From assembly GCA_945862505.1 (NCBI GenBank), contig CAMAYJ010000017.1:1-38797 (forward strand): DNA of 38,797 nucleotides, given 5' to 3'. A model generated the notes under the pieces. The model was not told where the DNA came from. It was given only the letters and a program-made list of their open reading frames with translations, and ran no database searches. Position numbers and translations under genes: made by a program. This document shows positions 1-38,797 of the stretch, in pieces (position 1 is the first letter of the stretch; every line of letters begins with the position of its first letter). Origin of the DNA: Bifidobacterium breve. GTDB taxonomy: Bacteria; Actinomycetota; Acidimicrobiia; Acidimicrobiales; Acidimicrobilacustridaceae.

Positions 1-614
1 GAGAAAATATCGTCGGCTGGGCAGGTCTTCTTTGCTTCAAAAAGTTCCGCAGCAGCACCCGCGAATTCCATCGCCGAGATCATTCCTTCGTCGTTGAAGT
101 ATCGAGGGCCGCCACCAAGAGCAATGGTGGTCTCGGACCAATGCTTCAACTTGGGCCAATCTTCTTCTTCGAATCCGAGAAGTTTGCCGATCATCATTGC
201 GGGCAGCGGCGCAGCCATTTCGTTAATGACTTCGGCGGATCCGCCGTTGTCGCGTACTGCGTCAAGAAGTTTGGTGACTTTGTCGCGGATGTCGTCTTCC
301 CATGCGCTTGCAGCACGGGGAGTGAACCGACGAGAAACCATGTTGCGGCGCTTCATGTGGAGGGGGTCGTCAAGGCCGATGATGGCGTTATCGGCGGGAA
401 GGTTCGGCCGGTAGCCGCCCTTTTCCGAATCGGAATTGATGAAGACGTCTTTGCGCTTCTCGATGTCGACGATGTCGTCGTAGCGAGCGATTCCCCAAAG
501 TTCGTTGGATGCGTCCCAGTAGACCGGTTCGTTCGCACGCATCCAGGCGTAGGTGGGATACGGGTCGCCTCCGTACAACTCAGGGGCGAGAAGATCTATA
601 GCGAGCCGTTCCAT
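1..614 (-). CDS. Cytochrome P450, copy 1 (3' end outside window)
   Basis: N-terminal 204 residues of a bacterial class I P450 monooxygenase, read from the ATG at 614 to the window edge without a stop. It starts MERLAIDLLAPELYGGDP and keeps the early P450 landmarks seen in the second copy: the WMRANEP segment, DDPLH followed by the basic RRN stretch (C-helix, heme propionate contacts), and the SRRFTPRAA segment. Hand alignment to the second copy gives about 34 differences in 204 residues (roughly 83% identity) with no gap. The I-helix, ExxR and heme-cysteine regions lie outside the window, so whether it is functional cannot be judged. A Shine-Dalgarno GGAGGG lies just upstream of the ATG. Resemblance to the CYP142 (steroid side-chain) type is from memory of that family. 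The substrate is unknown. Confidence 0.93.
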   Translation of the reverse strand, partial: MERLAIDLLAPELYGGDPYPTYAWMRANEPVYWDASNELWGIARYDDIVDIEKRKDVFINSDSEKGGYRPNLPADNAIIGLDDPLHMKRRNMVSRRFTPRAASAWEDDIRDKVTKLLDAVRDNGGSAEVINEMAAPLPAMMIGKLLGFEEEDWPKLKHWSETTIALGGGPRYFNDEGMISAMEFAGAAAELFEAKKTCPADDIF

Positions 615-636
615 GGTCCCTCCAGAGCACTGAACT

Positions 637-666
637 CAACCGATCGGTTGTGCAGCCCGGATGGTA
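637..666 (-). promoter_or_regulatory. Promoter and palindromic operator of P450 copy 1
   Basis: Reading on the minus strand, a TAnnnT-type -10 box (TACCAT, 661-666) is followed by a perfect 14-bp palindrome CAACCGATCGGTTG (637-650) and then the Shine-Dalgarno sequence and ATG at 614. A transcript would start around 654, placing the palindrome directly at or after the start site, where a bound repressor would block initiation or clearance. The form resembles short TetR-family operators; the regulator is not identified. The same layout sits exactly 1393 bp away at the second P450. Confidence 0.6.
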
Positions 667-721
667 TCTCTGTCTGCGGTTCGATCGTCCCGCGAGTCTT
701 GGCCATCGACTGACGCGGGCC

Positions 722-823
722 TTAGCCCGCGGTGACGCCCCGGTAACCCATGTTTGGGGCCATGAGCTCGAAATCGATATCGGCGGGGATCGGCAGCGGA
801 ACTTCTGCTGGATCGATACTCAT
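722..823 (-). pseudogene. Remnant of an SDR C-terminus, 33 codons
   Basis: A 33-codon reading frame begins at an ATG (823) overlapping the TGA of P450 copy 2 (ATGA) and ends with TAA at 722-724. Its residues 13-29, PADIDFELMAPNMGYRG, match PSDIDFELMTPYLGYRG of the intact SDR at 4435-5202. Its last four residues VTAG are the SDR's own last four. The roughly 32 SDR residues between GYRG and GVTAG are missing, and so is everything N-terminal including the NAD-binding motif. It is therefore an internally deleted tail of an SDR paralogue. Most differences from the intact gene are in third codon positions, so it is not a recent copy. A coupled small peptide is possible but unproven. Confidence 0.7.
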
Positions 824-2007
824 GAGATGAAGTCGAAGTCGACATGAGCCGACTCGATACTGCGCACGAACGCGTTTGCCATTTCGACGGGCGCCGTGCC
901 TGGCGTCAACTTCCAGCCCGAGGTGCGACGAAGAAGTTCTTCGAAAAACACACGGATCTCGAGACGAGCGAGCGACACACCCAAGCAGAAGTGCGTGCCG
1001 AAACCGAATGCGATGTGGTTGTTCGGCGTGCGATCGACGAGGAATTCCTCGGGCCGATCAAAGTACTTTTCGTCGCGGTTGGCTGACGAGTACATGAGCA
1101 CAACTTGGTTGCCCTTCGGGATGGTGACGCCATTGACTTCGACGTCGACGTTTGCGACTCGACACATGTTGTGAATTGGGGTGACGTAGCGAATCATCTC
1201 TTCAACTGCGACGGTGAGGTCGGCACCATTGCGAAGCTTCGCTCCTTCGGCGGGGTTAGTGATGAGATTGAGAATCGTCCAAGCGATCACGGTACGCGTG
1301 GTTTCTGCGCCACCGTTGAGAAGAAGCAATGCATCGGCGATTGCATCGTTGGGATCGAACGGACAACCGTTGATTTCAGCGGTTGTGTAGAGCGAAAAGA
1401 TGTCATCGGCGGGGCAGGTCTTCTTAGATTCGAAGAGTTCGCCTGCGGCGCCAGCAAATTCAATTGCTGAATTCATACCAACTTCATTGAAGTAACGAGG
1501 ACCGCCCCCAAGAGCGACGGTGGTTTCTGACCAATGCTTCAATTTCGGCCAATCGGCCTCGTCGAAACCAAGGAGTTTGCCGATCATCATTGCGGGGAGT
1601 GGAGCAGCGACGTCGTTAATGATTTCGCCGGAACCGCCCTTATCGCGAACGGCATCAAGGATTCCATTGACCTTTGCACGGATGTCTTCTTCCCACGAGT
1701 TCGCAGCACGTGGAGTGAACCGACGTGACACCAAGTTGCGGCGCTGGTGATGCAACGGATCGTCAAGACCGATGATGGCGTTGCGAGCCGGGATATTCGG
1801 GCGGTAGCCGCCCTTCTGCTTGTCTGAGTTAATGAAGACGTCTTTGCGCTTTTCGATCTCGACGATGTCGTCGTAGCGCGAGATTCCCCACAGTTCGTTG
1901 ACTTCGTCCCAGTAGATCGGTTCGTTGGCGCGCATCCAGGCGTAGGTGGGATACGGGTCGCCTCCGTAGAGCTCAGGGGCGAGAAGATCTATAGCGAGCC
2001 GATCCAT
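820..2007 (-). CDS. Cytochrome P450, copy 2 (CYP142-like)
   Basis: Complete 395-residue heme-thiolate monooxygenase, expected to insert one oxygen atom into a hydrophobic substrate using electrons from a ferredoxin and reductase, neither of which is encoded nearby. Visible signatures: I-helix oxygen-activation motif GGAETT (232-237), K-helix ExxR (E270 to R273), and heme loop FGFGTHFCLG with the cysteine ligand at about C341. The segments WMRANEP, NMCR and HIAFGFGTHFCLG resemble mycobacterial CYP142, a sterol side-chain hydroxylase; that comparison is from memory. The start ATG at 2007 has GGAGGG just upstream. The gene runs divergently from an MFS exporter gene, and its stop overlaps the ATG of the SDR remnant. 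It shares a promoter and operator layout with copy 1. Confidence 0.96.
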   Translation of the reverse strand: MDRLAIDLLAPELYGGDPYPTYAWMRANEPIYWDEVNELWGISRYDDIVEIEKRKDVFINSDKQKGGYRPNIPARNAIIGLDDPLHHQRRNLVSRRFTPRAANSWEEDIRAKVNGILDAVRDKGGSGEIINDVAAPLPAMMIGKLLGFDEADWPKLKHWSETTVALGGGPRYFNEVGMNSAIEFAGAAGELFESKKTCPADDIFSLYTTAEINGCPFDPNDAIADALLLLNGGAETTRTVIAWTILNLITNPAEGAKLRNGADLTVAVEEMIRYVTPIHNMCRVANVDVEVNGVTIPKGNQVVLMYSSANRDEKYFDRPEEFLVDRTPNNHIAFGFGTHFCLGVSLARLEIRVFFEELLRRTSGWKLTPGTAPVEMANAFVRSIESAHVDFDFIS

Positions 2008-2063
2008 GGTCCCTCCAGAGCACTGGCATCAACCGACTGGTTGTGCTGCCGGGATGGTATCGC
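1396..2063 (-). repeat. Tandem duplicate of 3-670 (period 1393 bp)
   Basis: Every landmark of the two P450 units is offset by exactly 1393: start codon 614/2007, operator 637-650/2030-2043, -10 box 661-666/2054-2059, and residue 204 at the window edge. The similarity covers coding sequence, ribosome-binding site, operator and -10 box, then fades upstream of about 670/2063. This is a direct tandem duplication of a whole transcription unit. It has since diverged by substitution only in the part visible here. The unit at 3-670 is the other copy. Confidence 0.85.
2030..2059 (-). promoter_or_regulatory. Promoter and operator of P450 copy 2
   Basis: Minus-strand -10 box TACCAT (2054-2059), followed by the interrupted palindrome CAACCGACTGGTTG (2030-2043; arms CAACC and GGTTG) and the start at 2007. 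Only the central four bases differ in symmetry from the copy 1 operator. Outer arm conservation suggests the same regulator binds both. Confidence 0.6.
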
Positions 2064-2115
2064 CCTGAGTGGTTTGAGTTTCTTTGAGGGTCACAATTAC
2101 GAAACAGAAGTATTC

Positions 2116-2140
2116 CGAAACACGAGTGTTTCGATAGAGT
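2116..2140 (+). promoter_or_regulatory. Operator and leaderless promoter of the MFS-TetR operon
   Basis: A perfect 18-bp inverted repeat, CGAAACAC and GTGTTTCG around a 2-bp centre (2116-2133), lies immediately before a TAnnnT -10 box TAGAGT (2135-2140). The start ATG of the exporter follows six bases later, so the transcript is probably leaderless. An extra half-site-like CGAAACAG lies at 2100-2107, 16 bp upstream of the first arm. Position and symmetry are those of a TetR-family operator. The TetR gene at the end of this operon is the obvious candidate ligand-sensing repressor. Confidence 0.7.
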
Positions 2141-2146
2141 GGGCCT

Positions 2147-3826
2147 ATGGACGAACCGGAACTTCAGAAGCGCCGTTGGTGGGCATTGGCCGTGCTGTCC
2201 GGCAGCCTCCTCGTGATCTCGCTCGACAACACGATTCTGAACGTAGCGATTCCTTCTCTTGTCCGGGATTTGAGCGCAACGACTAGCCAACTTCAGTGGA
2301 TCATCGATGGCTACACGCTTGTGTTCGCTGGGTTGCTGCTCACTGCTGGAGCGATGGGCGATCGATTCGGTCGCAAAGGCGCTCTGCAACTTGGCCTGGT
2401 TATTTTTGGATTCGCTTCGATGGCTTCGGCAGTGGCTCAAAGCGCCAATCAACTCATCGTCACTCGCTCGCTGATGGGTATCGGCGGAGCACTGATTATG
2501 CCGTCGACGCTTTCGCTGCTCACAAATATCTTTCACAATCCGCGAGAACGGGCAAAAGCCATTGGTGTTTGGGCGTCAGTCGCAGGAGCGAGTGGCGCGC
2601 TTGGCCCTGTCATCGGCGGTCTCTTACTTAAATGGTTTTCCTGGCATGCCCTGTTTTTTGTCAACGTTCCGCTGATCATTGTGTTGCTCTTTGCCGGTCG
2701 GGTGCTTCTACCGAAATCGAAAGCAGAGATTGCTCAACGCCTTGATCCAGTCGGAGCGCTGCTTTCCATGGTCGGTTTAGTCGCAGTGCTGTGGGCCGTC
2801 ATTGAGTCGCCAACGGCGGGGCTTACGGATCCGACGGTTGTCATGGCGGGCTCGCTCGGAGCCCTAATCATCGCTGCGTTCATCTTTTGGGAACTACATA
2901 TCGAGAACCCGATGCTCGATATGCGCTTTTTTAGGAACCCACGATTTACGGCAGCAAATATCGCAGTCACGCTTGTGTACTTCGCCATGTTCGGCCAGAT
3001 GTTCGTAATGAATCAGTACACGCAGGTTGTCTTGGGGTACTCACCGCTCGAAGCGGGACTGCGCATGATGCCAATGTCGCTTGTGATGATTTGCGTTGCA
3101 CCGATGGCTCCGCGGTTTGTTCACCGCATTGGAACGAAACTTGTGGTCGGCGGGGGCCTTGTACTGACATCGATTGGCGTATTTATCGTTTCGACGGTCC
3201 CAACATCGAACGGTTATCCGGTCTTAGTAACCGGCATCATGGTCTTAGCGTTTGGCATGGGCTGCGTCATGGCACCGGCTACTGAATCGATCATGGGGTC
3301 GTTGCCTCGCGAGAAGGCCGGCGTCGGATCAGCAATGAACGACACGACCCGACAGATAGGCGGTGCACTCGGGGTCGCGGTCATCGGTTCGATACTCGCT
3401 GCGATTTATCGTCCCGGGGTACAGAGCAATATGAGCGCTGCCGGAATTGCACAACCGCTCATCGACACAGCGAAGGAATCGGTTGCCGGCGCAGTCTTTG
3501 GTGCCGCCACGACGCCCGGTATCCCGCCTGAAACCGCAGCGCAGATTCATCAAATCGCCGTGCATGAATATGTCGATGGGATTCATGTCGCAATGAAGAT
3601 TGCCGCAGCAGTAGTCCTCCTTGCTGCATTCATTGCGTTCAAGTGGTTGCCGGCTCGCGCTGATGATGCGAGAAGCGAGGTGAGCGGTCCGCTCGATGGA
3701 CTTGCATCGCTCACGTTCGCCGAAGCTGAAGGCGCGCTTGAGGATGACCAAGTTGAACTCGAAGCCGAGATAGAAGTCGAACGTGATGCAGTAGTTGATT
3801 CAGGCGGCGGGACGGTGCGGTCATGA
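2147..3826 (+). CDS. MFS drug/proton antiporter, DHA2 (EmrB/QacA) type
   Basis: 559-residue inner-membrane transporter of the 14-helix DHA2 class, which exports hydrophobic compounds in exchange for protons. The first helix carries the family motif LDNTILNVAIP (about 27-37), and the helix 2-3 loop carries GDRFGRK (motif A). Hydrophobic segments continue to about residue 505. The last 55 residues form an unusual acidic cytoplasmic tail rich in Glu and Asp, longer than typical. The ATG at 2147 lacks a ribosome-binding site but sits six bases after a TAGAGT box, as expected for a leaderless message. It overlaps the TetR gene by four bases (ATGA), so the two are probably co-translated and the regulator controls its own operon. 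The substrate is unknown; an exported P450 substrate or product is possible. Confidence 0.93.
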   Translation: MDEPELQKRRWWALAVLSGSLLVISLDNTILNVAIPSLVRDLSATTSQLQWIIDGYTLVFAGLLLTAGAMGDRFGRKGALQLGLVIFGFASMASAVAQSANQLIVTRSLMGIGGALIMPSTLSLLTNIFHNPRERAKAIGVWASVAGASGALGPVIGGLLLKWFSWHALFFVNVPLIIVLLFAGRVLLPKSKAEIAQRLDPVGALLSMVGLVAVLWAVIESPTAGLTDPTVVMAGSLGALIIAAFIFWELHIENPMLDMRFFRNPRFTAANIAVTLVYFAMFGQMFVMNQYTQVVLGYSPLEAGLRMMPMSLVMICVAPMAPRFVHRIGTKLVVGGGLVLTSIGVFIVSTVPTSNGYPVLVTGIMVLAFGMGCVMAPATESIMGSLPREKAGVGSAMNDTTRQIGGALGVAVIGSILAAIYRPGVQSNMSAAGIAQPLIDTAKESVAGAVFGAATTPGIPPETAAQIHQIAVHEYVDGIHVAMKIAAAVVLLAAFIAFKWLPARADDARSEVSGPLDGLASLTFAEAEGALEDDQVELEAEIEVERDAVVDSGGGTVRS

Positions 3827-4425
3827 CGGCGATAAGTGAACAGCGAAGCCGTCCCGGTCGACAGCGGAGTGAAGCGGCCGATCATGCGATCCTCGACGCA
3901 ACACTCGAACTCTTAAGTGAATACGGGTACGCATCGCTCACGATGGCCGCGGTCATTGCGAAGTCGGGAGTTTCGTCAGCAACGCTGTATCGACGGTGGC
4001 CGACAAAGCAAGAACTTGTTGCTGCCGCCCTTGCGACGCTGCACGCGGAGATCGTTGATATCGACACAGGTTCCTTGCGTACCGATGTTGTCGAGATGGT
4101 CCGTTCATCGTCGGAAGCAATGTCGGTGCGGCGTGAAGACCTTGCTGAAGATCTGGCTGTTGAACTGCGCCGTAATCCTGAATTTCGCGCGGCAGTAAAA
4201 GAGAAATTCATTCTTCCGCGCCGGCGAGTAATGGCGGCGATTGTTGAGCGAGCACAGAATCGCGGGGAAATAGGCGTGAACATCGACGCGGCAACTGCTT
4301 TTGCCTTTATCGGTGGACCGCTACATAACCGAATGTACGTCCAAGGCGAATCACTGAGCGGGTCGTTCCAACGAAAAGTCGCTGCCGGGGCTCTTGCCGC
4401 AATGATTGCGGTTGCGTCCCTGTAA
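3823..4425 (+). CDS. TetR-family transcriptional repressor
   Basis: 200-residue regulator. The N-terminal helix-turn-helix (about residues 17-62) has the TetR pattern: ILDATLELLSEYGYASLTM, then VAAVIAKSG-like recognition helices ending ATLYRRWPTKQEL. The remaining alpha-helical part is the ligand-binding and dimerisation domain. It begins within the stop codon of the MFS exporter (ATGA), a standard exporter plus repressor pair. The 18-bp palindrome at 2116-2133 is its likely operator. Whether it also binds the different palindromes in front of the two P450 genes is an open question, since the arm sequences do not match. Its 3' end lies nine bases from the converging SDR gene. Confidence 0.92.
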   Translation: MTAISEQRSRPGRQRSEAADHAILDATLELLSEYGYASLTMAAVIAKSGVSSATLYRRWPTKQELVAAALATLHAEIVDIDTGSLRTDVVEMVRSSSEAMSVRREDLAEDLAVELRRNPEFRAAVKEKFILPRRRVMAAIVERAQNRGEIGVNIDAATAFAFIGGPLHNRMYVQGESLSGSFQRKVAAGALAAMIAVASL

Positions 4426-4434
4426 GCGTTGGCC

Positions 4435-5202
4435 TCAGCCGGCGGTGACTCCGCGGTCGCTGGAAAAGATTGCGCCGTGAATGTTGGTTGAATCGGGAGC
4501 GGCAACAAGTGCAATGAGTTCAGCGATGTCGTCGGCTTCACCTTGGCCTCGGTAGCCAAGGTAGGGAGTCATGAGTTCGAAGTCGATGTCAGATGGCATC
4601 TGGAAATTGTGTGTGAGGTTTGTGACGATGCCGCCGGGAGCGATCGCGTTTACGCGTAACGCTGTCTTCGCATATTCCATCGCCAGCGACTTCGTGAGCT
4701 GGATGACTGCACCCTTGGTCATGCAATAGGCCGTTGTGTAGGCCTGTCCCATGAGCCCAGCGTTTGAAGCGATGTTCACGATGTTGCCGTCGGAGGCGAG
4801 GAGATGAGGAACCGCGGCCTGGCAAAAGAAGAATGGCGCGTCCATGTTCACTGCGGCCATGCGCCGGTACTGCTCCTCGGTCATGTCAGTGAAGTGATAG
4901 CCGCCAGCGATTCCGGCCACGTTGACGAGTAGGTCAAGGCGACCGAACACTTCGATGGCTTCGGCGATAGCGGCGAAACACTCAGCACGATCGGTGACGT
5001 CTCCGATTCGAGATACGGCTGTTCCGCCGGCGGAGGTGATCATCGAAACAGTTTCCGCGAGCGACTCGGCATTCATGTCATGGAGGAAGACCTCTGCGCC
5101 TTCGGCGGCGAGTCGGACCGAGGAGGCTCGGCCAATGCCAGAACCTGCTCCGGTGAGAAAGGCGACCTTGCCGTCGAATCGGCCCGGAATCACATATGGC
5201 AT
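4435..5202 (-). CDS. Short-chain dehydrogenase/reductase (SDR)
   Basis: 255-residue classical SDR oxidoreductase, NAD(P)-dependent, acting on alcohol or ketone groups. Cofactor motif TGAGSGIG at 17-24, NVAG at 94-97 (classical NNAG), catalytic S146, Y159 and K163 (YCMTK). The residue after the second beta strand is acidic (HDMN, about 41-44), which favours NAD over NADP. The start is the ATG at 5202 because GGGGGAG lies eight bases upstream; an upstream in-frame ATG at 5244 has no such site. The C-terminus is closely related to the truncated frame at 722-823, which ties this gene historically to the P450 pair. Specific substrate unknown. Confidence 0.93.
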   Translation of the reverse strand: MPYVIPGRFDGKVAFLTGAGSGIGRASSVRLAAEGAEVFLHDMNAESLAETVSMITSAGGTAVSRIGDVTDRAECFAAIAEAIEVFGRLDLLVNVAGIAGGYHFTDMTEEQYRRMAAVNMDAPFFFCQAAVPHLLASDGNIVNIASNAGLMGQAYTTAYCMTKGAVIQLTKSLAMEYAKTALRVNAIAPGGIVTNLTHNFQMPSDIDFELMTPYLGYRGQGEADDIAELIALVAAPDSTNIHGAIFSSDRGVTAG

Positions 5203-5300
5203 GGAAATCTCCCCCGCTGGTGATGAGAGCCGAGATCCTCGCACATCGAGTACTTAGCGTGTCGCGTGCGACCATGTTTTCTGAAGGTGGCGACTCGCGA

Positions 5301-5338
5301 TACGTTGCCAAGACGCTGAGGTGCCACGGTGGCACCTC
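5301..5338 (+). promoter_or_regulatory. Promoter with 21-bp palindrome before the catabolic operon
   Basis: TAnnnT -10 box TACGTT (5301-5306), then a perfect inverted repeat with 10-base arms GAGGTGCCAC and GTGGCACCTC around one base (5318-5338), then GGGAGGAG and the ATG at 5355. The palindrome lies just past the expected start site. It could be a repressor operator, or an 8-bp hairpin in the leader close to the ribosome-binding site. The layout (-10, palindrome, ribosome-binding site) parallels the P450 promoters but with a different arm sequence. A PaaX-like or TetR-like protein is a plausible binder. Confidence 0.6.
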
Positions 5339-5354
5339 TCGGGAGGAGCTAGAG

Positions 5355-5660
5355 ATGGACATCAAGGCCGGTAGTCGACTCGCTTGCCCAGAGTGCAGCG
5401 TCGAACTCGTCGTGGTCCGTCCCCCGAGCTCGCCCCTTGTTCTTACCTGTGGCGGCATCGAAGTTGTCGACGCTGCGGCCGATCGTCCTGGTGGCGGGCA
5501 CTCCGACACCAGCGGCGAGGGCACGCTTGTTGGCAAGCGTTATGCCGACGAAGACTCCGGCATCGAGGTTCTGTGTGCCAAGCCTGGTCCTGGTGCATTG
5601 GCCGCTGATGGGCGTGAAGTCCCCATCAAAGGTGCCAAGCCACTTCCATCCTCTGACTGA
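5355..5660 (+). CDS. Small conserved Cys-containing protein, acyl-CoA ligase partner
   Basis: 101 residues starting MDIKAGSRLACPECSVEL. The start is fixed by GGGAGGAG six bases upstream. Visible features: CPEC near the N-terminus (residues 11-14), a TCGG turn about 20 residues later, a GTLVGKRY segment, a single Cys in EVLCAKPG, and a C-terminus ending KGAKPLPSSD. Two cysteine pairs could form a zinc-ribbon-like knuckle, but the second pair is incomplete. I recall small actinobacterial proteins with this GKRY / EVLC / KPLPSSD pattern beside acyl-CoA ligase genes; no function is known to me. It is the first gene of the operon, 15 bases before the ligase, so it may assist or regulate the ligase or carry an intermediate. 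That is inference. Confidence 0.75.
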   Translation: MDIKAGSRLACPECSVELVVVRPPSSPLVLTCGGIEVVDAAADRPGGGHSDTSGEGTLVGKRYADEDSGIEVLCAKPGPGALAADGREVPIKGAKPLPSSD

Positions 5661-5675
5661 TCTGAAGGTCGTCGC

Positions 5676-7157
5676 GTGAATCTTTCGCTTTTGCTCGAGA
5701 TGTCGGCATCGACGCTCGAGGACCGTCCCGCGGTTACCTCAGGATCGCGGACTCTGAGTTACGCACAACTCGATGCTGCAGCTCGGCGATGCGCGGCAAA
5801 GTTTCTTTCAATGGGCGCGACTGGTGTCGTCTATTGCGGAACGAATGACGCGAGTTTCCCAATTGCAGTCTTTGGTGCTGCATATGCGGGGCTCCCTTTC
5901 ATTCCGCTGAACTATCGACTGGGCGATGAACAGCTTCAACCATTGGTGGAAGCAAACCGTGGTGCAGTGATCATTGCTGAGACAGCGAGAGTTCCTGGTG
6001 CTGATCCTGAAAAGGTTGTGCTTCGGTCAACGTTGCTCGATGCTGAATTTTCGACGAAGGCCGATATCGAACTACCGGCTTTCGTCGATCCCGAAGATGT
6101 CGCAATTGTTCTCTACACATCTGGAACTTCGGGTACTCCGAAAGCAGCACTGCTTCGTCATCGCCATCTCACCGCATACGTGATCGGCACTGTCGAATTC
6201 GCTGGAGCTGAACCAGAACAAGCCGCGCTTGTCACGGTCCCGCCGTATCACATCGCCGGTTTGGCCAACCTTTTGTCGAACATGTACTCGGGCCGTCGCA
6301 TTGTGTATCTCGAATCCTTCGATGCACAGGCATGGCTCGACACGATCCGCAATGAACGAATTACGCAGGCAATGGTTGTCCCAACAATGCTGACTCGTGT
6401 TGTTCAGTTACTCGATGGCTCGCCGGCCGATGCACCATCGCTGGCAACACTTTCTTATGGCGGAGCGCGCATGCCGCTTCCCGTTCTTGAACAAGCCCTT
6501 GAATTGTTCGTGGGCACTGGATTCGTGAATGCCTACGGGCTGACGGAAACCTCATCGACAATCGCTTTGCTCGGGCCCGAGGATCACGATGCGGCATTTG
6601 CTGGTGATCCAGTTGCCAAAGTTCGACTCAGCTCGGTTGGCAAGGTGCTTCCCGGTATCGAAGTTGAAGTGCGCGACGAAGATGGCACCCTCCTCGCTGT
6701 CGGCGAACCCGGTTTGGTCTTCCTCCGGGGTGAACAGGTTTCAGGCGAATACGAAAGCGGAAGCGTCGTCGATGCCGAAGGATGGTTCCCGACTAAAGAT
6801 CGCGGTTGGATCGATCAAGACGACTACCTCTTCATCGAGGGTCGTGCCGATGACACCATTATTCGCGGCGGCGAGAACATCGCCCCGGCGGAAATCGAAG
6901 ACGTCTTGCGTCGCCACGAAGCGATTGTCGATGCCGCTGTTGTAGGAATCCCCGACGATGAATGGGGGCAGCAGATCGCTGCTGTCGTTGTTATGAAGCC
7001 GGGTGCGTCGGTATCGGTCGACGAACTCCACGACTATTGCCAGTTGCATCTGCGCAGTTCAAAGACGCCCTATCGCATTGAATTCCGCGACGAATTGCCG
7101 CATACGCCGACCGGCAAGCTTCTTCGCCGTGAGGTCCTCGCCGATCTCCTGGGCTGA
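5676..7157 (+). CDS. Acyl-CoA synthetase (AMP-dependent, FadD-like)
   Basis: 493-residue adenylate-forming enzyme that activates a carboxylic acid to its CoA thioester via an acyl-AMP. ATP-binding P-loop YTSGTSGTPK at 147-156, the AYGLTETSST motif, the hinge region KDRGWIDQDDYLFIEGRADD followed by IIRGGENIAPAEIE, and the C-terminal catalytic lysine in PTGKLL (K481). The P-loop ends KAALLRH instead of the usual KGA. GTG start at 5676, with GAAGG about eight bases upstream. It is short compared with long-chain FadD enzymes, which fits small, cyclic or aromatic acid ligases. Its position at the front of an acyl-CoA dehydrogenase, crotonase and CoA transferase run suggests it makes the pathway's first CoA ester. 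Confidence 0.94.
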   Translation: MNLSLLLEMSASTLEDRPAVTSGSRTLSYAQLDAAARRCAAKFLSMGATGVVYCGTNDASFPIAVFGAAYAGLPFIPLNYRLGDEQLQPLVEANRGAVIIAETARVPGADPEKVVLRSTLLDAEFSTKADIELPAFVDPEDVAIVLYTSGTSGTPKAALLRHRHLTAYVIGTVEFAGAEPEQAALVTVPPYHIAGLANLLSNMYSGRRIVYLESFDAQAWLDTIRNERITQAMVVPTMLTRVVQLLDGSPADAPSLATLSYGGARMPLPVLEQALELFVGTGFVNAYGLTETSSTIALLGPEDHDAAFAGDPVAKVRLSSVGKVLPGIEVEVRDEDGTLLAVGEPGLVFLRGEQVSGEYESGSVVDAEGWFPTKDRGWIDQDDYLFIEGRADDTIIRGGENIAPAEIEDVLRRHEAIVDAAVVGIPDDEWGQQIAAVVVMKPGASVSVDELHDYCQLHLRSSKTPYRIEFRDELPHTPTGKLLRREVLADLLG

Positions 7158-7177
7158 GCATTTCGCGTTCTGTCTCC

Positions 7178-7183
7178 TAGATT
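7178..7183 (+). promoter_or_regulatory. -10 box for acyl-CoA dehydrogenase (leaderless)
   Basis: TAGATT lies seven bases before the in-frame GTG at 7191. This is the same spacing seen at other genes of the window with no ribosome-binding site. It suggests a secondary promoter inside the operon whose transcript begins at the start codon. Confidence 0.5.
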
Positions 7184-7190
7184 GGCAGTT

Positions 7191-8291
7191 GTGGATTTCA
7201 CTCTCGACGACGGTCTCCGTGCGCTGAAAGCCGAGGCCGAAACATTCGCGGCCGCAGCCGTTGCGAAGTACGGCCGCTTTAACGATTCGTGGCTGTGTTC
7301 GTTTTCGCGTGAGTGTTCTCAAGAGTTGGCGGAACGAGGCTGGATCGGCATGACGTGGCCGAAGGAATTCGGCGGTGGGGGTCGTTCTCCGGTGGACCGA
7401 TTGATTGTGAGCGAAGCGCTCATCACGGCGGGTGCTCCAATCGGCGCCACGTGGTTTGCTGATCGCCAGATGGGCCCTGGTCTTTACACATTTGGCACCG
7501 CAGAACAGTGCGAGCGTTATCTCCCTGAGATCTTGGCGGGTGATGTCACGTGGTGTATCGGCATGTCGGAACCAAACAGTGGGTCCGACTTGGCTTCATT
7601 GACGACTTCGGCGGTTCGTGACGGCGATGAGTGGGTCATTAACGGACAAAAAATCTGGACATCGTTCGCACATGAATCTGACTATTGCTATTTGATCTGT
7701 CGCACGGAGTCGGTTCCCAACAAACCGCATCTAGGTATCAGCGAAATCATCGTGCCAATGGACACCCCGGGAATTGAAGTCCGCTCGATTCGGGACATGG
7801 TCGATGCTCGTCACTTCAATGAAGTGTGGTTCGACAACGTACGAGTGCCGATCGGAAATCTTGTTGGCGTTGAGGGAAACGCGTTTTCTCAGACGATGCG
7901 TCAACTTGAACATGAGCGCGGCGGAATCGACCGTTTGGTTTCGAATCGGGCGCTGTACTTGCATGTCCGCGAGATGGCGGACACGACCGATCCGATCATT
8001 CGGCAGGAGATCGCCGAACTTGAGATCGGCTATACCGTCGGCCGATTGCTGGTCTACCGAAGTGTGCTGGGCCAGACGCCGACGGGTTTCGCTGCCGGAA
8101 CAAAATGTGTCTGCACCGAGTACGAACAGCGAGTCGCAGACTTTGCCGCCCGGATCATGGGCCCAGAAGCAATGTTGCATTCGGAATGGTCGACGCAAAT
8201 TGCCTATGCCCCGGCCTACACGATCATGGGTGGCACTTCGAACGTCATGAGAAATATTCTCGGTGACCGGGTTTTGGGCCTTCCGCGTTGA
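7191..8291 (+). CDS. Acyl-CoA dehydrogenase (FadE-like)
   Basis: 366-residue FAD-dependent enzyme that would form the alpha-beta double bond in an acyl-CoA. Features: SEPNSGSDLASL flavin and substrate loop, INGQKIWTS, and C-terminal GGTSNVMRNILGDRVLGLP. The usual catalytic glutamate of the MCAD-type YEGTS motif is glycine here (MGGTS, about residue 347). An isovaleryl-CoA-dehydrogenase-style glutamate may instead be supplied by LEHER (about E242), which aligns with the LDLER motif of that enzyme; the alignment is by eye. The start is set at GTG 7191 because the protein then begins MDFTLDD, the common family start, seven bases after a TAGATT box. An in-frame TTG at 7182 is the alternative. It lies between the ligase and a crotonase. 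Confidence 0.92.
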   Translation: MDFTLDDGLRALKAEAETFAAAAVAKYGRFNDSWLCSFSRECSQELAERGWIGMTWPKEFGGGGRSPVDRLIVSEALITAGAPIGATWFADRQMGPGLYTFGTAEQCERYLPEILAGDVTWCIGMSEPNSGSDLASLTTSAVRDGDEWVINGQKIWTSFAHESDYCYLICRTESVPNKPHLGISEIIVPMDTPGIEVRSIRDMVDARHFNEVWFDNVRVPIGNLVGVEGNAFSQTMRQLEHERGGIDRLVSNRALYLHVREMADTTDPIIRQEIAELEIGYTVGRLLVYRSVLGQTPTGFAAGTKCVCTEYEQRVADFAARIMGPEAMLHSEWSTQIAYAPAYTIMGGTSNVMRNILGDRVLGLPR

Positions 8292-8331
8292 CGGGTCGGC
8301 ACTTCGGCCTGAGACAGGCAACAATGAACAA

Positions 8332-9084
8332 ATGATCACGCTCGAAGTTTCTGACCGTGTTGCGACCATCACCCTGAATGACCCCGGACGCCGGAACGTT
8401 GTTTCCGCGGCGCTCAACGCTGCTGTGGCCGAGGGGATGGATGAGCTCGAATCTCGTGGCGATGTCGGCGCCATCGTTGTCACTGGAGCGCCGCCGGCAT
8501 TCTGCGCAGGCGCTGATCTCGACGACCTCGCCGCGTGTGACACGGAAGAAAAACTGCGCACGATCTATTCAGGGTTTCTTCGACTCGCCAATTCACCCTT
8601 GCCCACGGTCGCGGCGGTTAATGGCGCCGCTGTGGGCGCCGGTCTGAATCTTGCGTTGGCATGCGATGTGATCCTTGCTGGACAGTCGGCGAAGTTTGAT
8701 ACTCGTTTTCTTCAGATTGGTCTCCACCCGGGCGGCGGCAACACCTGGCGGCTGCGCCGAATCACCGATCTACAGACCACGATGGCGCTTGTGCTCTTCG
8801 GCGAAGTAGTTGACGGAGCGCGTGCCGCGGAAATTGGGTTGGTATGGAAGTGCGTGCCTGATGCGGAACTCCTCGGTGTTGCTCATGCGATGGCTGCCAA
8901 AGCCGCAGCTGGCCCTCCCGAGGTTGTTCGTTCGATGAAAGCCACAATTCTTGGGATGGACGCAGTCACTAACTCGGAAGACGCGGTTTCGGCAGAGTTG
9001 GGTCCGCAACTTGCTTCACTTGGTGGTGCGGCATTTGTTGAACTTCTCGCACAACTCCGGGCTCAGATTGCCGCCAAGTCCTGA
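8332..9084 (+). CDS. Enoyl-CoA hydratase/isomerase family (crotonase)
   Basis: 250-residue crotonase-fold protein. It starts MITLEVSDRVATITLNDP, the usual beginning, so ATG 8332 is preferred over the longer frame at 8263 that runs into the upstream gene. Oxyanion-hole segments FCAGADLDDL and NGAAVGAGLNLALACD are intact. The two acid residues of classical hydratases are replaced: the position of rat Glu144 is F126 and that of Glu164 is A152 (alignment by eye around HPGGGNTWRL). It may therefore be an isomerase, a retro-aldol or hydrolase variant, or a non-hydrating acyl-CoA binder. Its stop is three bases before the next gene, so it is part of the operon. Confidence 0.9.
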   Translation: MITLEVSDRVATITLNDPGRRNVVSAALNAAVAEGMDELESRGDVGAIVVTGAPPAFCAGADLDDLAACDTEEKLRTIYSGFLRLANSPLPTVAAVNGAAVGAGLNLALACDVILAGQSAKFDTRFLQIGLHPGGGNTWRLRRITDLQTTMALVLFGEVVDGARAAEIGLVWKCVPDAELLGVAHAMAAKAAAGPPEVVRSMKATILGMDAVTNSEDAVSAELGPQLASLGGAAFVELLAQLRAQIAAKS

Positions 9085-9087
9085 ACA

Positions 9088-10158
9088 GTGACTTCTGAAT
9101 CGTCGGGCTGGAATTCTGCGACTGCATTTGCCGATCGCGCCATTGCGCGAATTTCTTCATTCGGTATCCCGACTAGCGGTAGTGGAATCGAACTTCTTTC
9201 GAAGCGAACGCTGTTCACCGATCCGCTGGCCGCGCGCCAAGTTTCGATGGGTGGGTTCTGCAGACTCATTCCTGTTGCCGACGGATGGTGCGCGGTTCAC
9301 CTACCCCGTGAAGACGATCTTGAATTGCTTCCCGCATGGGTTGGCATCGAAGCGCAGTCGATAGAGATTCCATGGGATGCACTCGAGTCGGTGCTTGCGC
9401 TTCGCACCACTGATGACCTTGTAGGAGCGGCGCAAGAAATTGGTTTGGCTGTTGCGGCATTGCCCGGTGGCGACGACGAACAATTGATTGATCGAAGCAC
9501 GGTGAATGTTGCTCGGCCGTGGATCCAGCGAAGTGTTGGACAGCGTCGAAGTGACATGACACTCAACGATGCTGTTGTCGTGGATCTTTCATCACTGTGG
9601 GCGGGTCCGCTTTGTTCTCGCATACTGACCACCGCCGGTGCACGAGTCATAAAAGTGGAATCTTCATCTCGCCCTGATGCGTCTCGTGATGGTGACCGGG
9701 AATTTTTCGATTGGTTGCATGACGGCCATGAGTTTCGAACAATCGCGTTTGAAACTGCGGCAGGGCGTTCCGAACTCGTCGAACTGTTAGAACACGCCGA
9801 CATCGTGATCGAAGGTTCTCGTCCGCGGGCGCTTGAACGTTTGGGCATCGTCCCGTCGGAGTTTGTCGAGAAGCGTCCGGGCACGGTGTGGGTGTCGATT
9901 ACGGCCTATGGGCGCTGCGGTCCTTGGCGGAACTGGGTTGGTTTCGGAGACGATGCTGCGGTGGCTGGCGGTCTGGTCGATATGGCTGCCGATGGCAAAC
10001 CGAGTTTTGTAGGCGATGCAGTTGCCGATCCACTGACCGGTCTTCTGGCTGCCGCGCTTGTCGTCGGCTCGGTTGCTCGTGGCGGGGGAGTCACGATCGA
10101 CTTGGCGCTTCGCGAAGTGGCGAGAAGCGCTGCGCACTCAGCTCGTGTGGTGTGGTGA
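9088..10158 (+). CDS. CaiB/BaiF family III CoA transferase with swapped halves
   Basis: 356 residues, GTG start three bases after the preceding stop. Family III CoA transferases normally begin with a segment like VLDLSRxLAGPxxxxLLADxGAxVIKVE. Here the equivalent VVDLSSLWAGPL ... GARVIKVES starts only at about residue 160, and the C-terminal 200 residues hold the usual first half, including WVSITAYGRCGPWRNW and a candidate catalytic aspartate D314 in AVADPLTGLLAA. The first 150 residues (FCRLIPVADGWCAVHLPRED and onwards) look like the usual second half, which carries an xADGxxVAL-type strand. The order is therefore apparently permuted. Function would be CoA transfer between acids, allowing substrate activation without ATP. 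The permutation is inference from motif order. Confidence 0.85.
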   Translation: MTSESSGWNSATAFADRAIARISSFGIPTSGSGIELLSKRTLFTDPLAARQVSMGGFCRLIPVADGWCAVHLPREDDLELLPAWVGIEAQSIEIPWDALESVLALRTTDDLVGAAQEIGLAVAALPGGDDEQLIDRSTVNVARPWIQRSVGQRRSDMTLNDAVVVDLSSLWAGPLCSRILTTAGARVIKVESSSRPDASRDGDREFFDWLHDGHEFRTIAFETAAGRSELVELLEHADIVIEGSRPRALERLGIVPSEFVEKRPGTVWVSITAYGRCGPWRNWVGFGDDAAVAGGLVDMAADGKPSFVGDAVADPLTGLLAAALVVGSVARGGGVTIDLALREVARSAAHSARVVW

Positions 10159-10160
10159 AG

Positions 10161-11540
10161 ATGAAAACCGTCATTACCAATGCAGAAGTTGAAGGTCGTC
10201 ACGTCTCGGTTGTCATTGATGACGGGCATATCGTCGAAATATCTGAAGACGTAGAGATGCTTAATGCCGATGTCGTTGACGCCGACGGCGGCGCGTTGAT
10301 CGTTGGTCTGCACGATCACCATGTGCACCTCCTTGCGATGGCGGCTCGTCGTGAAGGAATCGATCTCGATCCGCTTCAAACTCCGCTGGCCTTCGACGAT
10401 GCGCTTCGGTTGGCATCGGCGAACTCAGAGACCGGGTGGTTGCGCGCTTCCGGATACGACGAACATCGCCACGGCGTTCTTGATTGCCGTCGCCTAGATG
10501 CACTGGTTGGCAACAGACCTCTTCGTGTGCAGCATCGATCAGGGCTGGCGTGGGTGCTTTCTACCGCTTCTCTCGATCTCGTCCTCAATGGCGAGTTACC
10601 AGATGGAGTTGAACTTGATCCCGATGGGATTCCAACCGGCTGGCTTCTTCGTCTTGATGAATGGATCGCAGATCGCATTCCGCCGACGGCTCCTTCGCTT
10701 CGAGAAGTGGGGGCTGAACTCGCCGCGTATGGGATCACCGGTGTCACCGATGCAACGCCCAACCTCGGTCAGGGGCGACTCGGACTTCTTCGTTCCGCGG
10801 TGAGCGATCGTTCACTTCCGCAACGTTTGGTTCTTCTCGGGGTTGATGACCCCGCAGCGGTTGCCGATTTCGCAAGGGTTGGTCCGGCCAAGATCGTGAT
10901 CGACGAAGTAACCGGTCTCGATCCCGATGCGCTTGCCCGCATCATTTCCGCCCACCATCTCAAAGATCGTGCAGTGGCTATTCATGCGGTGAGCCGTGCG
11001 GAAACGGTTACTGCGGTAACAGCCTTAGCGCTGGCTGGAACTTATCCTGGCGATCGCATCGAACACGGTTCGGTGTTGCCTGAAGACCTCGATGCAATTC
11101 TCGCGAGTGGTTCCGTCACCGTTGTTGTCCAGCCAGGCTTGGTAGGCGAACGCGGTGATCACTATCTGAGTTCGGTTGACCGCGAGGACCTGCCATTTCT
11201 TCATCGGGCGGCGTCATTGCAGTCGGCCGGGATTGCTGTGGCAATAGGGAGCGACGCACCGGTGACATCGGCCGACCCCTGGGCCACGATCGCAACCGCG
11301 ACGACACGACAGACACGTTCGGGCAACGTCATCGGCGAATCCGAGAGAGTCGATGCTCGCACTGCGCTGGGTTGGTATCTCACAGATCCGCTTGATCCCG
11401 GTGGTTCTCCACGACGAGTGGTGTGCGCAAGCGCGGCAGATCTGTGCCTTCTTGATGCGCCTCTCGACGAAGTGCTGGCGGCACCCGATGCGGCGCATGT
11501 GCGCATGACCTGGGTTGGGGGCAGGCTGGTGCACCCATGA
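10161..11540 (+). CDS. YtcJ-like amidohydrolase (Amidohydro_3)
   Basis: 459-residue metal-dependent hydrolase. Start ATG 10161, two bases after the preceding stop; the longer frame from 9888 overlaps the CoA transferase and is rejected. It starts with the beta-sandwich segment MKTVITNAEVEGRHVSVVID, then HDHHVHLL with the HxH metal pair (H54, H56). Later come the IHAVSRAET and RIEHGSVL histidines and the GSDAPVTSADPW aspartate loop. The set of ligands for a TIM-barrel amidohydrolase is present. YtcJ-type enzymes act on amide or cyclic amide bonds of unknown natural substrates. In this operon it may open a ring or remove an amide group; that is inference. It ends in an ATGA overlap with the next crotonase. 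Confidence 0.9.
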   Translation: MKTVITNAEVEGRHVSVVIDDGHIVEISEDVEMLNADVVDADGGALIVGLHDHHVHLLAMAARREGIDLDPLQTPLAFDDALRLASANSETGWLRASGYDEHRHGVLDCRRLDALVGNRPLRVQHRSGLAWVLSTASLDLVLNGELPDGVELDPDGIPTGWLLRLDEWIADRIPPTAPSLREVGAELAAYGITGVTDATPNLGQGRLGLLRSAVSDRSLPQRLVLLGVDDPAAVADFARVGPAKIVIDEVTGLDPDALARIISAHHLKDRAVAIHAVSRAETVTAVTALALAGTYPGDRIEHGSVLPEDLDAILASGSVTVVVQPGLVGERGDHYLSSVDREDLPFLHRAASLQSAGIAVAIGSDAPVTSADPWATIATATTRQTRSGNVIGESERVDARTALGWYLTDPLDPGGSPRRVVCASAADLCLLDAPLDEVLAAPDAAHVRMTWVGGRLVHP

Positions 11541-12610
11541 CGGTTCTTCGATCACCTTCTACCTTGCTTACGTTTATAGCGGATGGTCTCGATGACACGG
11601 CGCTCGGAGTGGTCGTTGGCTCGCCAGCAGTTGTTGTAGATCTCTCCGAACCATTTGAGACTCAGGACTTGTTGCGCATCACGGCACTTCTTTCGACGAT
11701 GCCGGTGGTACTGATCGGAATCTCCCGTCGCGGGCCGATCGATGGTTCGGCGATCGTCGGCCTTGATGTTGCACTTTGCTCAGGCGAAGACGCGTCATCC
11801 CCTTGGATCTCATGCGGGAACTCACTCAATGAAACACTCCGGTTGCTGATTTCTGCGATTGAAGTGTCGCCAGATGCGTCGGTTGCGCTAGGGCAGTTAC
11901 TCCGAGTCGGAGAACATGCATCGGCGTCAGAAGCAGTGATTGTCGAGTCGTGGGTCTACAGCCTTCTTCAGGGTGGCGATACGTATTCACGATGGCTCGA
12001 CGCGCGCTCAATGCGAACCCCGCGATCACGACCTGACTCATCAGTCGTTGTCGTTGAACGGAACGACAATGTGCTTTCGATCACTCTTGATCGACCCGAA
12101 GTTCACAATGCCTACGGAACGCGAATGCGCGATGAATTAGTGGAAGCGTTTCGCCTTATCGATGCAGACCCAACGATTGCCAAGGTGATAGTGCGCGGAG
12201 CGGGACCATCGTTCTGCAGCGGTGGCGATCTTGATGAGTTCGGCACTGCACCCGCGCCGGTCGTGGCGCACAGCATTCGAACCAGCAGAAATGCCGGCAT
12301 TGCGTTAGCGGCGATCACGGATCGGGTGGAGGTGATGGTTCACGGGAACTGTGTTGGTGCTGGCGTAGAACTTCCTGCATTTGCTGCACGGGTTGTGGCT
12401 CATTCTGAGACATCGTTTCTCTTACCTGAAATTGCGATGGGCCTCGTGCCAGGTGCAGGCGGAACTGCGAGCATTCCGCGCCGAATTGGACGTCATCGAA
12501 CGGCGTATTTCGGATTGTCCGGTCGACCGATCACTGCCGAAACTGCGCTGTCGTGGGGACTCATCGACGCAATAGACAACTCACGATTCGAAACTGGACA
12601 GGTGACCTGA
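11537..12610 (+). CDS. Crotonase-family protein with extra N-terminal domain
   Basis: 357 residues, about 100 more than a single crotonase. The C-terminal half (from about residue 167, VVVVERNDNVLSITLDRPEV) is a normal crotonase with oxyanion motifs FCSGGDLDEF and HGNCVGAGVELPAFA. The acid matching rat Glu144 is kept (E298 in LLPEIAMG), while the Glu164 position looks like tyrosine, so isomerase-type chemistry is more likely than hydration. The N-terminal 165 residues have no catalytic motif. A VVVDLSEP strand and a helical stretch around EAVIVESWVYSLLQGGD suggest a degenerate crotonase copy, but this is uncertain. It is translationally coupled to the genes on both sides (ATGA before, TGATG after). 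Confidence 0.88.
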   Translation: MTVLRSPSTLLTFIADGLDDTALGVVVGSPAVVVDLSEPFETQDLLRITALLSTMPVVLIGISRRGPIDGSAIVGLDVALCSGEDASSPWISCGNSLNETLRLLISAIEVSPDASVALGQLLRVGEHASASEAVIVESWVYSLLQGGDTYSRWLDARSMRTPRSRPDSSVVVVERNDNVLSITLDRPEVHNAYGTRMRDELVEAFRLIDADPTIAKVIVRGAGPSFCSGGDLDEFGTAPAPVVAHSIRTSRNAGIALAAITDRVEVMVHGNCVGAGVELPAFAARVVAHSETSFLLPEIAMGLVPGAGGTASIPRRIGRHRTAYFGLSGRPITAETALSWGLIDAIDNSRFETGQVT

Positions 12611-13212
12611 TGAGTAACGATCCGACTGTTGGTTCAACCCAATGGGCGCAATGGCGCAAGGCCGTTGATCTTGATGACTATGAATCTCGCTGGGATCGGA
12701 TGGCTGAACGGGGCGAGAACCCTCACGGTGAAGTCGATTTTGTAATGCAGTTCGAACCGAAGACAGCACTTGATGCTGGTTGCGGATTCGGTCGGGTTGG
12801 AATCGAGCTCGCTGCCCGCGGGGTTGAGATTGTTGGCGTCGATCTCGATGCCGACCTTCTTGGGCGGGCACAGCGACGGGCCCCGCAACTCGATTGGCGA
12901 CTTGCAGACCTCGCAGCGGTCGACGTCGGTCAGCAGTTTGACCTTGTTGTGGCGGCGGGAAACGTCATTGGCTTCGTCGACGCGGCCCACCGTTCCGGTG
13001 CAGTGCAGAACTGTGCTCGTCATGTCGCTCCTGGTGGCTGGCTTGTCATGGGAAATCAACTCAAAGCCACGTGGCCGACGATCGCTGAGTTCGATGAATG
13101 GTGTTCAGGTGAAGGCCTTGTTCCGGCCGAACACAAGGCAGGGTGGGAAGGCGAGATTTTGGACGAAGACCCGGATTACGTCGTAACGGTGCATCACCGT
13201 CCTGCTTCGTGA
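12610..13212 (+). CDS. Class I SAM-dependent methyltransferase
   Basis: 200-residue small methyltransferase. Motif I ALDAGCGFGRVGIELA (about 53-68) binds S-adenosylmethionine, VGVDLD (75-80) carries the ribose-binding acid, and motif II-like DLVVAAGNVIGFV follows. A post-motif strand GGWLVMGNQL is also seen. The start at 12610 overlaps the upstream stop (TGATG); a longer frame from 12553 only duplicates upstream coding sequence. Acceptor unknown. In a catabolic operon it could methylate or protect a pathway intermediate, or be a detoxification enzyme. Confidence 0.9.
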   Translation: MSNDPTVGSTQWAQWRKAVDLDDYESRWDRMAERGENPHGEVDFVMQFEPKTALDAGCGFGRVGIELAARGVEIVGVDLDADLLGRAQRRAPQLDWRLADLAAVDVGQQFDLVVAAGNVIGFVDAAHRSGAVQNCARHVAPGGWLVMGNQLKATWPTIAEFDEWCSGEGLVPAEHKAGWEGEILDEDPDYVVTVHHRPAS

Positions 13213-13282
13213 CCGTGGTTCTGCGATTGTCCTGACCGCTCTGTGGCAGGATCATTGCGCATTCCATCCGGGGGCCGACACG

Positions 13283-14635
13283 ATGACTGATCTCACAGAA
13301 CCAACTGAAGTTCCGGTCAAAGACATCGGAACACTACGAAGCCGAGCCGAAGGTTCGGGCCCAACAACGCGGCGTCCGATCACGATTCCCGCCAACCGCT
13401 ACTACTCACCTGATTTCGCTGCGCTCGAAACGGAACGCATGTGGCCACGGGTTTGGCAGTTGGCGACATCAATCGATGCAGTTTCTGATTCCGGAGATTG
13501 GGTGGAGTTCTCTGTCGGGGAATTGTCGGCGATCATCCTTCGCGATCAAGAAGGAACGTTGCGAGCGTTTCAGAACGTGTGTATGCATCGCGGTATCGAA
13601 CTGTGCAATGGATCAGGCACAGGTCGTACCGAACTTCGCTGTGGATTCCATCGTTGGTGCTGGAACCTCGATGGCTCGCTGAATGAAATTCCTAGTCGTC
13701 GGGACTTTGGTGTCATCGACAACGACGCGTATGGGCTTGCGCCCGTGCTCGTCGACACATGGGGGCCGTTGGTCTTCATCAATTTCGATACCGATGCGAT
13801 GAGTCTGGCGACCTATCTCGGCGGAGCTCCGGCCGATGCTGCGTATCTCGGGATGGACGATTTCCACTGTCGCTTTGAGATCAGCGTAAAGGTGCCTTCG
13901 AATTGGAAAACCGCCGCCGATGGATTTAGCGAGACCTATCACGTGCAGGGATTGCACCCCGAACTGCTGAAGGTATTCGCCGACCTTGATAACCATCAGG
14001 TCTTCTGGGATCACGTCGGGCGTAGCCGTCAGCTCTATGGCGTTCCGTCCCCTCGAATTCGTCCGACACCGAGCGACCAAGAAGTCTGGGAAGCGTTTGC
14101 ATCGGTTTATTCCGGTCGAGCCGGACTTGATGCGGTGAACCCAGGTCCGGCTCCTCCGATTCCTGACGGGTCGACACTTTTTGACGTGATGGCCGAATGC
14201 GTGCGAGATGCTCAGGCGGCAAAGGGCGTCGACTTATCTGCCTATGACAACACCCAGATCATGATGATGGATCAACACAATGTGTTTCCGAATATCACGG
14301 TGTTGTTGCATCCAGACTTGTTGTCGGTATTGCGAACTCGGCCCGGTGACCATCCCGACGAATGTTGGCTCGACATCTTCAATTTTGATCGTGCCGGCGC
14401 AAACGTCGCTCGTGTCAAGCCGATGAAAATGGAAGTGCCTCTCGATTCGATGGCATTTGGCACGGTGTTCAATCAGGATTTCAACATGTTGCGTACCGCT
14501 CAACGGGGTCTCCATCAACCCGGATTCACTCGGATCACGCTTTCGCAGGAAGAAAGCCGCATTCTCAACAACCAGCTCGCGCTTGAGCGGTATATCGGAA
14601 TTTCTCCAAGTGAGATCGAGGGCGATCTCCCGTAA
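13283..14635 (+). CDS. Rieske non-heme iron oxygenase, alpha subunit
   Basis: 450-residue ring-hydroxylating oxygenase large subunit. The N-terminal Rieske [2Fe-2S] site is clear: C100-x-H102 (CMHR) and C120-x2-H123 (CGFHRW). The C-terminal catalytic domain has the mononuclear iron motif DGFSETYHVQGLH, giving D213 (electron bridge) and ligands H220 and H225, with a further acidic ligand probably in MMMDQHNVFPN. It would hydroxylate an aromatic or other cyclic substrate using NAD(P)H-derived electrons. No beta subunit, ferredoxin or reductase lies in the window, so it is either a homomultimeric alpha-only type or borrows partners. ATG 13283 follows a 70-base gap; no TAnnnT box was found there. 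Its stop overlaps the PaaX gene by one base. Confidence 0.95.
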   Translation: MTDLTEPTEVPVKDIGTLRSRAEGSGPTTRRPITIPANRYYSPDFAALETERMWPRVWQLATSIDAVSDSGDWVEFSVGELSAIILRDQEGTLRAFQNVCMHRGIELCNGSGTGRTELRCGFHRWCWNLDGSLNEIPSRRDFGVIDNDAYGLAPVLVDTWGPLVFINFDTDAMSLATYLGGAPADAAYLGMDDFHCRFEISVKVPSNWKTAADGFSETYHVQGLHPELLKVFADLDNHQVFWDHVGRSRQLYGVPSPRIRPTPSDQEVWEAFASVYSGRAGLDAVNPGPAPPIPDGSTLFDVMAECVRDAQAAKGVDLSAYDNTQIMMMDQHNVFPNITVLLHPDLLSVLRTRPGDHPDECWLDIFNFDRAGANVARVKPMKMEVPLDSMAFGTVFNQDFNMLRTAQRGLHQPGFTRITLSQEESRILNNQLALERYIGISPSEIEGDLP

Positions 14636-15483
14636 TGGTTGTCGCCACTGCAACTCGTCGTCGCGCTGACGGAGGCCCTAGTGCTCGGTCGCTCCTCATC
14701 AGTGTGTTGGGTCAATGGGTCGGACCCACCGACACGCCGGTATGGACAGCGACGCTCGTAGGCGCGCTTGAGGCGCTCGGCATTGAAGCCCGCGCCGCGC
14801 GCCAAGCAGTGAATCGCACTGCGGCAGACGGATGGCTCGAGGGAGAGTCTGTTGGTCGCTACACGCGTTGGCGGCTCACGAGTTCTGGGCGTCGAATGAT
14901 CGGCTCGGCGGTGCCTCGAGTCCAACGTTCGATCGTGTCGGACCGAACCTGGGACGGAACGTTCTTGTTGCTAACCCTCACTGGAGCGGTACTTGACCGC
15001 GAGGCGCGTGAGCGTCTGGCTGTAGGGCTCGATTTCGAAGGATTCGGAACGCTGGGACCGGGCACGTGGGTGGCTGTCGGCGAAGGCTCACGTGAAGGAG
15101 CCGATTCGGTTCTTTCTGCGTGCGGATTGAAGGATCGGGCGTTGTTGTTCAGTGCCCAATCTGTTGACGGGGCCGAAACCCCGGGCGAAGTTGTGGCCTT
15201 GGCCTGGGACCTCGCTTCGGCCGCGGCTGCGCATGAGGCGTTTCTGGAAGAGTTCGAGAGGGCCATGCCCGCGGACGAGTGCGAGGCGTTTGCGATGCGC
15301 ACCCGACTGGCCCACGAGTGGCGCCATCTTCTAAGCGTGGACCCTTCTTTGCCACTGCAGCTCTTGCCGGCCGATTGGGTTGGAACCCGAGCCCGGAAGG
15401 TTTTCCAGCTCCGGTTCAGCGAGTGGGCCGAGGCGGCAACGTCGTACTACATAAGGTTGTGTGAAGAGCCCGTTGTGTCGTAG
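14635..15483 (+). CDS. PaaX-like transcriptional regulator
   Basis: 282-residue protein of the PaaX type, which in phenylacetate degradation represses the pathway and is released by an acyl-CoA. The N-terminal winged helix (about 15-80) has the family pattern SARSLLISVLGQWV, then TATLVGALEALGIEARAARQ and RTAADGWLE followed by RYTRWRLTSSG. The middle domain carries WDGTFLLLTL, and the C-terminal part is helix-rich. Its start codon overlaps the TAA of the Rieske gene (TAATG), so regulator and oxygenase are coupled. By family logic it senses a CoA-thioester intermediate of this operon. The palindrome at 5318-5338 is a candidate target. Confidence 0.9.
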   Translation: MVVATATRRRADGGPSARSLLISVLGQWVGPTDTPVWTATLVGALEALGIEARAARQAVNRTAADGWLEGESVGRYTRWRLTSSGRRMIGSAVPRVQRSIVSDRTWDGTFLLLTLTGAVLDREARERLAVGLDFEGFGTLGPGTWVAVGEGSREGADSVLSACGLKDRALLFSAQSVDGAETPGEVVALAWDLASAAAAHEAFLEEFERAMPADECEAFAMRTRLAHEWRHLLSVDPSLPLQLLPADWVGTRARKVFQLRFSEWAEAATSYYIRLCEEPVVS

Positions 15484-15486
15484 ATT
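15481..15486 (+). promoter_or_regulatory. -10 box TAGATT (leaderless amidohydrolase-2 gene)
   Basis: TAGATT overlaps the stop codon of the PaaX-like gene and lies six bases before the ATG at 15493, which has no ribosome-binding site. This fits a transcript starting at the start codon. Confidence 0.55.
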
Positions 15487-15492
15487 GCGGTC

Positions 15493-16683
15493 ATGACCGA
15501 ACTTGGATTCCCCGTCTTCGATTGCGATAACCACTACTACGAAGCGATCGATGCGTTCACTCGCCATCTCGATCCTCGAACCGCATCACGCACCATTGAG
15601 TGGTGCACGATCAACGGGCGTCAGTACCACGTCATCGGTGGCAAAGTTAGCCACGCCGTGGTCAACCCGACCTTTGATCCAGTTGCGCTTCCGGGTGTGT
15701 TGAAGGATTACTTCCGCGGTAATCCCAACAATGAAAACCCGATCGAACTTCTCAAGCAGCGTGAGCCAATTCGTCCCGCGTACCGCGACAAAGATGCGCG
15801 AATCGCGATGCTCGATGACTACGGACTCGAGAAGTGCTGGCTGTTCCCCACGCTCGGCATGATTTATGAAGAGCCACTCCACCAAGATCCGTGGGCGGTC
15901 ATGCAGGTTTTCACTGCGTTCAACCGTTGGATGCTTGAAGACTGGGGCTTCAACCACAAGGATCGCATTTTCACCGCCCCATACATCAGCCTCGTTGATG
16001 TCGACTGGGCCGTGAGCGAACTCAAGTTCGCACTCGACAACGGTGCAACAACTGTTGTCATGCGTCCCGCTGCACCGACCACCGTCGATGGACAGCGTTC
16101 GCCTGCCGATCCAATGTTCGACCCATTCTGGGCTCTTGCGAACGAATCAGGGATCACCGTGGTCGCTCACGCTGGCGACTCGGGCTACACCGCTCACGGT
16201 TATGGCGACGACAGTGGATTCTCGGCGGGTTTCAGTCAGCAGTCTCGTCCGCAGCCGCTCCGTATGGCCACCATGTTCGATCGACCGATCGAGGACTTCC
16301 TTGGTTCGCTCGTGTGCGACAAAATGTTTGAGCATTTCCCGAATGTTCGAGTTGCATCTGTCGAGAATGGTTCCGGATTCCTTCGTGGTTTGCTTAAGAA
16401 GCTCGACAACACAGCGAAGAAGATGCCGGGCTGGTTCCACGAGAGTCCTTCGGAAACCTTCCGTCGCCAAATCTGGATCAATCCGTTTTGGGAAGACGAC
16501 GTGCACGAGGTTGTCGAACTCATGGGTTCCGATCGGGTGATTTTTGGTTCCGATTGGCCACATATCGAGGGCATGCCGGAACCGCTGGACTACGTCGATG
16601 AACTCAAAGAGTTCTCGCCTGAAGTGCAGAAATTGATCATGCGCGACAACGTCACCGAACTCAATACCCGCCGACCGGCCTGA
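15493..16683 (+). CDS. Amidohydrolase-2 family TIM-barrel hydrolase
   Basis: 396-residue enzyme of the amidohydrolase-2 (ACMSD-related) group, metal-dependent hydrolases and decarboxylases. The N-terminal strand carries FDCDNHYYE, where the usual DxHxH is altered to DxNxY with the central His kept out of register. A metal histidine lies in VVAHAGD, and the aspartate site is FGSDWPHIEG near the C-terminus. The long insert with RGNPNNENPIELL is common in actinobacterial members. Start ATG 15493 is set by the TAGATT box six bases upstream. It closes the plus-strand run, after the regulator. In such pathways these enzymes commonly act on ring-cleavage or decarboxylation steps; here that role is inferred. 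Confidence 0.92.
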   Translation: MTELGFPVFDCDNHYYEAIDAFTRHLDPRTASRTIEWCTINGRQYHVIGGKVSHAVVNPTFDPVALPGVLKDYFRGNPNNENPIELLKQREPIRPAYRDKDARIAMLDDYGLEKCWLFPTLGMIYEEPLHQDPWAVMQVFTAFNRWMLEDWGFNHKDRIFTAPYISLVDVDWAVSELKFALDNGATTVVMRPAAPTTVDGQRSPADPMFDPFWALANESGITVVAHAGDSGYTAHGYGDDSGFSAGFSQQSRPQPLRMATMFDRPIEDFLGSLVCDKMFEHFPNVRVASVENGSGFLRGLLKKLDNTAKKMPGWFHESPSETFRRQIWINPFWEDDVHEVVELMGSDRVIFGSDWPHIEGMPEPLDYVDELKEFSPEVQKLIMRDNVTELNTRRPA

Positions 16684-16721
16684 ACGATCGGTTTTCCTGG
16701 TTCTTGACAGTTCCGGGGGGA

Positions 16722-16760
16722 ACGCACAAAGGCCTCCACGATGTGGAGGCCTTTGTGCGT
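16722..16760. terminator. Bidirectional hairpin terminator between convergent genes
   Basis: Perfect inverted repeat with 18-base arms (16722-16739 and 16743-16760) and a three-base loop GAT; the stem contains AAAGGCCTCCAC and its complement. It sits between the end of the amidohydrolase (16683) and the end of the converging ligase gene (16791). No long T-run follows on either side, as is common in actinobacteria. Confidence 0.9.
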
Positions 16761-16790
16761 CTGAGGTTTCGTGAACGCCGATGTTTGTGT

Positions 16791-18494
16791 TCAGAACTTC
16801 CCGTCGAGCACAAGATCGCGGATTTCACGCTTGAGGATCTTCCCGGTCGCTCCCCGAGGTAATGGCTCGTCGCGCACGAACCATTGTGACGGGATCTTGA
16901 ACGGGGCAATCCGTTCGGCGAGGAACGCCGTGAGTTCATCGATGTCGATGGTTTTTCCTGGTGTCGGCAGCAGCGCGGCAACGACTTCTTCGCCTAAACG
17001 CTCATGCGGAAGACCGAACACTGCGACCTCGTGGATATCGTTGTGTTCGAAAATCGCAGCTTCAACTTCTGAGCAGTAAACGTTCTCGCCGCCGCGCAAC
17101 ACCATGTCTTTGATGCGATCAACGACGTACAAGAACCCTTGGTCATCGAGGTACCCAAGGTCGCCAGTGTGAAGCCAGCCGTCTCGAATCGATTCGGCGG
17201 TTGCTTCAGGGCGATTCCAGTAACCGCGGATGAGCATCGGACCAGAGAGACACACCTCTCCGACTTCACCGTTTGGTTGTTCCGAACCATTTGGGTCGAC
17301 GATCTTGACGCCCATGATGGGCACAACGCGGCCCGTGCTTGAAGGCTTGGCCATGTAGTCCGGCCCGGTATTGCCGGGTCCGTAACCATTGGTTTCGGTG
17401 AGGCCGTAGCCGAGTTGCGGGCTGGCTTTGCCGGCAAAGGACCCTTCGATCTTGCGCACAAGTTCAGGGGCCATCGGTGCGCCCCCACCGCCAACATTTT
17501 TTAGGCTGGAGGTGTCGTACTTCGCGAAATCAGGGTGACTGACGAGATCCTGCGACATGGTGGGAACGCCAACGAAGTTTGTGACCTTCTCGCGTTCGAT
17601 CAGTTGCAGCGCGCGCAGTGGATCCCATTTGTGCATCATCACAAGGCGCGCTCCGGTTGTGACCGAACCAAGCATGACGGGAACACAGCCGGTCACATGA
17701 AAGAGCGGAACGGTAAGGATGAAACATGCTGGGATTGACGGCGCTGCAGTCGATGGATCGGGCGGAGTATCGGGCGCCCATCGAAGCGCTTCGACCGTTG
17801 TGCGGCAGGCGAAGGCAAAGAGGCCCGAGATAACGCCGCGGTTTGTCGAGACAGCGCCTTTGGGTACACCGGTGGTGCCTGAAGTGAAAAGAATCGTGGC
17901 GTCATCGTCTGGGTGAATTTCGATGATCGGCATCGTCGCGCCCGGTGTAACCACATCGGCGAGATGATCGCAGCCGGGCGGAAGATCGCCCTCAGCGCGC
18001 ACGACAAGTCCATGAATATTCAACGCTTGGAGACGGTCACCAATTCGGTCGACGCGCTCGCGGTCGGTGATCATAACTTTGGCGTCGGCATCGACAAGGC
18101 CGAATTCGATTTCGGGACCGGTCCACCATGCGTTCACTAAGACGGCGATTGCGCCAATCGAGGTTGCGGCGCCAAACGCAGTGATCCATTCAGGAAAGTT
18201 GCGCATGTTGATAGCAACGCGATCGCCTTTGGTCACTCCATAGCGTTCGACTAAGACGGTGGCGATTTCATCGATGCTCTTGACCATGTCAGCGTTGGTC
18301 CAACGTTCGTCTTCAAAGACGAGGTAAACGTCATCGGCGGGACGCGCACGGATGAGGTCAAACAGGTCGCGCAATGCTGGAGGAATCTGGGTGAAGATGC
18401 GGCTTGGTCGGCCGAGAACCTCGGCTTCGGCGATCTCAAATGGAGCGCTGGGGCCAGTGAGTACCGCCACTGCGTCTTCGAATGTCATACCCAT
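16791..18494 (-). CDS. Long-chain-type acyl-CoA synthetase
   Basis: 567-residue adenylate-forming ligase. P-loop ILFTSGTTGVPKGA at about 201-214, YGLTETNGYG, hinge region TGDLGYLDDQGF, then DRIKDMVLRGGENVYCSEVE and the catalytic lysine K552 in GATGKILKRE. GGAGGATCC upstream of the ATG at 18494 supports the start. It is larger than the ligase at 5676 and has the RGGENVYCSEVE form seen in fatty-acyl and bile-acid-type CoA ligases (family knowledge). It reads in the same direction as the two thioesterase-like genes upstream and may be transcribed with them; the 77-base gap contains no obvious terminator. It is expected to activate a fatty or steroid-side-chain acid. Confidence 0.95.
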   Translation of the reverse strand: MGMTFEDAVAVLTGPSAPFEIAEAEVLGRPSRIFTQIPPALRDLFDLIRARPADDVYLVFEDERWTNADMVKSIDEIATVLVERYGVTKGDRVAINMRNFPEWITAFGAATSIGAIAVLVNAWWTGPEIEFGLVDADAKVMITDRERVDRIGDRLQALNIHGLVVRAEGDLPPGCDHLADVVTPGATMPIIEIHPDDDATILFTSGTTGVPKGAVSTNRGVISGLFAFACRTTVEALRWAPDTPPDPSTAAPSIPACFILTVPLFHVTGCVPVMLGSVTTGARLVMMHKWDPLRALQLIEREKVTNFVGVPTMSQDLVSHPDFAKYDTSSLKNVGGGGAPMAPELVRKIEGSFAGKASPQLGYGLTETNGYGPGNTGPDYMAKPSSTGRVVPIMGVKIVDPNGSEQPNGEVGEVCLSGPMLIRGYWNRPEATAESIRDGWLHTGDLGYLDDQGFLYVVDRIKDMVLRGGENVYCSEVEAAIFEHNDIHEVAVFGLPHERLGEEVVAALLPTPGKTIDIDELTAFLAERIAPFKIPSQWFVRDEPLPRGATGKILKREIRDLVLDGKF

Positions 18495-18571
18495 GGTGGA
18501 TCCTCCCGGCAGTTGTCCGGGCAGACGCTACGGGACAGAGCGCCCTCCTTGCTACCGGTGGGTAACGAACC

Positions 18572-19429
18572 TCAGTCGAGCGACCGAACGGTGGTCATGG
18601 CGAGGGCCATGAGCCTGTTGTCAGAGCCCTGGTCTCTCACCTCGACTCTCACAAGATGGTCCCGACCGCGATGGCCGGTGGTGGTGGCAGAGGCCACGAT
18701 GGGGCCGACTCGGCCCGGACTCAAATAATGAACAGCGAGATCGGTGACGATGGCCTCAGGGGTGGCCTCGGCAGTGGGCCTGCCGACGACAAGGCTGCGG
18801 GCGGCGGCATCGAGCACGACGGCGCTCGCTCCGCCATGCAGAATCCCCCAAGGGTTTCTCAGCCGTTGATCGACAGTCAATGAAACGACCCCCGGGGTTG
18901 AACCGGCCGAAAGGTTGAAGAACTCATGTGGGGGTGTGTCGAAGATCGGATCGTTGGGGACAGCGCGATCGAAAGGTTTGACGGGTCGGTTAAACGGCGG
19001 AGGACCATTGGCAGGGGTGAGGATCGCACAGGACATCCACGCGGTCGCAACCATCGCGCCCGAAGCATCGGTGGTATCGATACGCGTAACGACTGATGAG
19101 CGCCCTCGTCGAAGTACGTGAGTGTCGAGCGTGAGCTCGCCAGTGCCGTGACTTCCCGTGAGTGAGTCGGGTGCGCGGCGAATCATGAGATTGGTGGTGA
19201 CGATCCAGTCGGGAAGGCTGGCGAGACCGGAAGTCATTCCGCCGATCGAATCGATGATGCACGTGAGGAGATCGGTGCCGAGTCGACCACCGGCATCGAA
19301 CGTATTTGGCGCTCCAGGAAAGTGACCACGGGTGTGGGGAAGTGCAGCAGTCCCATCACCGATTTCCTCGATCGTCATCAGCAGGTATTGCGCGACGCCG
19401 ATATCAGCAGGACTTCCGAAACCGCTCAT
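18572..19429 (-). CDS. Double-hotdog acyl-CoA thioesterase-like protein
   Basis: 285 residues containing two PaaI-like hotdog units. The second is clear: LRNPWGILHGGASAVVLDAAARS carries the HGG helix typical of the fold, followed by HYLSPGRVGPI and the final strand pattern LVRVEVRDQGSDNRLMA. The first (about 15-135) has HFPGAPNTFDAGGRLGTDLL and LRRGRSSVVTRID-type strands but a degenerate HGG region. Such proteins cleave acyl-CoA esters. The start ATG at 19429 overlaps the stop of the upstream gene (ATGA), so both are coupled. Acyl specificity cannot be read. Confidence 0.87.
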   Translation of the reverse strand: MSGFGSPADIGVAQYLLMTIEEIGDGTAALPHTRGHFPGAPNTFDAGGRLGTDLLTCIIDSIGGMTSGLASLPDWIVTTNLMIRRAPDSLTGSHGTGELTLDTHVLRRGRSSVVTRIDTTDASGAMVATAWMSCAILTPANGPPPFNRPVKPFDRAVPNDPIFDTPPHEFFNLSAGSTPGVVSLTVDQRLRNPWGILHGGASAVVLDAAARSLVVGRPTAEATPEAIVTDLAVHYLSPGRVGPIVASATTTGHRGRDHLVRVEVRDQGSDNRLMALAMTTVRSLD

Positions 19430-20265
19430 TGTCCGCTCACTTCAGCCGTGGCATAAGAAACGAGCATTCCGTTTCCATCACGAATCTCGACCAAGGTCGA
19501 GACGCGGTCGGAGGAAGGACCGCCAACTGATGTAGCCGTTGCACTCAGGGGCCCAACGCGGCCAAGTTCGAGATAGGCCAGGTGCATATCGGTAGTGACG
19601 ACATCGCAACCAAGGAGCGAGCGAGCCAGCGATGCCGACGCTTCGTCGACAAGCGAGGCGTGAACGGCGCCGTGCAACGCGCCAACGGTGTTGCAAACTG
19701 CGGGATGCAGCTCGATCGTTGCGTTTCCGGGTTCAGTGACAAGTAACTGGAGTTCATCGAGGTAGTCGGTGGTGAGAGGTTCGTGCTCAGAATTGCGGTT
19801 CATCATTCGTCGACCGGGTGTCATATCGATGGTGATGTTGACGAGGTGCTCTGGTCGGGGAACGACGGCAAACGTGAGCAGTGCTGAACCAGCAGGGCGT
19901 TCACCATCAGCAAGAAGTTCGGCTTCGATGACAAGCGTCCGCCGGCCACGACGGCGAACATGGAGATCGGCTTGAAGGACCTCGATGGGGCCGGCAGGAA
20001 GGAGGTGGATCGACATGTCCGCCGTGAAGGCCCATTCAGGATCGGAGGCGGTGATCGAACGCAATCCACCGAGCGCATCAACAAGCATGGCGACCGCGGC
20101 CAGTCGGGGCATGCCGTCGGCGGCCGCCGTGTAGCGGGTGACGGGCATCCATCCGCGAACATCACCAGAGAGGTCTTGTTCGGATTCAAGAGCCAGAAGA
20201 CTCATTGCGTGTCGAGGCGGCGGGTAGGCCGGACGAGAGTTGGCGGGAACATCGTCGGAAGCCAC
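19426..20265 (-). CDS. Double-hotdog thioesterase-like protein
   Basis: 279 residues with GTG start at 20265, supported by a TAGACT -10 box eight bases upstream (leaderless) and by the family-like opening PAYPPPRHAM. An ATG at 20205 would drop this conserved segment, and an upstream ATG at 20442 would overlap the divergent SGNH gene. Two hotdog units: the first around MPRLAAVAMLVDALGG with LHVRRRGRRTLVIEAELLAD, the second around VGALHGAVHASLVDEASA (HGA in place of HGG) and HLAYLELGRVGPL. It looks like a divergent sister of the next gene, with which it overlaps by four bases. The pair may act as a heteromeric thioesterase; this is inference. Confidence 0.84.
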   Translation of the reverse strand: MASDDVPANSRPAYPPPRHAMSLLALESEQDLSGDVRGWMPVTRYTAAADGMPRLAAVAMLVDALGGLRSITASDPEWAFTADMSIHLLPAGPIEVLQADLHVRRRGRRTLVIEAELLADGERPAGSALLTFAVVPRPEHLVNITIDMTPGRRMMNRNSEHEPLTTDYLDELQLLVTEPGNATIELHPAVCNTVGALHGAVHASLVDEASASLARSLLGCDVVTTDMHLAYLELGRVGPLSATATSVGGPSSDRVSTLVEIRDGNGMLVSYATAEVSGQ

Positions 20266-20273
20266 GAGGGGTG

Positions 20274-20322
20274 AGTCTATGGGCGACAGCGCTGTGGTCT
20301 TTTCGTTGGTCACCGGTAGGGT
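20274..20322. promoter_or_regulatory. Divergent leaderless promoters
   Basis: Minus-strand -10 box TAGACT (at 20274-20279) lies eight bases before the GTG at 20265. Plus-strand -10 box TAGGGT (20317-20322) lies eight bases before the GTG at 20331. Both genes lack a ribosome-binding site, so the two promoters fire away from each other with overlapping upstream regions. Confidence 0.6.
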
Positions 20323-20330
20323 CAGAACTC

Positions 20331-21419
20331 GTGCGCACGCTTTCACTTGGTCGACGTTTCTTCGTGGTTGGCCTTGCGTCGCTCGCACTTCTCTTGATTC
20401 CGGTATCGGTGTCGGCGCAAACCTCGAGTTCAACTGCGGCACGTGTGATCCCTCAGAGCCTGCGCATTCGAGCGTTTGGCGATGGAGTGATTGCCGGATT
20501 CGGTGCTGCTAGTTCAGGAGCCTTGGTTCCGATCACAAATGCCGCCGAGTGTCGGCCCGTGTGGATCGGCGATGGTTCGGCAACTTCGGCGGGCACTCGA
20601 TGCTCTTCGAACGGAAGAAATGGTCCGGGTTCGCCGCCTGACGAGATTTCCTTCAGCGCAGACTTTGGCCGAACGAACGGCGCGTCGTGGGCTGCGCAGG
20701 TTTCACAGATGCTCGGTGCAGTTGACTATGCGAACTACGCAGTTACTGGATCAACGCTTGCAAGTTGGCTCAATCTTCCGCAGGATGACAACGCTCCGGC
20801 GGAAGGCGCACAACACAACCTTCTCGAACGTATTGAGCAGGATGATCCCGATATCGTTCTCGCAAGTCTCGGGGGAGAAGCGTTGCTGCAACAACCGTCG
20901 GGTGCAGTGCGTCTGTGCACTCGTTGGAGCGATGAACTCGCTCAACGGCAGCAGTTTGTTGAATGCGTGAACCGCCTGCTTGCTGAGCAATTAGTGAAGC
21001 AACGCCTAATGGCCATTTCATTTGATCTGCTCGCTCACACGATCAACGCCAAACTTCTCTATTCGCATTACTCACCAGCGTCGCCTCGACTCTCAGCGCT
21101 GCTTCCCTGGCAACAGGTCGTGGTTGCCGACGCAATTAATGCTCAGATCGATGCAGCAGTCGTTGGTGTTCGTGAGTCAGGGGCGTCATGGGCCGAGCGA
21201 ATTGACGTCGTGGAGCCGGACTCATTCGCTTTCGGTTGTGTGTGGAAGACGATTGCTGGGCCTTCATTATTGGGCCGCAATTGGTGGACTTCGGGCCCGT
21301 GTATGGGTGATGGGAAGGCCTCGACGCCGATAAGCATGGGAACGGTTCCGGGCACTGCGGCCCAATCAGCCATTGCAACAGCGGCCGTATCGGTGATCCG
21401 AAACCGCAACTGGAGCTGA
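20331..21419 (+). CDS. Secreted SGNH-fold protein lacking catalytic residues
   Basis: 362 residues with an N-terminal signal peptide: MRTLSLGRRFF, a hydrophobic core, and probable cleavage after VSVSA (about residue 29). The mature part follows the SGNH/GDSL hydrolase layout, but the GDS block reads AFGDGVIAGFG, with glycine (G52) in place of the nucleophilic serine. The NYAVTG block is present. The GxND block reads LGGEAL, and the terminal DxxH block is PISMGTVPGTAA without histidine. It is therefore probably a non-catalytic member, perhaps binding a sugar or lipid at the surface. The GTG start at 20331 is set by the TAGGGT box and the signal peptide; upstream in-frame codons would bury the signal. 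Cys residues may form disulfides. Confidence 0.82.
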   Translation: MRTLSLGRRFFVVGLASLALLLIPVSVSAQTSSSTAARVIPQSLRIRAFGDGVIAGFGAASSGALVPITNAAECRPVWIGDGSATSAGTRCSSNGRNGPGSPPDEISFSADFGRTNGASWAAQVSQMLGAVDYANYAVTGSTLASWLNLPQDDNAPAEGAQHNLLERIEQDDPDIVLASLGGEALLQQPSGAVRLCTRWSDELAQRQQFVECVNRLLAEQLVKQRLMAISFDLLAHTINAKLLYSHYSPASPRLSALLPWQQVVVADAINAQIDAAVVGVRESGASWAERIDVVEPDSFAFGCVWKTIAGPSLLGRNWWTSGPCMGDGKASTPISMGTVPGTAAQSAIATAAVSVIRNRNWS

Positions 21420-21497
21420 CTTCTTCCGTTTCGTCGTCACGAGTGGCAGGATGGAGTGAACACAGAGGCCATAGGGCTGTGTCTAGGGGGAATTTTC

Positions 21498-23216
21498 ATG
21501 CTCGATCTTCTGATCAAGGGCGGCACGGTTATTGATGGAACCGGTCGTGACCGATTCAGAGCCGATGTTGGGGTGCGCGATGGTCGCATTGTGGCGATCG
21601 GTGACATCACCGAGTCCGCGGCCAAGACCATTGATGCCGAGGGTCGTGTCGTTACTCCTGGGTTTGTTGATCTCCACACCCATTACGACCCGCAGGTCAT
21701 GTGGGATCCCGCAGCAACGCCATCTTCGCTGCATGGCGTCACTTCAGTCTTCGGCGGTAACTGTGGTTTCTCAATCGCGCCGATCACTCCTGAAGCTGCC
21801 GAATACCTCATCCCGATGCTTGCTCGCGTCGAAGGCATGCCCGTTGAGTCACTCGAAGCCGGGCTCGATCTCATGTGGGATGGGTTCGGTTCGTGGCTGG
21901 ACCGGCTTGAAGGGAATCTCGCCGTTAACGCAGGCTTCATGGTCGGCCATAGCGCGCTGCGTCGAGTTGTTATGGGCGAAGACGCGGTTGGTTACGAGGC
22001 CACGCCCGACCAGATCGCAGCAATGGTCGCGCTCCTTCATCGCAGCATCGAAGAAGGGGGTATGGGATTTTCCAGCACGGCGTCAAACAGTCATAGTGAC
22101 CATCAAGGAAATCCTGTTCCATCCCGTTGGGCCACTCGCGACGAATTCATCGCACTCTCTGCTGCCATCGGACAACACCCGGGTACTTCACTCGAATTCA
22201 TTGCGTCGGCCTCTGGAACGTTTACTGAAGACGAAATGAATCTGATGGCCGACATGAGCGTTGCTGCGCAACGTTCACTCAACTGGAACGTCATGGTCGT
22301 TTCTTCTGATCCCACCGCTACAGCCGGTCGTGAGAACAAGTTGTCGGCTTCCGATGTTGCGTTGGCAAAGGGTGGACGAGTTGTGGGCCTGTGCTTGCCT
22401 GAGCCGATGCGGATGCGTTTGTGTTTCGCCTCGGGCTTTGTGCTCGACATTCTCCCGGGCGTGAGCGATGTCGTTCACCTTCCGTTGCCCGAACGTAAAG
22501 CGGCACTCGCCGATCCCTCTGTGCGGGCAACGATCGCTGCGGCCCTTGCGCAACTTCCTCCCCAGCATTCACTGGCTGCAATCGCTGACTATCGCATTAT
22601 CGATGTGTCGAAAGACGAACTGCAACAGTACGTCGGTCGAGTTGTGGCCGACATTGCTCTCGAAAAGGGCGTTGCTCCGATCGATGCGATGCTCGACATC
22701 GTGGTTGCCGATGATCTGAAGACCGGTCTTGAACCTCGATTCATTGGCACCGACGATGAGGCGTGGGTAGAGCGCGTTCGACTGCTTGAATCCGACCCCC
22801 GGGTTATCGCCGGCGGATCTGATGCAGGCGCCCATCTCGACATGATGAAGACGTTCGCATGCCACACCGGATTCTTCGCTGAAGCGGTGCGCAACCGACA
22901 GCTCATGTCGCTCGAACGTGCGGTGCAGTTGTTTACTGATGCTCCCGCTCGTTTCTACGGCGTGCGCGATCGCGGTCAGGTGGCCGAAGGATGGTTCGCT
23001 GATCTCGTCATCCTTGATCCCGACACAGTCGGGCCCGGCACGGTTGTGCCGCGACAAGACCTTCCCGCAAACGGATGGCGTCTCTATTCCGAAGCCACGG
23101 GTATCGATGCGACCATCGTCAATGGCGTCGCAATCGTGCGCGACGGCAACGTTACTGGCGATACGCCAGGGACGACATTGCGTTCTGGTCGCGACACCAA
23201 CACCGTCGCGATTTAA
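21498..23216 (+). CDS. N-acyl-D-amino-acid deacylase-like amidohydrolase
   Basis: 572-residue Amidohydro_3 enzyme. It starts MLDLLIKGGTVIDGTGRDR with AGGGGG seven to ten bases upstream; the frame from 21456 has no such site. Metal ligands H60 and H62 in DLHTHYDPQ, the family's FGGNCGFS loop with the bridging cysteine C89, later GHSALRRVVMG, and near the C-terminus IAGGSDAGAHLDMMKTFAC, with the aspartate that activates water. D-aminoacylases cleave N-acyl-D-amino acids to the free D-amino acid and fatty acid. Many environmental members act on other amides or lactams, so the substrate is open. It lies tail-to-tail with an SDR and close to an N-acylamino-acid-racemase-like gene. Confidence 0.9.
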   Translation: MLDLLIKGGTVIDGTGRDRFRADVGVRDGRIVAIGDITESAAKTIDAEGRVVTPGFVDLHTHYDPQVMWDPAATPSSLHGVTSVFGGNCGFSIAPITPEAAEYLIPMLARVEGMPVESLEAGLDLMWDGFGSWLDRLEGNLAVNAGFMVGHSALRRVVMGEDAVGYEATPDQIAAMVALLHRSIEEGGMGFSSTASNSHSDHQGNPVPSRWATRDEFIALSAAIGQHPGTSLEFIASASGTFTEDEMNLMADMSVAAQRSLNWNVMVVSSDPTATAGRENKLSASDVALAKGGRVVGLCLPEPMRMRLCFASGFVLDILPGVSDVVHLPLPERKAALADPSVRATIAAALAQLPPQHSLAAIADYRIIDVSKDELQQYVGRVVADIALEKGVAPIDAMLDIVVADDLKTGLEPRFIGTDDEAWVERVRLLESDPRVIAGGSDAGAHLDMMKTFACHTGFFAEAVRNRQLMSLERAVQLFTDAPARFYGVRDRGQVAEGWFADLVILDPDTVGPGTVVPRQDLPANGWRLYSEATGIDATIVNGVAIVRDGNVTGDTPGTTLRSGRDTNTVAI

Positions 23217-23231
23217 GTCTGTGAACCCGAT

Positions 23232-24032
23232 TCAGAAATCGGGAAACGGCATTTCGAGCGTGCTCGACTCGGTTCCGCCGTCGATCTCGATGATCTTGCC
23301 GGTGACATAACGCGCTGCCGGCGACGAGAGATACAACACGCCGAGAGCGATGTCTTCGGGCTCGCCGATAAATCGCAGCGGCGTGTTGGCGATCATGGTG
23401 TCGCGAATCTCGGGCATCACGAGAACGGTTTCAAGCGCTGAGGTTGCCGTTGAACCGACGGCAATGCCGTTGACGCGCACCTTTGGGTTGAGGTCAGTAG
23501 CGAGATAGCGGGTGAGGTGGGTGAGAGCCGCTTTGGCAACCCCGTATTGGGTGAGGCCACGGGCGGCGGTGCGACCCGCCATCGAGGAGATGTTCACTAC
23601 GCAGCCGTGGTTCTCGACCAACTGGGGGATGCAGGCCTGTGTCATCGCAAGAGCCGTCGTGACATTGAAGTGGAATGCTGCCTCGAACGATTTGGCGGTG
23701 ACATCGGTGATCGCTGCAGGAGGTGACCCGCCTGCGTTGTTGACCACGATGTCGATCTTGCCGAGTTCTTCGATAGCCGCGTTGGCGAACTCGTCAAGGA
23801 ACTCAAGTTTGTTGACATCGCCAGGCAGAACAAAAGCACGACGGCCGAAGCCGCGGATGGCGGTTGCGATCTCTTCAAGCTGGTCAGCAGTGCGGGCAGT
23901 GATGGCAACATCGGCGCCGGCTTCGGCGAGAGCAAGGGCAGAAGCAGCACCGATGCCACGTCCGGCACCAGTAACGATGGCGACTTTGCCATCAACGCGG
24001 AATCGATCGAGAAGGCTCATGAGCGACGACAT
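23232..24032 (-). CDS. Short-chain dehydrogenase/reductase (SDR)
   Basis: 266-residue classical SDR. TGAGRGIG (21-28), NNAGG (98-102), Ser in NISSMAG (149/150), YGVAK (Y163, K167), and the C-terminal VTGKIIEIDGGTE that caps the cofactor pocket. The residue after the second strand is ITARTAD (basic), favouring NADP. Start ATG 24032 lies 16 bases after the stop of the enolase-superfamily gene, so the two form an operon. Another in-frame ATG lies 12 bases further in (24020). This SDR may reduce an oxo intermediate related to the racemase product; this is inference. Confidence 0.92.
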   Translation of the reverse strand: MSSLMSLLDRFRVDGKVAIVTGAGRGIGAASALALAEAGADVAITARTADQLEEIATAIRGFGRRAFVLPGDVNKLEFLDEFANAAIEELGKIDIVVNNAGGSPPAAITDVTAKSFEAAFHFNVTTALAMTQACIPQLVENHGCVVNISSMAGRTAARGLTQYGVAKAALTHLTRYLATDLNPKVRVNGIAVGSTATSALETVLVMPEIRDTMIANTPLRFIGEPEDIALGVLYLSSPAARYVTGKIIEIDGGTESSTLEMPFPDF

Positions 24033-24048
24033 TAGAGCCCCGATTGGT

Positions 24049-25182
24049 TCAGCGTCGGATGATGGTGGAACGTAACGTCAGTTTCGACAGCGCCGCGGCA
24101 TCGATCGAAATGCCAAGTCCCGGTCCGGCCGGAACAGTGATCGTTCCACCGCCGCTCGGTCCGGAAACGGTGAATGGCGCACATACGTCCTCGGTGAAGA
24201 AATGGTGAGTGGCGGCAATGTCGCCAGTAAGCGAAGCCCCGGGATGAGCGGCGAGTGCAATATTCGCAGCTCGACCAATCCCGCCATCAAGCATTCCGCC
24301 TACCCATGCATCGATTCCGAGACCCGCGCAATGGTCAAGGACTGAAGCGGCCTCGACCCAACTTCCATAACGAGGGGCTTTGACGCACACCACCGAACAC
24401 GCACCCATATCGAGTGCTTCACGGGTCACCGTTGCTGATGTGAGTGATTCATCGAGACAGATGCGCGTTGAAATGCGTCGAGCTAATTCGGCATGGTTCA
24501 AGAGATCGTCCGCGGCGAGCGGTTGCTCGATGTAGGCGAGATCGAAATCATCAAGTTCCGCAAGCATTTTCGCGTCATCAAGTGTGTAGGCACCATTTGC
24601 ATCGACACTCAGTTCGATGTGAACGCCGGCAGCATCTCGCGCGGCCTGTATGAAATCGATATCTCGACCGGGGGCGATCTTGATCTTGATGCGCCCGTAT
24701 CCCTCGGCAACACGTGTCGAAACCTCGGCGGCGAGGTCTTCGGGTGTGGCCAGTAATCCGATGGCAACGCCTGCCGGCACAGTCGCCACGGGGTCTGCGG
24801 AGTGGGGAGCGAACATTCGCGCTAGCGAGATTTCCGATCGGCGGCCCTGCGCGTCGAGCAGCGCTAACTCGATCGATGCTTTCGCCATGGGATGACCGAT
24901 CACATCGGCGAAGACCGAACCGAGATCGGTGGGGGTCACGGTTCCATTGGTTGCGAGCAGTCGTGGGACGAGAAGTTCATGCAGCGCCAGATAGGCCCCA
25001 TCGACGAACTCTTCGCTGTAGGTGGGCTCGGGGAGAGCGGCACATTCGCCCCAGCCCTCGTCCTCGGTGCCAAGGATGCGAACGAGTACTGCGGTGCGGG
25101 AACTGACGGTTCCATGTGCCGCCACGAACGGAGCGACCATCGGCAAAGCGATTACTCGCAGTTCAACGGCCTCGACGTGCAT
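24049..25182 (-). CDS. o-Succinylbenzoate synthase / N-acylamino-acid racemase family (enolase superfamily)
   Basis: 377-residue enzyme of the muconate-lactonizing subgroup. N-terminal capping domain with GWGECAALPEPTYSEE, typical of the OSBS/NSAR branch, then the TIM barrel with all five key residues: K166-x-K168, D194 (VDANG), E219 (IEQP), D244 (LDES) and K268 (VKAP). OSBS (menC) makes o-succinylbenzoate for menaquinone; relatives racemise N-acylamino acids. No other men genes are present, while an N-acyl-D-amino-acid-deacylase-like gene is nearby, so racemase activity is the better guess. The start ATG at 25182 follows a TAGGCT box by six bases (leaderless) and diverges from msrA. Confidence 0.9.
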   Translation of the reverse strand: MHVEAVELRVIALPMVAPFVAAHGTVSSRTAVLVRILGTEDEGWGECAALPEPTYSEEFVDGAYLALHELLVPRLLATNGTVTPTDLGSVFADVIGHPMAKASIELALLDAQGRRSEISLARMFAPHSADPVATVPAGVAIGLLATPEDLAAEVSTRVAEGYGRIKIKIAPGRDIDFIQAARDAAGVHIELSVDANGAYTLDDAKMLAELDDFDLAYIEQPLAADDLLNHAELARRISTRICLDESLTSATVTREALDMGACSVVCVKAPRYGSWVEAASVLDHCAGLGIDAWVGGMLDGGIGRAANIALAAHPGASLTGDIAATHHFFTEDVCAPFTVSGPSGGGTITVPAGPGLGISIDAAALSKLTLRSTIIRR

Positions 25183-25188
25183 GGACTG

Positions 25189-25229
25189 AGCCTAGGACCC
25201 GGCTCGATTGTGGGCCTCGGCGGTAGCCT
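25189..25229. promoter_or_regulatory. Back-to-back leaderless promoters
   Basis: Minus-strand TAGGCT (25189-25194) lies six bases before the ATG at 25182. Plus-strand TAGCCT (25224-25229) lies six bases before the ATG at 25236. Only about 30 bases separate the two -10 boxes, so their -35 regions overlap and the promoters probably compete. Confidence 0.6.
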
Positions 25230-25235
25230 TGGGTC

Positions 25236-25886
25236 ATGTTCTTTGGCTCACGAACCCCAGAGATGGTCGACCCCGCTGCTGCGCTTCCTGGGCGCGATCA
25301 GACCATGCCAGTGTCACCTGCGCATCTTGTGCTCGGCACAACGATGACTCCGCCGTTTCCCGACAATTGCGAGCAACTCGTTGTTGGCATGGGGTGCTTT
25401 TGGGGAGCAGAACGAAAGTTCTGGCAACTCCCGGGAGTCGTCACGACTGCCGTTGGTTACGCCGGCGGCTACACGCCGAACCCAACCTATGAAGAGGCCT
25501 GTTCTGGCCTCACTGGGCACACCGAAGTTGTGCTTGTCGTATGGGACAACACGCTGACCGATCTCGACGCGGTGCTTCGTTGTTTTTGGGAAAATCACGA
25601 TCCGACCCAAGGCCATCGCCAAGGCAACGACATCGGAACCCAATATCGCTCAGCGATTTATTGTTCTGACCAAATGCAGCTCGATGCCGCCAAGGCGAGC
25701 GCGATTCGCTTTGGCGAGATGTTGGCGGCTGCGCATTTCGACGCCGTCACGACCGAGATTGCCTTGGCCGGTCCGTTCTTCTACGCCGAGGACTACCACC
25801 AGCAATATCTCGCCAAAAATCCCAACGGCTATTGCGGAATTGGTGGCACTGGCGTGAGCTGCCCGATCGGCATCAGCGGCGTTTAA
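25236..25886 (+). CDS. msrA: Peptide methionine sulfoxide reductase MsrA
   Basis: 216-residue repair enzyme that reduces methionine-S-sulfoxide in proteins using thioredoxin. Catalytic [11 protein letters not shown] (C54), [37 protein letters not shown] with the substrate-pocket residues, and C-terminal recycling cysteines C200 (NGYCG) and C209. The first 40 residues ([23 protein letters not shown]) match the extended actinobacterial MsrA start, which supports the ATG at 25236; a TAGCCT box lies six bases before it. A cytoplasmic protein, not near an MsrB gene. Regulation may respond to oxidative stress, but no such site is visible. Confidence 0.96.
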
Positions 25887-25931
25887 GGCCTGGCCAATCT
25901 GTAATTGGGCCCAAATCGGGTGGTTGTCACC

Positions 25932-25951
25932 TGTGGATCTCTTGTGGATAA
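25932..25951. promoter_or_regulatory. DnaA-box pair upstream of the Rpf-like gene
   Basis: A perfect DnaA-box sequence (TGTGGATAA, reverse complement TTATCCACA) at 25943-25951, with a near match TGTGGATCT at 25932-25940 in the same orientation, 11 bp apart or about one helix turn. It lies 205 bases before the start of a resuscitation-promoting-factor-like gene. This could link that promoter to DnaA, but two boxes alone do not make an origin and chance is possible. Confidence 0.4.
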
Positions 25952-25973
25952 CGTGGTGAACTGTTGGCTCGAT

Positions 25974-25990
25974 CCCAAGGGCCCCTTGGG
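25974..25990 (+). promoter_or_regulatory. 17-bp palindrome in 25887-26155 intergenic region
   Basis: CCCAAGGG and CCCTTGGG around one base. As RNA it would form a GC-rich stem with at most a tiny loop, about 90 bases after the msrA stop, so it may be an operator or a weak terminator. The rest of this 269-base intergenic region shows a possible long leader for the Rpf-like gene, including a CCGCAA ... TTGCGG pairing around 26050-26090, but no recognised riboswitch. Confidence 0.4.
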
Positions 25991-26155
25991 GCGTGTCGAA
26001 AGTCACGCAAAAACCGGTCCCAGGGTCGTTGCAGTTTGATGACAAAGGCCGCAAACCTTTGGGTGCTTTGTTGCGGTTCCATGACGAACGGGTTCGCCCG
26101 ATCGACGCCCCGTGATGGTCGCGGAGCTCATGGAAGTGCACGAAAGGAGCACTAA

Positions 26156-26701
26156 ATGTCTGCAGTGCGTTCGTCGTCAATTGGTTCTGTTCGTCTCGCT
26201 CATGGGGCGGTCGCCACTTTCGCCTTTTTGGCCGTGATGGCGGTTTCCATGGTCACCGTCGTCACCAGCGCTACGAGTGCCGATGGAGAGGAGCCTTCTT
26301 CCGCATCGACAATCACCGTTGAGTACGCCGACGTGTACACCGCTATGGCCGATATTGCTGCCGCCATTGCCACGCTGCCGCCACCGCCTCCTCCTACCAC
26401 GGTGGCCCCTCGTCAGGTTCAGACCCGACCCCCGGTGATCGTCGATCCCTCTGATCCCGGCGTATGGGATGCGCTGGCTCATTGCGAGACTCGTGGAAAT
26501 TGGGCGACCGACTCTGTGCCGGGTTTCTCAGGTGGCCTTGGTTTTGCTCATGGCACATGGGCCTCGAACGGGGGCACCGAATTCGCCCGAGTGGCTGCAG
26601 ATGCGACTCGTGAGCAGCAGATCGAGGTGGCGCAGCGGGTGCTTGAAGGCTCCGGTTGGGGTGCCTGGCCGGGTTGCTCCGATCTGCTCGGACTTCGCTA
26701 G
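26156..26701 (+). CDS. Resuscitation-promoting-factor-like transglycosylase
   Basis: 181-residue secreted cell-wall protein. Residues about 17-40 form a hydrophobic signal or anchor segment ([18 protein letters not shown]). A helical stretch and a proline-rich linker ([12 protein letters not shown], 74-85) follow. The C-terminal Rpf-like domain starts at [14 protein letters not shown], where E111 matches the catalytic glutamate of Rpf muralytic domains, and continues [12 protein letters not shown]. Rpf proteins cleave peptidoglycan glycan strands and help dormant cells resume growth. The domain is about 78 residues, the usual size. ATG 26156 has a strong AAAGGAG seven bases upstream. A long leader (about 200 bases) and DnaA-box-like sites precede it. 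It ends in its own hairpin terminator. Confidence 0.9.
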
Positions 26702-26707
26702 CGCAAA

Positions 26708-26743
26708 AGGGTCGCCGCTCGCCTGCACGGTTGCGGCGACCCT
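26708..26743 (+). terminator. Hairpin terminator after the Rpf-like gene
   Basis: 11-base arms AGGGTCGCCGC and GCGGCGACCCT with a 14-base loop, seven bases after the stop codon. No T-run follows. Confidence 0.8.
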
Positions 26744-26747
26744 CCGC

Positions 26748-26753
26748 TAGATT
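26748..26753 (+). promoter_or_regulatory. -10 box for superoxide dismutase gene
   Basis: TAGATT right after the hairpin. The expected start site near 26760 would leave a leader of about 34 bases with a GAAGGG ribosome-binding site before the ATG at 26794. Confidence 0.5.
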
Positions 26754-26793
26754 CCCCATCCTCACCAACGAACTTCCGAGGAAGGGAACCTTC

Positions 26794-27375
26794 ATGGCTT
26801 TCGAGCTTCCCGCTCTGCCGTATGCCCAAGATGCGCTCGCACCGACAATCAGTGCCGAGACCATGGAATACCACTACGGCAAGCACCATCAGACCTACGT
26901 CGACAACTTGAACAAGGCTGTCGCCGGCACCGCCGACGAGGATGCCTCGCTCGAGGACATCATCATGAAGGCCGAAGGCCCGCTGTTTAACAACGCAGCC
27001 CAGGTCTGGAACCACACCTTCTTCTGGAACTCACTCTCACCCAACGGTGGCGGTCAGCCCACTGGAGCAATCGCCGATCGCATCGCTGCCGACTTCGGTG
27101 GCTACGACGCTTTCCGTGCGCAGATCACCGACGCTGGCCTTACGCAGTTCGGTTCGGGTTGGGCATGGCTCGTCGAAACGGACGGCAAGCTCGCCATCAT
27201 GAAGACCCCTAACGCCGACCTTCCAATGAAGCACGGCGCCAAGGCCCTCTTCACAATCGATGTCTGGGAACACGCCTATTACATCGATTACCGCAATGCA
27301 CGGGCCAAGTTCATCGAAGTTGTCCTCGACAACCTCGTCAACTGGGACTTCGTGAACGCCAACCTGGCGTCCTGA
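26794..27375 (+). CDS. sodB: Superoxide dismutase, Fe type
   Basis: 193-residue cytoplasmic enzyme that converts superoxide to oxygen and peroxide. Metal ligands H27 (MEYHYGKHH), H74 (NNAAQVWNHTFFW), D156 and H160 (DVWEHAYYIDY). The glutamine in AAQVWNH (Q70) is the iron-enzyme hallmark; manganese enzymes usually carry it later in the chain instead. Cambialistic use cannot be excluded. Start ATG 26794 is preferred over a longer frame from 26656, because the latter runs through the hairpin and the end of the preceding gene; GAGGAAGGG lies upstream. A single gene with its own promoter and terminator. Confidence 0.95.
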   Translation: MAFELPALPYAQDALAPTISAETMEYHYGKHHQTYVDNLNKAVAGTADEDASLEDIIMKAEGPLFNNAAQVWNHTFFWNSLSPNGGGQPTGAIADRIAADFGGYDAFRAQITDAGLTQFGSGWAWLVETDGKLAIMKTPNADLPMKHGAKALFTIDVWEHAYYIDYRNARAKFIEVVLDNLVNWDFVNANLAS

Positions 27376-27399
27376 TCCCTGCGCAGTGCCTGATTCTCG

Positions 27400-27425
27400 A
27401 ACGGGACCCCTACAGGGGTCCCGTT
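27400..27425 (+). terminator. Hairpin terminator after sodB
   Basis: Perfect 11-base arms AACGGGACCCC and GGGGTCCCGTT with a TACA loop, 24 bases after the stop; one further G-T pair and TTT follow. Confidence 0.9.
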
Positions 27426-27430
27426 TCGCG

Positions 27431-27436
27431 TACGGT
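27431..27436 (+). promoter_or_regulatory. -10 box for MscS-like gene (leaderless)
   Basis: TACGGT lies eight bases before the GTG at 27445, directly after the sodB terminator. No ribosome-binding site is present. Confidence 0.5.
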
Positions 27437-27444
27437 CATCAGTC

Positions 27445-28587
27445 GTGATTGATTCTCTCGTCCTCGCCGCAACCGATCCCGCCGCGCTTGCGAATGCGTG
27501 CGGCGACAACACGGGCTGGTTCTGCGAGCGCGTTTTTGAATGGACAGGTTCAAAGGCGTGGGCTCGGGCTGCAGAGTGGCTTGTTGCCAAACCGCTTTCG
27601 ATCCTCTGCGTGGTCATCATCGCTGGCCTCGTAGCCATGGTCGTTCGTCGGATGATTTCTCGTTCGATGAATCGGTTGTTCTTGCCCGGAATTTCGAAGA
27701 AGCGAGGAAGCAAAGGGGGGCTGCGTCGGCGCACGTCGGAAGTCCTGCTTGCTTCGGGTGATTCTTCTGTCCGCACCGACGCTCGACTTGAAACGCTCAC
27801 GGCAGTGTTCCGCTCAATTGCTACAGCGCTGGTCTGGTTCATCGCGCTGTTCTTCACGCTTGAAATTTTGGGCATCAGCCTTGGTCCGTTGCTTGCGACG
27901 GCTGGCATCGTCGGCGTCGCTCTCGGCTTTGGCACGCAAACGATGGTCCGCGATTTCATTAGCGGATTCTTCATCGTTGCTGAAGATCAATTCGGTGTTG
28001 GTGACACGATCGATGTTGGTGGTGGTGCGAAAGGAATCGTCGAGCGCATCACGTTGCGAGCTACCCATATTCGTGACCCAGAGGGAACGATGTGGCACGT
28101 TGCCAACGGCCAGATCGTGAAGGTTGCGAACAAGAGCCAGGAATGGGCGCGCGCTCTCATCGACGTGGTGCTTCCTTACGACGCCGACATCTCGGCGGTC
28201 AGCGATGTCATGCAGGAAGTTGCCGACACCATTCAGTCTGATCCGGAATGGTCATCAAAGATCATGGAACGCGCCGAGATCTGGGGCATCCAGGAATTCG
28301 ATTCTGATGGCGTACACGTCCGGATGGTCATTAAGACCGAACCAGCAGCGCAGTTTGGTGTTTTGCGCGAATTGCGGGCGCGGATGAAGGAAACCTTCGA
28401 CGAACGAGGCATTTCGTTTGCCTACGCGGGATCACCGACGCAGGTTGTGATTACGCAGACGCCTCCGCAGAAGACGCCGCCACCGACGGCAGCAGCAAAG
28501 GCGAATATGCCGTCGTCAGACGGCGTCGGGATCGTCGGCGAGGGTGACAGCGACGCTGGCTTCAGCGCCGACGGCGACGCTGACTAA
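27445..28587 (+). CDS. MscS-family mechanosensitive channel
   Basis: 380-residue inner-membrane channel that opens under membrane tension to release solutes. A hydrophobic helix at about 52-67 and another at about 120-140 precede the pore helix GPLLATAGIVGVALGFGTQT. The conserved VRDFISGFFIVAEDQFGVGD and the beta domain IERITLRATHIRDPEG-like segment (here VERITLRATHIRDPEG) follow, with N-x-x-I at NGQIVKVANKSQ. The C-terminal cytoplasmic part ends in a Pro, Ala and acidic tail from about residue 345. GTG start at 27445 fits the TACGGT box. The last 72 bases overlap the 3' end of the converging valS gene, so the acidic tail and the ValRS C-terminus are encoded on opposite strands of the same DNA. 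Confidence 0.93.
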   Translation: MIDSLVLAATDPAALANACGDNTGWFCERVFEWTGSKAWARAAEWLVAKPLSILCVVIIAGLVAMVVRRMISRSMNRLFLPGISKKRGSKGGLRRRTSEVLLASGDSSVRTDARLETLTAVFRSIATALVWFIALFFTLEILGISLGPLLATAGIVGVALGFGTQTMVRDFISGFFIVAEDQFGVGDTIDVGGGAKGIVERITLRATHIRDPEGTMWHVANGQIVKVANKSQEWARALIDVVLPYDADISAVSDVMQEVADTIQSDPEWSSKIMERAEIWGIQEFDSDGVHVRMVIKTEPAAQFGVLRELRARMKETFDERGISFAYAGSPTQVVITQTPPQKTPPPTAAAKANMPSSDGVGIVGEGDSDAGFSADGDAD

Positions 28588-31149
28588 CGTTGCGTTCGCT
28601 GCTTCACGAACATCTTCAAGAACACTTTGGAACGCCTCGGTGCGCGGGGTGGTGTCAGTGACGTCGATGAGATCGACCGGCCACTTGAGCGAACGCTTCG
28701 CTTCGGTTTTCGCTCGTCGTGCAGCGCTGAGGACTTCTGCACCCATTGCGTAGGCGAGCGGGCTGCCGTCGGCGGCCGCGTCACGAAGTTGTGAAGCATC
28801 GGGCCACGGAGCACGATGCACTGAACCGCTTTGCCACCAGGACCACACCTCTTCGGTGACGAAGGGAAGGAACGGTGCGAACAGGCGAAGCAGCGTTGAG
28901 AGTGTGAGCTGCAATGCGGCCTGTGCTGAGCGGGCGGCGTCATCGCCACGACTTCCGTAGGCACGGGTCTTCACGAGTTCGAGGTACTGATCGCAGAACT
29001 GCCAGAAGAACGCCTCGGTGCGCTCAAGGGAGCGGGCGTAGTCGTAACCATCGAATGCGGTAGTTGCATCTTCAACAAGTGCGGCAAGATCGGCGAGCAT
29101 GGCTCGGTCGAGCGGTTCGGTGATGGCTGACGGATCATGAATCTGGGCAACGCCATCTTCGGAACCAAGACCAAGAGCGAAACGACTCGCATTCAGCAAT
29201 TTGATGCCGAGACGACGGCCAATTTTCATCTGTCCTTCGTCGAAGGCGGTATCGGTGCCGGGTCGTGCGCTTGCGGCCCAATAGCGAACGGCGTCGGAGC
29301 CGTATTGCTCAAGTAGATGAAGGGGAGTGACGACATTGCCTTTGGACTTCGACATCTTTTTACGATCGGGGTCGAGCACCCAACCCGAAATGCTGGCGTT
29401 GCGCCAGGGAATCGAGTTGTGCTCAAGATGCGAGCGAACTGTTGTCGAGAACAACCAGGTGCGGATGATCTCGTGGGCTTGCGGTCGCATATCCATTGGG
29501 AAGGTGCGAGCGAACAGGTCGTCGTCCTCGCCCCAACCGGTGGCGATCTGTGGAGTGAGCGAAGAGGTTGCCCATGTATCCATGACATCGGGATCGCCGG
29601 TGAAACCACCAGGAACATCGCGTTGCGCTTCGGTGTAACCAGCGGGCGTATCGGTAGCCGGGTCGATCGGAAGCGCTGCTTCGTCAGCGGTAATGGGTTG
29701 ATCGTGAAGAGGGAAACAGTCGGCATCGAGCGGATACCAGATTGGGAACGACACGCCGAAGAAACGCTGACGACTCACCAACCAGTCGCCGTTTAGGCCA
29801 TTGACCCAGTTCTCGTAGCGAACGCGCATATGCGGCGGATGCCAGTGAAGTTCTGTGCCTCGTTCAAGCAGCGCTTCTCGAAGCGGAAGATCGCGGCCAC
29901 CGTTGCGCAGATACCACTGACGGCTGGTGAGGATTTCGAGGGGACGATCGCCCTTTTCGAAGAACTTCACCGGATGCGTGATCGGTTTTGGTTCGCCATC
30001 GAGCTGGCCGTTGTCACGCAACAAGTCAACGATGCGCACCTGTGCTTGTTTGATGGTCTTGCCGGCAAGTTCGGAATAGGCGGTAACAGCAGCATCGCCA
30101 GCGCCCACGATCCATTCCGGCGCTTCGGACTGGATGCGGCCATCGACGCTGATGATTGAACGAGTTTCAAGTTGCAGTTCGCGCCACCAAATGACGTCGG
30201 TGAGATCGCCGAACGTACAAATCATCGCAATACCGGAACCCTTTTCAGGGTCGGCTAACACATGCGGCTTGATTTCAACTTCAACGCCAAATAAAGGGGT
30301 GCGGACAGTTGAGCCGAAGAGTGGTTTGTAGCGCTCATCATCGGGGTGAGCAACGAGGGCTACGCAGGCGCCGAGAAGTTCGGGGCGGGTGGTTTCGATG
30401 TAGATCGGTTCGCCGTTATCGGTGCGAACAAATGGCAGGCGGTGATACGCGCCGGGCATTTCGCGATCTTCGAGTTCGGCCTGAGCGACTGCGCATCGGA
30501 AATCGACATCCCACAGCACAGGAGCCTCGGCTTGGTAGGCCTCGTCGCGCGCAAGATTGCGAAGGAAGGCGCGCTGGGCAACGCGACGACAGCGATCGTC
30601 GATTGTGGCGTAGGTGAGCGACCAGTCAACCGAAAGACCGAGCGTTCGGAACAGTTCCTCGAACGCCTTTTCATCTTCCGCAGTGAGGGTCGTGCACAGT
30701 TCGATGAAATTTCGACGACTGATTTGAGCTGGGAGTTTCTTCTGCTCATCCTTCGGGCGGTCGGCCATCGGGACGGGCGTGGCGAAGTTCGAGTCGTAGG
30801 GAAGCGATGGGTCGCACTGGACCCCGTAGTAGTTCTGCACACGGCGTTCGGTGGGCAGACCGTTGTCGTCCCAACCCATTGGGTAGAACACGGACTTGCC
30901 CCGCATGCGCTGGTAACGAGCGATGGTGTCGGTGTGGGTGTAACTGAAGACATGGCCGACGTGAAGTGAGCCACTGACTGTCGGCGGTGGCGTATCGATC
31001 GAATACACACCCTCTCGGGTGGCGGTGCGATCGAAGGAGTAGGTGCCGTCGGCATCCCAGGTCGCGCCCCAGCGGGCTTCGAGGCCCTCAAGGTCGGGCT
31101 TTTGGGGGACGGTCCAACTGTTTCGCGGAGTGGGGGTGGCCGATGTCAT
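28516..31149 (-). CDS. valS: Valyl-tRNA synthetase
   Basis: 877-residue class I aminoacyl-tRNA synthetase charging tRNA-Val. Signature HVGH at 63-66 in PPPTVSGSLHVGHVFSYTHTD, KMSKS at 598-602 (KKMSKSKGNVV), and a CP1 editing domain between them that removes mischarged threonine. The anticodon-binding helices (YARSLERTEAFFWQFCDQYL) follow, and the C-terminus ends near LADDPDAV. The length fits the bacterial form with only a short tail after the anticodon-binding domain. ATG 31149 lies nine bases after a TAGCGT box on the minus strand (short leader or leaderless). It runs divergently from cysS, and its end overlaps the MscS-like gene. Confidence 0.97.
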   Translation of the reverse strand: MTSATPTPRNSWTVPQKPDLEGLEARWGATWDADGTYSFDRTATREGVYSIDTPPPTVSGSLHVGHVFSYTHTDTIARYQRMRGKSVFYPMGWDDNGLPTERRVQNYYGVQCDPSLPYDSNFATPVPMADRPKDEQKKLPAQISRRNFIELCTTLTAEDEKAFEELFRTLGLSVDWSLTYATIDDRCRRVAQRAFLRNLARDEAYQAEAPVLWDVDFRCAVAQAELEDREMPGAYHRLPFVRTDNGEPIYIETTRPELLGACVALVAHPDDERYKPLFGSTVRTPLFGVEVEIKPHVLADPEKGSGIAMICTFGDLTDVIWWRELQLETRSIISVDGRIQSEAPEWIVGAGDAAVTAYSELAGKTIKQAQVRIVDLLRDNGQLDGEPKPITHPVKFFEKGDRPLEILTSRQWYLRNGGRDLPLREALLERGTELHWHPPHMRVRYENWVNGLNGDWLVSRQRFFGVSFPIWYPLDADCFPLHDQPITADEAALPIDPATDTPAGYTEAQRDVPGGFTGDPDVMDTWATSSLTPQIATGWGEDDDLFARTFPMDMRPQAHEIIRTWLFSTTVRSHLEHNSIPWRNASISGWVLDPDRKKMSKSKGNVVTPLHLLEQYGSDAVRYWAASARPGTDTAFDEGQMKIGRRLGIKLLNASRFALGLGSEDGVAQIHDPSAITEPLDRAMLADLAALVEDATTAFDGYDYARSLERTEAFFWQFCDQYLELVKTRAYGSRGDDAARSAQAALQLTLSTLLRLFAPFLPFVTEEVWSWWQSGSVHRAPWPDASQLRDAAADGSPLAYAMGAEVLSAARRAKTEAKRSLKWPVDLIDVTDTTPRTEAFQSVLEDVREAANATLVSVAVGAEASVAVTLADDPDAV

Positions 31150-31158
31150 GACCCGATC

Positions 31159-31227
31159 ACGCTAGTTCGCCCCACCCCTGCGACTCACGTGCAGACTCGC
31201 AGGAGGGGGCGGGGGGACAGGTAGCGT
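31159..31227. promoter_or_regulatory. Divergent valS/cysS promoter region with inverted repeat
   Basis: Minus-strand -10 box TAGCGT (31159-31164) is nine bases before the valS start. Plus-strand TAGCGT (31222-31227) is eight bases before the GTG at 31236. Between them lies CCTGCGA (31177-31183) and its complement TCGCAGG (31197-31203) with a 13-base spacer, a possible shared operator. No T-box-like structure was seen. Confidence 0.5.
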
Positions 31228-31235
31228 TGCCAGTC

Positions 31236-32591
31236 GTGTTGCATCTCTTCGATACCGCTCAGGGCAAGGTTGTGCCCTTCGAACCCCGTGAACCGGGGAA
31301 GGTTTCGATGTACGTGTGCGGACCAACGGTGTACGGCCCGCCCCATTTGGGTCACGGTCGTTTCTCGCTGGTGTTCGATGTGTTGCGCAGGTATCTCACC
31401 TGGACCGGGCTCGAGGTCAACTACGTCTCGAATATCACCGACATTGACGACAAGATCATCAAGCGGGCCAACGATGAAGGTCGTGACTGGTCCGACATCG
31501 CGCAGAAGTGCGAACAGGTGTGGTGGAAGGCCATGGAGGCCATCGGCGTCGAACGTCCCACGTCCGATCCACATGCCACCGCCTATGTCGACCAAATGGT
31601 GGAACTCGTCGCCGATCTCATTGCGCGTGATGTCGCGTATGTGTCTGACGACGGCGTGTACTTCACTCCCACTGCGGTCGCTGATTACGGGTTGCTTGCC
31701 CGACAGTCGATCGAATCACTGCAGGCGGGTGCGCGCGTCGAGGTGGCCGACCACAAACACTCGCCCATCGATTTCGCATTGTGGAAGTTCACCAAGCCCG
31801 GCGAACCTTCATGGCCATCGCCATGGGGCGAGGGTCGCCCGGGTTGGCATACCGAATGCGTTGTGATGTCGCTTGATCTCTTAGGTGATGGTTTCGACCT
31901 TCACGGTGGCGGACAAGACCTCGCGTTCCCGCATCACGAGAATGAACGCGCTCAGGCGTTGGCCGCTGGCCGAACCTTTGCGCGACATTGGATGCACAAC
32001 GGTTTTGTTGAAGTGAGTGGCGAAAAGATGTCGAAGAGCCTCGGCAACTTCACCAATCTCCTTGATCTTGTTGAATCCACCGATCCGCGCGCGTATCGCC
32101 TGCTCGTTCTTCGATCGCACTACCGCACGCCTGTCGAAGTCACGCACGCAACGACCGACGATGCGTCTGCTGCATTACGACGCCTCGATGCGTTCGCTCG
32201 ACGAGCCTCGAACGCGGGCTTAGACGGCAAACCCGATGGCCCATCGATCGAAGCGTTCCGAGTTGCGATGGACCGCGATCTCGATACACCAGCAGCGGTG
32301 GCGCTGCTGTTTGGTCTCGTGGGTCAGGCCAATACCGCGCTCGATGCTGGTGACAACGTTTCGGCGGCTCCGCTCGCTGCGGCAGCGCGCGAAATCTGCC
32401 GTGCGGTCGGTCTTGTGCTCAATAGCGGTGGCGAAGAAGTTCCGCCGGAGATCCGTAAACGGGCCAAAGCTCGTGACGAGGCTCGTGCATCGAAAGATTG
32501 GGCCGCCGCCGACGCCATTCGAGATGAGCTCACCGCCGCTGGTTGGCTTGTGGAAGACACCGCCGACGGCACCCAGGTCCGACCCGCCTGA
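31236..32591 (+). CDS. cysS: Cysteinyl-tRNA synthetase
   Basis: 451-residue class I synthetase charging tRNA-Cys. The zinc cysteine C28 in MYVCGPTVY, HLGH at 37-40, GWHTEC and HHENE zinc ligands, and KMSKS at 264-268. The related mycothiol enzyme MshC has a different N-terminal motif (GITPYD-like), so this is CysRS. The start is placed at GTG 31236: the protein then begins MLHLFDTAQG, the common family start, and a TAGCGT box lies eight bases upstream. A TTG at 31227 would add three residues and falls inside that box. Its stop overlaps the MFS gene start (TGATG). Confidence 0.96.
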   Translation: MLHLFDTAQGKVVPFEPREPGKVSMYVCGPTVYGPPHLGHGRFSLVFDVLRRYLTWTGLEVNYVSNITDIDDKIIKRANDEGRDWSDIAQKCEQVWWKAMEAIGVERPTSDPHATAYVDQMVELVADLIARDVAYVSDDGVYFTPTAVADYGLLARQSIESLQAGARVEVADHKHSPIDFALWKFTKPGEPSWPSPWGEGRPGWHTECVVMSLDLLGDGFDLHGGGQDLAFPHHENERAQALAAGRTFARHWMHNGFVEVSGEKMSKSLGNFTNLLDLVESTDPRAYRLLVLRSHYRTPVEVTHATTDDASAALRRLDAFARRASNAGLDGKPDGPSIEAFRVAMDRDLDTPAAVALLFGLVGQANTALDAGDNVSAAPLAAAAREICRAVGLVLNSGGEEVPPEIRKRAKARDEARASKDWAAADAIRDELTAAGWLVEDTADGTQVRPA

Positions 32592-33907
32592 TGGCAGAGA
32601 AGCCGGCACGGCAGCCAGTCCCGCGCGGGTTCTGGGTCATTTGGACAACCGTCGCCGTCGATCTCATTGGATTCGGCATTGTTCTGCCGATTCTTCCGCA
32701 GTACGCCGAACGATTCGGGGCAGGAGCGGCGGTTATCGGTTTGTTGTCGGCCTCGTTCTCACTTGCGCAATTGGTCTTCGCTCCGGTGTGGGGAAAGTTG
32801 AGCGACCGCATTGGTCGAAAGCCGATCATCATCATTTCGTTGTTCGGCACCGCGATCGGTTCTCTTGTTACTGGTTTCGCCGGCGCGCTTTGGATTCTCT
32901 TTCTTGGTCGAATCATCGACGGTATTTCCGGTGCATCGGTATCGGTGGCTCAAGCGGCAGTCGCTGACATTTCGCCCGCTCGTCAACGAGCGCGCTACAT
33001 GGGTCTCATCGGTGCGGCATTTGGTGTCGGCTTTGTTGCTGGCCCCGCCATTGGAGCGCTTGCAGCTCTTGGTGGCCCGAAGATTCCGTTCTTCGTTGCT
33101 GCCGCGATCGCTGCAGTGAATGGGTTGATTGCACTTAAGCGACTTCCTGAAACCGCACATGGGGTGAAGGGCCATCCGCTTGCTCGTGCCGAAGTTGTGG
33201 CGGCGCGCCAGGCAGAGTTCGCTGCCGCGAATGCCGATGCAGAAAACATTGCCGCAGAACCCGCGCTCGATGGGCCAGGCATTGTCGAACCAGGTCATGG
33301 AGCGCTTCATCACGCGAGTGCCGATCACACATCGGCCGAACGTCGCTCCGAGATCATTCGCCTGATCGTCGTTGCGTTTGTCGGCATTGTCGCCTTTAGT
33401 GGCTTCGAAGCGACCTTCTCTTTGTTGGCGAACAATCGCTATGGGCTCGGGTTGTCGGCAACCGCTGCGGTGTTTGCTGGCATCGGCGTCGTACTTGTGG
33501 GCGTGCAAGGTGGACTGGTGGGGCCCGTCACTCGTCGTTTGGGCGAAGGTGGAACCCTGCGCTTTGGTTTGATCGCAAACTGCTTTGGCCTTCTAGTGCT
33601 CGCGTTCGATCTCGGATGGGCTGGTCTGGTAGTCGCCCTCCTCCTACTCACTGTCGGTCAGGGCCTGCTCACACCGACCCTGTCGTCAGCAGTCGCAGGT
33701 CGGGCTGGCCTCGATACGGGCGTGTGGCTCGGTTGGCAGCAGTCGGCAGGCGGAGCGGCACGTGTGGTTGGCCCGCTCGCCGCCGGTGCGTTGTTTCAAT
33801 GGGTAGGCATGGGTTGGCCTTATGCCGTCGGTGCCGGCCTCGCGGCCTTGGCTCTGACATTGCTGCCAAAGCGGTCCGAGGCGGCATCAAGGGTTACCGC
33901 GGGGTAA
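32591..33907 (+). CDS. MFS transporter, DHA1 (TetA-like)
   Basis: 438-residue 12-helix transporter. First helix IWTTVAVDLIGFGIVLPILP, then motif A SDRIGRKPI in the loop 2-3 and SVAQAAVADISP in the loop 4-5. A long charged cytoplasmic loop between helices 6 and 7 (about 190-262, rich in Ala, Glu and His) is longer than usual. TetA-type proteins export drugs such as tetracyclines with proton uptake, but many actinobacterial relatives have other substrates. It starts in the cysS stop codon (TGATG), so its expression is tied to cysS. Confidence 0.92.
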   Translation: MAEKPARQPVPRGFWVIWTTVAVDLIGFGIVLPILPQYAERFGAGAAVIGLLSASFSLAQLVFAPVWGKLSDRIGRKPIIIISLFGTAIGSLVTGFAGALWILFLGRIIDGISGASVSVAQAAVADISPARQRARYMGLIGAAFGVGFVAGPAIGALAALGGPKIPFFVAAAIAAVNGLIALKRLPETAHGVKGHPLARAEVVAARQAEFAAANADAENIAAEPALDGPGIVEPGHGALHHASADHTSAERRSEIIRLIVVAFVGIVAFSGFEATFSLLANNRYGLGLSATAAVFAGIGVVLVGVQGGLVGPVTRRLGEGGTLRFGLIANCFGLLVLAFDLGWAGLVVALLLLTVGQGLLTPTLSSAVAGRAGLDTGVWLGWQQSAGGAARVVGPLAAGALFQWVGMGWPYAVGAGLAALALTLLPKRSEAASRVTAG

Positions 33908-33930
33908 CTTGGCGGTCGCACGCGTCGTCG

Positions 33931-33944
33931 CCGGATAAATCCGG
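33931..33944. promoter_or_regulatory. Palindrome CCGGATAAATCCGG before acyl-CoA dehydrogenase
   Basis: Six-base arms CCGGAT and ATCCGG around AA, 21 bases before the ATG at 33966 and just ahead of the GAGAGGA ribosome-binding site. Possible operator. The stem is too short for a terminator. Confidence 0.4.
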
Positions 33945-33965
33945 TTCCCCCCGAGAGGAACGCCA

Positions 33966-35183
33966 ATGTCCGATTACAGCCTTGACTTCAATGAAGATCA
34001 GCAAACACTGGTCGATTGGGTTCACACGTTCGCAGCCGATGTCATTCGTCCCGCCGCTGAAGAGTGGGATGAACGCGAAGAGTTTCCGTGGCCCATCGTT
34101 CAAGAAGCAGCGAAGATCGGTTTGTACGGCTGGGAGTTCATGGCCGCCAATCTCGCTGACCCAACTGGTCTTTCCATCGTTCTCGCCATTGAAGAACTGT
34201 TCTGGGGCGATGCCGGTATCGGCCTTGCCATCTTTGGTTCGGGTCTTGCCGCCGCAGGCATCAGTGGCAACGGAACACCGGAACAGGTCATGGAATGGGT
34301 GCCGCAGTGTTACGGCACTGCCGACAAGGTGCAACTCGGCGCGTTCTGTGTGAGTGAACCCGACGCCGGTTCCGATGTTTCGTCGTTGCGCACACGAGCG
34401 GTGTACGACGAGAAGACCGATGAATGGGTCATCAACGGAACAAAGGCGTGGATCACCAACGGTGGTATCGCCGACATTCATGTTGTTGTTGCTGCGGTTG
34501 ATCCGGAACTTAAGGGTCGTGGTCAAGCCTCGTTTGTTGTTCCTCCCGGCACGAAGGGTTTGTCGATGGGGCAGAAGTACAAGAAGCACGGCATCAAGGC
34601 CTCGCATACGTCTGAAGTTGTGCTCGTCGATGTCCGCGTTCCCGGTCGTTGTTTGCTGGGCGGTAAAGAGAAACTCGACGAGAAACTCGCTCGTGCTCGC
34701 GAATCTGGAAGCAGCGGCCAGAAGCAGCCGGCAATGGCAACGTTCGAAGCCACACGTCCCGCGGTTGGAGCGCAGGCGCTTGGTGTCGCTCGAGCGGCCT
34801 ACGAGTACTCACTTGAATACGCCAAAGAGCGTCAGGCCTTTGGCCGTCCGATCATCATGAATCAATCGATCGCATTCAAGTTGGCTGACATGAAGACGGA
34901 GATTGACGCCGCTCGTCTTCTTGTGCATCGCGCCGCGTGGATGGCCGCGAATCGTAAGGAGTTCAAGGCCGGCGAAGGATCAATGTCGAAACTCAAGGCT
35001 GGCGAAGTTGCCGTGTGGGTGACCGAACAGGCCATTCAGATTCTTGGTGGTTACGGCTACACCCGTGAGTACCCGGTCGAGCGTTGGCATCGCGATGCCA
35101 AGATCTTCACGATCTTCGAGGGAACTTCAGAGATTCAGCGCCTGGTGATCAGCCGAAATATCTCTGGCTTGCGTATTCCGTAA
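33966..35183 (+). CDS. Acyl-CoA dehydrogenase
   Basis: 405-residue FAD enzyme that oxidises acyl-CoA at the alpha-beta bond, passing electrons to ETF. LGAFCVSEPDAGSDVSSL flavin loop, INGTKAWITNGG, KERQAFGRPI, and the C-terminal IFEGTSEIQRLVISRNISG with the catalytic glutamate in the standard MCAD position (about E385). Compared with the first acyl-CoA dehydrogenase of the window it looks catalytically canonical, though it has an insert around RARESGSSGQKQP. ATG 33966 follows GAGAGGA. It stands alone; the next gene converges on it after 14 bases. Confidence 0.95.
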   Translation: MSDYSLDFNEDQQTLVDWVHTFAADVIRPAAEEWDEREEFPWPIVQEAAKIGLYGWEFMAANLADPTGLSIVLAIEELFWGDAGIGLAIFGSGLAAAGISGNGTPEQVMEWVPQCYGTADKVQLGAFCVSEPDAGSDVSSLRTRAVYDEKTDEWVINGTKAWITNGGIADIHVVVAAVDPELKGRGQASFVVPPGTKGLSMGQKYKKHGIKASHTSEVVLVDVRVPGRCLLGGKEKLDEKLARARESGSSGQKQPAMATFEATRPAVGAQALGVARAAYEYSLEYAKERQAFGRPIIMNQSIAFKLADMKTEIDAARLLVHRAAWMAANRKEFKAGEGSMSKLKAGEVAVWVTEQAIQILGGYGYTREYPVERWHRDAKIFTIFEGTSEIQRLVISRNISGLRIP

Positions 35184-35197
35184 CTCACACACCCCGG

Positions 35198-36475
35198 TTA
35201 CGCGGTGATGGCGCGGGCCTCGTCGCGGAGATCGGCGAGCACCGCTTCAACATCGATCGTTGTGCAGGTTCGGTTCTTGACGACGGGATTTCCGTCGATC
35301 CAGACATCGACGACATCGGCACGAGAGGCGGCATAGACAATCGTGGAGATTGGGTCATAGACCGGCGTGAGCGATGGCGAGGAGGGATCAAGACGCACAA
35401 GATCGGCCTTCTTGCCGACCTCGATCGAACCCACGAGGTCATCGATGCCGAGCGCCGTCGCTGAGCCCATCGTGGCCATGCGCAGAACCGTCGTTGCCGG
35501 AATGGCAGTGGGGTCGAGGCGGTTGCCCTTATGGATGAGCGCCGCAACGCGCATGGCGGTGAACATATCGAGGTCATTCGACGATGACGGCCCGTCGGTG
35601 CCGAGCCCAACGGTCACTCCTGCGGCGAGTAATTCGGTAACACGACAGAACCCCGACGCCAACTTCATGTTGGAACTTGGGCAATGAGCGATCGCCGTCC
35701 CGGTTTGCGCAATCCGCGCCATCTCGGCGTCGGTGAGCACGACAGCGTGGGCCAGAACCGTGCCGGCGCGAAGAAGTCCGTTGTCGTCAAGGAGTTCAAC
35801 GGGCGTGCGTCCATAACGGCCCTGAACGTCGGAAACCTCACCTGCGTTTTCCGAAGCGTGAATGTGAAAGCGCGCACCTTCATCAACTGCGAGTTCTCCC
35901 GCCGCGGCAAGTTGCGTTGGGTCCATGGTGTAGGTGCCGTGCGCAAGGATCCACGAGTGCGGCGCGGAATTGTTTGCGTTTGAAAGTCGTTGAGTGAACG
36001 GAATGTTGTCGGGTCCATCGGAACCGATAAAGAGTGGGCCGGTTTGAAGGCGGAATCCTGACTTATGTGCTTCATCAATGCTGGCGTCGGGGTACCAATA
36101 CATGTCGAGAGCGGCAGTGCAGCCCGAAAGCATTGCTTCGGCCAAGGCGGCACGTACGCCAACACGAACATGGCGATCAGACATGATCTTTGCTTCGGCG
36201 GGGAAGAGCTTGCCGAGAAAGTCTTGAAGGTCGACATCGTCGGCGAAGCCACGGAACGCGGTCATCGCGAGATGAGTGTGCGCATTAATGAGCCCGGGCA
36301 TCACAATTCCGCCAGCAGCATCAACGGTGTGATCGATTGCCGACATCGGCGCGACCCCCGCAGGGAGCACCTCGGCAATGGTGTCGTCGGAAATGACTAT
36401 CGTTCCGCCGTGAATCACTGAGTTGTTTGCGTCGACAGTGACAATCGTTGCATTGGTGATGGCAGTGCGGGTCAC
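35198..36475 (-). CDS. MtaD/SsnA-type amidohydrolase (TRZ/ATZ family)
   Basis: 425-residue deaminase or hydrolase. Metal site H66-x-H68 in NAHTHLAMTAFRGFADD, HIHASENAGE, LAHAVVL, and GTDGPSSSNDLDMF, all typical of the family that includes S-adenosylhomocysteine and methylthioadenosine deaminases and triazine hydrolases. The CPSSNMKLASG segment is also conserved. The exact substrate (SAH, MTA, a purine or a xenobiotic heterocycle) cannot be chosen from sequence. GTG start at 36475 has GAGGA six bases upstream. It follows, on the same strand, the dihydrodipicolinate-reductase-like gene with a 39-base gap, so they may form one operon. Confidence 0.9.
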   Translation of the reverse strand: MTRTAITNATIVTVDANNSVIHGGTIVISDDTIAEVLPAGVAPMSAIDHTVDAAGGIVMPGLINAHTHLAMTAFRGFADDVDLQDFLGKLFPAEAKIMSDRHVRVGVRAALAEAMLSGCTAALDMYWYPDASIDEAHKSGFRLQTGPLFIGSDGPDNIPFTQRLSNANNSAPHSWILAHGTYTMDPTQLAAAGELAVDEGARFHIHASENAGEVSDVQGRYGRTPVELLDDNGLLRAGTVLAHAVVLTDAEMARIAQTGTAIAHCPSSNMKLASGFCRVTELLAAGVTVGLGTDGPSSSNDLDMFTAMRVAALIHKGNRLDPTAIPATTVLRMATMGSATALGIDDLVGSIEVGKKADLVRLDPSSPSLTPVYDPISTIVYAASRADVVDVWIDGNPVVKNRTCTTIDVEAVLADLRDEARAITA

Positions 36476-36514
36476 GGAGTCCTCAAAAGTTTGTGTGCGA
36501 TCCCAGAGAGTGTG

Positions 36515-37573
36515 TCAGTCGAACGCGTTGCGTGGTGTGGTCAATGGAAGATCGAGGGAACTCACCAGCCCAGGCGGCGCATCAACGACAAACGGGACGG
36601 CGTTCACGATGCGCATAGCCGTTGCCAACATTCCTGATTCGTAGAAATCAGTCGCACTTCCGATGAGAAGTTCGCAGGTCAAGCTCGGTTCACCATCGAT
36701 GATGACCCGATAGGTGCCATCTCGCGGAGCGCTCGGCCACTCGGGGACAAGGTCCATCTTCAAGCGGTTGATGTGTTCAACGATGATTGCCTCGCGCCCG
36801 TTAATGACACCGATGGTTTCGAATCGAACGGCACCAACGGTTCCGGCGGCGACAGGACCAAAGGCGGTGTCGAGGTCACGTGGCGTTGGCTCCTGAAACC
36901 ACGTTTCGCGGATCTCGTCGAGTTCGACGCCAAGTCCGGCAGCAACAAGTCGTACAACAGGTCCCCAGGTCATGAGTTGTGCGCCGGTGCTCGCCATGAT
37001 GGGCAGGTGATCCATGGGCTTTCCGAAACCGAACACTTCACGCATGGTGAACTCAACCGGGTAGGTGTCATAGGTGAAGAGTTCTTGCACGCGCACCGAG
37101 CGGATTGAACTCGACATCGTGAGCATGGCCAGTGGGAATTGATCGGCAGCGAACCCGGGTTCGATGCCAGAGGCATACAGCGTTGAGTGACTGTTGATCG
37201 CCGCAGTTTCGAGTCGCGTGCGGGCGCGCTCTGGATACGAAGGCGGGTAGACCAGTGCGGGGCTGGTGACGGTAACCACGTTGACACCATCTCCGAGAAA
37301 GCGCTCGTAATCGGTAAGAGCGCCGGCATCGAGTGTTGGGCCGCTTGCGGTGTACACGATGCAATCAAGGTCAAGGGCGAGAATCGCAGTGGCATCGTTG
37401 GTGGCTTTTACGCCAAGAGGCTCGATGCCGACAAGAGTTCCGGCGTCGATTCCGACCTTGTCCTGGGAATGCACCCAAACGCCCACGAGTTCGAGATCAC
37501 TCCGTCGAGCAATCGCTCGTACGGCGTGCGTTCCCACACCACCAGTTCCCCACACTGCAACTTTCAAAGCCAC
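36515..37573 (-). CDS. Dihydrodipicolinate-reductase-like NAD(P)-dependent oxidoreductase
   Basis: 352 residues. The Rossmann motif GTGGVG lies at 9-14 in VAVWGTGGVGTHAVRAIA. The middle part (ASGIEPGFAADQFPLAML) and the C-terminal domain resemble the DapB N-terminal fold family that includes 2,4-diaminopentanoate dehydrogenase and uncharacterised actinobacterial proteins. The usual DapB substrate motifs (such as the HHxxKxDxPSGTA type) are absent, so lysine biosynthesis is unlikely. GTG start at 37573 with AAAGGGGGA five bases upstream. It diverges from the MBL-fold hydrolase and may share its regulation. Confidence 0.88.
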   Translation of the reverse strand: MALKVAVWGTGGVGTHAVRAIARRSDLELVGVWVHSQDKVGIDAGTLVGIEPLGVKATNDATAILALDLDCIVYTASGPTLDAGALTDYERFLGDGVNVVTVTSPALVYPPSYPERARTRLETAAINSHSTLYASGIEPGFAADQFPLAMLTMSSSIRSVRVQELFTYDTYPVEFTMREVFGFGKPMDHLPIMASTGAQLMTWGPVVRLVAAGLGVELDEIRETWFQEPTPRDLDTAFGPVAAGTVGAVRFETIGVINGREAIIVEHINRLKMDLVPEWPSAPRDGTYRVIIDGEPSLTCELLIGSATDFYESGMLATAMRIVNAVPFVVDAPPGLVSSLDLPLTTPRNAFD

Positions 37574-37666
37574 ATGTTCCCCCTTTCCGATAGCAACGAT
37601 GTCATGTTCTCATCGGTCCTGCACCGTCCCAGAGCGAACTTCTGGCTGTTCGTGTTGAATGGCGTC

Positions 37667-38605
37667 ATGTCGTCTTTGTCTCGGATTCAACTCACCGAAC
37701 ACGTCTATGCCGCTGAGCAAGCTCGCACGGGGACCGGATGGTCAAACTCTGGGCTGGTCTCGTCTGGTCAGGGCCTTGTTGTCGATTCGTTGTACGACGT
37801 CCGGCTGACCAAAGAACTAGCAGCGCTCTACGCCGAAGTGCTTCCCGAACAACCCGGTACTTTGGTGAACACCCATCACAACGGCGACCACTGCTGGGGC
37901 AATCAAGTGTTCGCTGGTGCTGAGATCATCGCTCATCGTGGATGCGCATCTCGATTTTCGGACTTCACGCCTGAGCGCGCGGAAATGATCCGCACAATGG
38001 CCGATCCGCCAGAGTCAATGCGATCAATTCACGAAGAGTGGGCGGACTTCAACTTCTCCGATGTCGTACTCACCCCACCGACCACGGTGATCGATTCCAA
38101 CCTCACGCTTGATCTTGATGGCGTTCGTATCGACTTGCTCTACGTGGGGCCGGCACACACCGAAGGCGACCTCGTCGTGCACGTTCCCGAAGAGGGTGTG
38201 GTTCTCATGGGTGACGTGCTGTTCAATAAATGCGCACCAATTGGTTGGGAAGGTTCCACCGACAACTGGATCGCCGCCTTACGACAGGTTGAAGAACTTG
38301 AACCACAGTTTGTTGTTCCGGGCCATGGACCAGTGTGCGATCTCGAGGGACTGCGCGACGCCCGTCGGTATTTCGAGGCAGTGCAATCACACGCGAAAGC
38401 GTCATGGTCTGCGGGGCAATCAGTTCTCGATTGTTGTTCGGGCATTGACCTTGGACCGTGGGTGACGTGGGATGAGCCCTGGCGCTTAGCGGCCAACGTT
38501 CATCGCATTTACAGGGAATGCGAAGGCGCGGCGTGGAACACGCCGTTCGACGCAAGTGTGGTCATGGCCGATGTTGAGGACTTGCGCCGCCGCCTCGAAG
38601 GCTGA
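37667..38605 (+). CDS. Metallo-beta-lactamase-fold hydrolase
   Basis: 312-residue binuclear metal hydrolase. Metal motif THHNGDHCWGN: H70, N72, D74 and H75, so the second His of HxHxDH is Asn, a known subfamily form. Later ligands lie in GPAHTEGDLVV, LMGDVLF and VPGHGPV. The C-terminus adds an unassigned 90-residue helical region. Likely hydrolyses a thioester, ester or lactone; the substrate is unknown. The start at 37667 (MSSLSRIQL) is chosen since the longer frame from 37187 covers the divergent gene. No ribosome-binding site or TAnnnT box is seen close by, so GTG 37652 remains possible. It diverges from the DapB-like gene. Confidence 0.88.
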   Translation: MSSLSRIQLTEHVYAAEQARTGTGWSNSGLVSSGQGLVVDSLYDVRLTKELAALYAEVLPEQPGTLVNTHHNGDHCWGNQVFAGAEIIAHRGCASRFSDFTPERAEMIRTMADPPESMRSIHEEWADFNFSDVVLTPPTTVIDSNLTLDLDGVRIDLLYVGPAHTEGDLVVHVPEEGVVLMGDVLFNKCAPIGWEGSTDNWIAALRQVEELEPQFVVPGHGPVCDLEGLRDARRYFEAVQSHAKASWSAGQSVLDCCSGIDLGPWVTWDEPWRLAANVHRIYRECEGAAWNTPFDASVVMADVEDLRRRLEG

Positions 38606-38608
38606 TGC

Positions 38609-38797
38609 TCAACCAGTGAAGTTTGGGATCACTGTCGGATCAGTTGTGGCAGTGTCGGTAGTCGCCGGTTCGCATTCGGCGATGGCGACAAGGCTCACTA
38701 GGTCGATCAGCACACTTGCTGATGTCGCTGTGAAACAAAGATCGCAAACGGTTGTTCCTGCTGGAGCGGTAACTCTTTGGGTGAACTGAGTGAGGCC
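38609..38797 (-). CDS. C-terminal part of a probable secreted protein (5' end outside window)
   Basis: Open from the right edge of the window to the TGA at 38609-38611 on the minus strand: 62 residues beginning GLTQFTQRVTAPAGTTVCDL. It has a beta-strand-like pattern RVTAPAGTTV followed by SVLIDLVSLVAI, resembling the end of a jelly-roll or carbohydrate-binding module (the ...LDDVSLV... ending), then a Thr- and Pro-rich tail ECEPATTDTATTDPTVIP. Two or three cysteines are present. This suggests a cell-surface or secreted protein. It lies tail-to-tail with the MBL gene, three bases apart. The assignment is tentative because only the C-terminus is in view. Confidence 0.6.
   Translation of the reverse strand, partial: GLTQFTQRVTAPAGTTVCDLCFTATSASVLIDLVSLVAIAECEPATTDTATTDPTVIPNFTG

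Follow-up and report, generated by a model that had tools for sequence, protein, structure and literature searches.

Gene content and organization of the locus

The window, the whole stretch of 38,797 nucleotides that was analyzed, comes from an uncultured actinobacterium and carries eleven open reading frames (g0 to g10), all on the forward strand between positions 5355 and 16683, with intergenic spacings of -4 to 70 nt. The genes and signals at the locus are as follows.

4435-5202, minus strand: SDR1, short-chain dehydrogenase (start inferred; Pfam adh_short, 7.1e-53)
5355-5660, plus strand: g0, conserved protein of 101 aa with a C-terminal PLP(S/A)SD (15-row alignment)
5676-7157, plus strand: g1, acyl-CoA ligase (AMP-binding, 4.7e-63)
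7182-8291, plus strand: g2, acyl-CoA dehydrogenase (Acyl-CoA_dh domains)
8332-9084, plus strand: g3, crotonase-family protein (ECH_1, 3.5e-45)
9088-10158, plus strand: g4, type III CoA-transferase-like protein (Pfam CoA_transf_3; catalytic D314 kept)
10161-11540, plus strand: g5, metal-dependent hydrolase, Amidohydro_3 (PF07969, 2.4e-31; GTG at 10155 as alternative start)
11537-12610, plus strand: g6, crotonase (ECH_1) with both glutamates present and a putative N-terminal crotonase-like remnant
12610-13212, plus strand: g7, class I SAM-dependent methyltransferase (Methyltransf_25, 7.4e-17; start inferred)
13242-13253, plus strand: TGTGGCAGGATC, element between g7 and g8 (identical in 12 of 14 unique sequences, counting the window's own; all belong to the genus of the window)
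13283-14635, plus strand: g8, Rieske oxygenase alpha subunit, GbcA/CntA-like (Rieske and Ring_hydroxyl_A)
14635-15483, plus strand: g9, PaaX-family regulator (PF07848, PF20803 and PF08223, that is PaaX, PaaX_M and PaaX_C, above cut-offs)
15493-16683, plus strand: g10, PF04909 (Amidohydro_2) protein with PtmU3/AibH2-type metal ligands (Pfam and ligand alignment)
16726-16756, no strand: hairpin with a 14-bp stem (-25.1 kcal/mol), between the convergent g10 and g11

Eleven consecutive genes of named enzyme families had been predicted here, and this description was confirmed: the genes are co-directional and tightly packed, and the families are borne out by Pfam. For g5 and g7, we adopted the ATG codons at 10161 and 12610, respectively, as starts. 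Conservation with relatives begins at 5355, the likely start of g0, and position 5301, given originally as the beginning, lies upstream of it. The operon is syntenic in sister species. Its genes, as measured against five relatives, are under purifying selection (dN/dS of 0.02 to 0.22), three values being undefined because dS was saturated. An apparent g5-g6 fusion in G023 and G033, seen as an 880-aa open frame, was rejected since the frames differ and the genes merely overlap.

SDR1, possibly a 3-hydroxyacyl-CoA dehydrogenase, is oriented divergently from the operon, and the divergent SDR1-g0 pair was also observed in one locus of the same genus (L053) and in two of sister genera (L056 and L059). 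At the other end, a stem of 14-15 bp was present at the g10/g11 junction in all six unique short-gap sequences, own included; this hairpin is probably a bidirectional terminator and the end of the operon. Terminator-like sites were no commoner than chance (12 versus 12.5 in shuffles). The conserved element between g7 and g8 is a candidate promoter or operator. A search for consensus promoters found none, and TGGCARNATC was rejected as a regulatory site, its two occurrences in the window not being significant (0.71 expected; two or more in 14 of 100 shuffles).

A core of co-inherited genes

Part of the operon, consisting of g0, the CoA ligase g1, the CoA transferase g4, the metallo-hydrolase g5 and the crotonase g6, forms a core that is also encountered on megaplasmids of Rhodococcus and Streptomyces, in sphingomonads, in gammaproteobacteria and in other genomes of the class. 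Among 296 genomes (thresholds of E 1e-3 for g0, 1e-40 for g6 and 1e-30 for g5), g0 was found in 54, g6 in 51 and both in 47 (hypergeometric p about 3e-42, uncorrected for relatedness), and all 26 genomes with g5 also possessed g6. Of the 50 genomes having both g0 and g1, 41 carry them no more than 10 kb apart; for g4 and g6, this was the case in 37 of 47. The g0 gene was also found in 18 of 72,556 plasmid records. All 15 records whose g5 match reached at least 36% identity (best 40 of 98 matches), and the 16 best-ranked records for g6 (at least 39%; best 20 of 1506), were among these 18. Overall, g0, g1, g4 and g6 are inherited together, often with g5, and g2, g3, g8 and g10 are variable; g2 was not found in the L056 and L059 loci. 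Measured by the refuting condition set with the original prediction, namely members that vary independently, the eleven genes do not act as a single unit. For this locus, the analysis shows its gene content and order, the co-inheritance of genes, the conservation of catalytic and metal residues, and purifying selection.

In profile searches, g0 matched no known family above cut-off, its best sub-threshold match being a 14-residue Zn-ribbon (E 0.001; 19.1 bits versus 27). The neighbors of the core in other genomes include a P450, acyl-CoA dehydrogenases, thiolase and OB-fold proteins, an NDMA-dependent ADH and a 3-carboxyethylcatechol 2,3-dioxygenase, and these surroundings look catabolic. Since they vary by lineage, they do not show a single common substrate. 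No description of the operon was found in the open-licence PMC literature searched.

The PaaX-family regulator and the two putative oxygenases

The operon shares with the PaaX-regulated phenylacetyl-CoA catabolon a PaaX-family regulator, a CoA ligase, crotonases and the use of CoA thioesters. By contrast, its oxygenases differ, g9 reaches 145 bits against the TIGR02277 equivalog, below the cut-off of 264.55, and a search of the entire genome (2.32 Mb, 99.55% complete) gave no PF05138 (PaaA/PaaC) match (in control genomes, the same search gave matches in 4 of 14). The proposal of a CoA-linked catabolic operon that has a PaaX-family gene and no PaaA/PaaC is supported. The coupling of this regulator to the Rieske oxygenase, also proposed, was not supported. 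In G027, G033 and G034, the PaaX gene is kept with the core and the top-scoring Rieske homologue (45-48%) sits on a different contig: the PaaX-like gene travels with the core and not with the Rieske oxygenase.

In g8, the C-x-H and C-x2-H ligands of the Rieske center were present in all 32 rows, own included. As for the mononuclear iron, both histidines were found in 31 of 32 rows (one gap) and Asp399 in 14, with a gap at this position in the remaining 18 rows.

The closest characterised protein of solved structure to g10 is PtmU3 (4.4e-24). With PtmU3, AibH2 and SfbO, amidohydrolase-related dinuclear oxygenases that carry out O2-dependent hydroxylation at an Fe2 or Mn/Fe site, g10 shares the PF04909 fold, the D-x-H, H, E and D-x-x-H ligands and a glutamate at the place of PtmU3 Glu313. 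The D-x-H was assigned by motif and the remaining ligands by alignment to PtmU3; D12, H14, H226, E291, D354 and H357, together with E359, are kept in all 13 distinct sequences, own included. Judging from these residues, g10 is probably a monooxygenase. PtmU3 takes CoA-ligated substrates, according to PMC7782822. Unlike AibH2, which has AibG in its transcriptional unit, g10 has no small Rieske ferredoxin in its operon. Neither a ferredoxin nor a reductase to serve g8 or g10 was found inside the operon, and small Rieske open reading frames (112 and 115 aa) are located solely on contigs C49 and C27.

The presence of amidohydrolases had been taken to suggest a substrate that possibly contains nitrogen. 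Because the six metal ligands of PtmU3/AibH2 are retained in g10, nitrogen chemistry does not follow, and this argument is not supported. The other amidohydrolase, g5, retains H276, H303 and D366 (residues counted from position 10158) in all 44 rows, own included.

Order of the fold halves in g4 and g6

Both crotonases are atypical, as predicted, and they are so in different ways. When compared with g6, g3 lacks both usual crotonase glutamates, and their positions are occupied by Asn and Phe in all 9 rows, own included. In g6, the architecture is odd. Its E278 and E298 are invariant (25/25) and align with the glutamates of PaaF and 5zai; in rat ECH1, the catalytic pair of enoyl-CoA hydratase is Glu144/164. 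Residues 167-353 superpose on 3i47 2-192 (Z 23.8, rmsd 1.9, 186 aligned), and the core lacks the C-terminal helices, the crotonase HMM match stopping at 180-193 of 260 in all 21 native rows. Compared with other crotonases and enoyl-CoA hydratases, g6 has the same glutamates and differs by these missing helices and by the putative crotonase-like remnant at its front.

A similar layout is suggested for g4. The catalytic Asp of type III (CaiB/Frc) CoA-transferases is the same in g4, which differs from them by an N-terminal piece that appears second-half-like. D314 is invariant in two alignments (17/17 and 16/16 rows) and aligns with the residue mutated in Rv3272 D175A (5yiy); with this mutant alignment placing the catalytic residue at D314, a replacement of the catalytic Asp by Gly was rejected. 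Residues 158-353 of 356 superpose on 4ed9 5-216 (Z 19.8, rmsd 2.3, 195 aligned). The first-half match sits at the end of the protein, and not in the canonical order of the fold halves.

From models and weak profile matches, the N-terminal pieces of g4 and g6 appear to resemble the second half of their own fold, placed before a truncated first half. Pfam recovered CoA_transf_3 in the N-terminal pieces of 2 of 16 g4 members (best E 0.015), along with four unrelated families, each in a single member; for the 25 g6 members, it gave six unrelated families, likewise each in a single member. When the N-terminal piece was moved to the C-terminus, no bit-score gain was observed compared to shuffles (21 g6 and 17 g4 rows, 20 shuffles each). 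At the level of single sequences, this result counts against the rearrangement. The evidence from profiles and models is independent of it, and is weak for the N-terminal pieces. The VIA-align rows listed are almost solely first-half cores, so that missing N-terminal matches there are uninformative. Among the matches listed, we found no account of circular permutation in crotonases or CoA-transferases in the open-licence PMC literature.

A broader proposal, which we advance tentatively and would not expect to hold in full, is that the core is an undescribed cross-phylum acyl-CoA machine carried on chromosomes and megaplasmids. In it, g4 and g6 would each have been remodelled through duplication and partial loss, leaving the second half before the first, g4, g5 and g6 would co-evolve as a complex, and g0 would represent a new family of acyl-CoA-ligase partners.

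Proposed pathway and alternative explanations

With confidence evenly balanced, we propose that g0-g10 are an operon dedicated to breaking down a cyclic, terpenoid-, steroid- or alicyclic-like carboxylic acid, which would be processed as CoA thioesters under the control of a PaaX-family repressor. We infer the step order, the substrate class, the repressor role and the inducer. The acyl-CoA would be made by g1 with its constant partner g0, desaturated by g2 and, as enoyl-CoA, hydrated by g6. Oxygen would be inserted by g8 and, separately, by the PtmU3-like g10; g5 would hydrolyse a ring or a linkage, g4 would move CoA to or from another acid, and g9 would act as the repressor. Since the operon has no thiolase, C-C cleavage would occur by hydrolysis or elsewhere. 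The unexplained role of g7, the loss of the hydratase glutamates in g3 and the lack of a ferredoxin or reductase in the operon count against this pathway.

It is possible, although unlikely, that the operon is a local steroid or hydrindane-acid pathway, for example the oestrogen A/B-ring part, with the core acting after ring opening. On Rhodococcus megaplasmids, core genes lie near an annotated FAD-dependent oxidoreductase, 3-(3-hydroxyphenyl)propionate hydroxylase and 3-carboxyethylcatechol 2,3-dioxygenase; we presume, as a guess, that the oxidoreductase is KstD-like. In addition, g0 was found about 8 kb from an annotated 3-hydroxy-9,10-secoandrosta-1,3,5(10)-triene-9,17-dione monooxygenase. 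Like the operon, the actinobacterial oestrogen (aed) and HIP steroid pathways combine a megaplasmid location with a CoA ligase, ACADs and crotonases, but the portions of the sources consulted present no matching gene set. In Rhodococcus sp. B50, the oestrogen cluster is megaplasmid-borne according to PMC12507874, a point in favor of steroids, whereas the main text of this review never uses the word amidohydrolase. Furthermore, g0-g10 include neither an extradiol dioxygenase nor a thiolase.

The breakdown of a nitrogen-heterocyclic acid, in which the amidohydrolases would open a lactam or amide, is improbable: g5 is an Amidohydro_3 protein with its metal ligands kept, for which a lactam substrate is possible, but g10 looks like a monooxygenase and the Pfam matches of g0-g10 comprise no amine, ammonium or amino-acid family. 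We consider very improbable a biosynthetic or tailoring cluster, in which g7 would be a tailoring methyltransferase and g10 would act like PtmU3 in diterpenoid biosynthesis. The closeness of g10 to PtmU3 and the methyltransferase speak for it; against it, no terpene cyclase, PKS or NRPS family was detected among the window ORFs scanned with Pfam, and homologous cores lie in catabolic-looking plasmid regions. Finally, a phenylacetate-type (paa) pathway, suggested by the PaaX-family regulator, the CoA ligase and the crotonases, is largely refuted by the absence of a PF05138 protein from the genome and hardly tenable with g9 so far under the PaaX equivalog cut-off.

Significance

In the favored reading, in which the operon degrades a cyclic carboxylic acid, g10 is likely a catabolic case of the amidohydrolase-fold monooxygenases. 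Two unrelated families, those of g4 and g6, seemingly underwent the same unusual rearrangement within one conserved gene set. The g0 protein, nearly always beside one type of acyl-CoA ligase, provides a target family. Taken together, these results point to a widespread, as yet unassigned CoA-acid pathway, and its recurrence on the megaplasmids of culturable Rhodococcus makes the substrate accessible to experiment.

Organization of the predicted operon and its surroundings

The genome holding the window (2.32 Mb, 99.55% complete, 115 contigs) contributes one entire contig, C17, on which eleven plus-strand genes, g0 to g10, occupy 5355-16683:

g0, plus strand: 101-aa protein without known family
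g1, plus strand: acyl-CoA ligase
g2, plus strand: acyl-CoA dehydrogenase
g3, plus strand: crotonase
g4, plus strand: type III CoA transferase
g5, plus strand: Amidohydro_3 hydrolase
g6, plus strand: second crotonase
g7, plus strand: methyltransferase
g8, plus strand: Rieske oxygenase alpha subunit
g9, plus strand: PaaX-family regulator
g10, plus strand: Amidohydro_2 protein

Intergenic gaps ranged from -4 to 70 nt, with overlaps between g5/g6, g6/g7 and g8/g9, and a short-chain dehydrogenase gene (SDR1, 4435-5202, minus strand) diverges upstream of g0. At the other end, a hairpin with a 14-bp stem (16726-16756) separates the operon from the convergent gene g11, and a stem of 14-15 pairs was observed in all six unique short g10-g11 gap sequences (window included). 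This gap was about 1.5 kb longer in two related loci, one with a hairpin similar to that of the window (L005) and one with a different hairpin (L052). From this arrangement, g0-g10 are predicted to form a single operon, possibly with a second transcription start before g8. The g7-g8 gap, the widest of all, contains at 13242-13253 the candidate promoter or operator TGTGGCAGGATC, exact in 12 of the 14 unique sequences of the genus (window included); searched as a motif across the window, it was not significant.

A second block downstream (16791-23216) comprises the CoA ligase g11, two 4HBT thioesterases, g14 and another Amidohydro_3 gene; it also adjoins the cluster in the genus and in the genomes G023, G033 and G027. 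The best model for g11 was the steroid-24-oyl-CoA synthetase CasG, at 468 bits versus a cut-off of 750. An ORF at 20205-21419 (404 aa at most, start possibly near 20370) had no Pfam or NCBIfam match and evolves fast, with 62% identity to the related locus L007 versus 82-86% for g11-g13. Directly upstream of SDR1 lie an EmrB/QacA-type MFS efflux gene and then a TetR-family gene (2147-4425), and a cytochrome P450 gene (820-2007, minus strand) is close to the contig end. A DapB/2,4-diaminopentanoate dehydrogenase-like gene was found at 36515-37573; the Sphingobium RAC03 plasmid carries a dihydrodipicolinate reductase annotation about 6.5 kb from g0.

The nearest named contigs were all metagenome-assembled, one labelled Bifidobacterium breve, which is surely wrong, followed by Acidimicrobiia, Actinobacteria and Microthrix/Microthrixaceae. 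In the record CAMCTW010000119.1, titled as a Bifidobacterium breve MAG, the cluster was present at 96-99% protein identity; its organism label looks wrong.

A core of five genes is co-inherited

We analyzed the distribution of the core (g0, g1, g4, g5 and g6) in 296 genomes of the same class. At E values of at most 1e-3, g0 was detected in 54; g6 was detected in 51 (E 1e-40) and both in 47 (hypergeometric p ~3e-42, not corrected for relatedness), while the 26 genomes with g5 (E 1e-30) all had g6 and 25 of them g0. The searches for g1 and g4 covered the 58 of these genomes having g0 or g6, and found g1 (E 1e-80) in 52 and g4 (E 1e-30) in 50. Among genomes having both members of a pair, a distance of at most 10 kb was observed for g0-g1 in 41/50, g4-g6 in 37/47, g1-g6 in 25/47 and g5-g6 in 15/26, counts that broken contigs may have lowered.

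Among 72,556 plasmid records, g0 was present in 18. These 18 included all 15 records whose g5 match reached at least 36% identity (among 40 of 98 matching records) and all 16 best g6 records (at least 39%, among the best 20 of 1506), an overlap counted by hand in which some plasmids are near copies, e.g., DK17 and DK180. Plasmid holders of core genes belonged to Rhodococcus, Streptomyces, Sphingobium, Sphingomonas and Mycobacterium, and g6 accompanied by varying other members was found in a Steroidobacteraceae MAG, Pseudohalioglobus lutimaris, other gammaproteobacterial MAGs, Williamsia and Mycobacterium. Since about 85 kb separate g0-g1 from g4-g5-g6 on the X5 plasmid, and the two groups lie on different contigs in some genomes, physical linkage of the core is common without being obligatory. 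On the DK180 plasmid pDK3 (entries L037 and L047), transposase and recombinase genes adjoin core genes, which suggests that this region is mobile.

The regulator follows the core, the Rieske oxygenase varies

The PaaX gene (E 1e-40) was detected in 24 of 61 genomes, counting that of the window: 20 of 21 from the genus itself, plus G023, G027, G033 and G034. The loci of G027 (L056) and G034 (L059) retain the five core genes, the methyltransferase gene, on the opposite strand, and PaaX; both lack g2, g3 and g8, and L059 retains g10. In G027, G033 and G034 the best g8 homologue was 45-48% identical and on another contig than PaaX. The coupling of regulator and Rieske oxygenase proposed in the original prediction was thus not upheld: PaaX accompanies the core, and the presence of the oxygenase varies by lineage. 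PaaX was present but a strong g6 match lacking in G011, and G016 had a partial g6 only; both assemblies are fragmented. Homologues of g10 were common (44/61 genomes at E 1e-90), and only the closest ones (at least 78%) were mostly adjacent to PaaX.

Active sites and a proposed reassignment of g10

Residue counts for g5, g8 and g10 include the window's sequence and some partial genes. The Rieske ligands of g8 were kept in 32/32 rows, the assignment of its third iron ligand being unsure. In g5, H276, H303 and D366 (numbering from 10158) were kept in 44/44 rows and the H-x-H in 37/44, the remainder being gaps except for one Gly. In g4, D314 was kept in 17/17 and 16/16 rows and aligned with the residue altered in the Rv3272 D175A mutant. 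Both glutamates of g6 were kept in 25/25 and matched the PaaF and 5zai glutamates in the alignment. In g3 these two positions carry Asn and Phe in 9/9 rows, and g3 is therefore not expected to act as a standard hydratase.

The nearest solved structure to g10 was the uncharacterised protein 4dzi (2.6e-93), followed by PtmU3 (4.4e-24), the 8sm6-8sm9 proteins and AibH1H2. PtmU3, 8sm6-8sm9 and AibH1H2 are described as dinuclear oxygenases of PF04909 that bind their metals through three His and three carboxylate residues (PMC10811679). The ligands in AibH2 are Asp25, His27, His211, Glu265, Asp337 and His340; in PtmU3, which accepts CoA-ligated substrates, Glu313 also coordinates (PMC7782822). In g10, D12, H14, H226, E291, D354, H357 and E359 were invariant in 13/13 distinct sequences, the last five placed by alignment to PtmU3 and the D-x-H pair (D12, H14), outside that alignment, by motif. 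With these ligands, g10 is probably not an amidohydrolase, and the operon would not encode the two amidohydrolases first proposed. Because PF04909 also includes carboxylases, hydratases and hydrolases (PMC10811679), a PtmU3/AibH2-type oxygenase identity is a strong lead rather than proof. In contrast to AibH2, g10 has no small Rieske partner gene in its operon; ORFs for two Rieske proteins (112 and 115 aa) are present on other contigs of the genome.

Probable fold rearrangements in g4 and g6

As modelled with AlphaFold2, residues 158-353 of g4 (pLDDT 89.7, pTM 0.91) superposed on 4ed9 5-216 (Z 19.8, rmsd 2.3, 195 aligned), that is, on its first half only, and residues 167-353 of g6 (pLDDT 92.1, pTM 0.92) on 3i47 2-192 (Z 23.8, rmsd 1.9, 186 aligned).

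For the N-terminal piece of g6, the best PDB sequence was the crotonase 3myb (E 0.0072 over two collinear stretches together, 47-88 to 108-149 and 90-122 to 201-233, each alone not significant), followed by designed TIM barrels (E 0.064) and another crotonase (E 1.9). With the full-length g6 profile, the N-terminal piece also gave weak second stretches to C-terminal parts of two of the three chains shown, PaaF (105-149 to 195-239, 6.7 bits) and 5zai (91-148 to 181-239, 4.9 bits); the third, 3p5m, had no such stretch. For the N-terminal piece of g4, a ribosomal protein was the best match (E 0.83) and CaiB the next (E 1.3; weak stretches 57-71 to 239-253 and 97-141 to 298-343), with a CoA_transf_3 match in 2 of 16 members. 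With hhalign, the g6 piece aligned to crotonase 187-255 (E 0.017) and the g4 piece to CaiB 228-335 (E 0.026), versus 0.14-0.16 for swapped controls. These matches map to the part of the fold absent from the protein's core domain, except for the 3myb stretch 108-149 and a like stretch in 4lk5, a part that the g6 core domain has too. A direct rotation test of both N-terminal pieces was negative. On these models and profiles, g4 is probably permuted, and in g6 we see a probable crotonase with a degraded second copy in front of it; both forms would result if a duplication were followed by partial loss. A GD02 plasmid encodes an 807-aa CoA transferase with two separate CaiB-like matches, and an R. 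gordoniae plasmid a 756-aa one, doubled judging from its length only.

Evolutionary rates

Compared with L003, L004, L005, L007 and L053, dN/dS was 0.02-0.22 across measured genes; dS saturation left three values undefined, those of g6 in L007 and of g3 and g7 in L053. Values were 0.11-0.19 for g4, g5 and g6 versus 0.02-0.10 for g1, g2, g3, g8 and g10, and identity to L007 (same contig as L064, hence not independent of it) was 66-67% versus 90-94%, respectively. Faster rates were not confined to these three: g7 had 0.11-0.13 in L003-L005, and in L003 the neighbours g12-g14 had values of up to 0.15. The similar rates of adjacent g4, g5 and g6 would fit joint evolution, and relaxed constraint common to the three would do the same.

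Proposed pathway

Within the limits of a 99.55% complete genome, the absence of PF05138 rules out the phenylacetate pathway. All enzymes of the operon are members of known families, and no description of the gene set was found in open-licence papers. g1 with g0 would most likely activate a cyclic acid, g2, g6 and SDR1 would form part of a beta-oxidation round, g8 and g10 would add oxygen, g5 would open or trim the product and g4 would move CoA. Judged by its family, g9 would be a PaaX-type repressor of the operon responsive to an acyl-CoA. Nothing in the operon requires the nitrogen-containing substrate initially considered. Elsewhere, the neighbours of the core include P450, NDMA-dependent ADH, acyl-CoA dehydrogenases, thiolase and OB-fold proteins, an FAD-dependent oxidoreductase and 3-carboxyethylcatechol 2,3-dioxygenase, and these neighbours suggest that the substrates may be terpenoid- or steroid-like acids.
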